The notes below the pieces were generated by a model that did not search any database, was not told the DNA's origin, and worked only from the letters and a program-made list of their open reading frames with translations. Shown piece by piece: positions 1-64,000 of a DNA stretch of 64,000 bases. Location of the stretch: NCBI GenBank assembly GCA_025201345.1, contig JAIXMG010000026.1, positions 1-64,000 on the forward strand. Direction: 5' to 3'. Numbering within the stretch: the first letter of the stretch is position 1; each line of letters starts with the position of its first letter. Origin of the DNA: Thamnidium elegans (taxonomy: Eukaryota > Mucoromycota > Mucoromycetes > Mucorales > Mucoraceae). The position numbers and the translations under genes were made by a program.

Positions 1-488
1 CTTTTTTTTTTTTTCTTCATAATAATAAATGTTTTTTTAAAAAAATATCTTCGAAGCATTGCTTCCTATTCGTATGTATTATACCATATTAATCTATTAA
101 GCTGTATTGTCCATATATGTATATCATCCTAAATTATTTTTAAATAGACAAACGTATACAGTTTTTTCTAGTCATCGGTAACATTTTTTTTTTCTTTCTA
201 TATTCCCATTCTAATTTTATTTATCCTAGGTTTTTTATCTCGTATACAAGCTGTATCTTCCTATAAAGGTAACCTCTTAATTTGAATAAATATATAATTA
301 TAATAAAAAAAACTTCTAGTTTTCTTTATCTTAGGCCTATGTAAAAGTCGTACCTTTCTCTAGTAATAACAATAATAAAATGAAAATGTATTTACTAACA
401 TTTTTTATTTTTTAGTTACATGGCTCAATACCTTGGTTATCGTAACTACATACGAAAGCTCTCATTTATTATGTCTAATTGCTGGATA
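1..488 (+). pseudogene. Partial copy of the gene segment carried by element Y
   Basis: This stretch is nearly identical to 31966-32451, with only a few substitutions and homopolymer length differences. It contains the same short exon-like pieces and the start of the last exon of a small membrane-protein gene; the acceptor is the TTTTTTAG before position 419. The match stops at the GCTGGATA sequence, just before the tip of the first Merlin-like element at 497. This copy is therefore truncated at its 3' end and runs off the left edge of the window. It could be the original host gene or a second copy of element Y. The sequence does not decide between these. Confidence 0.75.
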
Positions 489-907
489 GGCTAATATATG
501 AGATAGGTCCCAGGAGCCTAGAGGTCGTAATAATAAACCTAACGGAGTATAAATAATAGATTTATAGGTCAAAAAATTTATGCGGATGCAATGATAGTAT
601 TTATATCTTGCTATCTTTAAAACTCCGCCCGTGACGGCGGAATTCTGTGTAGTTGGTATACATATAGCATCATAACTCATCTATTATAATTTCAATTTGG
701 ATGGGACTAGCACCATTCGAAAGAAAAAATGTTTTTATATTTATAACTAATCTTAAAATTTTAAGCTTATTAAATCAATGTGTAGTAAAATAAATTTGAA
801 AACTGTCACACTAGTAAAACCCAATGCGAAAGACGTATGCGAGGTTATAAGCTTTCGGTAACGAGTCATCAGCTGCAATTAATTTATTAGGTAAGAAGAC
901 GGATCTT

Positions 908-2190
908 AGCTAATATATGGCCACCGCTGGATCTCGAATAATTGAGAGGGTTAAAAAATTACTATAAAAGGCGATTTTTCTTGTGTAACATAGTTTGTGT
1001 AACCTTCGTGTAACATACTGCCAAAATCATTTTTGAGAGTTTTTGGTTGATTTCAATTTTTTCGTTTATAGTCACATGACATACTTGAAATAAGCCCAGA
1101 AATCGTCTATATGGATATCTTGCCAAAATAAGTGAGTTTTGATACGATTTCGTCAAATAAATCGTAAACCGTGGGAGATCGATCGAATACTTGTATAAGC
1201 CGTCTTTTTATATGGGAATGAGAAATATTTATGTTACAAATGTTTTTTTGATTTCAATGTATATTAAAATAATTATAAAAACAAGCTTCGCTACTTTTAT
1301 TTATTTTAATTACATATCATCAAAAACCATAAATACACAAATAAAAAATAAAGTAAAAATTACATTTTATTTTCAATTTTATCTATATATTTATTTATAT
1401 TCGAAATATAAATGTTTCTCAATAGGGGTTCTTGACTAGAAATAATTATTGCTGTTAATTAGTGAGAAATGTTTCTGTTTATATTTTATATAATATATAA
1501 TTTTAATTACTTGTTATTAAATTTAATTCTTATATTCAATTGTTTTGTTACATTTAAATAATATAATATAATTAATATTCTTGAACAAAGTCGTAAGTTT
1601 GAACTTACTACGTGCTTTTTATTTAATTTTGAAAGAAAAAAATTATCGCAAATTGGGGTTTCGTTCCGTTGCGAAATTGAAATAGAAAATGAAAAGAATG
1701 ATACTATAATATTAGATCGTTTCTCAAAAGTTATATCAAAAAATAAAATAAAAGTAAAATTACTAGATAATTATCAGACTAAGAATAGATTGTTACTTTT
1801 ATTAATGAAAAAGTGTGTGTCTTATATACATATTATGGGTTGAATAAGCGCTTATCATAATGTGAAACTTAGACAGTTTCAACAAGACATTAATGAATGA
1901 GCAATTTGGAATAATAAATATACTTTTCAGAAAGTCAATTACAATAACAGTGATGCGTATTATGTTTCTAATTGACTTCTTAACAAACGACGTACGATAG
2001 AGGCTTGTTGATTATAAATAGTAAGACTATAAACGAAAAAATTGAAATCAACCAAAAACTCTCAAAAATGATTTTGGCGGTATGTTACACGAAGGTTACA
2101 CAAACTATGTTACACAAGAAAAATCGCCTTTTATAGTAATTTTTTAACCCTCTCAATTATTCCAGATCCAGCGGTGGCCATATATTAGCT
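908..2190. mobile_element. Foldback / MITE-like element with 166-bp inverted repeats
   Basis: Positions 908-1073 and 2025-2190 are near-perfect inverted copies of each other. The outer end starts AGCTAATATATGGCCACC and the inner end is CGTTTATAG. The interior has no credible gene. It is a mosaic: 1240-1420 matches the reverse complement of about 24175-24380, and about 1715-2020 matches the reverse complement of about 37005-37305. The outer end resembles the GGCTAATAT sequence next to the left tips of the Merlin-like elements, so it may be a non-autonomous relative. That link is inference. No clear target duplication was found. Confidence 0.8.
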
Positions 2191-2330
2191 TTTAACCAAG
2201 AAGACTATAGCTAAATTGGTTTAAAGTGATTCTATTTAAAGTATAAAAGAAGTAGGAAAATTGGGAAATGATGTTTTTAGGTAGTTATTACAGTATATAT
2301 AAAAAAAAAAGTAATTACATAGTTGTTTTA

Positions 2331-3936
2331 CTATTGTAAGTTACGGTTATTTGGTCTACGACGATGAGGTATTTCAACATAAGTAACATCATTAGTTTCG
2401 TCGTCTTCATCTTCTTCATTAATATCAAAGTTACGACGACGATCATTCCACACTTGAAAACTTCTCAATTCTCTTTGCTCACGTAATAGCTGTTCATCTG
2501 GTGTTTCATCTGTTTCTGCTTCTGTAAACATATACGGATCCAATTGGTCACTATTATTATTATCTGATGAGAATGATACCTCCTTCATCATACGAAACAT
2601 TCCTCCTATCAAATCATTTCTGTTTTCTACTGTCCATAAATGCTCCAATAATTTTCCTGGGGCATCTTTTTTATTACGATGACGAGGTGCAATGTTCGAT
2701 TTCAAGTCTCTCCAAATACTTTCAATAACATTCGTATGTAGTCTTCCTGATGCTGGAACTTGGGTAATTCTACTACTAGTTGTATTTTGATCCAAAGTAG
2801 CAAATCCTTCCGAATGATTAACAACTTGATGACCACGAAAAAATAACTCATTACTGTCAATGCTTTCTTGTTCGAAATTAAATCCATTTAAAGACATTCT
2901 AGAAACAACCCTGTTTTGAATATCAAGACTATGAAGACCATTGTAAGCTCTCCATCCATCTGATCTAATAATTGATCCAGGTTTACAATACTTATAGATA
3001 AGTGGCAAAAGGGTAACAGCAGTACGGTCGGGAACAGTAATAAATATTCTTCTACCAGCCTTGTAACGGTACCTTTGTTCATTAATACCAAGAGTGTTGT
3101 CAACATAGGTATATGTTTGAGGTTGACCTACGGGGTAGTTCAAACACTCTATCATACCAAAAATCCAGACACCTACGAATTAAAACACGTGTTAATTTAT
3201 TTTTATTTTTATTTTACATGTTAAAATGTTACCTTCTACGCGACTTCCAGTTTCATTTTTTCTTTTACCAAGTTTAGATTCATCTATCTGAATATGATGA
3301 CAGTCAGGGGTACTACCAAGAAGATTATCACTGGTTAAAACATATTTGTTATAGTCTGAAAGCATGAGAACTTGAATATCCTTAAATATTTGACCTAGTG
3401 TAGTTGCAGCTAATGTTCTAGTATTGAATATTTTTTGCATATTTTCACCACGAATATAATCCATTGCTGCACCAAGAATTTTATGCGAGTCTGCCTTTCT
3501 TCTATACCAGAATGAATTTTTTGTAATAGTTGTTCTAATAGCATTAATGTGACCTCTACATTCATAGTAATACTGATTACGAGTTACGCGATAATATCTC
3601 TGCAATTGCAATACACAACCACCACTTCCACATGTCATATCTTCTCTATCAAACACACCCTTAGTCTCGATAAGATATCTATGCGGTTGTAATATAAAAA
3701 AAATTCAGTATAATATTAAGCTATATTTTAAATAATACTAACTCCCAGGTGCTCTCTTCCGAAGATAAAAAATTGGCTTCAATATTTTTGTCACCAGAAA
3801 TAGGTACACGTGATCCCCATTGACGTCTAGTTAAGGTTGTTGGTGCTTGAGGTATAGGTAAAATACCAGCAATGCTTGCTGCGCGATTACGATTATTGCG
3901 AGTGCTACGACGAATGTTCGAATTAGAAGTTGACAT
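2331..3936 (-). CDS. Merlin/ISXO2-like transposase (element 1), intact
   Basis: Three exons, read on the minus strand as 3936-3743, 3678-3233 and 3172-2331, join in frame to about 493 residues. The introns are 64 and 60 nt with GT-AG ends. The protein starts with an Arg/Ser-rich region, followed by a Cys-containing segment (MTCGSGGC). Next comes the IS1595/ISXO2 catalytic core: HHIQIDESKLGKRK (first Asp), SDGWRAY (second Asp), VNHS, and HTNVIESIWRDLK (Glu). An acidic C-terminal tail ends in a basic RRRPNNR segment. This family performs DDE-type cut-and-paste transposition. No stop or frameshift is present once the introns are removed, so the gene could still be active. Family assignment is strong; the N-terminal function is unknown. 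Confidence 0.85.
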
Positions 3937-5102
3937 TACTGAATTAACAAGTTAAATGTCGGTCAAGATTAATTAAAGATGTGTAATTGTAAATGGAATG
4001 TCGAAATGAATTGTCGAGTAGATTTAAAAAAATAAAAATAACAGAGTTTTAGTTCAAAGTATAAATGAATGTGAAAAAGTATGAATAAAAGTTAGACTTA
4101 CCAGAAAGAAAACAATTTATTTATAATTAAGATTGAAGAAAAACTTTTCTTCTTTATTTTATTAAAGTAAAACGAGTCACATCGAAGTTTAAGCCAGGTA
4201 GACTATTAATTACAGTCAGTTTTGTCACTATTCTAATCAAAAATTCCAGTTTTACAGGGTTTTTTTTCGCTTAAAGTACTACAAAAGATATATTTATTGC
4301 CTTTATAGGACTTTAGCTAAAGCAGCTGTATAAAATAACCATATTTGAGCCAATAGGAGTCAAAACTCATGCAAAAAGCAAGAGTTTACATCAAAAAAGC
4401 TTTTTTTTTATTTTGCGATATAGACGATAAGAAGCATTTCTGTTATATTTTCTAAATTGATATGCTTCTTATGTACGTTTTGATTATACTTTTACTAAAT
4501 TTGGGTAAATATTGATTGATTTATTAGCTGTTCCATTTTCGCAAAATCTCACCCCTTTTTTTAAAAATATCAATTTCTTCGTCAATATTTTAGTTAGGAT
4601 TAAACTTTAAATATTTTTATGCTTCTTTTCTATACTTCTTTTGGAAAAATTTTAATAGAACTTCAAAGACTGAAAACTGAGTAAGTTAACTAACCCAAAA
4701 AAACGGCCAAAATCACGTGATTTTGCTATTACTCGCCAATAATGCCGCTAATCAGACTCTAAGTAAGATTATTCAAAAGAGATTAAATTCGAACATCCTG
4801 TTAGCTATTTTTATAATGCGTATATACATTTTTTAAAAAACATTAATTATTTTGACATAGTTTTGTATAATATTTACAATATTGATAAAATACGATTTAC
4901 TATTTTAGTATATTAAGTACTTTTTTTTGTACTAAGTAAGTTTTCTTAAGAGTACTATATAATATAGTAGAGATAATATTAAACGTTTCCATCAAAAAAT
5001 AAAGAGGATAGATTAATTATTACAGGAGTAATTAAAGTTTTAGTTCAGAAAAAAAATTGAATTTAGAGAAAAAAAACGCAAATAAAAATATTTAGCAAAA
5101 TG
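3937..5102. other. Non-coding 5' region of element 1
   Basis: This AT-rich stretch upstream of the minus-strand transposase has no ORF with recognisable similarity. It presumably holds the transposase promoter. I see no other feature before the tRNA-like sequence that follows. Confidence 0.5.
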
Positions 5103-5175
5103 CTTTTACGCGGATTCGAACGAGCAATATCGGGTTGATGAATCCAACGAATATACCACTGAACTATATGAGAGT
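5103..5175 (-). other. tRNA-like sequence in element 1
   Basis: On the minus strand the sequence has an A-box-like TAGTTCAGTGG followed by a B-box GTTCGAATCC at tRNA spacing. A four-pair stem could form in the anticodon region around a GATTCAT loop. The acceptor, D and T stems pair poorly, so this is not a convincing functional tRNA. It sits about 500 bp inside the right tip. Elements 2 and 3 have comparable sequences at the same relative position. It could be a pol III promoter module or a captured tRNA relic. Confidence 0.5.
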
Positions 5176-5654
5176 TGTTAGAATTTAGCACTTTATGTAT
5201 TTAATGGCACATTTATGTTTTCAGTTTTTGAACAATATATGTACGGGGCGTAGCTAAGCTGGGATACGTCAAATTGAAAAGCAGAATAAAGCTTATTCTT
5301 TAGGGTATCATATAATTTATTCTTATAGTTTTCCCTTAAAAGTCGGAGATACAGTAATTTTTATTTTAGTCGTTAATTAAAGCTCCGAGACAAACAAAAA
5401 TTTGTTTACAAATTTATAAATTTAGCGTTCACTCGGTTGCAAAATTTAGAGTTCTTAGATGCATTTTTCACGGAGTTATGAGGATTATAGCTTATTTTTA
5501 ACCTATTCCACTTAATAAAAATCTCTGGGAATGAATTTTAAAAAATTTTAAATAATACCACCAAGTTCGTAATTTTTTTCTGCACATTTTCAGTATTTTA
5601 ATTTATCTCTAACTTCTCCTGGTCGCCCACAATCCTTACGGGACCTATCTCATA

Positions 5655-6069
5655 CAAGACCCCTGTCAACTCAGAGGAGTACGTTAAAATTTTAGGTACA
5701 TCTTTAATAGACACGCTTGATCACTTTGACCTGGCTCCGATTACCATATGTTTCCAACAAGACAAAGCAATTCCTCACACTTCTGTAACTGCTAAACAGT
5801 GGTTTATTGACAACAGATTCTCTGTAGATACTGTGCTAGATTGGCCTGCGCAAAATCCGGATTTAAATCCTATAGAGCATGTGTGATATCGACTAAAGCG
5901 GAGGTCAGACTATTACGCAACAAGACCTGCGACAAAAGAAGAACTATCAGACCGAATTGAGAAGTAATGGTATGGCTTTACTCAAAAGGGCTGTATTAAA
6001 TATATGGACACTATGCCAGCTCGAATTGAAGCAGTGGTCAAGGCCAAAGGAGGAGCAACTCGCTATTGA
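5655..6069 (+). pseudogene. Tc1/mariner transposase relic, C-terminal part
   Basis: The plus-strand reading frame shows the C-terminal half of a Tc1-type DDE transposase: FQQDKAIPHTS, WPAQNPDLNPIEHV, and a KAKGGATRY ending just before TGA at 6067-6069. The spacing from Asp to Glu is 37 residues. It is inactive: the N-terminal half is missing, the invariant Trp after EHV is TGA (a TGG to TGA change), and another in-frame stop (TAA) follows EK at about 5965. Element 1 abuts its left end. No terminal repeat was recognised for this copy. Confidence 0.75.
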
Positions 6070-6265
6070 GATATTTTCCTATTTTAATAAAATCCAATAT
6101 TTTACTTTATTCATTAAAATTTTGTACTATACTAAATATTCTTTTACAAATACTATGTCACTTGAAAGCCTCTTTAATTCTGAAGATTTGATACTAATTA
6201 CAAAACTTGGAAGTAAGCAAAAAAAAAATGGGAGGAAAAGCAAGTAATTTCTCAATTGGATGGTA

Positions 6266-7894
6266 CAGTATGCGGCAAAAGTGTCCGCATGTTATTTACC
6301 TCTTTGGTTTTTATGTAATATCTGATGGTATTCGTATCCAAATAAAATGAGTAATATACCAATTGAAAGCCCTTCAAAAAGTAAAAAGCACAATCTAAAT
6401 TTAACAGCTGTAAATAATAAAAACTCCGATCAAAATAAATTTTAAATTAAGAGGTGCATGCGGACACTTTTGCCTCTTTCAAGATTTTTATTTGTATGAT
6501 TTATAAGAAAGCAACTAATGCTTTGTCCAATATCCTTTTTCTTTAATAACTTCACTACACCTCTTATGCATGCTAAGCATATAAGGTCTTACTTCTTCCG
6601 GGGTAATACTATACCAAATATCTACTATTCTTTTTCTGAGTTCTTTCATTGATGATGGTGGTGTAGTATAGTTGGAATACAATCGATTTTTCAATAAAGC
6701 CCAAATGTTTTCAATTGGATTCAAATCAGGTGACTGTGTTGGCCAGTTTACAGTCTCAATTTTTTGATTTCTGAGCCAATCAGTAACTATATTGGCGGTA
6801 TGTTTTCTATCATTGTCATGCATAAAAAGAATATCTTTCTTCTTGAGATTGTAATAGTCGATTGTTTCAATCAAGTCTTCTTCAAGAATATTTTTATAAA
6901 GATGCTTGTCCATTGTTGTGTCAATAAAGACGAGGTATCCAACTCCTTCCCAAGTAATACAGCTCCAAATCATAACACTACCACCTCCGTGTTTTACCGT
7001 TTGATTTACTTGCTCTGGTCTAACACCTTCATCATATCTTTTGTAGCACCAATTTACACCATCTGAGCCAAAACGATTAATTTTAGTCTCGTCAGACCAA
7101 ATAACGTTTTTCCAGTCAATATCTGTCCAGTCAACGTGACTTTTACCAAACTCTAATCGCAATTTTCGATTGACAGGAGAAATTTTAGGTCTGCTGGGTT
7201 TCTTAAAAGGAACAATGCCTCGCGACAAAAGGTAGCGACGGATAGAACGAGTACTTAATGAGATTTCTAGATCCTTCAATAGTAATCTTGACAAAACAGT
7301 AGCTGATTGGACCTTCCCCTTGGTCACCTGATAAACCATAAAGTCAATTGTAGATTTCATAACTTTCTTATTTCGGCCTTTTAATTGGATATTTCGATCC
7401 GATAATTTTTCCTTTCCTATTTTAGCAACCGTTGACTTGCTTACATTCGTTCTACTTGATGTTTCACGGACACTCATTCCATTTGTCAAGCATTGTACGA
7501 CATTATCGATTTTGGAAGTTGAAGTTTTGCGCATCTTGATGGTTCGAGTTTTTTCTACACTTACTAGTTTTTCAAATTATTAGAGATATAGTGGCCGCAA
7601 AAAATTATAATTATATATATCAAATTTAGTAACAAGTGCAGTTGTGGTATAAAAAAATATAAAAAATAAAAAAATAAAAAAAGCGGCAAAAGTGTCCGCA
7701 TATGCTCTCTACTTTTGTCGAAGTGTTTAATAGCACTATCATTATTTTAATCTAAAAAAAGCTGCTGTATATTAAGTAGATTTTAAAGGGCTTTTAAATG
7801 GTACTAGACTTGTAAACTTTAATAAAGTTTTCCGCTAGTCATAGCGCCAATAATGGAAAAAATAAAAACATGCGGACACTTTTGCCGCATACTG
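6266..7894 (-). mobile_element. Complete Tc1/mariner element with TA target duplication
   Basis: Both ends read CAGTATGCGGCAAAAGTGTC inward and are flanked by TA (6264-6265 and 7895-7896), as expected for Tc1/mariner. A second, inward-facing copy of the tip motif lies at each end, near 6458-6476 on the left and 7680-7700 on the right. This gives the doubled terminal-repeat layout typical of many Tc1 elements. The element carries an intact transposase. Its right flank is inside an older Tc1 transposase gene, which it disrupts. Confidence 0.88.
6515..7534 (-). CDS. Tc1-like DDE transposase, intact (DD34E)
   Basis: A single 339-residue ORF spans the element. The N-terminal third has two helix-turn-helix regions (VQCLTNGMSVRETSSRTNVS and the following segment) that would bind the terminal repeats. 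The catalytic domain shows IWSDETK (first Asp), a glycine-rich VKHGGGSVMIWSC strand, MHDNDRKH (second Asp) and SPDLNPIENIW (Glu), with 34 residues between second Asp and Glu. It ends in KEKGYWTKH, usual for the family. There are no stops or frameshifts, and the length matches active Tc1 transposases. With the matched ends and TA duplication, this is the best candidate for an autonomous element in the window. Confidence 0.92.
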   Translation of the reverse strand: MRKTSTSKIDNVVQCLTNGMSVRETSSRTNVSKSTVAKIGKEKLSDRNIQLKGRNKKVMKSTIDFMVYQVTKGKVQSATVLSRLLLKDLEISLSTRSIRRYLLSRGIVPFKKPSRPKISPVNRKLRLEFGKSHVDWTDIDWKNVIWSDETKINRFGSDGVNWCYKRYDEGVRPEQVNQTVKHGGGSVMIWSCITWEGVGYLVFIDTTMDKHLYKNILEEDLIETIDYYNLKKKDILFMHDNDRKHTANIVTDWLRNQKIETVNWPTQSPDLNPIENIWALLKNRLYSNYTTPPSSMKELRKRIVDIWYSITPEEVRPYMLSMHKRCSEVIKEKGYWTKH

Positions 7895-7896
7895 TA

Positions 7897-8750
7897 CCAT
7901 TTTTCCCTTCACAGTATATTCCGCTCCATCTGATCCCCAGAGGTTTAACTTTGTTTCGTCTGAGTATACGACCTTCTTCCAATCTTCCACTGACCAATCA
8001 CGATGTTTTTTCGCCCACTTATAACGTTTCTTCATATGCGTAATATCAATGGCGGCTGTTGAATACTTAAATCTACACCTAAAGCCTAACTCTCTAATGA
8101 CCTTTCGGGTGGCATTATAGCTAATTGAGTAACTAACACTACACAAGTATTTATGGACATCACCAGCAGACTGTAAGGAACCGTATCAATGTTTTAGTAA
8201 ACGGCTTCACAATGCTGGGTCTTCCTGTATGTTGTCGAATATAATTTGGAATAATGCCTGATCTCAATCTGTTTACATGAGACTTCGAAACTGCAGTACG
8301 TTTCACAATGTTTATAGTAGGTTCACCTTTCAAAATCAGAGACTTGACATCATCACGTTTACTTTGGCTGAGTTTATAAGGCATAGTTATTTTTAAAAGT
8401 GTTAAAATTTGGAAAGAAATAGTGAGTAGAAAATATTCGAAAAGTTCGAAGGTATTTATAGCATAAAATAGAGAAAGGTTTAAATATTAATATACTATAA
8501 ATATATTTTAGATACATCTACGTGCCGGTCGTAAATGATTTATTACTTAAATTATGCGGAAAATTAAAAAAATTCCGAATCACTTCATTTTCCTTACATC
8601 ATGATTACGTCATAGAGAATAATTAAAATTTTATTCATAATAAAATTTAGGCTCTTCTGATTTCTTTGATATTTAGCTTGAATAGCTAGTACCATTATTT
8701 GATGAGATAATTAGAAAACAAGTTTTGTGGGTCAATTTATGTACCCACTG
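7897..8750 (-). pseudogene. Tc1/mariner element broken by the 6266-7894 insertion
   Basis: The minus strand encodes the N-terminal half of another Tc1 transposase starting at 8384 (MPYKLSQSKRDDVKSLIL). A frameshift near 8160 moves to a second frame that runs through SDETKLNLWGSDGAEYTVKG. There it is cut by the TA-flanked Tc1 insertion. The right end of the element is probably at 8750, where CCCACTG meets TA. The C-terminal half is not found in matching orientation across the insertion, so it was lost. Positions 8385-8750 are its non-coding 5' region. Confidence 0.7.
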
Positions 8751-9739
8751 TAGTTCTCAAACATATTCTACTAAATTTTTAAACAGTTTGAATGATGGCA
8801 TCATTTAATATAACTTTTTATTTCGCTGAATATAACGTGAACAGTTTTTTCCGTGTGGTTAAAAATAACTAATACTTTGTTTGTCCACCCTTGGCTTCAA
8901 TCACCGCTTTTATACGTTTAGGCATACTATCAATATACTTTTGGCAATCTGTTTCTGTAAAAGTATTCCACTCTTTATCACACCTTTCCCACAAGTCATG
9001 GATACCTTTAGCTCTTGTTTCATAAGAGCTGAGTTTCAGCTTAAGATGATGCCAAATATGCTCAATCGGGTTTAAGTCCGGGCTTTGAGCGGGCCAGTCT
9101 TCCAGAAGATGAACACCTTTGTCATTTAACCACTTCATTGTTGATTTTGATTTGTGCTTTGGATCGTTATCTTGCTGAAAGTAGACATTGTTATACTGCA
9201 AATTATAGTAATCCATGGTATCGTTAAGGGAAGTGTCTATTATATGTTGATAGTCTTCTGATTTCATTGTCCCATCAAATATCTGACAAGCGTAACCTGG
9301 CCCTTCGTAAGTGATACAGCCCCACATCATTAAACTTCCACCACCATGCTTAACGGTAACATCAATATGATGTGGTTTTAGTTCATCGCCTGGTCTTTTC
9401 CAATAGTACTTGCACCCATCAGAACCCCAAACATTAATTTTTGTTTCGTCAGAGAATACCATTCGTCTCCAATCGTCGGATGTCCAATTTCTATGAGCTT
9501 TGGCCCAACGTAGCCTGTTTTTTCTATGCTCGGCTTTAAGGAAAGGATTTTTCTTTTTTATATACGCTTGGAACCCCATAGATTTTAGCATCTTAAGGCA
9601 TGTACTATACTCCATTTTAATATCAATAGATTCCAGGTACCTCTGAACGTCTTTTCCAGTCTTTAGTTTACCCAAAATTAAGCTCTTCCGAATGTAGTTT
9701 TGCGTAGTAATGCCTAAAAGAGCGGGTCTCCCAGGGTTG

Positions 9740-11035
9740 CACTATGGCCAGATATTTAGTAAATGATACTGTTATTAGTGGACATAGTTACTAAATACGG
9801 AATATATTCCGCTATTTTCAGTAGAAAATACTCTTCCCCTTTTTTTTTATTCTAAATTTAGATTTTTTCTTTACCCGGGAATTAAAATATTAAAAAGGTG
9901 CATATCAATGTTCTATAACATATAGGTATATTACAGCGTCATAGTCGTTTAGATCTTAGCACTTACATGTATAGAGGAATAAGTTAATTATCAAAGTACA
10001 AATAATATAGACAAATATATAAATTTATTTAAAGAAAAAAAAAAGAAAAAAAGACACTGCCACGTTATCCAAAAAAAAAAAAAAAAAAAAATTGATTTAC
10101 TACATATATTTGTGCTTTCTTTTTTTCAGTATACTTAGGACTTACTATATAAATTTCAGAATCACGTATAAAAAAAGAGGTCGTTTAGCCAAGCAGAAGG
10201 TGACTTTTTTTTTCAACCACAGACGTAAGCGACCTTGCCTTCCCCCCCCCTTTTTTTTTTCTTTTCCTTTTTTATATATACTTTTACTTCACTTTATACA
10301 CAAAAGACTAATCTCAATGGTAACAATAAATTGAATCTCTTGAAATGGAACATAACTGTTTTTCTTCTTCTCTAGTTCATTCGCCTCTATTGTATCCCTA
10401 AACGCTAAGTAAAGTTTTTTTTTTTATTTTGTTCCACTGCTAAAACAATTTTTTTTTTGTTCGTTTGCTTTTAGATATTTAACCATTGAATACTATTATG
10501 GTTCACCTTAAGGTACACATCTTTTAGTTATTTTTATTTACCACCTATTAATATCTACAAACGTTTATATATTTACAGAGAAGAAACCGTTTAACCATAT
10601 GTCTTGGCTTTTTATTTACTTGTAAGTTTGATAATAACACTATTTATGTAAAACAGATTTTAACCATATATATTATGTAGAAGTAAGTTGTTATAAATGG
10701 CTACTGAATAAAGAACAACGGCTACTAAATAAAAAATAATGGCTACTAAATAAAGAGCAATGGTTACTGAATAAAGAGCAATGGTTACTGAATAAACAGA
10801 CTCATGACGTATTTTTTAGTGGAATTTCTACTAAATAGGGTATATAAGATACCATTTCAATTTCAGTATCCAACTTACTGCGTTCAGTGGAAAATATACT
10901 GCATAATAAATCCAGTATACATGGATACTAAATTCAGTAACCATACTATCTCATAGTTTCCGAATTTACAGTGTGCATATTTAGAAACACTTCTACTGTT
11001 ATTAGTATAAAAAACAACTTTATCTGGCCACAGTG
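9740..11035. mobile_element. CACTA-like non-autonomous element with 3-bp TSD
   Basis: The ends are CACTATGGCCAGATA on the left and the inverted complement of CACTGTGGCCAGATA on the right, flanked by TTG at 9737-9739 and 11036-11038. Ends of CACTR type with a 3-bp duplication are characteristic of CACTA (EnSpm) transposons. The 1296-bp element has no transposase. Near both ends there are many short copies of a TTACTAAAT / TTACTGAAT motif, like the subterminal repeats of CACTA elements. Insertion removed the reading frame of a Tc1 transposase. Confidence 0.82.
10697..10799. repeat. About five copies of a 21-22 bp tandem repeat
   Basis: The unit is close to ATGGCTACTAAATAAAGAGCA, with ACTAAAT/ACTGAAT and GGC/GGT variants. 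It lies inside the CACTA-like element and uses the same core motif as the subterminal repeats, so it may be a cluster of transposase-binding sites. Confidence 0.75.
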
Positions 11036-11639
11036 TTGTTGATCGGTGAATTAGGATACCACTTCCGCTTGTAGTCACTAATTGTACTTTTTTTAATTCC
11101 AGGAATTCGTTTCATGATCTGAGAGTAGGAATAACCAGATTGAAGCAAATTTTGTAACCTATTTTGAGTATCTTTGGGAAGAGATCGAACCATAATTTAA
11201 AAAAAAAAAGAAAGAATAAAAGAATGAAAAGCGATTTTGAAAAAGTCTTCCTTTTATATGTATATGCAATACATACCTCGGAAAGATACCTACATACCGT
11301 AGCAAATACATATTAATTGTTAATACTTTCATTCTCCCAATATTTCGGAACTTTTCATATTTTAAATTCGACCCTGAAAAATGGTCCGGATGTATATGTC
11401 ATTTTTAAATAAAATTATTTTAACCACATATAATGTTTTTATCCCAACTTTTTACCTATTTGAAAGTAAACGATTTCCCTCTTGTATTGTATTTTATTTC
11501 AAATTAATCCTATTCTTGGTTGTAGAGTTACAAGTACGAAGGTGAAAAAATATAAAACATCTGGACCATTTTTCCACCCACTGTAGGCTATAAGCTACTC
11601 ATAAAAAAAAAGTATAAAGGATAAAAAAGTTACACTTGT

Positions 11640-11767
11640 AAAAAAAAAAATCAGCTAGTAAAAAAAAAGAAAAATCAGCTAGTAAAAAAAAAGAAAAATC
11701 AGTCAGTAAAAAAAAAAAAAAATCAGCCAATAAAAAAAAAAAAAATCAGCCAATAAAAAAAAAAAAA
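11640..11767. repeat. Degenerate about 25-bp tandem repeat, AATCAGC plus A-run
   Basis: Five copies of AATCAGCTAGT / AATCAGCCAAT alternate with runs of 9-15 A. No coding potential. It lies just outside the right end of the split Tc1 element. Confidence 0.7.
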
Positions 11768-11836
11768 TTGTATAAATTAAAAAAGATATAGTAACATTTA
11801 TTACATATATGGTGTTGGAGACCATATTTTCTTTTT

Positions 11837-12094
11837 AAAAAAAACATTTCAATTATAATAATAATAGAAAATTAAAAAGAATACAAAAAAATAAATATAC
11901 ATGTATCTAAAGCCTTCCTTAAAAGGTTTTCGAGATTCTTTTGGCTAGCTTTTGCTTATGAGATGAGTATTTCTCATTCAAAAAACTTGTTACCATTATG
12001 GTAACAAGTCATTCTTAAATATGATTGGCTATACGTAAAAAAATTGGTATAATAGTTACCATAATATTATTTTGAGTACAACGGCTCCGCCATA
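11837..12094. repeat. Dispersed repeat, copy 1 (second copy 24380-24646)
   Basis: About 260 bp match 24380-24646 in the same orientation, with few changes and a small insertion in the second copy. It includes a 23-bp palindrome, CTTGTTACCATTATGGTAACAAG centre at 11997, and ends at CTCCGCCAT. There is no ORF. It looks like a short non-autonomous element or part of one; no terminal repeats were recognised. Confidence 0.75.
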
Positions 12095-12779
12095 TTATAT
12101 TAATTAGAACTGTTTTCGATATCTTTTTCTCTTTTATTTATAATAAAAATATATTTATATAATTATTCTATTAATGTTTATATGTCCGGAAGAAAACGGC
12201 CGAGCCTAAAAAAGCAATTGATCTGTGAAAAAGAGGTCAAAAAAGTAGGACGAAACGAAAGAATCTTATAAAAGTTTTCAAAAATGTTCTTGATAACATA
12301 CAGAGAGATTTCGTTGATAAAACAACTTTTTATTAGCAGTGTATCAGACTCCACTTATGTTTGAAATTACGGCCGTTTTAAGTCGCGGAGCACGATTACC
12401 ACTTGTTAATAAATTAAAAGAGAATAACTTTCTAAAATTTTTGGCTACATCATATTTGTTTTATAAGCTAATTTTATTTTATAAAATTTATTTTTATAAA
12501 GTATTTTTTTAATTATTTATATACTGGTCCTTTTTTTGTCTTTTTAACTTTTGTAAAAATTATATTGGCTAAAAATTGCTCTAGAGAAATTTAATTTTTA
12601 CATTTATAACTCAATGAAATACGCATAGGATGAAAATACATTGGTAATACCTCTAATATTAATCGGAGTTTGAATTGTAATTACGAGTAATATCGCATAG
12701 TCTACTAATACTCTCAGAGTACATGTCCACTAGATAGAAGTCATAGCTCAATATGAATTCTATTTTTACCGGCTAATAA
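12095..12779. other. AT-rich spacer with no recognised feature
   Basis: No ORF, repeat or RNA gene could be supported between the dispersed repeat and the left tip of element 2. Confidence 0.5.
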
Positions 12780-13705
12780 TTAAGATAGGGATTAATTGTA
12801 GCCGTTTGGGATATAAAAATAGTAGGAATTTGAAATTTGGAGAGATGATACATTGTAATTTTCCGCATCTTTTAAAGTAACTTTCGTGACTGTCAAATTA
12901 TTATTGCGTGCGCTATAGGCCAAAATGTGTCAATTAAATAGGTTTAAATTCAGTGGTGGTTTCAATTTAACTCCGATCAATATGAAATTTTAATGAACGT
13001 TAGTTTAGTATTTTTAAAAACTAATCTTTAAATTTGAGCAATTTTCATAAGCTAGTTTCTGAGTAATCGTTCGTCAAAATGTCGAAATACCCCTATTTTG
13101 AGGTATAATATGACTGTGTATAATATGGCCCCTGACAAAAATTTTGGGTTCCGCAAAAATATCCTTTTATCTAAAAGTAGATGCTTTGAAACTAAAAATA
13201 ACGTAAGAACGGCCTTTTTATGTTAATTATTGGTGGAGATATGGGCCGTTAAAAACAGCACATAACTTAAAAACGGCCGAAAAACACGTGATATAGAAGT
13301 TTGACGATGTAAAAAATTCTAATATCAGAATATAAATTAATTTTTTGAAAAGCTACACATCTTTAGATTATTTTAGAGCAATTTAAAATTAGTTTAACTT
13401 AAAAACTCGTTAGTTAAATGGTAGATAAATCACCGTACCTAATATGTTAAACTAGCGTACATACAGTAAACCCCAATATGTCCTCAGCTTGGTCTGCTAT
13501 ATTGACCCTTTTTAGGTTGTACTATAGGTAGTATACGTAGCAGTACAGACCCTAATACAGCTAGCATTATACCTGAAAAAATAGGTTGCGGTATTGATCG
13601 CCGTATAAAGTTACTCGACTAACATGTAAAAATATATAAAGTTTTATTGATCCAAAAATAATATAATGTTGTTTTAGCATTGTTTTATTAGAAAAAAAAA
13701 GTAGA

Positions 13706-15426
13706 TTAAGAGCGAGTATTACGGGAAGCACTGCCTCTAGGACGGCCCCTACCTCGGGAGCCTCTGGAAGGTCTTCCACGACTAGCTACACTGGCAGGAT
13801 TAGCTGCTTGACGAGCTGGTCTTCCTACTCGACCACGACCGCGACCAGCAACAGGAACACGGCTTGAACGACGAACATTTTGGTCTTCTACCTGCTGGTT
13901 TGCATCTCCAGTGGGCTCCTCCAAATTGGTAGGTCTTGGCACCCTTCCTCTTGCTGGGATATAATCCTCATCTGCGCGAGGGTCATCATTATCACCATCA
14001 GATTCTGATAGAACTGCTTCGTCTTCATCACGTTCTCTTCTTCTAGAAACCCACTGATCGAACATACGTTCCTCTCGTCTTAACCTTCTCTCTTGAGCCT
14101 CAAGGTCTTCGCCATCTTGACCTGCTGTAAAAGGTACCGAGCCTTCGCCACCAACAGTACCGTCATGTACTACCTGCACCTCACGAATACACCTCTTCAT
14201 GCCATTGATGAAGCTACCCCTATTGGCATAGCGCCACAGATACTCTACAATCTTACCAGGACAATCCTTAGAGTTACGGTATCTTGGCCCAATAAAGACC
14301 TTCAAGTCTCTCCAAAGACACTCAATTATGTTTGTGTGTAAATGACCTGAAACAGGAGTTAAGGATACGTCCGGATTGGTAGTTACTTGATCAACTGTAG
14401 TAAATCCCTGACTGTGATTAACGACTTGATGAGCTCTAAAAAAAAGCTGGTTGTTCTCGCCATTAAAGTCCAATTGACCATTGTCTACATGAGAAGGACG
14501 ATGAAGATTACGATAAGCGCGCCAACCATCGGAACGGATAACAGTTCCGGACTTACAGAATTTGTAAATAATTGGCAAGAGGGTGGCAGCAGTACGGTTA
14601 GGTACAGTTAAAAAGATGCGGTTGCCAGCTTCAAAATGGTAGCGAGTCTCAGTAGCACCAGTGCGAAAATCCGTATACTCATACGTACGTCCGTTGGGAT
14701 CCTCCGGAATAAGAGCTTCGACCATTCCAAACACCCAGATACCTTCGACGGGACGACCACGACCATGTTTACGCTTACCAAGTTTTGACTCGTCGATCTG
14801 GATATGATGACACCTGGGGTTGTTTCCGAGAAGATGATTCTCACCAAGATTATGGCTCTCATAATCAGATAACATCAAAAGCTGGCAATCAAGCAATAGC
14901 TGAGACAACGTGTTAGGAGAGATACTATGGCCTCTAAGAACATCAGTGATACGCCCACCTTGGAAGAATTGGTACATAGCAGATATCATGTACTGCAAGA
15001 TCATTTTCTTACGATAAAACATTGAACCGTTCGTAATAGTACGGCGTAAAGGTCCGTTATGACCAACGGTTGAACCATCATCGCCGATAGAGTAACCTCC
15101 GCCACAATACAAGTACCATTGCTCTCTTTCCTCTCGCCACCATAAGGTAGGGTAGTGAATACAGCCTTGAATACCACAGCGAGCGTCAGGTTGTCTATCG
15201 AATGCCCTAAAATGGTCCTTAAGAACACTAAACACGGAAAATTTTAATGTTAGTTGTTAAAGTAGGTATAATAGTAGCTTAAAATAACTTACGTCCAGAT
15301 GTCACCTCTTTCGAGAGTAATCATTCTTGCTAATTCCAAGACATCACCATCTAAAACGCGACTACGATAAGTGGAAACTACTTGACCAGCAACACGACCA
15401 CGAGAGCGAGGAATAATTGAAGACAT
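13706..15426 (-). CDS. Merlin/ISXO2-like transposase (element 2), intact
   Basis: Two exons (15426-15293 and 15227-13706) join in frame to about 551 residues. The N-terminus has an Arg/Gly stretch (IPRSRGRVAGQVV). A CGIQGC motif lies upstream of the catalytic core: HHIQIDESKLGKRKHGRGRP, WVFGMVEA, NRTAATLLPIIYKFC, SDGWRAY, VNHSQGF, and HTNIIECLWRDLK. The C-terminal 150 residues are acidic and then strongly RGR-rich (GRGRGRVGR and RGSRGRGRPRG), like AT-hook or RGG tails that bind nucleic acid. The catalytic Asp, Asp and Glu positions are all present. The basic tail is absent from bacterial IS1595 proteins and is probably a eukaryotic addition. Confidence 0.87.
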
Positions 15427-16687
15427 TTAAAATAAGATGCTTAAGATTAACGACAAAAAACTAATGTATAGTAAATGTATAAACAAAACATAAAATTAAC
15501 AATGGGTTAATGGCATTATGTTTTTTTTTTTTTTTTGGCACTTACATGATTGATAAAAAGTTAAAGAAAGAAGAAGAAAATATCTAGGCTCCCCCTACCC
15601 TAAATAAATAAATTTAAAGTAGTCACTCTTTAATTTAAACTGCGTGGATTTGATTATGCTTGTCGCTAGCCGAAAAATCAATATTTTGAGGAGCTATAAA
15701 AAATAAAGCTCTTAAATATAGTGTTTTTAAACTTATATATAGCACTCTGTAAGCAAAAAATAAGTTTATAGACCAAAAAAAGGGGTTATTATGTGATTTT
15801 TACTGCGAAAGGAACGAAATTAAGAAATTGGGTGAACTATTTTTTGCTTTTTACAGTGAATTATATAAATAAAATAAAGAATGTATTAGTGATAAGTATA
15901 TATGAAAATTAGCTTAGTTTTTAAAACTATTTTTAAAATTCGCCTATCGTTATTGTATCATAAGTTCGGACCATATTTTATCCGTCATTTTTAATTTTTG
16001 GTAATATCAGCACCAATTTCCTTTTTCAATCGTAGTAAAACCTATATACGTAATAGAACCGTTAATTACGCATGTTTTAAAACTAAAATTGTGTAGTTCT
16101 GACTGTTTGTTCAGAATTCATAGCAGAAACAAAAATAAAAAATGCTTATTTTTTATAGCATTTAAATACCTTAATTCGCAACTGTCTCAGCTATAAATAT
16201 AACATTGTCTTAATCAGTTTGTTTTCTTTTATTTGAGCATTTAAAAAAGACTTTAGCTTAAAAATTGATTGAGTAATTTGCATTTAAAAAAATGAAGATA
16301 ATGATTAAAACCTTAATATCTCCACCAAAAATTATGATACTAACTTGAAATAAATAGAAATCGCGTTAAAATTATTAATAGCTTTATCAAAATTATTTAC
16401 AGCTATCCTTAAAAAGTTTTTAAAATTTATTCCACATTTTAAAGCAAATACAAAGTAAATTTAATATCATTTGAGTATGTCATCTTTTTTTGAAAAATAA
16501 TAACAATTTCTTTTTTTACAAGTAAATTACCTAGACTATTAATGTGAACTTATGTAGAATTTTACCAAAGAAAAGAATATCAAATCAGAATTTCAAAAAA
16601 ATAAAAATTCGCAAAGTTATGACCAGTTCAAAAAAATAAATATATCAAAAATCTTAGAAAAAAAAGCAAATTTTTTTTTTACAAAAG
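15427..16687. other. Non-coding 5' region of element 2
   Basis: AT-rich sequence upstream of the transposase with no ORF of note. A long T-run lies near 15522-15536. Nothing else can be supported. Confidence 0.5.
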
Positions 16688-16762
16688 TTGACGTACGGGG
16701 TCGAACCAGCGACACGAAGATTGCTAATTCGACGCTCTACAAACCGAGCTACACAGATAAAC
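16688..16762 (-). other. tRNA-like sequence in element 2
   Basis: This is the best preserved of the three tRNA-like modules. On the minus strand TA precedes a perfect D stem (GCTC/GAGC) around GGTTTGTA, which also forms a good A box. A GGTTCGACCCC B box follows at normal spacing. The anticodon stem has four pairs (CGAA/TTCG), and the acceptor and T stems are weak. The flanks CAAAAGTT and AACTTTTG are inverted, extending the stem. It may be a pol III promoter or tRNA-derived module rather than a tRNA used in translation. Confidence 0.55.
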
Positions 16763-17279
16763 TTTTGAAACTTATAAAATAAATTAAAAATATCCAAGCT
16801 GGTTAAAATGTTTTTTGGCAATTACGACTTCTTTTATTACATAAAATTAATTTCTTAAAATTTAATAATTTTAAATATAGCTATTTTTATCGTAATTAAC
16901 TGTCAAACCGTATTTAATAGTTTTTATGCTGTCCCAGCGCATCTTAGACTTTTAACGCTCGCGGAGACCGAAATATAGCTAGAATTAATTTGAAAACTTT
17001 GGAGAATATGTGGAAACTTTATTAATGCATTGTGTGAAAATCTGAAGCTTTTTGAATCATAGCCTAACGCGCTTTTGAATTTAACCCTATTTAATTGACA
17101 CATTTTGGCCTATAGCGCACGCAATAATAATTTGACAGTCACGAAAGTTACTTTAAAAGATGCGGAAAATTACAATGTATCATCTCTCCAAATTTCAAAT
17201 CCCTACTATTTTTATATCCCAAACGGCTACAATTAATCCCTATCTTAAATGGTACCCTTTTTACCTAATTAGCGCAATA

Positions 17280-17500
17280 CAGTGACTCACAAAACTGTCC
17301 CATGTTTGGATATTTTTTTTTAAACGATAAACCTGTATATATAACTGGCATTTAAAGTATCTTTTGTTATACTCCGTTCGATAGAGAAAACTGTCCTCTT
17401 TCCGAAAAAGGACTTATGTCGTATAAATGATGTCACGTGAGATAATTTAAACGCAGCTAAAGCTAAACTATTTATTGGGACAGTCTTGTGAGGAAGCAGC
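17280..17500. mobile_element. Isolated terminal region of a Tc1/mariner element
   Basis: It begins TA then CAGTGACTCACAAAACTGTCC at 17280, and has an inward-facing second copy (GGGACAGTCTTGTGAGG) near 17478-17494. The same tip occurs at 22160. No transposase is present, so this is a solo end left after deletion or interrupted by element 3. Confidence 0.6.
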
Positions 17501-18349
17501 AAATTTTGAATTCTCAAAAAAATAATATGGCTAATATTTAAGATAGGTCCCACGAAACCACGGCCGAACCAAAGGTAGTAGAGGTCTGAAATTTTGGGAA
17601 TAGCATTTAAAAAATTCTATCTAATTGGGAATTAAATTTCATGCCGCGGAAATCAAAATTGCGAAAGTTTAAATAGTAAAAGTTATATTCTGCATATATT
17701 ATGGTATATATCAGTCTATAACTTGCGAATCACGCATGGATAAGTTTTCATTTTTTGTGATAATAGTTAGATGTATTACCTAACGTCGCTCAGAAAATTT
17801 CAAACAGTTTAATAGCGAATTGCAATCGCAAACTCGTATAATATACGATGTAATGCTGAAGACATAGTGGTAGCGACCACTGTTAGGTTAGGCAGGGAAT
17901 ATTATTTAAAAATTTGATTGCAGAATCAAGTTTAAATTGATATTTTATATAACAGTTTATCAGATAAAATAGTAGACGGGTTAATTGAGTGTCTATAATG
18001 GATGTTAAGCTCGCATTAGAAGATAATATAAGTGAGCTATGATAAACGTATAATAGTTTATATGGATTGCAGTTCTATACTAAATAGTCCTTTACTAGAA
18101 TAAGGTTAGTAGAGATTTTGATAAGCTACATTTTACTATGCGCTATTGTTTGATTTAGGTGCGCTACTCGTGAATAACGCTAAAAAATATACCGATGATA
18201 ATACTACATATGATGAGACGCTACACTGCTAAATCTGTTACATTAAGTATTAACAGGTTTATGGTCTATATTCATTTTAAGAAGTGTTTGTATAATAATA
18301 TAAAGTAACTGTAAAAAATCATTTATTAAAAAAAAAGATGGATAATATC

Positions 18350-19941
18350 TTAACGTCTGCTTCTACTACGTCTAGTATTATGACGAGTAGGGATAGTAGT
18401 AGTAGTAAGATTTTGCTCTTCGTTAACGGGAATATCTAAAGTACTGTCACTAACAGAAGATGGTTGGAAGGATGATGCAAGTGTAAGACCTTCATCCGGA
18501 TTATTGCTTCCTTCTTCTGGTACCCAATCTTCGTCGTCAGTGTCATAATCCGTTTCCACTTCCGAATCATAGTCATCTTCATGCTGGAATGGCTGGGCTT
18601 CTTCTACCTCCACTTGTTCTTCATCCCATGCTTGGGCACGTGTTATCAAATCAGGGGAAACACCTCCAGAATTGGGTGTATTAACCAGCTGGACTTCACG
18701 AATACACCTTTCCATACCAGTTTTCAATCCAAGGCCTTGATTTTCTCTGCGCCACATAAACTCCAAGAGTTTACCAGGACAATCCTTGATGGTGCGATTA
18801 CGAGGATGAATAAAACGTTTAATTGGGGTCCACAACCCTTCGATTACATTAGTGTGGATTAACCCCTCAGTTTGGTTACCCTGAACTTGATCCTCTGTAG
18901 CAAAATTGATCGAGTGATTGACTACTTGATGTCTTCTAAAATAGAACCCGGAATAATCTGCTGGAACTACAGAGCCGTCCTCTCTTATTATGTCACTTGG
19001 ATGAGGACGAGAATAAGCAGACCACCCATCGGAACGAATCACAGTACCCCGAGCACAAAAAGCCTGAATGATTGGGATCAAAGTAGCAGCAGAACGGTTG
19101 GGTACCGTACACACAAACGCTTTACCTGCCTTGAACTTTGGTCTCTCTTCGTACTGACCTTCCGATATGTAAGCATAGTAGGTCTCATCTGTTTTGATGG
19201 CTTCCACCATACCAAACACCCAAACACCTTCAACATGAGTACCACGGTTATGCTTACGCTTACCAAACTTAGACTCATCAATTTGAATATGATCGCACAA
19301 TTCGTTTTCACCTAAAAGATAGCTACCGTGGTATCGCACATAATCAGAGCTCATCATTGCTTGACAATCTTTAGAAATCTGAGCAATCGTAACACCGTGG
19401 ACTTTGATGGTGCTGAAAATGTCGTTTGCTTTAGCTGAGCGGAAATATTCAAGTAAGATACAATATACAATGTTGACAGTCTTCTTACTGTTATAAAACA
19501 CTGTGTTAGATGTAATAGTCACTTGTCTATCGCGATGAGCATATAACGGTGTAGAAAAACGACAATGGTAGTAAAATTGCTGCTTTTGAGCTCTATATGT
19601 CAAGGCCATTTCGCTAGAACAACCATTGTAACGACAGATATTGTCCTCTCTGTAGAAAGCACCGATAGTATCTCTTAAATGACTATAGAAGTATGAATTT
19701 TTTTAGTTTTAAAACGTTTTATTAATATTTATATTGTACTTACTCCCAAGTTGCTGTAGCAGATCCAATAATTCGGGCATCTTCTATACGCTCACCAACA
19801 ACAGGAATACGAGTACCCCAACCTAACTACTTGACCAGAAAAACGACCACGAGGACGAGCATTAGCTGTAACATTATCTGCTAAGACATTTCTTGGACGA
19901 CCGCGACGATTACGGCCTGCATTGACATTGATAGGAGGCAT
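18350..19941 (-). pseudogene. Merlin/ISXO2-like transposase (element 3), one frameshift
   Basis: Two exons are visible: 19941-19744 and 19682-18350. Exon 2 encodes HIQIDESKFGKRKHNRG, WVFGMVEA, NRSAATLIPIIQAFC, SDGWSAY, VNHSINF, and HTNVIEGLWTPIKR, all needed for a DDE transposase, followed by an acidic tail. Exon 1 is 198 nt, but the splice phase requires a length of 2 modulo 3. The N-terminal RGRFSGQVVR and the next segment WGTRIPVVGERIED lie in different frames, with the shift near 19820-19830. Either the element is inactive or the sequence has an error there. The N-terminal segment resembles WGSRVPISGDKN of element 1. Confidence 0.8.
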
Positions 19942-20959
19942 TACGAACTAGATTGCAGTAAATGTTCTTTGTTGATTGAGTTTAAGTAATGTGCAGAGAA
20001 ATATAAAGCAATTTAATTAAAATGTTGTGATATTGATAGAGAAGGTCGAAATAAAATACAGAAAATGATAAAAGGCTTGGTATTAGTTTTTAAAGTATAA
20101 TAATGTAATAATTACTTACATGAATAAAAGGAGGGATTTCTTTTTTTTCCAGAAGAAAAAGTTTTCTCTCTTGCCTAAGCCACCGCCAAAATATGACGGT
20201 GTCACTGAAAACAGAAGTCCGAACAAAATCACTCATAATTTCCTTGTTTTTATAGTTAGCGACACGATTCAAGTATATATTTGGTAGGAAAACTGCTTCT
20301 CATTTCAAATTTTATATTTCCGTAAGCAAACAGATGCTATTTCACAGCTTATTGGTTGCTATATCGTTATATTCCCGTTTTAATCATGAGGTAAATAACA
20401 CCATTTGAAACATATTGGCTATTTTTGAGGCAATATAACACGTGGACCTACTATCTCAATCATGCCGAAATTTTTATAGTAGCATTACTTGCTTTTGTTT
20501 ATTTATGTATAAAAATATTGGAGTTGTACCAATCATATTTCCCTTCCATATTTGGCATTAAAATTTTGCAAAAAAGCAGTTTTATGGTAATAGTTGCATG
20601 AATAATTAACTGATATCTATGATATCTACCTCATTAAAATTGCGTAAAAACGCCACATAACATATGATAATAACAGATGCTTACTATAATATTTTTAAAA
20701 AATGCTATGATATTTTCTAAAGTTCGTTAAATTCTATTATACACATTTTTTAAAAGATGTATATCTACTTTTTTTTCAACTAATTAAAGCTATTTCAAAA
20801 AAAGATAGGTAATTAGTCAGTTTTAGCAAAGGTTAAAAATTAAAACAGATTGAAGATTGAATAAAAACTCCAGGAGAAATGAGCGTTTAAAGTGATTTAT
20901 AACGATCTAGACGCACTACATAATCGTTACTTTTTTAAAAAAAATATGAAACAAAAGTT
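19942..20959. other. Non-coding 5' region of element 3
   Basis: AT-rich sequence upstream of the transposase. No ORF with recognisable similarity and no repeat could be supported. Confidence 0.5.
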
Positions 20960-21032
20960 TCTTACGAGAACTGAATTAGCGACCATACCTACGATCAACG
21001 ATACTTATGCCACTACACCGTAGCGGCAATCA
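20960..21032 (-). other. tRNA-like relic in element 3
   Basis: The minus strand reads GGTGTAGTGGCATAAGTA, an A-box-like start, followed at tRNA spacing by AATTCAGTTCTCG, a decayed B box. The flank ACAAAAGTTTCTTACGAG aligns with the flanks of the modules in elements 1 and 2, and the distance to the right tip (about 500 bp) is the same. On its own this would not be called; the position and flank agreement support it. Confidence 0.4.
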
Positions 21033-21729
21033 TATTTTTCCTTACTTGTTTTAAAACAAGTACGTATACAATAAAATTTAAAATTGTCATTACTCCAGAA
21101 GAAAACGTCACAGTAGTTTCAAAAGTTTTTCCTAGTTAGTTCTAAAGCTTTTACTTCCGTAGATATTTACTGCTGTACGTTATAATATTTTCACGAAAAG
21201 ATATGTCAACTCTTACATATTACCGATTTAAAGAATAATTGAGCTGTAAGAATTGGAAATAAAAGCTACAATTATTTGTAATCTAATGTTTTCTATCACC
21301 TAACTTATTTTTGTAACGATAAGATTAGTACTGATGAAGTTATTTCCGTATTCGTCAGTTTTTACTATTTAAACTTCCGCAATTTTGATCTCCGGTGCAT
21401 GAAACTTAATTCCCAATTAGATAGAATTTTTTAAACGCTATTCCCAAAATTTCAGACCTCTACTACCTTTGATTCGGCCGTGGTTTCCTGGGACCTATCT
21501 TAAATGGTGGCCCAAGTTTGCCGAGTGTGAAGAACTAAAGCTTACTTTGGATTATGCTCAGCTATAGATAACTACAAACATAGAAAACATGATGAATTGC
21601 CCAGTCACAATCAATTTATGTTTATATCTTTTTTTTTGTAAACAAAAAAAAAAAAACTCTTTTTATTCATTTTTATAAATATATACAGAGAGAGAGAGGA
21701 AATACTTTAACCGAAAAAAACCTACTGCA

Positions 21730-22102
21730 CTACAACAGGTCACTAATTTTGTCTGCGTTAATGGACATGTCTCGATCGAAAGCAGTTGATGGTGAAATCA
21801 CGTAGAACCAGTTGGAAGATTGAGCCTGGTTATTTACCAAATCAGTTTTTTGAATCAACCCAACAACTGATAAAATATCACCAACGTCGATCACAGCGTA
21901 TTTTTTTGTCTTGTTCGCGAGAAAAGGCTGAACCAAGGGTATACATTTCGAGTAAGGTGAAGTTTTATGAGACTTCATAACTTCCACCACCGCGTAAAAA
22001 CTACCACAACTTCTACTTTCCGGAAGCTCCAAGTCGATTTCGAAAAAGAAAAGTACCTTGGCGACATACCAGTTGGAAATGGATTGTAAACGGTTACGCA
22101 CC
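21730..22102 (-). pseudogene. Last exon of an unidentified gene, truncated
   Basis: An open exon of about 124 residues begins after a TTTTTAG acceptor at 22103 and ends in ISDLL before a stop at 21730. It reads VRNRLQSISNWYVAKVLFFF, a segment with FYAVVEVMKSHKTSP, then KKYAVIDVGDILSVVGLIQK, and a C-terminal FYVISPSTAFDRDM. The composition looks like a folded beta-rich domain. I do not recognise the family with confidence; it may be the tail of a transposon-borne protein. Upstream exons are missing because a Tc1 end (22160) begins 60 bp away. Confidence 0.5.
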
Positions 22103-22159
22103 CTAAAAATATCAAACGATAAATGGAAAAGTTAGTAATGGCAACGAAGCAAGTATATA

Positions 22160-22676
22160 CAGTGACTAGCAAAACTGTCCCTATGTTGGGAAATATAAAA
22201 CATAATGATTATTAATTCTAGAACATGTAACATTTGAGTATTGGTTTATAAGTAATATCTGGTATAAAAATGATGTAAATTTTATTTAAAAAAAAAGGGA
22301 ATCAAAATATCTCCTATGGCGTGAGAAACAGTCTGATTAATATGATCGGTACATAGGGACAATTTTGCACGGATATTTAAAAATTTTAATTTTATTCATA
22401 TACTATCTTCTAGTACTTAGTCCAGTATCCTTTATTTTTAATACATTCTGCAATACGTCTTGGCATACTTTCGATCACCTTTATACACTCTTCTGGCTTT
22501 AATACGTCATACCAAACTTCTGATACACGCTCATATAAGTCGTTCATACCTTTTGGTGGTGTATCATATTGATTTAAACGGATTTTTAGTAATTGCCACA
22601 TGTTTTCGATTGGGTTTAAGTCTGGTGATTGAGCTGGCCATTGCATGACTTGATAATCCTGCTCTTTGACACTAAG
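22160..22676 (-). mobile_element. Truncated Tc1/mariner element with transposase C-terminus
   Basis: TA at 22158-22159 is followed by CAGTGACTAGCAAAACTGTCC, the same tip as at 17280, and an inward copy lies near 22345. On the minus strand the frame from about 22680 to 22410 encodes the last quarter of a Tc1 transposase: MQWPAQSPDLNPIENMW, then a tail ending NKGYWTKY. The rest of the gene and the right end are absent. The junction near 22676 leads into unrelated repetitive sequence. Confidence 0.8.
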
Positions 22677-22689
22677 GCGGAAGTTATGG

Positions 22690-23015
22690 TAAATTTTTTA
22701 CCATATGAGACGATTCTGTGACCATAATTTATTAGGTCAGATATGGTAAATATGAGTTAGTATAGTGGTGTATACGGTAACATGAGACCATATTTTATAT
22801 GGGCTCTTATTTCCTATTATCGCCTATATGTTACTATAAGAAATTTGGTAACGTATAGCCTATTATGGTCTATTTGTTACGATATGATATATATGGTATC
22901 AATGTTCTATTATGTCCTCTTTTTTCCCATATATAATTATTGTATTATGGTCAATTTGGTACCATATACGTTATAGGAACTAATATTGTATTATGGTCTC
23001 ATAGTTACTTTCATC
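22690..23015. repeat. Degenerate repeats of a TATTATGGTC...GTTACCATAT motif
   Basis: Variants of TATTATGGTCNATTTGTTAC and of ATGGTAAC/GGTACCAT recur irregularly across the stretch. No ORF is credible. It may be a decayed satellite or the subterminal region of an unidentified element. Confidence 0.45.
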
Positions 23016-24379
23016 ATTTATAATCATTCTTATGGCAAACCAAATAATTATCTCTTTATTTTGTATCAAATTATACATTTACGAAAAAAAAAAAAAAAAA
23101 AAAAAGTTGCACAAACCTTTGTCAATGTAGAGTCAACTATATTAAGTAACAGTTTTAGAAAGAGACAATACAAATATGTAAATACATACCTTCATGTTTG
23201 GGAAAATTTTGAAGCCCCTTTATCCCACCAAAGAAAAAAAACAACCAAAGTTGACTATCTAAAAAGAATAATTTAGGCTAAATGAATGTAATTTAAACAT
23301 TGTAAAACTTTAGCTCTGTACCTTTTTATACATAGTAATATAAATCGCGATTAATGTATCCTTAAAAAAAACGAAACCCGTTAAGCCATTTAACGATTAC
23401 ATAGAACCCCATCAAGAACCAAAGCTAAATATATAAAACGACATTAAGGCTAAGAAAGTAAAAATAAATTATGACATACCTTTTTTTTTTATTCAGCCTA
23501 GCTTGGTTAACGCCCTACATAGATAAAATGAAAATAAAAGAAGGAAGTTGTCAAGTCATTTAGTCATTCCGGTAATCTTTACTATAAAGAATAACAGTTA
23601 AGTTAATAGAGAGTAAAAAAGGAAGAAAAAAGAATATAAAAAAAGAAAAAAAAAAGAAAAAAAAAAGAAAAAAACTGTAACGATGTTATACCTTTCTGAA
23701 ATGAGCGTTGTTTCTTAAAATATAAACTGAAAGAGGCAATGTGGTTGAATGAGCATCTTAAAATAAACTCTTCGCAGTTAACCGAACATAGAGGCAAATA
23801 TTATAAGTGTTGAAATTGTAAAATCTGTTTACTGAAAATGAAAAAAAAGAAAAAGAAAAAAAAAGAGAGAAAAAAAAAAGACTATTTTCCGTAGTTATTA
23901 CGCTAAAAACATAGCCTAACAGAGGAGTTGGCCAATCAAAAGCTCATCTGCTTATTAGGCTTTTCTTCTAGCATGTTTTGCTACTGGAGCAGACTCTACA
24001 GAGAACTCTTCAGTGCCAGCGAGAAAAGAAGTACTAAGGTAAAATAAAATAAAAGTAACATAAATTAGAATAAAAAAGTGTATAAACAATGAAATTAACT
24101 TACAACACATCCTCATTTATAGGACTCCCTACTTCGTTCTCGGAAGACATAGCGGAATCCTCATTTTCCAGCTCCAAAATCTATTTTTTTTTTTTAAAAA
24201 AAATGCTTATGTTGAGAAACGTTTATGTTTCGGATGTTAATAAATATAAAAATAAAATTGAAAATAAAATGTAATTTTTATTTTTTATTTGTGTATTTAT
24301 GGTTTTTGATGAAATGTAATTAAAATAAATAAAAATAGCGTAGCTTGTTTTTATAATTATTTTAATATACATTGAAATC
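23016..24379. other. AT-rich stretch with purine/pyrimidine runs, no gene recognised
   Basis: It contains several A-runs and AAAAG-rich purine tracts (23083-23104 and 23615-23670). The stretch about 24175-24379 is the inverted copy of about 1240-1420. The ORFs present are low-complexity and show no family features. Confidence 0.5.
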
Positions 24380-24646
24380 AAAAAAAAACATTTCAATTAT
24401 AATAATAAAAAAAATTAAAAAGAATACAAAAAAATAAATATTCATGTATCTAAAGCCTTCCTTAAAAGGTTTTCGAGATTCTTTTGGCTAGCTTTTGCTT
24501 ATGAGATGAGTATTTCTCATTCAAAAAACCTGTTACCATTGTTACCTTTATGGTAACAAGTCATTCTTAAATATGATTGGCTATACGTAAAAAAATTGGT
24601 ATAATAGTTACCATAATATTATTTTGAGTACAACGGTTCCGCCATA
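24380..24646. repeat. Dispersed repeat, copy 2 (first copy 11837-12094)
   Basis: Same-orientation copy of 11837-12094, ending at TTCCGCCATA. It has an extra GTTACCTTT-type insertion that breaks the perfect palindrome seen in copy 1. Confidence 0.75.
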
Positions 24647-24889
24647 GTGATGATAGTAAACAGAGGTCAAAATCTCGGTAAATATATATTTACCAACTGT
24701 TGTAGTGTAAATGGAATTTTTTTTTAAAATAATAAATTTACTACAAAAATAAAATAAAATAATCTTACTGCTAGTATACAGCTCGTATGAAAATAACTTG
24801 ACCCAATACAATATAAAAAACTCGACGAGATATATAACTTTAAATGTTCGTGACAATAGAAAATCAGGTTTTTTTTATTCACTAGACTT

Positions 24890-25435
24890 ATATGAACTTT
24901 TTTTTTCTTGAACGGGTTTACTTTCCTTGAGTGGATTAATTTTATCCTTGAGTATCCACTGTTTTCGAACGAGTATCCATTGTTTTTGAGCGAGTATTCA
25001 CTGTTTTCGAGCGAGTATCCACTGGTTTTGAACGAGATCGTTATTTTGAGGGAATATTTGCTCTGTTAACGAATAAATAAAAAAAAAAGAATGGATTTCA
25101 AAAAAAAATCGCTTTATCCATCGTAAACGGAGTAAATATATAAAAACACAGCGGATACTCGCTCAAAAACAGTAAATGGACGCTGATAGATAAACAGTTA
25201 CTTAAAATTCAACGACTGTTCGCCCAAAAAAAGCGAACAAAAAGGCGCTCTATCCGGAATAGACCGCCTTTTTTTAAAATTCAGCTTTATTTTTATTTTT
25301 GTTCGCTTTATCCATCTTAAATTGAGCGGCTAGTCGCTTAGAGGTAAACAGTTACTAAAAAATAAGCTTTTATTCGCTGAGAAGCGACTGTTCGCCTGAT
25401 TTAAAAAAAAATAACGGTTTTATTTAGCGTAGGTG
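24890..25435. mobile_element. Right end of a second CACTA-like element related to Y
   Basis: Read in reverse complement from 25435, the sequence begins CACCTACGCTAAATAAAACC and matches the left end of element Y (from 30390) for about 200 bp. It then continues with many short repeats of GCGAACAG, AACAGTGGATACTCGCTC and similar. Such short repeats near an end are typical of CACTA subterminal regions. It abuts the pol gene of Ty3 element A and has truncated it. The left end was not found. Confidence 0.65.
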
Positions 25436-25787
25436 TTTATCAAGTGTTGCAGAGTCCAGATAATATCCCTAGACCTATCATTAAAAGTCTACAAAACTAT
25501 AGTGTCGACGAACAATCCAAACTATTATCGTCAAGATCAATGGTTTATATACCCAATAATGATGAATTGAAGATCAAATTATTGAAACAACATCACGATT
25601 CGGTCTCTGCAGGTCATTTCGGTAGAGCTAAGACATACGAATTGTTATCCAAGAACTATTGGTGGTCTGGTATGAAGAATTTTGTTAATCGATACGTAGC
25701 CAATTGCCAAACCTGTAATCGCGGTAAAAGTTCACACCAACTACCACTAGGCCACTTAAGACCCCTCCAGATACCAAGTAAACCATG
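25436..25787 (+). pseudogene. Ty3 element A pol fragment, integrase zinc-binding domain
   Basis: The plus-strand frame encodes the H2C2 zinc-binding domain of a Ty3/Gypsy integrase: HHDSVSAGHFGRAKTYELLS, then YWWSGMKNFV and CQTC. It stops at LRPLQIPSKP, where an LTR-type insertion begins. The expected continuation, PWSSISMDFIVSLPDS, resumes at 35304 with a duplicated CCATG. All upstream pol domains are missing because a CACTA-like end cuts the element at 25435. Confidence 0.88.
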
Positions 25788-26213
25788 TGTGGAGAAATAC
25801 TTTGATTTAACACAGAAAAATTAATAAAAACAGGTGAATAAGATTAAATGTCTAATAACGTTTATTTCTTATTTTAATTGTAAAAATCAATCCCCGTAAA
25901 AGGGATTGCTAACTATGATTTCTTATTTATAGTCTTTTGCAATAGTGGTCACACTATTGTGATTGATCTGTAAAAGTACTGAGTATAAAGTATAAGGCTG
26001 TGATTAATAAATAAATATTATTGGAAGATAATATTATATAATAAAAATAATAGAACAAATGATTAAGTAAAAATAGGATATGTTTATTTGGTAAAAAAGA
26101 TAGAGATATTTATATGGTTATGAATGTTATTGTTATTGTTATAGTTATAGAAGTAATCTGTTAAAGGTAATGCTACAGTAGTACTAGAATGGAAATCTAA
26201 AGTGGAACCATGA

Positions 26214-26311
26214 TGTAAGAATATCAGAAAGAGGAATAAAGTAAACTGACTCTTAATAATAATAAAGAATAATAATATATATAAAAACGTGACGAGTTAA
26301 TAACTCTCACA
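26214..26311 (-). repeat. 3' LTR of Ty3 B (98 bp)
   Basis: The minus strand reads TGTGAGAGTTATTAACTCGT at the start and ends in TTCTTACA. It differs from the other LTR (35002-35099) at only about two positions. It contains a TATATA stretch that could be the promoter. Confidence 0.9.
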
Positions 26312-26415
26312 CTGCCCTCTCCATAAGGGAGTTATGCCTAACTAAAATAATAAACTAATATACTAAATAATTGAGAATAATAATCTAGTGTCAAGAGATC
26401 GAAAAGGAACGAGAT

Positions 26416-29400
26416 TTACAGCTTGTAAATATCACGTATATTAGCAGTAGTTGTCTTTCTTGTTTTGTGCTTTCTTTTTCTTTTGTCTTCACTAATATCT
26501 TCGAGTACAAAAGCAGAACCTTCTCTATTGTTGACCTTGACAATTTTCCATGGACCAGAGAACTTTGGCTCAGAAAACTTCCATTGATCCTTCATCTTAA
26601 TTTTTAGGACCCTATCCCCCACGAAAAAAGACTCCTTCGAGAAATGTTTTTTATGAAGTTAAAATATTCAATAATCTACAAAAACAGAAAATAAAAATAA
26701 AATAAATAAAATGTAATGATATAATAAAAAAAAAAATAACCCAGAAACTTTTAATATAAAATATATTTTGTAATAATAGCAGAACAGATATAAGAAATTT
26801 TATTTAAATAATCAACATGAAAACTAAGATAAAAATATTGTTTATTATAAGTACAATTAAATTTATATTGATACTTAATATATTTATAAATTAGAAGATA
26901 ATATATGTTTTTTTAAAAAATGCGGAAATAGAGGTTAATTGTAAAAAAGTAAATATCTTATATCATAGTAACAAAAACATTTCTCTTCACTTTACGATTT
27001 CGATTGAAATACTTCTTTTGTTGAACTTGGCTTTTTTGGATGTTTATATGAATGTTTTCATGTAATAAAGGAATATGATGATTTAGATAGTTTATCCATT
27101 GTTCCGAAGAATACGTTTTAAAACTATCTACTTGTAAATCTTCCAAAGTTGGTAAGCGTGATTTGCGTCCAAACATTGCTTCAAACGGAGAAAATCCAGT
27201 TGATTTTTGTTTTGAAGTATTGATAGCAAAAGTAATAAAACCCAAATACGAATCCCAAAGTTGCGGCTGGTTTTCACAATATAAAGACAAAGCACCTTTA
27301 ATAGTACGATTCATGCGCTCAACCAAACCATCCGATTGAGGATGTTCAACACTCGTTTCATTCTTCCTGATTCCCAATCGCAAACAAATTAATTTCATCG
27401 CCTCAGACACCAAATTTGTTCCATTATCGCTTATAAATTTCTTTGGCACCCCATGTATTAATACTACTTGATACAATAATACATTCGCTACCGAATCGGT
27501 AGCTAAATCAGCTAAAGGTACAGCAATCACCCATTTGGTTAGATATTCCATGAATACTAGTAAATCCCGATTTCCTTTACTTGACACAGGTAGGAAAGCT
27601 ATATCGGCTGCCCATACTTCACAAGGACCACCAACCTCTATGCTAGTTAATTCTTGGAACTTGTGCGTTGGTGCTTTGAACTTTTTACACTCCAAACATT
27701 TCTTAACGTACTCAATTACGTCTACATTCATCATTTTCCTTTGCTTTTGCTATGGTCTTATCTCTACCTTGATGTCCAGCACTCACTACATTATTGTGAA
27801 TTTCAAAGAGAAATTTAGGTCTCCAAGACAGAGGGATTACTACCACAGGTTCTGTATTCTTGATAAAACAAAGCACACCATTAACCATTTGAAATTCTGG
27901 AGATAGCGGTTGGTTTCGTAGTATCTCTTGAATCTTATGATCTTCCTTTTGAGCCGTTACTAAATCTGGTAAAACTTTTTGAACAGCAATATACGCAACA
28001 TTAGATTCAATTTCCAACCTACTCAACCCATCTGCATCTTGATTTTCCACCCCCTTCCGATGAAGAATATTAAAGTCGTAATTCCAAATACCAACGATCC
28101 ATCGAGAAATACGTCCTTTTGGTTCTTTCGTGGATAACAACGATTTTAAAGCAGCATGATCAGTGTAAACCGTTAAACTGGCACCATGGACATAACAATG
28201 CATGTATTTTAGATTCCAAAAAACAGCAAGACAGTCTCGTTCTGTAGTCGAATAATTCTTTTCGGCAGGTGATAAAGTTCGGCTTGCATAAGCAACAGGT
28301 CTTCCTTCTTGAACCAGTACAGCCCCTAAAGCAACGTCACTAGCATCACAATGAAGTGCATAAGAAATATTAGAATCCGGATACGCTAATTCTGGCAACG
28401 AAATCAACACCAATTTCAACTCTTCAAATGCGGCATTGCATTTCCATTCAACGTTTTTCTTTAACAACTGATACAAAGGTGAAGCTAAATTTGCTAAATT
28501 TTTAATAAATTTATGATAAAATGTGCATATACCCAAAAATTTTTGCAATTCATTCACATCAGTAGGTATAGGCCACCGTTTTATGGGCTCCGAACTCCAG
28601 TACCAGAAATAATAAACCCTAAGAATTTGAGATCCTGTTTCAAGAATTGGCATTTCTGCAAACTGATCTTCATATTCCACTTATTTAAAATAGCTAATAC
28701 TTCCTTTAATTGAGCTATACTTTCTTTTCTTATTTTCGCAAAACACAGAATGTTATCCAAATAAACAATTGTGAACGACGATACAGATACCAACATCGAA
28801 TCCATAAATCGACAGAAGGAAGGCGGCGAATTGGTAAGCCCTTGAGCCATCACATTGTATTCATATAAAGCCCCTCTGGTCGCAAAAGCCGTCTTCTCTT
28901 TGTGTTCTTCTAAGATTGGTAGCTGAAAGTACGCAAATTTCAGATCAATCGCATTAAACCATTTAGACCCAGACAGTCTATCGATTAGATCCTCCATTCT
29001 CGGCAATGGATATTTATCCTTAATGGTTACTTTGTTCAGTGCACGAAAATTAGAACAGAATCTAAAGGTCCCATCCGGCTTGGGTACTACAACCGGTTGG
29101 GCACACCAAGGCGACTTGCCAGGTCTTATAATTCCTTTCTTTAATAACTTTGCTAATTCCTGATCAACAACGTCGTTCTCTTTTGGAGACAACCGTCTTC
29201 CTCTAGATACAGTAGGATTGGCATCCCCAGTCTCAATACGATGGACAACAGGTGCAGTGGTCAAAGTTTGTACCTCAGAATTATCAAAGGTTTCGGGTAT
29301 CTCTCTCAGAATAGACTGTACTTCTTCCGGATAATCTGAAAGGATATTAGTAACTTTCATTGAATTAATAGCTTTTGATGTATTATTCACCAACTTAGCT

Positions 29401-30049
29401 AAAACTTCGGGACAGACTTGGTATATCGTCTTTGTTTTTGGATTCATAGAAATGTCATTGTCAATAAACCAATCCATGCCCAAGATAATACGATAATTCT
29501 GTACCGGCACCACACGCAAATAAAACACATTGGTCACAATACCAGGAATACGAACTTCAAACCATGCTTTATAATTCGAAATACCACGAGAGTTATTACC
29601 ATACGTAATAGCCATAGGCGGAGCCTCAATTAAGCGTAGATTTAGAATATTTGCTTCCTCGGCCGTAATTGTTGAAATATCAGCACCAGTATCAATTAAA
29701 CATTCTGACTCTTGATCCTCAACAGCTACAGACAAAACAAAACTATTCCAGCGATTGACATCCCCTCCCCCAAAAAAGGTAGGTACAGCTATCGGTTGAC
29801 TAGCTTGGGAGTTGGTAGTATACCCGCCAATCTGGTAAAATAAATTATTAGTGAAGTTTATATCCTCGCTGTTAATCATAGATGTATTAATACTTTCCGG
29901 GACCGAGTCAGAACTAGGCTCTAATGCAGAAACAACTTGTGAATTATTGTGAAAAGATGTCTTCCCTTTTTTCTTGTTCAATAAAATTTCACTAGCTTGT
30001 TTAAGTGAATGACAATTATTTACAACATGTCCTGTTTTCTTGCATAAAT
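26416..30049 (-). pseudogene. Ty3 B pol: protease, RT, RNase H, integrase
   Basis: Read on the minus strand from 30049: a CCHC knuckle remainder (CKKTGHVVNNC), an aspartic protease (CLIDTGADIST; later RIILGMDWF), and a reverse transcriptase (KPDGTFRFCSNFRALNKVT, YPLPRMEDLID). In the RT the YxDD box reads YLDN, an Asp to Asn change at a catalytic position. A frameshift near 28600 is followed by RNase H (HCDASDVALGAVLV, TDHAALKSLL). A second break near 27720 leads to the integrase core (AADIAF, ISDNGTN, GLVERMNRTIKGAL). The C-terminal domain (VGDRVLKIKMKD) follows the 347-bp MITE and ends at 26416. The frameshifts and the YLDN change make it inactive. Confidence 0.92.
26639..26985. mobile_element. 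347-bp MITE inside Ty3 B pol
   Basis: The ends are the 13-bp inverted repeat GAGAAATGTTTTT at 26639 and its complement ending at 26985, flanked by TTC at 26636-26638 and 26986-26988. It splits the C-terminal part of the Ty3 B integrase frame. It has no ORF. The parent family is unknown; a 3-bp duplication would suit CACTA- or PIF/Harbinger-type transposases. Confidence 0.75.
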
Positions 30050-31149
30050 TGTTGGGACTGAAGTAAATTAGACGATAAATTATCGAGATAAAACTTAGAG
30101 AAATTTATTAATTAAAAATAAACTAAAGAATTCTGCTAAACTAAATAATAATCCCTTTTTATACTTCTTGACAACCGTAATCGGTACCTGATCTTATTGT
30201 TATGATAGGTTCGGGTCAATATCTAGACTCAACCTTCTCACTTTCAAATATATATATTCTACTCTTTCGAATTGACTATAAGTATTCTTTGATCCAATCC
30301 CCTTGATCGGATAACATGTCCTTCCGGTAATCTCCACCTTGTTCTTAATAATGACAGGGTGGTCGAATCGTCCTTATTGGATATGTTATCACCTAGGCTA
30401 AATAAAACCGTTATTTTTTTTTAAATTAGGCGAACAGTCGCTCCTCAGCGAATAAACACTTATTTTTTAGTAACTGTTTACCTCTCAGCGACTAGCCGCT
30501 CAATTTAAGATGGATAAAGCGAACAAAAATAAAAATAAAGCTGACTTTTAAAAAAAAGGTGCTCTATCCGTTCTATTTACTGTATCCGCTGTATCCGCGT
30601 AAATGGATTTTTAAAAAAAATGTGCTATCCGCTCAGAACCAGCGAACTCGTTCAGATGTGGGCGAATCCGCTTTAGAAAGGTATATCCGCTCAAGAGAAG
30701 TAAATGGCAATTTATCTACTCGTTTAGTTCACGAATGAAAAAAAAAAAAAAAAAAACTGATTTAAAAAAAGTAATTTTGTTGAAAAGAAAAAAAACCACT
30801 CGCTGGTAAAAAAAAAGAGAGAAGCGATTATCTATAAGAATAAGTCTAAAAAGGTCTGCTACTGTTAGGTATTTAAATCTATTTATCTTGCCAAGCCTTT
30901 TATGTTGTATTAACAGTGAGATCATTTTATTTATTTATGTAAGCAGTAACTTTATTCGTTGAAGAAAAACTATACATACACTACAGAATTAAGTATATAT
31001 CATCATGTTAAACTTTTTCCGAAGTAGTGGCTGGCCTACTACCACTCAGCCTTCCTTTTTTTTTTTTTTTTTTTTTTTTTTTTGGTTCATTAGTGCAATA
31101 ATGGAAAGGTTAAAAATAAACAAAGTGTTAGAGACAATATAAAAAAAAG

Positions 31150-32575
31150 CATTAAAGCTGCTAAAGTCGATCAAAGATCTTAATGCCGATCATTGTCAAC
31201 GCATTAGTCACGGAACCGAGGCTGTTAATATTACAAAGGACTGTAGTAGTTGTTTTCAAATACTTTTTTTCGATTTTTTTTTTTTTACGTACGAAGGAGT
31301 ATACTTGGAGGGTTTTTTTTTTATATATTATAAAGGTGTTACAGACTAAATGAAAATAGGAATTAAAGCTACGGAAGTTAACCAAAAGGCCTTAATGCTA
31401 ATCTCGATCTACACATTAGTCAAGGGATCAATGTTATTACTACTACAAATGTTAGTAGTAGTGGCTGCTTTCAAATGGTTTATTTCCCCTTTATATAGAG
31501 AATTTTTCAATCCTGGTAAACATTTGAAAAGCTTTTCTTTAGAACTAAAAAAAGGTACATTATTGGTGCGTACCCTTTTTTTTTTTTAAAAAAAAAAAAA
31601 AAGATCTCGGTAAATGCCGTTATGGAACAATGTAAAAACTAGTGGTAAGTACGAGCTTTAAACAGTGTATATATTCGAAAGCATTTTATCAATCTATATA
31701 TGATGACTTTGGGCTGGAAGAAGTTTAAGGGGTAAGTATAGATGTAATGGATGAAGAAGTTGCTAAAGATGATGATTCCGTTGATCAAATGATCCAAGGA
31801 ACGACAAGAAAGATTGTTGCAAAACATAATATGAAAATTAATTCTTTGCAAAGGAGAAGGTAAAAAGACCAAACTTTAAGTAAAAAAACTGTGTTACAAA
31901 CTAAGACAAAAAAAAAACTAAGAGTCTTTTTTTTTCCTTCCCGTTTTCTTTTCTTCCTTTCACTTCTTTTTTTTTTTTCTTCATAATAATAAATGTTTTT
32001 TTAAAAAAATATCTTCGAAGCATTGCTTCCTATTCGTATGTATTATACCATATTAATCTATTAAGCTGTATTGTCCATATATGTATATCATCCTAAATTA
32101 TTTTTAAATAGACAAACGTATACAGTTTTTTCTAGTCATCGGTAACATTTTTTTTTCTTTCTATATTCCCATTCTAATTTTATTCATCCTAGGTTTTTTA
32201 TCTCGTATACAAGCTGTATCTTCCTATAAAGGTAAGCTCTTAATTTGAATAAATATATAATTATAATAAAAAAAACTTCTAGTTTTCTTTATCTTAGGCC
32301 TATGTAAAAGTCGTACCTTTCTCTAGTAATAACAATAATAAAATAAAAATGTATTTACTAACATTTTTTATTTTTTAGTTACATGGCTCAATACCTTGGT
32401 TATCGTAACTACATACGAAAGCTCTCATTTATTATGTCTAATTGCTGGATATTCAATCATCTTCATAATTTATATTAGCTACTATATTCAAAAAGAAGAG
32501 TCTACCGTGACAATTTATATATCCCCATTTATTATTATACCAGTAGCATTCATATTACATATTTATTTATTTTAA
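31150..32575 (+). pseudogene. Membrane-protein gene pieces inside element Y
   Basis: Three pieces look exonic. At 31350-31589 a frame encodes a hydrophobic helix pair start (SMLLLLQMLVVVAAFKWF) followed by a charged segment. At 31737-31859 a frame begins MDEEVAKDDDSVDQMIQG and ends at a GTAAAA donor. At 32379-32575, after a TTTTTTAG acceptor, a frame encodes two hydrophobic spans separated by QKEEST and ends in HIYLF with TAA. A charged coiled segment followed by two membrane spans resembles Lunapark-type ER proteins, but similarity is weak and I do not assign a family. At about 31150-31320 there is a diverged tandem copy of about 31355-31475. Whether the pieces form one functional gene is unknown. 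Confidence 0.4.
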
Positions 32576-32733
32576 AACTTTTATAATAAAACCGTTTCTA
32601 AATCCTAATATTATACGGTCATCGTACTATTTTAAAAAGCATTCTATTTCTAAAAAAAAAAAAAAAAAAAAAAACCCCTTTTAAATGCTCCATCCGCCCT
32701 GTTCGCCCCGTTTACTCCGATTTGCCTCATCCG

Positions 32734-32778
32734 CTTCATCCGCTTCATCCGCTTCATCCGCTTCATCCGCTTCATCCG
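32734..32778. repeat. Five copies of the 9-bp unit CTTCATCCG
   Basis: Perfect tandem array near the right end of element Y, continuing the ATCCGCT-type subterminal motifs. The unit is probably a multiplied transposase-binding motif. It is not coding. Confidence 0.85.
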
Positions 32779-33377
32779 CTTAAAAAAAAATGGTCGCGCG
32801 AATCCATTAACTGTTTACTCAATTTCAGCGGATGAAGCGAACTTTTTCAGCCTAGGTGTATGAGTAGGTTGATGAAACGTTCCTTATATTTTATTTATAT
32901 ATTTCTGACTAGAACTTTTTCCCGTATAATTATATTTTATATAATTAAAGGATTGTCATTACAAGATATAGAGTATTATTACTGTATATTTGTTTTATTA
33001 TTATAAAGGAGATATTTTCTATATGTCCTAGAGTATATTATTTATACTATATTCATATCATTGATGTGAGTTAATGTATTGCTTATAACAATGGGTGTTC
33101 CTTTCTTTTATCCAGAGTAGCTAGTTCTGGATCAAGACCAATGGTATTACAATATCTCTTATCTCGCATTAATGTTATTGGATTAAAATTTTTATATTTT
33201 AAGTCAGAAGTAGGAACCGTTTTCACTAGAAATGTCCGTATTGATTTCGGTGTTTAATAATAGTGTATCGGGATGCATTATTATTGAAATATTAGAAGTT
33301 TTTTATTATTAAGCTTGTTTTTATTCACAATATGATTATTTATATGTTTTATATAAATATCAACCTCAAATACGACA

Positions 33378-34936
33378 TAAATTACAAGTAATAGAATTAG
33401 AAATTTTCTTTTCATATCCTCCGGAGTTTCCTGCATGGTTGTTGTATTTTTTCTTGTTATACTTCTTAAACCTTTGAGCATTTTGTTGTACATCTTCCAT
33501 TGGATCATCAGGAATAGCAACAGACGCCTGAGGTTTCCATGCTCCAATATTGTCCGCTTTATCACCAAATGAATTCTTTTTCCCTCCATTGGAAATAGGC
33601 ATTTGGAAATTACGCTCAAGTTGTAATGCATAATTAATAGCTTGAGCTAATGAAGATGGACGAGATGGACGTACAGCTTCATATACCGACGGATGTACAG
33701 CACGATTAAAATAATGTAACTGCTACTGAGTATTGTTAGGACAAACGTTCATAATCAAATTTCGTAGTCTCGGCCCGAAAGTAACCATACGCTCTGTCCC
33801 TTGTTTTATTTTTTCCAAGGTATGGATTGCGTACGACATCTTATCATCATCACCGCCATATTGTTGCTTAAACGATTCTAATATTTTTTCATACGATCGT
33901 TTTTCCGTTGCATCCAAACCGGCCAACCATAAATCAGCGTCACCGAATAAAGCCATCTGAAATCCTTTGAGTTTCATAGCGTCATTCCATTCATGATAAG
34001 AAGCGACTTTCTCAAAATGAGATAACCATTGGAATGTAGTAGGTGTACCTGAACCATCAAATTGTTTCAAGGGGTATTTATTTTTCGAATAGCCTGAAAC
34101 ATTATTAAGAGCTTCTACACGTCCACTGTTACTATTGATTGCGGGTCCACCTTGTTCAGCCTCAATCAATTGCTGAGCCAATTGTAAACGAGGGTTGGTA
34201 ATATTACCTGACAACAATTGTTCATCCCAATTTCGATCACTGATGACGGATCCTCCTCCTGCATAACAGAAGACGCAACAGATAACGATGAATTTCCACG
34301 CTGCAAATCCACATTGCTAGATTTCAACTGATCTATCTCTTCATGTAATCATCTAATTTCACCACTACGTTTATCAATATCAGTAGTTAGTTTTGCTATT
34401 TCTACTTGGAAGTCTTGAATTCTCTCCAAACTTTCCGCGTATTTAGCACCCGGCAAACGACCTTCTTCAATAGTCTTGCTCTTGTACTTGAGATACTCGT
34501 CATGCGTTTGTTGAAGTTCTTCTACTCTATTAGTAAGCTGTCCAACACGTTGAATCTCTGTATTCAATTGTATCTCCTTTTCACGATTAATCGATATCTG
34601 ATTATCGTAACTCGCTTGCAATGAGTGAACTTCCTTTGAATGATCGATTTCGATTTCACGTAATTTGTCATGAAAATTACTCTGCCAAATCATACTTTCT
34701 TTCATATTCTCCTGTTTCAACCTCTTGATTTCATCCATACATTCATTTCGCATCTGTTGAATTAGACTCTGAGTTCGCAACTCAGATTGATGCATCCATG
34801 AGGCATGTTGGATATTCAACGACTCTATTTCTTGTTGCATTCGCGTTTCCATGTTTTGAATAATATCTTCCGCTGTAGAAGCGTACATACTCCCTCCTGG
34901 CAGATGATTATCAAAATTCCACACGTTATTAGACAT
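33378..34936 (-). pseudogene. Ty3 B gag, degenerate
   Basis: The minus-strand frame starts at 34936 (MSNNVWNFDNHLPGG) with a long coiled-coil region (about residues 20-190; EIESLNIQHAS, IKRLKQENMKES). It continues after an in-frame TGA near 34350 into the retrotransposon gag domain (FDGSGTPTTFQWLSHFEK, DADLWLAGLD). A TAG near 33723 interrupts again, then it reaches a basic region and the first half of a CCHC zinc knuckle (ITCNLC). The second half of the knuckle lies across insertion Z at 30049. Both stops fit single C-to-T changes (CGA to TGA, CAG to TAG). Confidence 0.85.
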
Positions 34937-35001
34937 AAAGTACTACAATCGAAATAGTTATATAGGCAAAAATTAAAATTATATTTAAGCTACTCCATCA
35001 A

Positions 35002-35099
35002 TGTAAGAGTATCAGAAAGAGGAATAAAGTAAACTGACTTTTAATAATAATAAAGAATAATAATATATATAAAAACGTGACGAGTTAATAACTCTCACA
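35002..35099 (-). repeat. 5' LTR of Ty3 B (98 bp)
   Basis: Partner of 26214-26311, almost identical. The sequence just inside, TTGATGGAGTAGC on the minus strand, should be the primer-binding site but does not match the initiator-tRNA type that I know. Confidence 0.9.
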
Positions 35100-35303
35100 C
35101 ATGATTTACCAGTCTTGTCGGAGTACTACATGATCGTTACACGTAGATTTGATCTAGTGATTTTTATAGCCTGAGGATCTTGATTTCTAGACCCTGCGCT
35201 TTTTTATATATAAGGTTCATTTTGATACATAACGTTTGTTATGTTTTATAATCGATGGTTCATCGAATATTATATATTTTATTTTATGTGTGATTTTACC
35301 ACA

Positions 35304-36448
35304 CCATGGTCCTCAATTAGTATGGATTTCATTGTGTCATTACCAGATTCATTAGGTAATAATAGCGTATGGGTTGTGGTAGATCGATTGACAAAGATGA
35401 GTCATTTCATTCCGTGTCAAGGTACAATTAATGCAAAAGAGTTAGCTATATTGTTCATGGACAAAATATTCAAGCATCATGGATTACCAGAAGAAATTAT
35501 TTCGGATAGAGGATCAATATTCAACTCTAAGTTTTGGAAGCAAGTACTGGCTATGTTGGAAATTAAATCAAATATGTCAACAAGCTTTCATCCTCAAACT
35601 GATGGTCAAACTGAAAGGACAAACGCCACTCTAGAACAATACTTACGCATGTTCGTCAATTATCAACAAGACAATTGGGCAGTGCTATTACCACATGTGA
35701 AATTTAGTTACAGCAATCATAATCAAAGTAGTACTAATATATCACTATTTTATGCTAATTATGGTTTCCATCCAAAGTACAAGGCTGATATAAACTCAAT
35801 TTTACAATCAAGCGAAGTTGTGCCTGCGTCTACTGAGTTCATAGCTAAGATGAAGAAGATCCATGAAGAAATGAAGTCTGAAATTGTTACGGCTCAAAAT
35901 GATCAAGCGAAGTTTTATAATAGGAAAAGGAAAGATGCTTCAGATTTCAAAGTGGGTGATTTTGTATACCTCTCTACAAAGAATATTATTACTGCTAGGC
36001 CTTCAAAGAAACTAGATCATAAGCGTTTGGAATCTTTCAAGATAATTCAAAGAATTGGTACTCATGCATATAAACTCCTGCTCCCAAGGACAATGAAATT
36101 ACACCCCGTATTCTACGTATCATTGCTCACACCGCAAAACAATAAGGACCTCCCGGACATAAGTAATAGGACAGTAAAACCTTTACCCCCCCCGTTGTTG
36201 TTGGTGATCATGAGGAGTTCATTGTAAAGGAGGTTATAGACTCTCGATGGTATCGAAGACGCCTACAATATAAGGTTAAGTGGGAAGGATACAAGGACCC
36301 GTCAGAAGACACATGGGAAGATGTGAACAACCTAAAAAATGCACCATTGGCGGTTAGCACCTTCCACAAGAATTATCCCAACAAACCAAAGCCTGTCGAG
36401 GGTCGTACATCTGTACCAGGTATACGAACCTCCCTTAGGAGGGGGTAA
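35304..36448 (+). pseudogene. Ty3 element A chromointegrase, one frameshift
   Basis: It resumes pol of element A after insertion C. The integrase core is clear: SMDFIVSLPDS (first Asp), IISDRGSIFNSKFW (second Asp) and TDGQTERTNATLEQ (Glu). A C-terminal domain (FKVGDFVYLST) follows, then KLHPVFYVSLLTP. After a run of eight C near 36187-36194 the frame shifts. The next frame encodes a chromodomain: YKVKWEGYKDPSEDTWEDV. This makes A a chromovirus, a Ty3 lineage whose chromodomain directs integration to heterochromatin. The gene ends at TAA 36446-36448, immediately before the LTR. Confidence 0.92.
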
Positions 36449-36843
36449 TGTAATGACCCAAGATCATTACATTGATTTAGTTATTACGATAACAATTCTT
36501 AGGACTTTAATCCATTACAACCTACCTCTATTTAAATATTCAAATACCTTACTAATTTTATCATTAATTCCCGACAACGTATAAATACCACACAATAGAT
36601 ATAAATACCTCTTCAGTGTTTTTATCTGTTTAATATCCATATTATTCGTTTTATATTTTTATTATTTTCTTTTAATAAACTTATATTCTATCTGTTGTTG
36701 TTTTCTATCTCTGTAATTACCTTTACATTTTCGTTTGTAAGCCAAAGGTATTTATTTTGTTTAATTCGGATTAGATATACCACAATCTTATTTCTCAATG
36801 CTAATTTAACTTTATTCTCTTTTAAAGTTATCTTACCATTACA
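36449..36843 (+). repeat. 3' LTR of Ty3 element A
   Basis: It begins TGTAATGACCCAAGATCATT just after an AGGAGGGGG polypurine tract and ends CATTACA at 36843, giving a 7-bp inverted tip TGTAATG/CATTACA. The length is about 395 bp. The 5' partner is not in the window because the left half of A was lost. The TGTAATGACC start is common in fungal chromovirus LTRs. Confidence 0.8.
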
Positions 36844-36995
36844 ATATGTCACTTACATAAGCTATACACAAATCACAGTATTTATTTACAAATTAATCTC
36901 AGATATATTCTATTGTTCTATCGCTTTGATCATAAAACTAGAAGACTGCTTAAACTCTTGACAAACAGAAGATAACTGGTTTACATAAATAATTG

Positions 36996-37320
36996 TCACA
37001 TTATTTATAATCAACAAGCCTCTATCTTACGTCTTTTGTTAAAGAAGCCAATTAGAAACATAATACGCATTGCTGCTATTGTAATTGACCTTCTAAAAGA
37101 ATCTATTTATCTTTCCAAATTGCTCATTCATTAATGTCTCGTTGAAACTGTCCAAGTTTCACATTAATGATAAGCGCTTATTAAACCCATAATATGTATA
37201 TAAGGCACACACTTTTTCATTAATAAAAACAGCAATCTATTCTTAGTCTAATAATTATCTAGTTATTTTACTTTTTTATTTTATTTTTTGATATAACTTT
37301 TATTTTATAACCGTTAGTAT
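36996..37320. repeat. Solo-LTR-like dispersed repeat (inverted copy near 1715-2020)
   Basis: About 305 bp match the reverse complement of about 1715-2020 at roughly 85 percent by eye. It begins TGTCACATTATTTATAATCA and contains a TATATAAGG box, so it may be a solo LTR with promoter. It is the last repeat before the block of host genes. Positions 36844-36995 show nothing recognisable. Confidence 0.6.
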
Positions 37321-37378
37321 CACAGTATAGTTAGAAAAACAATGAAATTAACAGAGTGTAGTATATACGGAAATAAAC

Positions 37379-37822
37379 CTAATAAAGCACGCAGTCAGTA
37401 GTATATGATTCAACTGGATTCCTATCACATCCAAAAATAGCTGACAGTTCCCATCTTTGTAGACATTCAGAAATTGCAGGAATAATGATATTTTGCTGAA
37501 ACGCTAGATTTACAGAATTACCTAGAAAGTCGGGTTCATTTTCAATGGACAACATACCTAAAATTGCATCTTGTAAGGTACATCGGTGACACCTCCATTG
37601 ACAAGTCGAAAAATCTTTCTTTGCAATAGTCCAGTCTTCCATTGTCATACTAATTAGAAAATTTTTTAAGGAAACCCTGTAGGTGTGACAATCTCTGTCA
37701 CAGTCTTCTATTTGGCCTCTAATTTCGGGAGCTAAAACGGAGCGAGGGATGGCAGCGGCTAAATTGAATGTAGCGCATAATATTACAAAGTTAAAAAAGA
37801 AACATTGCAAGTTCAGCTTCAT
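37379..37822 (-). CDS. Small secreted cysteine-rich protein
   Basis: The likely start is the Met at 37822 (MKLNLQCFFFNFVILCATFN), which gives a 147-residue protein with a classical signal peptide ending after NLAAAIP. An upstream Met at 37936 would place a long basic stretch before the signal, so I prefer the internal start. The mature part has eight cysteines in a spaced pattern (DCDRDC; TCQWRCHRC; EC; GC; DC at the C-terminus), enough for four disulfides. It has no membrane span and no known domain. It could be a cell-wall or effector-like secreted protein; function unknown. It is the first host gene next to the transposon block. Confidence 0.65.
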   Translation of the reverse strand: MKLNLQCFFFNFVILCATFNLAAAIPRSVLAPEIRGQIEDCDRDCHTYRVSLKNFLISMTMEDWTIAKKDFSTCQWRCHRCTLQDAILGMLSIENEPDFLGNSVNLAFQQNIIIPAISECLQRWELSAIFGCDRNPVESYTTDCVLY

Positions 37823-38095
37823 TGTAAATACTAGAAAAAGGATTTTTTTTTTTTCGATCAAGGCAAGCAATGAAATATATACTTTTTTTTTCTCCAGCAT
37901 AAAGTGTCTATTGTTAACTAAATATGGTAACGACAAGTAAAAACTATTTTAAGCTTGAAGGAGTAAATCAAAGCGCATATTATCATTACTGCACCTAAAA
38001 TAATAATAATAATAATAATAATAAAAAGTAATACAAGGAAAAAGTTTTGTTTGTTCAATTTTACATGGACACTTGTCACTTGCTTATATTTTTTA

Positions 38096-39283
38096 TTATC
38101 CTTTATTTCCTCTATTACCAGCGCCCCTTGGGTTAGCGTCAACAAACTCATCCCAATCCCTCTTTTTCATTGTTTCTGCATCAAGGGCCTCATAATCGTT
38201 ATCATCAATTGGTGGTTTTTCAGGTTGTTCTCCACTATTTAAATTTATAAGAAAAAAAAATACATTCATTATACTTATACTAATAATATGTACATACCCT
38301 CCTTTAATAATATTTCCTTGAGCCATTTCTTGTTCGAGATATTCATCAATTGACATTGTAGGTAAATTATGTCCATAACCAAAAACTTGACCCTTTAATT
38401 GTTCTCTCTTATTCATAATCACAAAAGGCTGTAAAGGTCTGCCTTCTTTACTTAGCATTGGTTTATCTTTACCCCAAGTAGGTCTATTCAAAACAGGTTC
38501 TCTATTATCAACAGCTGTTGTTCTACCTGTCTTTTCCATCATTTCACGCATTATTTCCATTTCTTTTACCATAACGAACTCTTGTTCAATAGCATGCCAA
38601 TTTTCTAATGCACGTAATAACTCTAATTCAATAAGAGCTTCAACCCAATCACGTTCTACTTCCTCTACATCACGATCCTCATCATCTTTTTTACCAGCAA
38701 CTCCGTCCAATTGTGTACGTAATTGTTTGATTTGTTCCTTGACAGCCCTCTCCCGCTTAAACCGAGCAATCTTTTGATCACGTTGTTGTGAAGCAGGCAC
38801 AGAAGGTCCCTTTCCTTTATTATGACTCAATTGTTGAATAAGAAGAACGTCTTCTTTTTTAACTAAATCGTGAACTTGACATGTATCTGTGAATCGTATA
38901 AGATAATCCTAAAAAAAAAAAGTCAGTATACATGTATAGATCAACTATGCATTTGGTATTCCTTTTTTTACCCTTGACTTTTCAAGAATCTTGCTACGAT
39001 CGATATCTTTTCCAGATATTTTAAGGATCGAATCACCAAGATAAGCAGTGATTAATAAGAATTTTAAATCATTTGTGTTAATGTCATCTATAATTTCATT
39101 TTCACTAAAGATGTTTAGTTGAGAAACAAGTGCATCTGCACGAGTGAGACGTTGAATAATGTCAGATACTTTTGCTTGATATTCAGGATCGATACTGGAT
39201 AACGATGTGTCTTCTAAATCGGTTAAAATAGCTTGACCAGTACTGAATAGTTGGCCTAACGATAAACCATCCAAAGAACTCAT
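38096..39283 (-). CDS. TAP42: Tap42/alpha-4-like PP2A-associated protein
   Basis: Three exons (39283-38972, 38908-38298, 38234-38096) join in frame to about 353 residues. The N-terminal helical region (MSSLDGLSLGQLFSTG) and the segment DYLIRFTDTCQV belong to the TAP42 family. A basic RDQKIARFKRERAVKEQ helix and the C-terminal motif GRPLQPFVIMNKREQLKGQV are also diagnostic. Tap42 binds catalytic subunits of PP2A-type phosphatases and couples them to TOR signalling. The C-terminus ends in DWDEFVDANPRGAGNRGNKG, as in other fungal homologues. Length and domain order are normal. Splice sites are GT-AG and preserve the frame. Confidence 0.9.
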
Positions 39284-40368
39284 TTTGCTTAAAAAGAAAA
39301 AAACAAATAGGAATACAGTCGTTCCTCTGCCAATTTAAAGATTTAGCTAAAAAATTTGCGGAAGGTAAAAAACTATTGTGTTTTTTAATAAAAAAGATGA
39401 ATCTCAAAGTAGTTTTATTTTTATCCTGGATAATGTACCTATTCATACTAATTAACGAACAATTATAGACTCTAGTTAAAAGTCTGAACCAAACGTAAAG
39501 CGTTACAAGATACATAGAAACACTGGAAGCTAGAATAGTTAAAGCTGCGTACGGATATTCCTACTAAGCAAGCATCTTCAAAATATTGCTTTGAGTCTTT
39601 TTAGATCAAGAGAGAGCGTATTTTATTTCAGTGCCAGCCAAGATACAACGAAGCTGGTGACATTAACACTAAAATTAATAAAAAATGTTGTTTCCTTTCT
39701 TTTTCTTTTTTCTTTTTTCTTAGTGTAATATTATTATGGTAAGAGTATATAATATATTTTACTTAACTGATGGTATTTATATTAATACATACATACTTAA
39801 TAAGTCATCTTCTTATACTGATGGCTCTTTGTGTACGAATGGCTTCTTGGTGGTGCTTCCTTATTGCATAGCTACTTTCTGATATGCATCAGATATGGGC
39901 CATCAGAGAAGAGGAGAGCAATATATAGAGGTAGAGTTGATCGGACAAGGACAGGCAGAGGATGTATGTTGGATTTTTTAAGCGTTGGCGCACTGGGATC
40001 AGCAGAAAACAGAGTTGGCCACTAACAAAAGAGCGAAAAAATGAAGGGAATTTGTGGTATCACTAGTGATTATCCCATAATGTTTGTAAAAAACAATGTT
40101 ACTAAAGATCTTTGTTGGTAAAATCACGTCGCATTGATCGCACTTTCAGTTTCTGCTGTAGAAGTCTCATTTAAGATGGATTAGAAGAGTCTGAACAAAG
40201 CTTTTCCTGTTTAGCAGTGATTTCTCAATTGAGCTTTTTTTTTAAAGCTGTGGTGTCTCATCTGAGCTTTTTTTTTGTGAAGTGATTTTCAAGTCACATC
40301 ACACTTTTGAATAAACCATTGGAGTTTATTTTTTATTTTTTCTTCTTTTTTTATTCCGTATAGCCAAT
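39284..40368. promoter_or_regulatory. Divergent intergenic region between TAP42 and CDC73
   Basis: About 1.1 kb separates the divergently transcribed genes. It contains T/C-rich tracts next to the CDC73 start (40321-40352) and a duplicated GAGCTTTTTTTTT segment near 40230-40275. The short ORF at 39831-40025 has no family features. No RNA gene was recognised. Confidence 0.5.
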
Positions 40369-40757
40369 ATGGATCCTTTATCACTTCTTCGTGAATCGAC
40401 CATAAGTAATAGACCAGTTATTTTACTTGATGCATCCAACGAAACTGTAACAAATATTTCTGAAGCGAAGAGTATTAAATTTAACGAGCAGGCCATCTTT
40501 GCACGCGACACACCAACCAACTTTAAAAAAACAACAGCTTCTGATAGTGAAACTTATACTTTAGAGACTTTGATATTCTTGGTTCAAAATGCGCAATTAG
40601 ATAACTCTGCTTATTTTAAAGAATGCCGTACTCGTCAAATTGAACATGTTTCCATTGTAGACAGAAGAAAAATCTTGGATTACCTTACTGGTAAAGTAGA
40701 CCAATCACCTAATGTTTCTCAAGCCAATACAGGTGGTAAGTTTAAAACACGTTATAA

Positions 40758-40808
<51 letters not shown>

Positions 40809-41916
40809 CTAAAGTATAGAATATAGAAAAACGCTCTCGAGATGATGTTGCTTCAATGGAAACTTCAACTAAAAAGCCAAAAGTAACACCACTTAAATCA
40901 GACGACTCAGTTGCCACTGTTAAGCAAGTGGTATTACGCGAACGTGAAATCATGACACGATCTTCAGTATTAAGAGGCAATAAGATCTTTACACATGCTA
41001 TCAATTTGGCTCAACAACTTGTATTAAAGAAAGAAATACCTAATGCTCGTCCTATCCATGCTCAAAAACCTAGCGGTAATTATAATCATTATATCTTATT
41101 CATTTTACCGTATTTAACTGTATATGTTTTTAGCCTCTCAAAATTCTGGTCATAAATCAGTAGCAGCTACAAGTAATTCTTCCAAATCGGCAGCAGCAGT
41201 TAAAAGTCAAAAGTTATCCAGTAAAGACAAGATTCCTCTTATTATTGTCCCTGCAGCACCTACTGCCAAATTTACACTTTACAATATTAAGCAATTCTTG
41301 GAAGATCAAAAGTAAGCGAATACCAACATAATTAAAAAGTAAAATAATAACAACATGTGTATATAGGTATGAAGATTCACAAATCTTGAGAGATGAAGGA
41401 AGAAAGAAACCAGAAAGAGTTACAGTTGAACGTAAAAAGCCAAATGGGCAATCTGTACCATATCATGTCGTTGATTCTGTAGCTCATTTTAAGCAAAGTG
41501 ATTGGGATCGTGTTTGTTGTGTATTTGTTGCAGGTCAATTATGGCAATTTAAAGGTTGGAAGTGGGAAAAGCCTGTTGAGTTATTTAGTAACGGTAAGCT
41601 GTAAAAAAAAAGATACGATGAAAAATATATATCTGTATTCATTTGCTGTAAAAAAATAGTCAAAGGATTTTATCCAAAATGGAGCAGTGACAAGATGACA
41701 CCACCTGCCTCTGAATGGGCAGTATCTGAAATAAACGTAAGTTTCAATAGTAGTAGTGCTTGCTATAAAACCATAACTAAAACAAATGTAATATATATAT
41801 ATATATATATATAGATTCACAGACATAAAAGACATATGGATAAAGCAGCCGTTTCTCAATTCTGGGACGCATTAGACAGTTATAATGCCACACACAAACA
41901 ATATCTCAATTTCTAA
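40369..41916 (+). CDS. CDC73: Cdc73, Paf1 complex subunit (parafibromin homologue)
   Basis: Six exons (40369-40735, 40827-41075, 41134-41311, 41367-41593, 41660-41736, 41815-41916) join in frame to 399 residues. The N-terminus MDPLSLLRESTI and the early segment DYLTGKVDQ match the family. The C-terminal Ras-like domain is clear: PLIIVPAAPTAKFTLYNIKQ, WQFKGWKWEKPVELF, VKGFYPKW, INIHRHKRHMDK. Cdc73 works in the nucleus with RNA polymerase II in the Paf1 complex, in elongation and histone modification. The protein is close in size to yeast Cdc73 (393). Intron 1 contains a T-run of over 40 bases just before its acceptor. Confidence 0.95.
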
Positions 41917-41995
41917 TCCCAGTGTATTTTTTTTATTAAAATAAATTCCATATCAACATTTTCGTTTTTTCTTCTTGTTATTACTACAAAAAACC

Positions 41996-42357
41996 ATGTC
42001 TGCACAATTACCCAATTTAATACCTCCATTTCGTTTTACTATAGTCGAAGAAAACTTATTTCGAGGAGGTTACCCTAAACCGCGTAACATTCGATTTTTA
42101 AAGAGGTAAAGTAAACAGAAGCGAAAGTACATGACATTAACAAAAAAGTTTAAATAGATTGAGACTAAAGACAATATTATCCTTGATTCCAGATAAAATA
42201 ATGCCAGAAATGCAACAATTTTGTGAACAAAATAATATTCAATTACTTCACTTGACTGTAGATAAAATGAAGGAAGATAATATTCCTTTGACATATAACA
42301 AGACACTCATGGCTTTAGAAGTAAGTAACAAAATACACTTATGTATCCGTTTTTTAA

Positions 42358-42404
<47 letters not shown>

Positions 42405-43336
42405 AGCTTATGATAGATCCCACTAATCACCCTTTATATATTCATTGCTTGGATGGTGCTGATGTTACAGGACTTGTTGTAGCGTGTTTACGCAAGTTAC
42501 AAATGTGGAGTAATTCAAGCGCCATGAGTGAATTTGCACGTAACTTACACTCCAGCGTAGTGACTAGTGAAGAGTTTGAATTTATTGAAAACTTCAAGAA
42601 TTTTGATGTGACAATTCCAATGACACTTCCTTTATGGTTATGGGGAGGACAAGTCAATTTTAGAAAGCATGCAACGCTTAGACTCAAGTTTTTGAACCCG
42701 GAAATGATGACAGAAGAAGAAAGAGAATTAAAGGATTTAAAAGAGAAGAAAGAAAAAGAAAAGGAAGATTATTATAAAAGGAGAAAGAACGGTAAAGCGT
42801 GTAACAACTTTCATGCATGTATACTTTTTTCTTATTAATTGTAAATAGATCTTTTGGATAATTTGTTTGATCCGAGTTCACCTAGACATAGATCGAGTCC
42901 TAATACCGGTGCCAATAATAATAGTAATAGCAACAACAATAATAATGGCAATACTTCTGCAACAAGTACCAACATTAATTCAAATAATACACCACAAATA
43001 ACATCTACACCTGGAACAGATGAAGAATCATTTACTATGAATTCATCATCTACTCATGTACACTCTGACAAACACAAGAATGATGCTGATAATACAAAAG
43101 ATCCTTATTTGGTCGATGTGGACGTGGACGTAGATGGTGTCATGATGGATGGTTTAGACCAAGTAGAATATATGAATCGTACTTCTGGTAATACATCAGG
43201 TAATAGGTTTTATGCAGAAGACGATGATGTATTGGATAATGGCGATGAATATGGTGCAGATGGTACAAGATTTACTACTGAACCTATTAGTCGAACTTTA
43301 GAAGCATTAGCATTGGAAGGATTGACTGAATTTTAA
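41996..43336 (+). CDS. Oca6-like atypical dual-specificity phosphatase family protein
   Basis: Four exons (41996-42105, 42158-42320, 42407-42791, 42849-43336) give 381 residues. The first half is the PFA-DSP/Siw14 fold (FRFTIVEENLFRGGYPKPRN, LKTILSLIPDK, PLYIHCLDGADVTGLVVACL). In active enzymes the loop is HCX5R. Here the Arg position is not Arg, as in the yeast Oca4/Oca6 branch, so catalysis is doubtful. After residue 220 comes a charged helical segment and a long Asn/Ser/Asp-rich low-complexity tail. The yeast relatives act in a complex linked to inositol pyrophosphates and oxidant-induced arrest. Intron 2 holds a T-run of about 40. Confidence 0.8.
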
Positions 43337-43462
43337 CGATAAAAACAAGGTGTTGTGTTTATTTTTGCATGATTGTAGTTATACTATATATGAGAATTTG
43401 TGTGATAATATAAATAAATGAAAGAAAATTATGTGAATGAGAAAGGTGGGGGGGCTCTTTTT

Positions 43463-46094
43463 TTATCCGCTACACATGAGGCAAGCGTCTTGATTATCTA
43501 TAGAACATTGTAATTGCGCTAATCTCTTTTGTTCCGCAGCTTCAGTACTAATTTCATTTGTATCTTCTGTCAATGTCATTTTCTTAAGTGCCAATTGATC
43601 CACAGTAAACTGTATACAAAAATATAATTTTTAGTAGTGTATATCAACATATTATTAAATATATATTCTTTACCTTAATTGCATCAACAGCAGGTCTGGA
43701 TCTTAAATAGTACATACCAGTCTTTAACCCTTTTTTCCAAGCGTAGAAATGCATGGATGTTAATTTACCATAATTAGGTTCAGCAGAGAACAAATTCATA
43801 GACTGGGATTGATCAATAAAAGCGGCTCTATCTGCAGCCATATCAATAATAGTTCTTTGAGATATCTCCCAAACAGTCTTGTAAAGTTTTTTTAATTCTT
43901 CTGGAATATTTGGGATTTCTTGAATGCTACCTCCGTGAGCAATCATCATATTCTTGATATTATCGTTCCATAAACCAAGCTTAACAAGATCATTTAACAA
44001 GTGTTGATTTACTACTTGGAATTCTCCACTTTGGACACGACGGGTATAAATATTACTTGTATAAGGTTCAAAACATTCATTGTTACCCAAAATTTGACTG
44101 GTACTAGCTGTAGGCATAGGTGCTAATAAAAGTGAATTACGAACACCATACTTCTTTATATTAGCTCTTAGTGTAGTCCAGTCAAATCTATCAGAGCCTT
44201 CTACTTTCCACATATCGTGTTGAAGGATACCTTGACTCACAGGTGATCCAACATAAGTTTCGTACGGTCCAACTTCTTTAGCAATCTCACAAGAGGCTGT
44301 TAATGCAGCAAAGTAAATGGCTTCAAAAATATCTTTGTTCAATTGAGCTGCTTCAGCAGAATCAAACGGATAGCCCATCAATATGAAAGCATCAGCAAGG
44401 CCTTGAACACCAAGACCAATAGGACGATGACGCATATTACTGTTACGAGCTTCTTCGACAGGATAATAATTGACATCAATTACCTTATTTAAATTACGTG
44501 TAACTACCTTTGCAACCTCATGAAGTTTTTCAAAATCAAATGTTTGTGTTTCCACATTGACAAATTTAGGTAAAGCAAGTGAAGCTAAATTACAGACAGC
44601 TACTTCATCAGGAGAAGTAAACTCGATAATTTCTAATATTCGTAGTATTAGTAAACTTATTATCAAATCGAATAATGGTTTTTACCTGTGCATAAGTTGG
44701 ATGAAGTGATGGTTCCTAAATTCTTTTGATTGGACTTTTCGTTACAAGCATCTGTATTTAATAGTATTAGTAGTCACGAAAAAATTTGATTATACTTTTT
44801 TTTTAATATACCTTTATACAACATATATGGCATACCGGTTTCAATTTGAGCTTCCATAATAGCAAACCAAAGCTTTTGTGCATCAATTGTTTTTCTGGCC
44901 TTTCCTTCTTGTTCATACCTGGTATAAAGAGAGTTGAATTTATTACCATAATTATTGGCCAAACCGGGAGCTTCATTAGGACAAAATAATGACCAGGTAC
45001 CGTTTTCTTCGACACGTTGCATAAAAAGATCAGGTACCCAAAGACCTAAAAATAAATCACGGGCACGCATTTCCTCTACACCGTTGTTCTTTCTAAGTTC
45101 CAAGAAATCAAAAATATCAACGTGCCAAGGTTCAAGGTACATGGCAAAATTACCATTACGTTTACCGCCACCTTGGGTTACAAAACGAGCTGTATCATTA
45201 AATACTCTCAACATGGGAACAATACCGTTGGATATACCATTGGTACCAGCAATATAAGAGCCAGATGCACGGATCTTTTGGAATGCAATACCGACACCAC
45301 CAGCAGCCTTTGAGATACGAGCACATGTACTAAGAGTATCATAGATACCTTCAATACTATCTTCACGGATCTGCACCAGGAAACAACTTGATAATTGAGG
45401 TTTAGGCGTACCTGCATTGAATAAAGTAGGCGTAGCATGAGTGAAATATTTGGATGACATCAAATCGTAAGTCTTGAAAGCACTTTCTAAATCATCACCA
45501 TGGATACCAATAGCAACACGCATAATCATATATTGAGGACGTTCAACAATATGACCATCAATCTTGAAGAGGTAACTACGTTCCAAAGTCTTGAAACCAA
45601 AGAAATTGAAATCATAGTCTCTACTAGGAACGATTTTTGAATCGATCTTTTCGTGGTTGGCCATGACGGTATCATAAAGTGATTTGGAGACAAGGGGATT
45701 GGGTTGCTTTAATATGGGATGTTCATGGTTATAGAGTTTGTTCATAACGGTACTGAACTTATCATCAGTTTCTTTTTGTAAATTGGAAATAACGATACGA
45801 GCGGCTAAGACAGCAAAATCAGGATGACTGGTGGTCATATAAGCGGCTGTTTCTGAAGCAAGATTATCTAATTCAACTGTAGCGATGCCTTGATAGACAC
45901 CAGATACTACTTTTTGAGCAATTTCAGTAGGACTGATAAAATCTTCATTTAATCCATAACATAATTTGGCGATACGTGATGTTATTTTATCAAATAAGAC
46001 TCGTTCTTTACTTCCGTCTAAATACAATTGATTAAAACCACTAGCGGCTTTCTACGTATTTTGTTTATTTACCTCTTTTAACTACGAACATCAT
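43463..46094 (-). CDS. RNR1: Ribonucleoside-diphosphate reductase large subunit
   Basis: Five exons (46094-46073, 46017-44812, 44751-44686, 44632-43674, 43609-43463) join to 799 residues. The first exon is only 22 nt (MMFVVKRD start). The N-terminal ATP-cone begins with [16 protein letters not shown]. The barrel carries QLSSCFLV (active-site Cys), [31 protein letters not shown] with the second Cys, and [20 protein letters not shown]. The tail ends with the redox pair in DACLMCSG. It makes dNDPs with a small subunit not encoded here; it acts in the cytoplasm and limits dNTP supply for replication. The short exon 1 and all splice phases were checked by frame. ACGCG and TGACGTCA sites lie upstream. 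Confidence 0.96.
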
Positions 46095-46276
46095 TTTTCC
46101 TTTCTTTCTTTTGTTGGTATAACTAGAGTATTATTTTATTGCTATTATTTTTATTAAGTAGGCAATAAGTATAATATAGTCAAAAAGAAAAAAAATAAGG
46201 AAGAAAAAATTGAAAAAGAAAGGAAAAAGGGAAACAATCGCGTCGCGGTTTTATTAGAAAGAAAAGTGCGATCAAG

Positions 46277-46294
46277 ACGCGCTTTTTGACGTCA
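46277..46294. promoter_or_regulatory. ACGCG and TGACGTCA sites upstream of RNR1
   Basis: ACGCG at 46277-46281 is the core of the MluI cell-cycle box bound by MBF-type factors, and TGACGTCA at 46287-46294 is a perfect CRE/ATF palindrome. They lie about 180-200 bp upstream of the RNR1 start. A further CGCGTCGCG cluster is at 46239-46247. MBF control of RNR1 is known in yeasts; whether these sites work here is inference. Confidence 0.5.
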
Positions 46295-46486
46295 CGGAGA
46301 GAAGGGGCGAAAAAAAAGGGGTCGCTGTATTGTAACATTGTCAAACACAGATAATCGATTTAATTAAAGATATATGATTGATTTAATTATAATTGTATAG
46401 TGGTTATTAGTAATATTGAATCGATTTTTATGAAGATTTTTTTTTGTATAAAGGTATTAAATCTAAAATCTAAATATTGTTAGATT

Positions 46487-47373
46487 TTATTTCTTGACAG
46501 AAATAGGACGGTAGCAAACGTTATATCCTTTATAGACACCTTGATCAAGGAAAACATCCCCCGAGGTAAATCCAACAGTGATATGAGGCCAGAAAGCCTA
46601 ATTGTTTTTTTTTAAAAAAAATACTTAGAACTACACATAGACTAAAACTCCTCCCCATTAAAAAACACTGCTTACTCGAGGATCAAAAAAAGCACTGTTA
46701 CCACCTTGCTGAATATATAATTGAAAGATTTTTTGACGAATCTTGACAAGGTTTGGTATCTTTACAATAATTTGATACACAATCTTATTAAGATCAGCAA
46801 CTACGACGTCTTCTTTTCCAAGGCAAACAATTACAACTTTACTAGATTGGATCTTCAAGTCACGAGCAATTTTATTTACCTGTTCGATAGTAATACCGGC
46901 AGTAGCAAGTACAGTAAATTCAGGTGGTGAAATTACAGTAACATGCGATTCTCCTCTATTGATTAAAGGAACTTTTGTAGAATTCAATATTTCAAAAACG
47001 GGTTTGACATACCGATAATCAAAGTTCATTCCCAGCCAAGAAGAATTGCCTAATATGATTTATTCAGTTTTCTATTACACACACATTAGTTATTTTTATT
47101 TACCAGCAGAGTGTTCAATGAATGGTACCTTATCAGCAGATAAAACCTTTTTGGAAATATTTATGACTGGACCTATTTGATATAAATTATTTTAATAAAA
47201 ATAGTAATAAAAATACTTGTTCAAATAGTGCATTGACCTTGCCAGTTGACTCCTAAAGGGGTCTTGAAGTGAGTTTGATAACTAAAAACCTCATTACGTT
47301 TATCATAGTTTGGTTGAGAAGCTGCAGTTAAACCACAAATAGCAGTAACAATAAAGAGCAATGGTTTCAACAT
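46487..47373 (-). CDS. Secreted 2H-phosphoesterase-like protein
   Basis: Four exons (47373-47238, 47172-47104, 47049-46676, 46597-46487) join to 229 residues. The start MLKPLLFIVTAICGLTAAS is a signal peptide. Two HxT motifs, ESHVTVISPPEF (residues about 104-106) and WPHITVGFTSGDVF (about 198-200), are 94 residues apart. Each is in a strand-like context, the hallmark of the 2H ph­osphoesterase superfamily (RNA ligase and cyclic phosphodiesterase fold). Members cleave or make 2',3'-cyclic phosphates on RNA or nucleotides. The substrate here is unknown. A secreted form suggests action on extracellular RNA or in the secretory pathway. The ORF alone would stop after exon 3; the last exon supplies the second catalytic motif. 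Confidence 0.72.
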
Positions 47374-47649
47374 GATCAAATAAGTAAATATAAAATATAA
47401 AAAAGAAAAAAGAAAAAAGAAATTTTTTTTTTTTTTTTAATAAGGACTTATTTTTTGAACACAGCTGTCCATTTAAGTCTTTTTTGTAGTCATTTAGGAA
47501 TTTTTTAAAAATGCATTTGTTTAACTACTATTCTTTCAAGCTTTTATTTATAATTATTTTATACCGAATAATATAACTAATATTAAAAAGAAAGCGTTAT
47601 AAAATACCATTTTAATCTAGTTTATTTGAACTGTTATATCATATATTTT

Positions 47650-49800
47650 TATAATAAAAGGTCAAGAAACCCTTGGTCAAATAGGTTTCGACAAGAGACG
47701 CACGAGACTTTTGGCCATTTTCAGTTGGAAATTCCTGAAGCAATTTCTATATCTTCCGCGTTGACTTTCTTTACTTTTAATTTCAAAATACTCTTTTCTT
47801 TTTGATTAAGAATTTTTTTTTTCTTCAGGAACAGTAGTAACAGTAGATTCATTTCTGGAATTATGTTGATTATAAAGATCTAAATGGAATAAAAACCTCT
47901 GGTATGAGAATCCAACTGATGTTGTCATTGTTTCACACCATTATCAGTTCCAGAAAAAGAGAAAATATCGGCAATATCAATCGAACTATCAAAACGGCAA
48001 TCTTCTAATTTTCTAACTCCAATACCTTCTTTTATTATTGTTTGCTCCTAATCTATACCTTCATCTGTCGACATAATATTATGTTGTTTATTATCGATTC
48101 TAAGAGCTAAACGCTTAAAATGTAATTCTTGCTTTTTAGTTTTCAACTGAGATCGTTGTTGTTCTATGTCAATAAAAGATGAATCCCTCTTAATCTTTGT
48201 ATTATTGATACTATCATGCAGCTTCTTTTTTTCAGCTATTGATGCATTTTGGCCCCAAGTTAACTTCAATCGCTTTACTTCATCCGAGAAATATTCTATT
48301 TTATCCTCCTTCAGGTGACGCCTAATATCTTCTGATTGCTTTTTGACTTCTATTTCTAATATCTTTATTTCCTCTCTAAGCAATTCTTTCGTCTTTTGGC
48401 TTTCTTCTAGTTCCATAGGATGTCTACTGATTCCTTTCTTTACATTCTTCTGGTCGTTTGGGTTTGATTGAATTGGAATGAGCTTCGTGCCCAGAATACG
48501 AGCAGTTTTTAAACCTGGGAATAGTGTAATATATTGAGCAAATTCAAGTTTATAAGACTTGCAAATATCTGTGATGTACTTCATGTCAAATATAGAATGA
48601 AACACTGGAGCCTTATTTCGAATAGCTACTTCTTCCGATTCTAACATATAGTTATCATAACCAAATATTATAGGTGGTTTTGGTGAAGAGCTTAATATTT
48701 GAAATAGTGACGATGCACTTAAATGTAGCGGTGCTAATTGACTACTTAGGACCACTGGACATAGTTTACTTTTATACTTTGTGTGAGACGTATATCGTAA
48801 AATATCATTACACACAATGCATAAAGGTAACTGATAAGACATGATGAATCGATTATCTTTTGTAGGCATGTATGGTTAAAGCGCATTGATGATCATTAAA
48901 CAAATATTACTTTCTTTCGGCGTAATGTCTTGACACTCTTCCTGTAAATATTCTTCAAAAATATACTGAGCTTCATTATTATACAGTATACGTTTTATTA
49001 TTGACTTTAAAACTGTTATTCTTCTTCTTGATATGAATTTGGTGTCATTCCCTTCATTATATTCTGAATCTATTTCATCACTTTCATCTTTTTCACAAGT
49101 TTCTTCTTGATTAATGACCACATTTCTAACCTTAAGCTTAATTTTAAATCCTATAAAAGGTCCCATATATTAGCTTTTCAAATGGCATGCAAATTTAGAT
49201 AATGATAACTTACCTTTGCCTCATTATAACGAGATTTAACATTATTGATTTTCACTAAGCTATCTTTGATCTTATTATCCCATTTATCTCCAAAGTTCGT
49301 CTTCTTCTTTCTATACCGGTCAATATTATAATACTCTTTATGAACTATATTTCTTGTTTGATTTCTTGTTGTTGGACTTGCGGAATTCTTTTTATGCTCT
49401 AATTTATTTTTACTTTTAAATTCTTAAAGCGAGGCGTATCTTTTAGGAGCAAGGTTTATTTTAAGCAAAATTTCAACAGTGCGTGCTACGAGGATATGGC
49501 TAGTAGTGTTTGATTCCCACATTTTATTCAAATTCGTAATAAATTGCTCTTTAGGTCTACTCATTTCTGCAGACGATAGCCCAGTATTTTTGTATTGATG
49601 ACTTTCTTGGCCGTTTAAAGTCAAAGAATTAAAAAAAGCTTGTTGTGCAGGATGTCCGTTTAAAGTAGTTTGTTTAGATCCTGATGCTCCAAAAAAGTAA
49701 GAATGCGTAAGTTCCATATGTTGATATGTATAATAGCTGAAAATAAAGCGTGGCTCAGAGAGCTTGTACCTCTTCGGAGTCCGAAGCGAAGGCAACAAGG
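47650..49800 (-). pseudogene. Broken gene, possible Fanzor/TnpB-like nuclease relic
   Basis: A minus-strand frame runs from about 49800 to 47950 with one probable intron (49167-49212) and three in-frame stops: TAA after YASL near 49424, TAA after INAL near 48876, and TAG after EGID near 48048. Segments include QFITNLNKMWESNTTSHILV, SYQLPLCIVCNDILRYTSH, and SIFDMKYITDICKSYKLEFA. There follow about 100 residues of charged coiled-coil, then FSGTDNGV, followed after a one-base frameshift by MTTSVGFSYQRFLFHLDLYN. The SGTDNGV strand in this position resembles the first RuvC Asp of the TnpB-related proteins common in Mucorales. The remaining catalytic motifs and zinc finger are absent. Family assignment is tentative; the relic status is clear. 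Confidence 0.4.
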
Positions 49801-49981
49801 ATTGTGTTAGGCACGAGATACAATGATTTAAAATAGTCTTAGTATATAAAAGCGCATCGTATATTTTAAAACAAGTTATGATAGTACATCTAACATTATT
49901 ATTAGTAAGAAAAAAATGTGAGTTGAGGTGTCCTTTATTTCATTAAAGTAAAAAAGTCCACCCTAATTTTTAATTTTTATA

Positions 49982-50704
<723 letters not shown>

Positions 50705-51121
50705 TTTAAATAATAAAGGAAAAAGAAAAATAAAGTGCAGTGTATGTAAATATATTTTTAATGCAAAATACTACAAACTGTAGTGTTGGGCTGAGATCGG
50801 ATTAAAAAGTAGATAACAGTTAATAAAGTAAACGGGCCTAATAGCAGGAATAGGAAGGTAGTATCAAAGATGTGGATTGGTTCTGTTATCACCTCTAAAA
50901 GTTATATGTCTCTAAAAACTAGAATAGCTTAAACTAAAGCTTCACAAAATAAATAAGAAGATTACATCTCAACAACAATAATTCTTTTTAAAATGACAAA
51001 CTGCCATTTCGAATATAGTATGCTCTGTACTTAAAGGCTTTACACAAAACAAAAGGGTAAAATCAAAATAATTTTTATTCATAATCCTTTCCAAAAATAG
51101 GTCTTTTTTCATTCGCGTATG
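50705..51121. other. Intergenic spacer between AMMECR1 and the BSD gene
   Basis: AT-rich 417 bp that holds the AMMECR1 promoter and the 3' end of the BSD gene. No ORF, RNA gene or repeat recognised. Confidence 0.5.
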
Positions 51122-52474
51122 CTACTCCCAATCACTATCACTATCATCTTCGTCATCAGACTTCTTCTTTTCGGGTTTAATCCATTCATCTTCAGTTGTT
51201 TGTGATGATTTAAGTGCAGGAGATTCAATAGGTTCAGATATATTACTAAAATCATCCGTATCTTCAGAACTTCTACTTTCTTGCTTGATATCCTTATTTG
51301 TGATGGTAGCAGTAGAAGCACTAGCAACTGGTGCGGGTAATTGAGTTTCTTCATCATCTGAATCCCATTTAAAATCAGCGTCATCTTCTGTCACACCTTG
51401 AACGATCATCTGTCTCTTTTGTTCATCCTGATCAATCTTCCATGCACTATAGAAATATCTCTGCCAAAATAATGTATAACTTACTTGAATAGGCACTATA
51501 TATATATATCATGTTAAATACATCTTTTATATGTGAATATATGTCTTTTTGTTTTACCAAGTTTGTCCATTGTTTCGCGAAGACTAGGATAGTCGTTTAG
51601 TAACTGTGCGATCTCTTCTGTATATTCTTCAATCTTGAAACTAGTATTAAATGTCTCTAACACTTTTCTTTCTTGTTCTTGATCTTTCACTAGTGATGCT
51701 GGATCAATCAAATATGTGTTTTCATTGGTTTGCATTTTAGCTATTAAAGCCTCTTTACGGCTAGCACTAATAAAATAAGATATGCTGTTAAAAAAAAAAA
51801 GGAGGATATTTAAAAATGAAATCATTTTTTTACAATATACGTGGAGACTGACTACTGTTCTTATCTGTACTAGAAGACGATGGTTCTTCTTCTTCTTCAG
51901 GCGCTAATACAGTTACAGTACTCTTTAAAGCTGCAATAACATCAGTTCCAAAGTTTTGAAGGTACTGTTCAGCAGATCGTGTTCCGTTTGTTAATCCTTC
52001 TTTTAATTGAGTTAAGTCCATATTCTCCGGTAATCGAACAGAAGTTATTTGACTAGGTAAAGTTTGGTTTAAAGTATGTGTTAAACCATCACGTAAACTA
52101 GTAAAGTTAACAGTATTGATTCTAGCCAAGTTCTCACGAATGGTATCGATAGGGTTAAGGTCTATTTCTCTGCTTGGTTCTTCATTTGTCGTCTCATCAT
52201 CTTCTGTCAAAACTTGAGTAATCTCTTGAAAGTCCTTTTTAGTTCCTTCAACAAAGGCTTCACTCTACATGAACACAAGTTAGGTTTTAGGATACCTAAA
52301 TATATAGGTCTATTTTACCTGTTTCTTTACAGTATCAACTAAACTAGACCATTTTTTACCCCAGCCCATATTAGTAAATGCTTTAATAATAACATCGTCT
52401 TCTTCAGGTACAGTATTTGCTGTTTTATTATTACTGTCTACTGCCGAAGCAGCATATTGATACATATCGTCCAT
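51122..52474 (-). CDS. BSD-domain protein
   Basis: Four exons (52474-52319, 52264-51834, 51784-51558, 51495-51122) give about 395 residues; the boundary between exons 2 and 3 is the least certain. An N-terminal TNMGWGKKWSSLVDTVKKQ helix is followed by an amphipathic helical region (residues about 90-160). The BSD domain begins near residue 260 and ends with the conserved VPIQVSYTLFWQRYFY, which carries the Phe-Trp pair that names the family. The C-terminal tail is strongly acidic and ends KSDDEDDSDSDWE. BSD domains occur in TFIIH p62, synapse-associated proteins and Dos2-like fungal proteins; this architecture fits the last group. Precise function unknown. Confidence 0.82.
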
Positions 52475-52574
52475 GATTTGTTATTTTTATTTAGAGAAAA
52501 AAGGGAGAAGGGAAAAAGGGGATATAGTTTAATTTTAAAGACAAAAAAAAAGTGACCTTTTTTTTTCAAATGCT

Positions 52575-53566
52575 TTAACTTTGATTTTCTTCTTCTGCAT
52601 AAGCAATGCCTGCTTTTAATACGGCAGTGCATCCAGTATAAAAGATTTCAGCAAAGAATTGATGTACTTCATAGTGTTGATCTAGTTCAATTGCTTTAGA
52701 AAGACCTGCAGAGGTTATATGTAACGTTCGTTCACGAATAGAACAAGTTTCATCAATCTTTATTAACCCATCTCTTGCTATTTGAAGTACTCTAGTCATG
52801 ATACCTATTTAAAAATAAATAAATAAAAAAAGGTCATGTGAGTAAAATATTTATATTTATAAGAGCCTTTTTCTTACCTGGAAGAGGACTCTTTTTAATA
52901 GCAAGAGCACCAAGTACCGCAGCTTGAATGATCAAATTAGAGAGACCACCTAATGCTTCCTTTTGTTCTTGTTCAGTTAAAGGTTTCTTTTCTAAATTAA
53001 CAGCAGTAAATACTAAGCCATTTCTTTGTTTAAACTCGAAAAGTTTATTTTGTAAGGTAACCTTGATAGCTGAATCTGAATCAACTAATATATTTACAGA
53101 AGTAGACAGTTGTTATTCATGTGTAACTTTACATATTTCTGTATAACTTACTTGGAATAGAAGCCAATATTTTATCTAATCCCATCATATAAAGTTCGAT
53201 AGACATTTGGTTATGTTTACCACTTGTCTCTTGATTCATTTGTGTTGCCATTTGCAGTAATGATATACCATCATCCACTTGCTTTTTATCTAATGTGGAT
53301 GTTAATGTTGTTATCACTTCGGGTGATGTTGCTGTTGATTGTGGTTGTGTACTACTGAAACTCGCTCTTTTCCATACATAATCAGAAATCTGTGTAAGTC
53401 GAGAGTGAACCGGTTCCTTTTCATAAGGTGGTGGTGGTGGTGTTTCACATATAACTTCACTGCTGTTACTTTTACGACGATACCATGTCGTTGCTTGACC
53501 TATAGGTGAACCTACTATAGGTAACCTATCTGCATTATTTAATACAAGTGAAACTAATGTAGCCAT
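52575..53566 (-). CDS. MIT-like domain protein
   Basis: Three exons (53566-53152, 53084-52878, 52804-52575) join to 283 residues. The N-terminus is MATLVSLVLNNADRLPIVGS, followed by a Pro-rich PPPPPYEKEP motif that could bind WW or similar domains. Residues about 95-135 (KQVDDGISLLQMATQMNQET, LYMMGLDKILASIP) have the spacing of the three-helix MIT domain, which binds ESCRT-III tails. The last 140 residues are helical with GLSNLIIQAAVLGALAIKKS, a likely amphipathic or membrane-contact helix. I do not recognise a full-length orthologue. A role in endosomal or lipid-droplet traffic is inference from the MIT-like region. Confidence 0.6.
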
Positions 53567-53981
53567 ATATATTTTAATTTTATAAAAAGGGAGAAAAAAA
53601 GAAGAAAAAAGAAAAAAAATAAGGGGAAAGGTTTAAATACTAAAAGCAGGGTGTTTCGAAGCATTTTTATTATTATTATTATTATTATTATTTGCCACGT
53701 GAAAAGAAACGGAATACATGCGGTCTACTCATTAAACAATAACTTACTTTACTGTAGCACTTTTAATAGGTTACACACAAAAGTTGATCGGAACTGATTG
53801 TGATACCCTTTATTTAAAAAGGTGTTTAATATACTCTTTATTTGTTATATATTATACAAAAAGTATATTTCGGATTTCTTTTTTTTGTATGTGTTGTAAG
53901 AGAATCATGCCATTTTCCACTATGAAACAAATGTCTTTTATATATATCATTAAAATCACATTTTGTTCCCAAAGGGAAACC

Positions 53982-55875
53982 TTAATTATTCTCATTGGCG
54001 GGTTTTTTTCTCATTGATGGATCCGGTCGCTTGAATCGTTGAATAGGATTAGTCCAAGTCAAATCCTTCTCATCTTCTGTGTAAGTTGTGTCACCATAAA
54101 CTAACTCTCTTATTGATTCAACTGCGTTTCTTGTTTCTGTAGTATATCCAACTTCTAATTCTTCAGATTTACGCGAGCTATAATGCACCTCAAACCCTAA
54201 AATAATAATAATAATAATAAAAATCATCACTCTAATTTACTTATTCAACTATGAGTATAATATATATGTATATATATGTACCACTTAATTCCTCATCTTC
54301 ATTACGAACTGTAAATGGAATACCCATGTTTATCGCTCTTTCTTCTTCGAAACTAGTACTAACATGCGTTGTCTTTAGCACTGTTAAAACTTCTTCTCTT
54401 TCTTTGGTATCCTTATTTCTTAAATAAAATCTCCTGTTTTTCTTAAAATGTTCTTCCATTCTTCTAGCATGATCTCTTTCTGTATCTGATTTGTTATCCA
54501 ATCGTGTTCGTTTTACACCAGATCCTTCTATATCTTGTGTAGGATATTTTCTCATCTTGGATACTAGAGACTCTTCTCCTGAAGCCTCTGATAGTATACT
54601 GGAGCTACTTCGCTCTAATCTTCTAAGAGGTACCGTTTCTTCTGGATCTTTGTAAACGCTAAATGGTTCAACTACTGGGCGTACAATTTCTGCCTGTGGT
54701 ATGATAGCTCCCGAGAATTTTTCGACAGTGATTCTATTTTCGGAAGCGGAGGATGCAGAAATAGATGGTTGAAATCTTTGCGTAGAAGATGATGATGATT
54801 TATGAAACAAACTACGCGAAGAAAGTGATGATGGTGATGATGAAGGTGGTAATATTGATGGAGATGATGGTGAACGAAGATGTGGAGGAGGATCATCTTG
54901 AAAGACAGTAATTTTACTATTAGTACTACTACTACTAGATGATGCGTTGTTATTTGAAGGAATACTAAACCTATCATTGCCAAAAGACGTGGTTCGGGAA
55001 GGTGACCCATGAGATGATTGTATGCCTGCATACACATTAGCTGAAACAGACGTCCTAGATCGTGCATCAAACTTATGTCCCAACATAGTACGTTTATTTG
55101 ATTTTAATTCATTCATTTGTGTCATTGCTTCTTGTTCTCTCTTTTTAATTAATCCTCGACGTCGAATTTCTTCAATACGTGCTTCTAAATCACGGTAATT
55201 TCGTGTCAATCTCTGTATAGGACGTGCTTCAATTTGAATTCCCATCCTGTATGCTTCTAATGCCTTATCATATCTATGATATATATATATATATATATAT
55301 ACATTTAAGTCACTCTATTTTTTTTTTTTTTTTTTTTTTGCTCCATAAAAAAAAACTTACTTTTGTAAACTCTCTAGATAAGAAGCATACTCTTCATAAA
55401 ACAGTGCCAATTTCTTTCCAATTTCATTCTTTATAAGAAACTCAAATATCTCTTTTGGTTCCTCTACCCATTTCGAATATTCCATCCATAATTTAAGGTA
55501 CCTTGGATCTTGTTTATAGATTGAATCGTTTTTAAATTTATTGGTCGCGTCATGCAACACTGTCATCAAATCATATTCTACTGATCCTTCAGGGAACATT
55601 TCAATAGTCCATGCGACGTGTTGAATATAAACGTCCAAAGGATCATCAAGTTCCTCAATCGTCTTTAGTTGCTCTTCGAATCTATGTTGACCTTGTTCAA
55701 TGGCTTGTTCTCGTTCAGTAGAACTCAATCCAAATACTCTAGTTAAACTGCTAGCACTACGTCCTTGTCGTCGAGGTTGAATGTTTTCTTTACACGCATC
55801 GATAATGGACGCTTCAGGTATTGAGTCTATTAATCGTCTCCTTTCTTCTGATGTCAAGTTATAATTTAATTCCAT
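53982..55875 (-). CDS. MAD3: Spindle checkpoint protein Mad3/BubR1
   Basis: Three exons (55875-55361, 55273-54282, 54196-53982) join to 573 residues. The Met at 55875 is chosen because it starts directly before the conserved region. A KEN box lies at residues 29-31 (DACKENIQPRR), the degron-like motif with which Mad3/BubR1 blocks Cdc20. The Mad3/Bub1 homology TPR domain follows: DPLDVYIQHVAWTIEMFPEG, DPRYLKLWMEYSKW, FYEEYASYLES, YDKALEAYRMGI. The rest is a Ser-rich linker and a charged tail. There is no kinase domain, so it is the Mad3-type rather than Bub1. It acts in the nucleus at unattached kinetochores. Confidence 0.9.
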
Positions 55876-56028
55876 TATGTTGTTATAAAAATAAATAAAA
55901 GTAAAAGACAAAATGTTTTTTTTTTTTTTTTTTTTTTTTTGCGGCTTTGTATGTAATTTGTATCAGCGACCCTTTATTGCAGCGACTTATTCGCTATGCA
56001 AAAGCTTAGCTCCCATACTAGTAACACA

Positions 56029-56154
56029 AGGAATCGTTACTTTTTAAAAGGTGATTTTCGGGGTAAAATTACAAGCGATTACTGTTTAAATTCAATTATG
56101 TTGACTAGGTACCAGTCAAAAAAAACTTGAGACGCCTTACAAAGGGACTATCTA
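56029..56154 (+). pseudogene. Broken copy of the last exon of AMMECR1
   Basis: The plus strand encodes, across two small frameshifts, LLLKGDF, GKITSDYCLNSIMLTRYQS and LETPYKGTI then a stop. This matches the C-terminal 40 residues of the AMMECR1 gene at 49982-50105 almost residue for residue. Single-base insertions near 56046 (in a T-run) and 56125 (in an A-run) break the frame. It sits between Mad3 and the DnaJ gene and faces the opposite way from the parent gene. No intron or poly(A) trace is visible, so DNA-level duplication is more likely than retrocopying. Confidence 0.85.
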
Positions 56155-56262
56155 ATACAAGTATATATATCAGATAATAAACTCTAGACAGTATATTTTA
56201 AAAAAAGTGTTTTATTTTGTACAGGGAATGATAAATGAGCATGAAAAGATTATTATTATTAT

Positions 56263-58130
56263 TTAAAAGTGCATGTTGAATGAGTGTCCACCACCAGGGA
56301 AGCGTTGTCCTCCTCCTCCGAAAGGGAAACCGTTTTGGAAGTTAAATCCACCTTGTTGATGTTGGAAGGGGTGACCACCTCCATCTCCACTGTTGCCTTG
56401 ATCAGTATCATAAGGATCAAAACCATTATCGTATTGTTGACGTTTATCTACAAAGCAAAAATAAAATAAAATAAAATGAGTTTCTAGGTACATATACATA
56501 TATAGAAAGATATATTTACCTGCGTCGCTTAAAACTTCATATGCTTGATTAATATCAGCCATCTTTCTTTCCACTTGTTCCTTTTCAAGATCACCGCTAT
56601 ACTTATCAGGATGCCATTCATGTGCTTTCTTACGGTACGCCTTTTTAATTTCTCTACTATCAGCATTGGGCGAGACGTCTAACAACTTGTAATAGTCCTT
56701 CTTTCTAGATAACTTTAACTTTTGTTGAGCTTGTTGTAATAACTGTCTAATTCGAGAATTATGGCTATTGGAAAGTTCATTTGCCTTTTCTAAATCACGT
56801 ACAGCTGCTTCAAATTCTTTACGGTTTAATAGTACTTGACCACGATAAGATAACGCATCCACGTCATCTTCATCAATAGATATAGCCATTGAACACCATT
56901 TTTCGATTTTATTATCGTCTTTTTCCTTTTGTTCTGCGTACAACTTACAGGCTAGTTGGTAACAAGTCAAGTGTAATTTCTTGGGTATTTTAGCAGGTGA
57001 ATTTAGTTGATTTTCCAACTCTTCAAAATCTGCATCAATATCCTTTAAAAGTCCTTGACGATTTGGTGTGCCAATCAAGTAATTGCCAGCTGTAGTATAT
57101 CTCTTTAACTCGACATCTGATTCGATCTTTGTTAATTCCTTGCTTAATTTCTTAATACGGCGGAATAATTTCTTGCATTCTTTTTGTTCAGGGTCGTAGT
57201 GTAAACATTGCTTGATGTGGGTTAATGCACCTTGAGGTTCGTTTAATGCATAAAAATTAATTTTTGACAACAAGATCAAGATTTCGGGATCGGATGGGTT
57301 TAACTGAGCTACGCGACTATACATATAGAAACAGTTTATAAATATGTATGTATTTATATATATAGTTTAAATTATATAAGCAAACTTACGCAAAATCACC
57401 AGCAGCTTCATCAATTTCTCCTTTACCAACATGACATTGAGCACGCATTAATCTCGCTTTGGCTAATAAGGGAGATGTACGAGACACAGTACTGCAGAGA
57501 GAAATACAAGAATCATAATTTTGGTTTTTCTTTTCAATTTCTGCTTGTTGCATAGCTACCTGTGCTTGTTCGACCTCTTTCAACTTTTTTTTATATATAT
57601 ATATATATATATATGATGATATTAATACATATTTTATCGGTTTATTTATTATAAATGACTTACCATATTTTGAGCTTCTTTATCAGTAGGTCGATTTTTT
57701 AAATAGCTTTTTAAATCTTTAATAGCGGATTTAAAATTACCCTCTTTAACGTAAATACGAGCGCGTTGCATCAAGGCTTGATCAAAATCGGGTTTCAAGT
57801 CTAAAATAATGGAAAAGTCTTGAGCGGCTGCATGGTTACGACCGAGTGAAAGGTAGGCTGTTGCTCTTTTAAAATATGTTAAGTAATTATCAGGTTCATT
57901 ACCTAAAAAATATTAATAGGTTAATATATATGTACCATGAAAGTTTTTTTTTTTTATATGTTCAACTTACGAATGGCAGCATCGAAACTGGTTAAAGCAT
58001 TATTAAATTCGCCACTTGCCAAATATGCATTGCCTTCTGTCAGGTACTGTTGCGTAGACTTATCACCAAATACTGAATAAGGTAATAAGAAGGGAAGTAT
58101 ACAAGCTAAAATATATCGATTTTGTTTCAT
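56263..58130 (-). CDS. ER-luminal TPR/DnaJ co-chaperone, DNAJC3-like
   Basis: Five exons (58130-57971, 57902-57664, 57583-57390, 57316-56520, 56447-56263) join to 524 residues. A signal peptide (MKQNRYILACILPFLLPYS) directs it to the secretory pathway. Multiple TPR motifs follow, for example YLTEGNAYLASGEFNNALTS, YFKRATAYLSLGRNHAAAQD and DALSYRGQVLLNRKEFEAAV. A J domain near residues 400-465 contains the HPD triad in EWHPDKYSG. The tail is Gly/Phe-rich (GGFNFQNGFPFGGGGQ). The order signal, nine or so TPRs, J domain is that of DNAJC3/P58IPK, which hands unfolded proteins to BiP. No ER-retention tetrapeptide is present at the end (FNMHF). Confidence 0.92.
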
Positions 58131-58326
58131 TGTAAAAAACTAAAAGAAGATAAAACAGAAAAGAATGGGTTTGCATTTTTTTTTATGTGGGTAGTTTTTA
58201 TTGGTTTAATTTGAGACAGTTTTAACAATGGATGCACGTGACTTGAGTACTTTCGAGAATCATCACATATTTCTTTCAGTTTTCTTTTTTTAGTCTTCAT
58301 TTTCTAAAACCAAAAACGTTTTCGCC

Positions 58327-58946
58327 ATGTCAAGTCAACCTAATGTTATGATTAACACGCTTGTAGATTCAATAAAAGAAAGTTTAAACGATGCCAGCAT
58401 GTTAGGATTCGAGTCGTTTGCAGAGCAAACGATTGAATTCTTTAGAGCAGTATGTCAGAAATAGTACATATTATATACTTTTCTTTTGTAACATAAAAAA
58501 AAAAAAAATAGATTGATTGGACTCAGCCCTGGATAATGACATTAATTATATTTCATACTATCTGTCTTTTTATCACCTTTGGCTTAAGAAATCAACACGA
58601 TCGATTATCTGTTTATTTTTTTGTATTATGCAAGTTGTTACAACTAAAAGAAAAAACAGACGTGTGCACTGACATATTTTTTACTGTAGTGGGATTTGCA
58701 GCATTAACTCAACCCTTAAATTCATTTGCAATGAAAAACTGGAAGGCCTTTTCTACCGAATCTTATTTTGATGAATCTGGTGTATTTGTTGTTTGTGTAT
58801 ACGCTTTACCTTTGATTTCTAATGGGTGTCTTGCATTAATATTCATTTTAAAAGCTATCGTCTCTTTGTTGATACAGACAAAACGTGCCCAACTTCAAAA
58901 TAAAATGAGACAATCGTCGAAAAGTAAAAGCAAGAAGCAAAATTAG
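58327..58946 (+). CDS. TMEM18: TMEM18 family membrane protein
   Basis: Two exons (58327-58449 and 58512-58946) give 185 residues. The conserved block is IDWTQPWIMTLIIFHTICLF, followed by FAMKNWKAFSTESYFDESGV and LPLISNGCLALIFILKA. This matches TMEM18 of animals and fungi, including the NW and YFD motifs. Three to four membrane spans and a Lys/Ser-rich C-terminus (RQSSKSKSKKQN) fit the nuclear-envelope protein whose basic tail can bind DNA. The N-terminal 41 residues are predicted helical (LVDSIKESLNDASMLGFESF). Confidence 0.93.
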
Positions 58947-59709
58947 AAATAGAGCTTGCATTTTATTTTTTTTCGTAGCAACTAAAAATAAAGGCATATA
59001 TATACTGTATACATCCTTAATATACTATCACTCGTTCATAGATTTCGTTTACTGGTAGATAAATTATCGCTTTTTTTTATGCTATTGTACTCTTGGCCGA
59101 GTGCTAAGAACAAGAACCAATCTTAAGCTGCTGAATTAAATATATTCCTGATTCAAGAGTTTTGAATTGTCGCTAGAATTATATAAAAATCAGAACCAAG
59201 CTTTATATTTAAAGCTTCTGGTTTGACTTGCTTCCCACTGCTCATATGTTAAAGGAAGAACACAAGGTCGAATGGAGAAAATACAGGACCAAGTCTAAGT
59301 TTTTCAGTACTCATCTTGTAATATATAAAGAAATGAAAAATAAAAATGGCTACATCATATGGATAATTGTTTTTGTTTGTAAAAAGTGACGATTTCTATT
59401 TGATCGGAGTAGTATAACCTGTTATGCAGGAATTCTAACCCTTACCCTTAGACTTATATTATCATTTTCCAAAGCCTACAAGAAAACTATCTCTCCCACT
59501 TTTAATAATATTAGGATGTTAAAAAGAATTTATTTTTATGCGTCACGTCGCGAGCCCTTGGAGACTTGGACCGGTAAAAATCGCGGTGTTGGAAACGCGT
59601 ATGGCCCACTCGAAAGTGACTTGAAATAAAAACGAGGCGCCCTTCTCCTTTTTTTTTTATGATTGGACTTTCCTTTTCTTTACATTAATATATATATATT
59701 TTAAGAATT
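58947..59709. promoter_or_regulatory. Intergenic region with ACGCGT box upstream of kinesin-13
   Basis: A more GC-rich island (59540-59635) lies 80-170 bp before the kinesin start. It includes ACGCGT at 59595-59600, a perfect MluI cell-cycle box, and CGTCACGTCGCG at 59541-59552. T-rich sequence follows up to the start codon. No ORF or RNA gene was recognised. Confidence 0.5.
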
Positions 59710-62691
<2,982 letters not shown>

Positions 62692-62707
62692 ATCTTTTTT
62701 TAATAAA

Positions 62708-64000
62708 TTATCTTTTTTTACTATCGGGAAATTCCACATGTTTTATAACTAATCCTTCAGAAGTCGAATTGGTTGAATAACTAGAACTAAAACTAGATTC
62801 ATCTTGCGTTAAACAGTGTCCAGCTGGAATAGATGTTTCGGTCGATCCTAATGATTCCCTTCTAATTTGTGACTGTAATGTTTCGAGACATACTCTTAAA
62901 TCAAGTGTATACTGATTAAGTGATCTCTCTTCGTTACCTCCAGATACAAAACCAACTATAAGGTATACAACTGCGGAAATGGAGAATACAATGATTAGAA
63001 ATCCACAGATAATAGTTGACAATAATATAGTATTTGTATCGTCCTTGTATTTCACTGACAATACAATTTGAGTAACATAAAGACCAAACATGACAATTAA
63101 TGATAAACTAGATTTAACAAGATTTTTGTTAGCAGTTGTTTTAGCCAATGCTTGATCAAGTGCAAGTATTTCAATTGCGGTATCCAAAGTAGAAGGTAAT
63201 AACTTTGTAAAATCAGGTCTAGCCAATTGACTAGGCACAGGAGCAAAATTACCAATAGCTCTATTAGAATGACCATTCATTGTAAACAAAGAATGAACAC
63301 CGAAATGATCAGAATAGTTCCATTGTGTTCCAGGAATATATTCTTCCAATACTACGGTAGATTGTTGGCATGTAATTTCAGGTGTACGACGGTAAAATAT
63401 ATAATCCAATCGGTCTCCGATATTTTTGGAGTGCGCTTCTTGCTTTAACATATGTTGTGTCCATGAATCTAAAGGAGAATCACATGTAATACCAAATAAT
63501 TGAATACAATCTGTAGCACTTAATTGATTTCGCTCTAAACGGCTAAGGCTGTCGGTCATTGAATCTTGATGTATTTCTAACCATGAGTCTGTTACGAACG
63601 CATGATTCTTAATTATTTGATAACAGTTACTACTAGGAATACTATTAAAGTCTCCGGCCTATATATATATATATGTGTGTGTATGTGTGAGCTTATTATT
63701 TTAATCACATTTAAAAAAGAAAAAAATTACCAAAATAACATGTCTGCCCTGAGCAGCGGATACTCTTACGCTATTTGCAATTTGCCAACATTCAGTGATA
63801 CGTTGGGCTTCGTACTCGTCCTTACCATCGTAGCACGCATGTAACTAAATTGGGTAATAAATACTATGTTTTTATAATATACATGTTCATATATACTTGC
63901 ATGCGTTGTATAAATATCCACCAATCCAATCTCTGGGTGATCGACGCAGACAGACCCACACCCTTTTCCCACATAAAAGTCACCTTGCAAAATTTTAAGC
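62708..64000 (-). CDS. ISC1: Neutral sphingomyelinase / Isc1-like, 5' end outside window
   Basis: Three exons are visible on the minus strand: beyond 64000 to 63901, 63844-63731 and 63658-62708. The encoded part begins KILQGDFYVGKGCGSVC. It continues LVDIYTTHLHACYDGKDEYE, SAAQGRHVILAGDFNSIPSS (the metal-binding DFN of the endonuclease/phosphatase fold), DRLDYIFYRR and YSDHFGVH (catalytic Asp-His). The C-terminus has two membrane helices (LSLIVMFGLYVTQIVLSVKY and the following VVYLIVGFV), as in Isc1. The enzyme hydrolyses inositol-phospho- or choline-phospho-sphingolipids to ceramide. The intron between the first two exons has a GC donor (GCAAGT) rather than GT. The gene ends only 16 bp from the kinesin stop. 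Confidence 0.9.

Follow-up and report, generated by a model that had tools for sequence, protein, structure and literature searches.

Merlin transposons have been reported in Mucoromycota, and the described eukaryotic Merlin and IS1595-like elements share a DDE_Tnp_IS1595 transposase and terminal inverted repeats with the elements analyzed here (PMC8101967). The terms tRNA and polymerase III have zero occurrences in the main text of that paper; a tRNA-derived polymerase III (pol III) unit is a feature of the present elements. Other mobile elements are described as using tRNA genes as targets. The LTR retrotransposons Ty3, Tj1, Tca8 and DGLT-A insert in a narrow window just upstream of them (PMC5911963; PMC4600332). 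In Dictyostelium, sites with only an A and a B box are used by a tRNA-targeting retrotransposon, which the published account reads as evidence of pol III complexes (PMC5391098). In fission yeast, tRNA genes are described as serving as heterochromatin barriers (PMC2040200).

We analyzed a window of 64,000 nucleotides from Thamnidium elegans (contig JAIXMG010000026.1), which contains three Merlin (IS1595-type) transposons, here called elements 1–3. All three window proteins exceed the curated cut-off for the IS1595 transposase domain (PF12762, DDE_Tnp_IS1595). The closest named relatives of the element 2 transposase are from Mucorales, and IMG/VR yielded no relatives carrying it. Terminal inverted repeats of 173 and 146 bp delimit elements 2 and 3, while the matching tips of element 1, judged by eye, are only short. 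Element 2 is flanked by an 8-bp target duplication, which is the size for Merlin; no matching duplication was seen by eye at elements 1 and 3.

Each element carries a tRNA-like unit on the minus strand, co-oriented with the transposase, as the earlier note had claimed with coordinates that were off by a few bases. The A box lies about 492–507 bp from the right tip in the three window elements, consistent with the ~500 bp given there. The GCTC/GAGC D arm and the B box GGTTCGACCCC described for element 2 are present, and the previously noted flank CAAAAGTT includes a terminator-like CTTTTG immediately 3′ of the module. The stems had been called poor; in agreement with this, neither ARAGORN at default settings nor Rfam (gathering threshold; E up to 5 on positions 1–24000) found a tRNA in the window. 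Relaxed ARAGORN settings returned many doubtful hits, which were excluded from all counts.

Table 1. Coordinates of the Merlin elements, their genes and the tRNA-like units in the window.
Feature	Position	Strand	Details
Merlin element 1, family elt1	489..5662	(-)	Tips GGCTAATATATGAGATAGG / GGGTCTTGTATGAGATAGG by eye; IS1595 domain; alignment ends of other copies
Element of 1.28 kb interrupting element 1, with inverted repeats of 166 bp	908-2190		
Element 1 transposase gene, multi-exon	2331..3936	(-)	ORFs 2331-3155 and 3192-3656 plus 5′ exon; intron and start positions by eye
Element 1 terminator-like T runs, 3′ of unit	5069..5100	(-)	TTTT 5097-5100, T8 5069-5076
Element 1 tRNA-like putative pol III unit	5101..5173	(-)	A box 5155-5166, B box 5112-5122; A/B matrix score 25.7; 7 genome copies
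Merlin element 2, family elt2	12771..17257	(-)	173-bp terminal inverted repeats
Element 2 target duplication, 8 bp, TTTTTACC	12763-12770 and 17258-17265		Both sides of element
Element 2 transposase gene	13706..15426	(-)	Main ORF 13706-15235 plus 5′ exon; start by eye
Element 2 terminator-like T runs, 3′ of unit	16658..16686	(-)	TTTT 16683-16686, T8 16658-16665
Element 2 tRNA-like putative pol III unit	16686..16758	(-)	A box 16740-16751, B box 16697-16707; A/B score 24.9; covariance model 11.4 bits; 9 genome copies
Merlin element 3, family elt3	17529..21513	(-)	146-bp terminal inverted repeats
Element 3 transposase gene	18350..19941	(-)	Main ORF 18350-19609 plus 5′ part; start by eye
Element 3 terminator-like T runs, 3′ of unit	20937..20956	(-)	TTTT 20953-20956, T8 20937-20944
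Element 3 decayed tRNA-like	20960..21031	(-)	A-box remnant 21009-21020, B-box remnant 20967-20977; score 6.7; aligned with f452 unit

The module recurs in other genomic copies, a check proposed in the earlier note: genome searches identified 40 copies in six families beyond element 3, giving 41 copies in seven families with it. Four of the seven families are absent from the window. In all seven representatives the unit is located upstream of the transposase on the same strand. Six families have the A box about 492–514 bp inside the 5′ tip; in the seventh, f292, the distance is ~347 bp, and one f292 copy (L138) carries an additional deletion. Independent capture of different tRNA genes by several Merlin families, or arrival of the unit as a SINE, is quite improbable. 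By eye, the units do resemble different isoacceptors (f452 is Val-like, elt2 has an Ala-like loop), but elt1 can be aligned with both f522 and f292 over the DNA that starts at the B box, and with f452 over DNA that starts just upstream of the unit. Family-own sequence also flanks at least one side of each of the 40 searched copies, many of which were read over 260–330 bp only.

The unit-bearing families are 4- to 5-kb elements. In two 2-kb Merlin families, the one copy scanned from each has no unit (best antisense scores 4.0 and 11.8), so the unit is not generally required for Merlin transposition. The near-constant distance from unit to tip in six of seven families would fit a pol III complex that acts on replication or DNA breaks, as a candidate site of fork pausing through which excision or insertion is tied to replication. 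We consider this improbable, as one of the 2-kb families with a unit-less scanned copy is represented by at least eight near-full-length copies that are ≥98% identical. The transposase tree was not used to place the 2-kb families; it is poorly resolved, and the row of family f298 appears to be in the wrong frame. The inverted-repeat element that interrupts element 1 and nine other inverted-repeat stretches were tested as possible unit-less Merlin derivatives. None of them resembles any of the seven 5′ regions, and they are therefore uninformative on unit loss.

All quoted promoter scores come from an A/B matrix trained on 18 real tRNAs of the same genome; the consensus weights from general knowledge with which the units were first located do not enter them. 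In leave-one-out scoring, real tRNAs reach 23.6–34.9. Six of the seven family representatives score 20.9–32.2, and elements 1 and 2 fall inside the real-tRNA range. A and B boxes at tRNA spacing with a score of at least 20 are found in 34 of the 41 copies (L118 and L119 counted with wider spacing allowed), the spacing being 43–44, or 32 in two deletion copies. Control sequence of 0.471 Mb strand-bases contains five sites at this level, namely three real tRNAs and two Merlin tRNA-likes (L022 and L018). Element 3 does not reach this level: its score is at chance by itself (69 control sites reach 8), and the sole grounds for accepting its unit are the expected location, the same 3′ TTTT/T8 pattern and an alignment with the clear unit of the sister family f452.

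Several alterations are common to more than one copy. Of the nine elt2 copies, eight do not differ from one another and have a weakened A box; the ninth (L131) has a fully canonical one and scores 36.5. Three elt1 copies (L033, L034 and L123) carry an A14 to G change and score 19.4, and two f522 copies, located at two places, have the same 11-bp deletion between the boxes. The sharing indicates that altered units still spread. As a separate observation, the transposase ORF of element 3 is long, yet its unit is decayed.

Terminator-like runs follow the boxes at two near-fixed distances. The first TTTT begins 9–11 nt past the B box and a T8 run 22–41 nt past it in 8/8 units (the seven representatives and L022), compared with T8 runs in 7.5% of 70-nt windows from the same regions. 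A downstream run as in a type-2 pol III gene is thus present in every unit of this set; in real tRNAs, TTTT lies 0–11 nt after position 73 (23/23). This regularity suggests that the units give rise to real transcripts.

The tRNA fold, in contrast to the boxes, has been lost. A covariance model built from the 18 real tRNAs gives 17.1 bits for f509, 11.4 for elt2 and 9.3 for f522, versus 62–74 for four real tRNAs in the searched loci. With filters off, f452 scores 6.0 bits over positions 8–65 and f292 6.6 bits over the B box alone, while no match was obtained at the unit position in elt1 or elt3. The number of paired positions is 12–15 of 21 (best of several offsets), versus 19–21 in the 18 real tRNAs and 8 in random sequence, and the units do not have the cloverleaf of a functional tRNA gene. 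It could be proposed that the unit yields a short pol III RNA of about 75–110 nt that is itself useful to the transposon, perhaps as a silencing decoy or regulator, and the 8/8 terminator-like runs would agree with this. We regard such a role as unlikely, since the sequence between the boxes is only 45–59% identical in three sister pairs, the stems are not kept and the 11-bp internal deletion occurs in copies at two separate loci.

Excess letter conservation of the module over its flanks was sought in three sister-family pairs and not found. Identities are 59% for the module against 69–72% for the flanks in elt2/f509, 50% against 46–54% in elt3/f452 and 47% against 44–56% in elt1/f522. Among ten pairs of elt1 copies, the module differs by 0–9.6% and the rest by 0.2–10.2%, which is about the same rate. 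The earlier note had counted a module no more conserved than flanking DNA against a function, and to the letter this is the outcome, as elt2/f509 shows. The retained feature, as judged from the sequences, is the match to the A/B consensus rather than the letters.

Such a pattern could also arise if a tRNA gene caught once by an ancestral Merlin were decaying as a passive relic, with some copies still recruiting pol III to no benefit. The decayed unit of element 3, a module identity not above the flanks and the 7 of 41 copies that score below 20 fit this explanation. However, simulated neutral decay keeps a score of at least 20 in 13% of tRNAs at 58% pairwise identity and in 5% at 50%, thus in ~13% or less at the divergence seen, while six of seven families keep it. 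Conditioning the simulation on 12–15 of 21 paired positions gives 5–27%. The near-fixed T runs kept in 8/8 units also speak against passive decay, and we consider the relic explanation rather unlikely.

A record of pol III occupancy may be found in LTR retrotransposons of the same genome. LTR ends lie 10–15 bp upstream of position 1 at 20 real tRNAs (13 LTR-A, 2 LTR-B, 3 LTR-C, and the repeats at L058 and L068, judged LTR-like by eye). Similarly, LTR or LTR-like ends are located 10–12 bp upstream of the Merlin units L022, L029, L037, L018, L132 and L136. The unit in L135 has a repeat ~13 bp upstream that is also seen in L014, where ~10 bp separate it from a real tRNA-Asp downstream; the L135 and L132 repeats are LTR-like by appearance only. 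With L029 and L037 counted once, the Merlin tRNA-likes have six independent junctions with LTRs or LTR-like repeats at 10–13 bp upstream.

LTR-A has 40 hits, of which nine are presumed 5′ LTRs and 31 were examined. Thirteen of the 31 adjoin real tRNAs, three adjoin Merlin units, one a divergent tRNA-like (L099), four are presumed internal sequence and ten are other LTR starts or unclear. The likeness to the Ty3, Tj1, Tca8 and DGLT-A pattern is in the narrow upstream window; the difference is in the 3/31 ends beside transposon-borne tRNA-likes. Five of seven LTR-B hits were examined, and three adjoin a real tRNA (one by coordinates only) while two do not. The corresponding numbers for the nine own hits of LTR-C are four (one by coordinates only) and five; six further LTR-C hits overlap LTR-A. 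LTR-D has three hits, one in L018 and two not directly beside a real tRNA. Both LTR-D and LTR-E came to notice through the Merlin units they adjoin.

Because these ends lie at the distance typical of tRNAs, the Merlin units very probably serve as sites of pol III initiation in the living cell. The insertions argue, by analogy with Ty3 and TRE5-A, for TFIIIB at the units, a factor that a TFIIIC-only (ETC) site would lack. The Dictyostelium extrachromosomal rDNA element, as described, is a close likeness, where A and B boxes of tRNA type occur with no tRNA and a retrotransposon inserts at a tRNA-like distance (PMC5391098). It differs in being an rDNA palindrome targeted by a non-LTR element; here, the boxes belong to seven DNA-transposon families and have T runs downstream.

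The module is thus probably a type-2 (A box/B box) pol III promoter with a terminator, descended from a tRNA gene, with the boxes kept by selection. The retained pol III promoter first suggested in the earlier note gains support from boxes of about real-tRNA quality without the fold, the near-fixed T runs and the six LTR-type insertions. Most likely, the module goes back to a tRNA gene held by an ancestral element from which the 4- to 5-kb Merlin families of a Mucorales-related fungus derive. The fold would then have decayed, leaving in place the A and B boxes, the spacing of the start site and the T-run terminators. Selection therefore appears to act on the assembly of TFIIIC, TFIIIB and pol III and not on a tRNA product, and recruitment of TFIIIB and pol III in vivo is strongly indicated.

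By forming a nucleosome-free barrier that separates the transposase gene from the outer DNA, the pol III complex may block silencing or read-through transcription, a role we hold to be a serious possibility short of probable. It is modelled on the tRNA genes at a fission yeast centromere, the likeness being that silencing could be stopped by a pol III complex placed between domains; in Merlin, a barrier is only proposed (PMC2040200). More tentatively, the tRNA gene captured by a cut-and-paste transposon lineage could have become a portable pol III insulator that protects the transposase gene from silencing; the insulator would have been kept across deeply diverged families and the tRNA lost.

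To our knowledge, SINEs and the targets of retrotransposons are where pol III promoters are expected; such a promoter is not expected as a standing component of a DNA transposon. The retrotransposon insertions would provide a record of pol III occupancy that does not depend on chromatin data. If real, the Merlin units would represent a tRNA-derived promoter function that has been naturally separated from tRNA function, and an example of one mobile element supplying landing sites to another. They would also make it readily testable whether mobile genes are protected from silencing by pol III complexes.

The window, C19:1-64000, belongs to a genome of 34.1 Mb in 64 contigs. Elements 1–3 of the window are Merlin elements of ~4 to 5 kb, each with a DDE_Tnp_IS1595 domain. 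Terminal inverted repeats measure 173 bp in element 2 and 146 bp in element 3. A perfect 8-bp target duplication, TTTTTACC, flanks element 2. The nearest named relatives of its transposase are proteins of Thamnidium elegans (70–71% identity), Mucor saturninus and Rhizopus, which makes a Mucorales-related fungus the probable host. Reading of the sequence confirms the earlier note in that all three elements carry a tRNA-like sequence on the transposase strand. The unit separates the outer DNA from the transposase gene; its A box is ~492–507 bp from the 5' tip, and the unit is ~1.0–1.3 kb upstream of the start codon. Standard tRNA-finding tools detect no tRNA at these sites in the window.

An A/B-box matrix was built from 18 real tRNAs of this genome, each left out in turn for its own score. 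Real tRNAs score 23.6–34.9; the window elements score 25.7 (element 1), 24.9 (element 2) and 6.7 (element 3). Control sequence totalling 0.471 Mb of strand-bases has five sites at or above 20, namely three real tRNAs and the Merlin tRNA-like sequences of two further loci, L022 and L018. Taken alone, the element 3 score has no significance; its unit is judged, by position and alignment, to be homologous to the clear unit of f452, a sister family with 75% identity to element 3 in the transposase.

Among the fetched regions, units are also present upstream of the transposases of four more Merlin families (f509, f522, f452 and f292). Non-sister families have ~34–50% of transposase residues in common, and elt1/f522 52%. 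DNA searches across the genome with the six families other than elt3 found 8 unit copies for f509, 7 for elt1, 3 for f452, 9 for elt2, 9 for f522 and 4 for f292; element 3 brings the total to 41, a lower bound. All were examined with flanks of variable length. A score of 20 or more is found in 34 of the 41, including two f522 copies with an 11-bp deletion between the boxes, which were scanned at a wider spacing range. The unit is upstream of the transposase and co-oriented with it in all seven family representatives. In six families the 5' end bears the tip motif GG(G)...AGATAGG, and A-box distances are counted from it, with a correction of one or two leading bases. Some Merlin copies are uninformative, being truncated or rearranged short of the unit place (L017, L030, L041, L042, L045, L046) or lacking a recognisable Merlin 5' region (L039, L044, L049). 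Two Merlin families of 2 kb, with transposases of 298 and 302 aa, were represented by one scanned copy each, and neither copy has a unit (best scores 0.1 and -1.9 in sense, 4.0 and 11.8 in antisense). The 298-aa family has at least eight near-full-length copies of at least 98% identity.

Position of the A box in seven Merlin families, and other features of the window and fetched loci
Feature	Location	Remarks
A box, elt1	~497 bp from tip motif	
A box, elt2	~507 bp from tip motif	
A box, elt3	~492 bp from tip motif	
A box, f509	~508 bp from tip motif	
A box, f522	~514 bp from tip motif	
A box, f452	~496 bp from tip motif	
A box, f292	~347 bp from tip	tip GGGTACCCC
1.28-kb element	window 908-2190	166-bp inverted repeats; nested within element 1; no similarity when compared with Merlin 5' regions; one end also abuts the f292 unit in L137
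Transposase ORFs	window 6515-7534 and 8869-9675	Tc1/mariner-like by appearance; between elements 1 and 2
ORF	window 25444-25824	presumably similar to the zinc-binding part of Ty3/gypsy integrase
2-kb Merlin	L018 4260-6241	298-aa transposase; inserted in an elt1 copy; aligned flanks overlap 8 bp
LTR-A end	L099 (C17:407980-408130)	followed by another divergent tRNA-like sequence; no listed Merlin transposase nearby

The Merlin units have lost the tRNA fold and retained the promoter. The 18 tRNAs were also used to build a covariance model, which scores four real tRNAs of the loci searched at 62–74 bits, f509 at 17.1, elt2 at 11.4 and f522 at 9.3. With filters off, f452 reaches 6.0 bits across a portion of the model and f292 6.6 bits from its B box only; for elt1 and elt3 nothing matches at the unit place. 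Units form 12–15 of 21 stem pairs (best of several offsets); real tRNAs form 19–21 and random sequence 8. The first TTTT falls 9–11 nt past the B box in 8/8 units, which is where the would-be tRNA ends; in real tRNAs it lies 0–11 nt from position 73 (23/23). A T8 run follows at 22–41 nt in all eight; such a run occurs in 7.5% of 70-nt windows taken from these regions. One rival reading is that the unit acts through a pol III RNA. Another is that it is a relic in slow decay; in a neutral simulation from real tRNAs, a score of at least 20 survives in 13% at 58% pairwise identity and in 5% at 50%.

Better conservation of the module letters than of the flanks, which the earlier note proposed as a test of function, did not emerge from the three sister pairs: identities are 59% vs 69–72% for elt2/f509, 50% vs 46–54% for elt3/f452 and 47% vs 44–56% for elt1/f522. 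Refuting a function by such a comparison would, on these alignments, have misled. Although spelt differently, the B boxes GGTTCGACCCC and GGTTCAATTCC both match the pol III consensus, so constraint, if any, would act on the motif.

LTR-type insertions adjoin several of the units as they adjoin real tRNA genes. In L022, L029 and L037 a common LTR end, 97–100% identical over 78 bp, stands directly upstream of the unit. The LTR-A family has 40 genome copies, some paired 5.4 kb apart and several adjoining real tRNA genes. Among the 31 copies examined, a real tRNA directly adjoins 13, a Merlin unit 3 and a further divergent tRNA-like sequence 1; 4 continue into what is presumably internal sequence, and the last 10 run up against the start of another LTR or against unclear sequence. 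The LTR edge lies 10–15 bp from position 1 in 20 real tRNAs, and 10–12 bp from it in six Merlin copies (L022, L029, L037, L018, L132, L136). In L135, a repeat ~13 bp upstream of the unit has a counterpart of 97.7% identity in L014, where it precedes a real tRNA-Asp by ~10 bp. Uninterrupted sister copies exist for the ~340-bp insertion in L018, with flanking ATTCC on each side, and for the ~490-bp solo LTR in L022, with flanking AAATA on each side; in L037, TTGA is common to both flanks, with one mismatch in five. Since L029 and L037 are probably a single duplicated insertion, there are six independent events among the 41 units, of four repeat types and in both orientations. By a rough, post hoc estimate, the probability that 6 of 60–200 randomly placed insertions would land in 6-bp windows of this kind is < 1e-18.

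Immediately 3' of its unit, L136 carries a sequence found again on the 3' side of a real tRNA (19/19 bases common with L087). By eye, a repeat with TGTCACTATTCTTTTAGTCAAAATTGT or a near form occurs soon 3' of real tRNAs in L029, L065, L086, L087 and L101, and at the 3' end of one Merlin unit, in L136, which suggests a second retroelement that targets pol III genes on their 3' side. Also by eye, ~20 of 22 real tRNA genes in L050–L069 carry, on the upstream side, either an LTR-like end at 10–15 bp or, at ~60–90 bp, a paired CACGTG-type motif (e.g. CACGTGATATTCACGTG). As this motif is also found within the LTR-like repeats of L132 and L135, it may be a retroelement relic rather than part of the tRNA promoter.

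Ty3 is reported to reach tRNA genes via TFIIIB and Ty1 via pol III subunits (PMC5911963), and the majority of sequenced Tj1 inserts fall within the 12 bp that precede tRNA genes (PMC4600332). The same insertion-based argument has been made for the A/B-box sites of a Dictyostelium rDNA element (PMC5391098). Together with these precedents, the LTR insertions at tRNA-like distance make a strong, indirect case that pol III complexes assemble on Merlin units in the living fungus. Full-text searches of part of the literature, which took in Ty3 targeting and barriers and were judged by titles and abstract openings, yielded no DNA transposon with such a unit, which does not prove novelty. The main text of a Merlin survey (PMC8101967) has zero occurrences of tRNA or polymerase III.

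The multiplication of altered units, such as those with the elt2 A box or the f522 deletion, demonstrates that no perfect unit is required. A unit acting as a replication pause is a further rival reading. At a fission yeast centromere, a tRNA gene stops heterochromatin in either orientation, requiring TFIIIC and pol III (PMC2040200). By analogy, we infer that the Merlin unit may serve as a barrier between outer DNA and the transposase gene. Such a role would account for the motif and its occupancy mattering, and the RNA sequence not.
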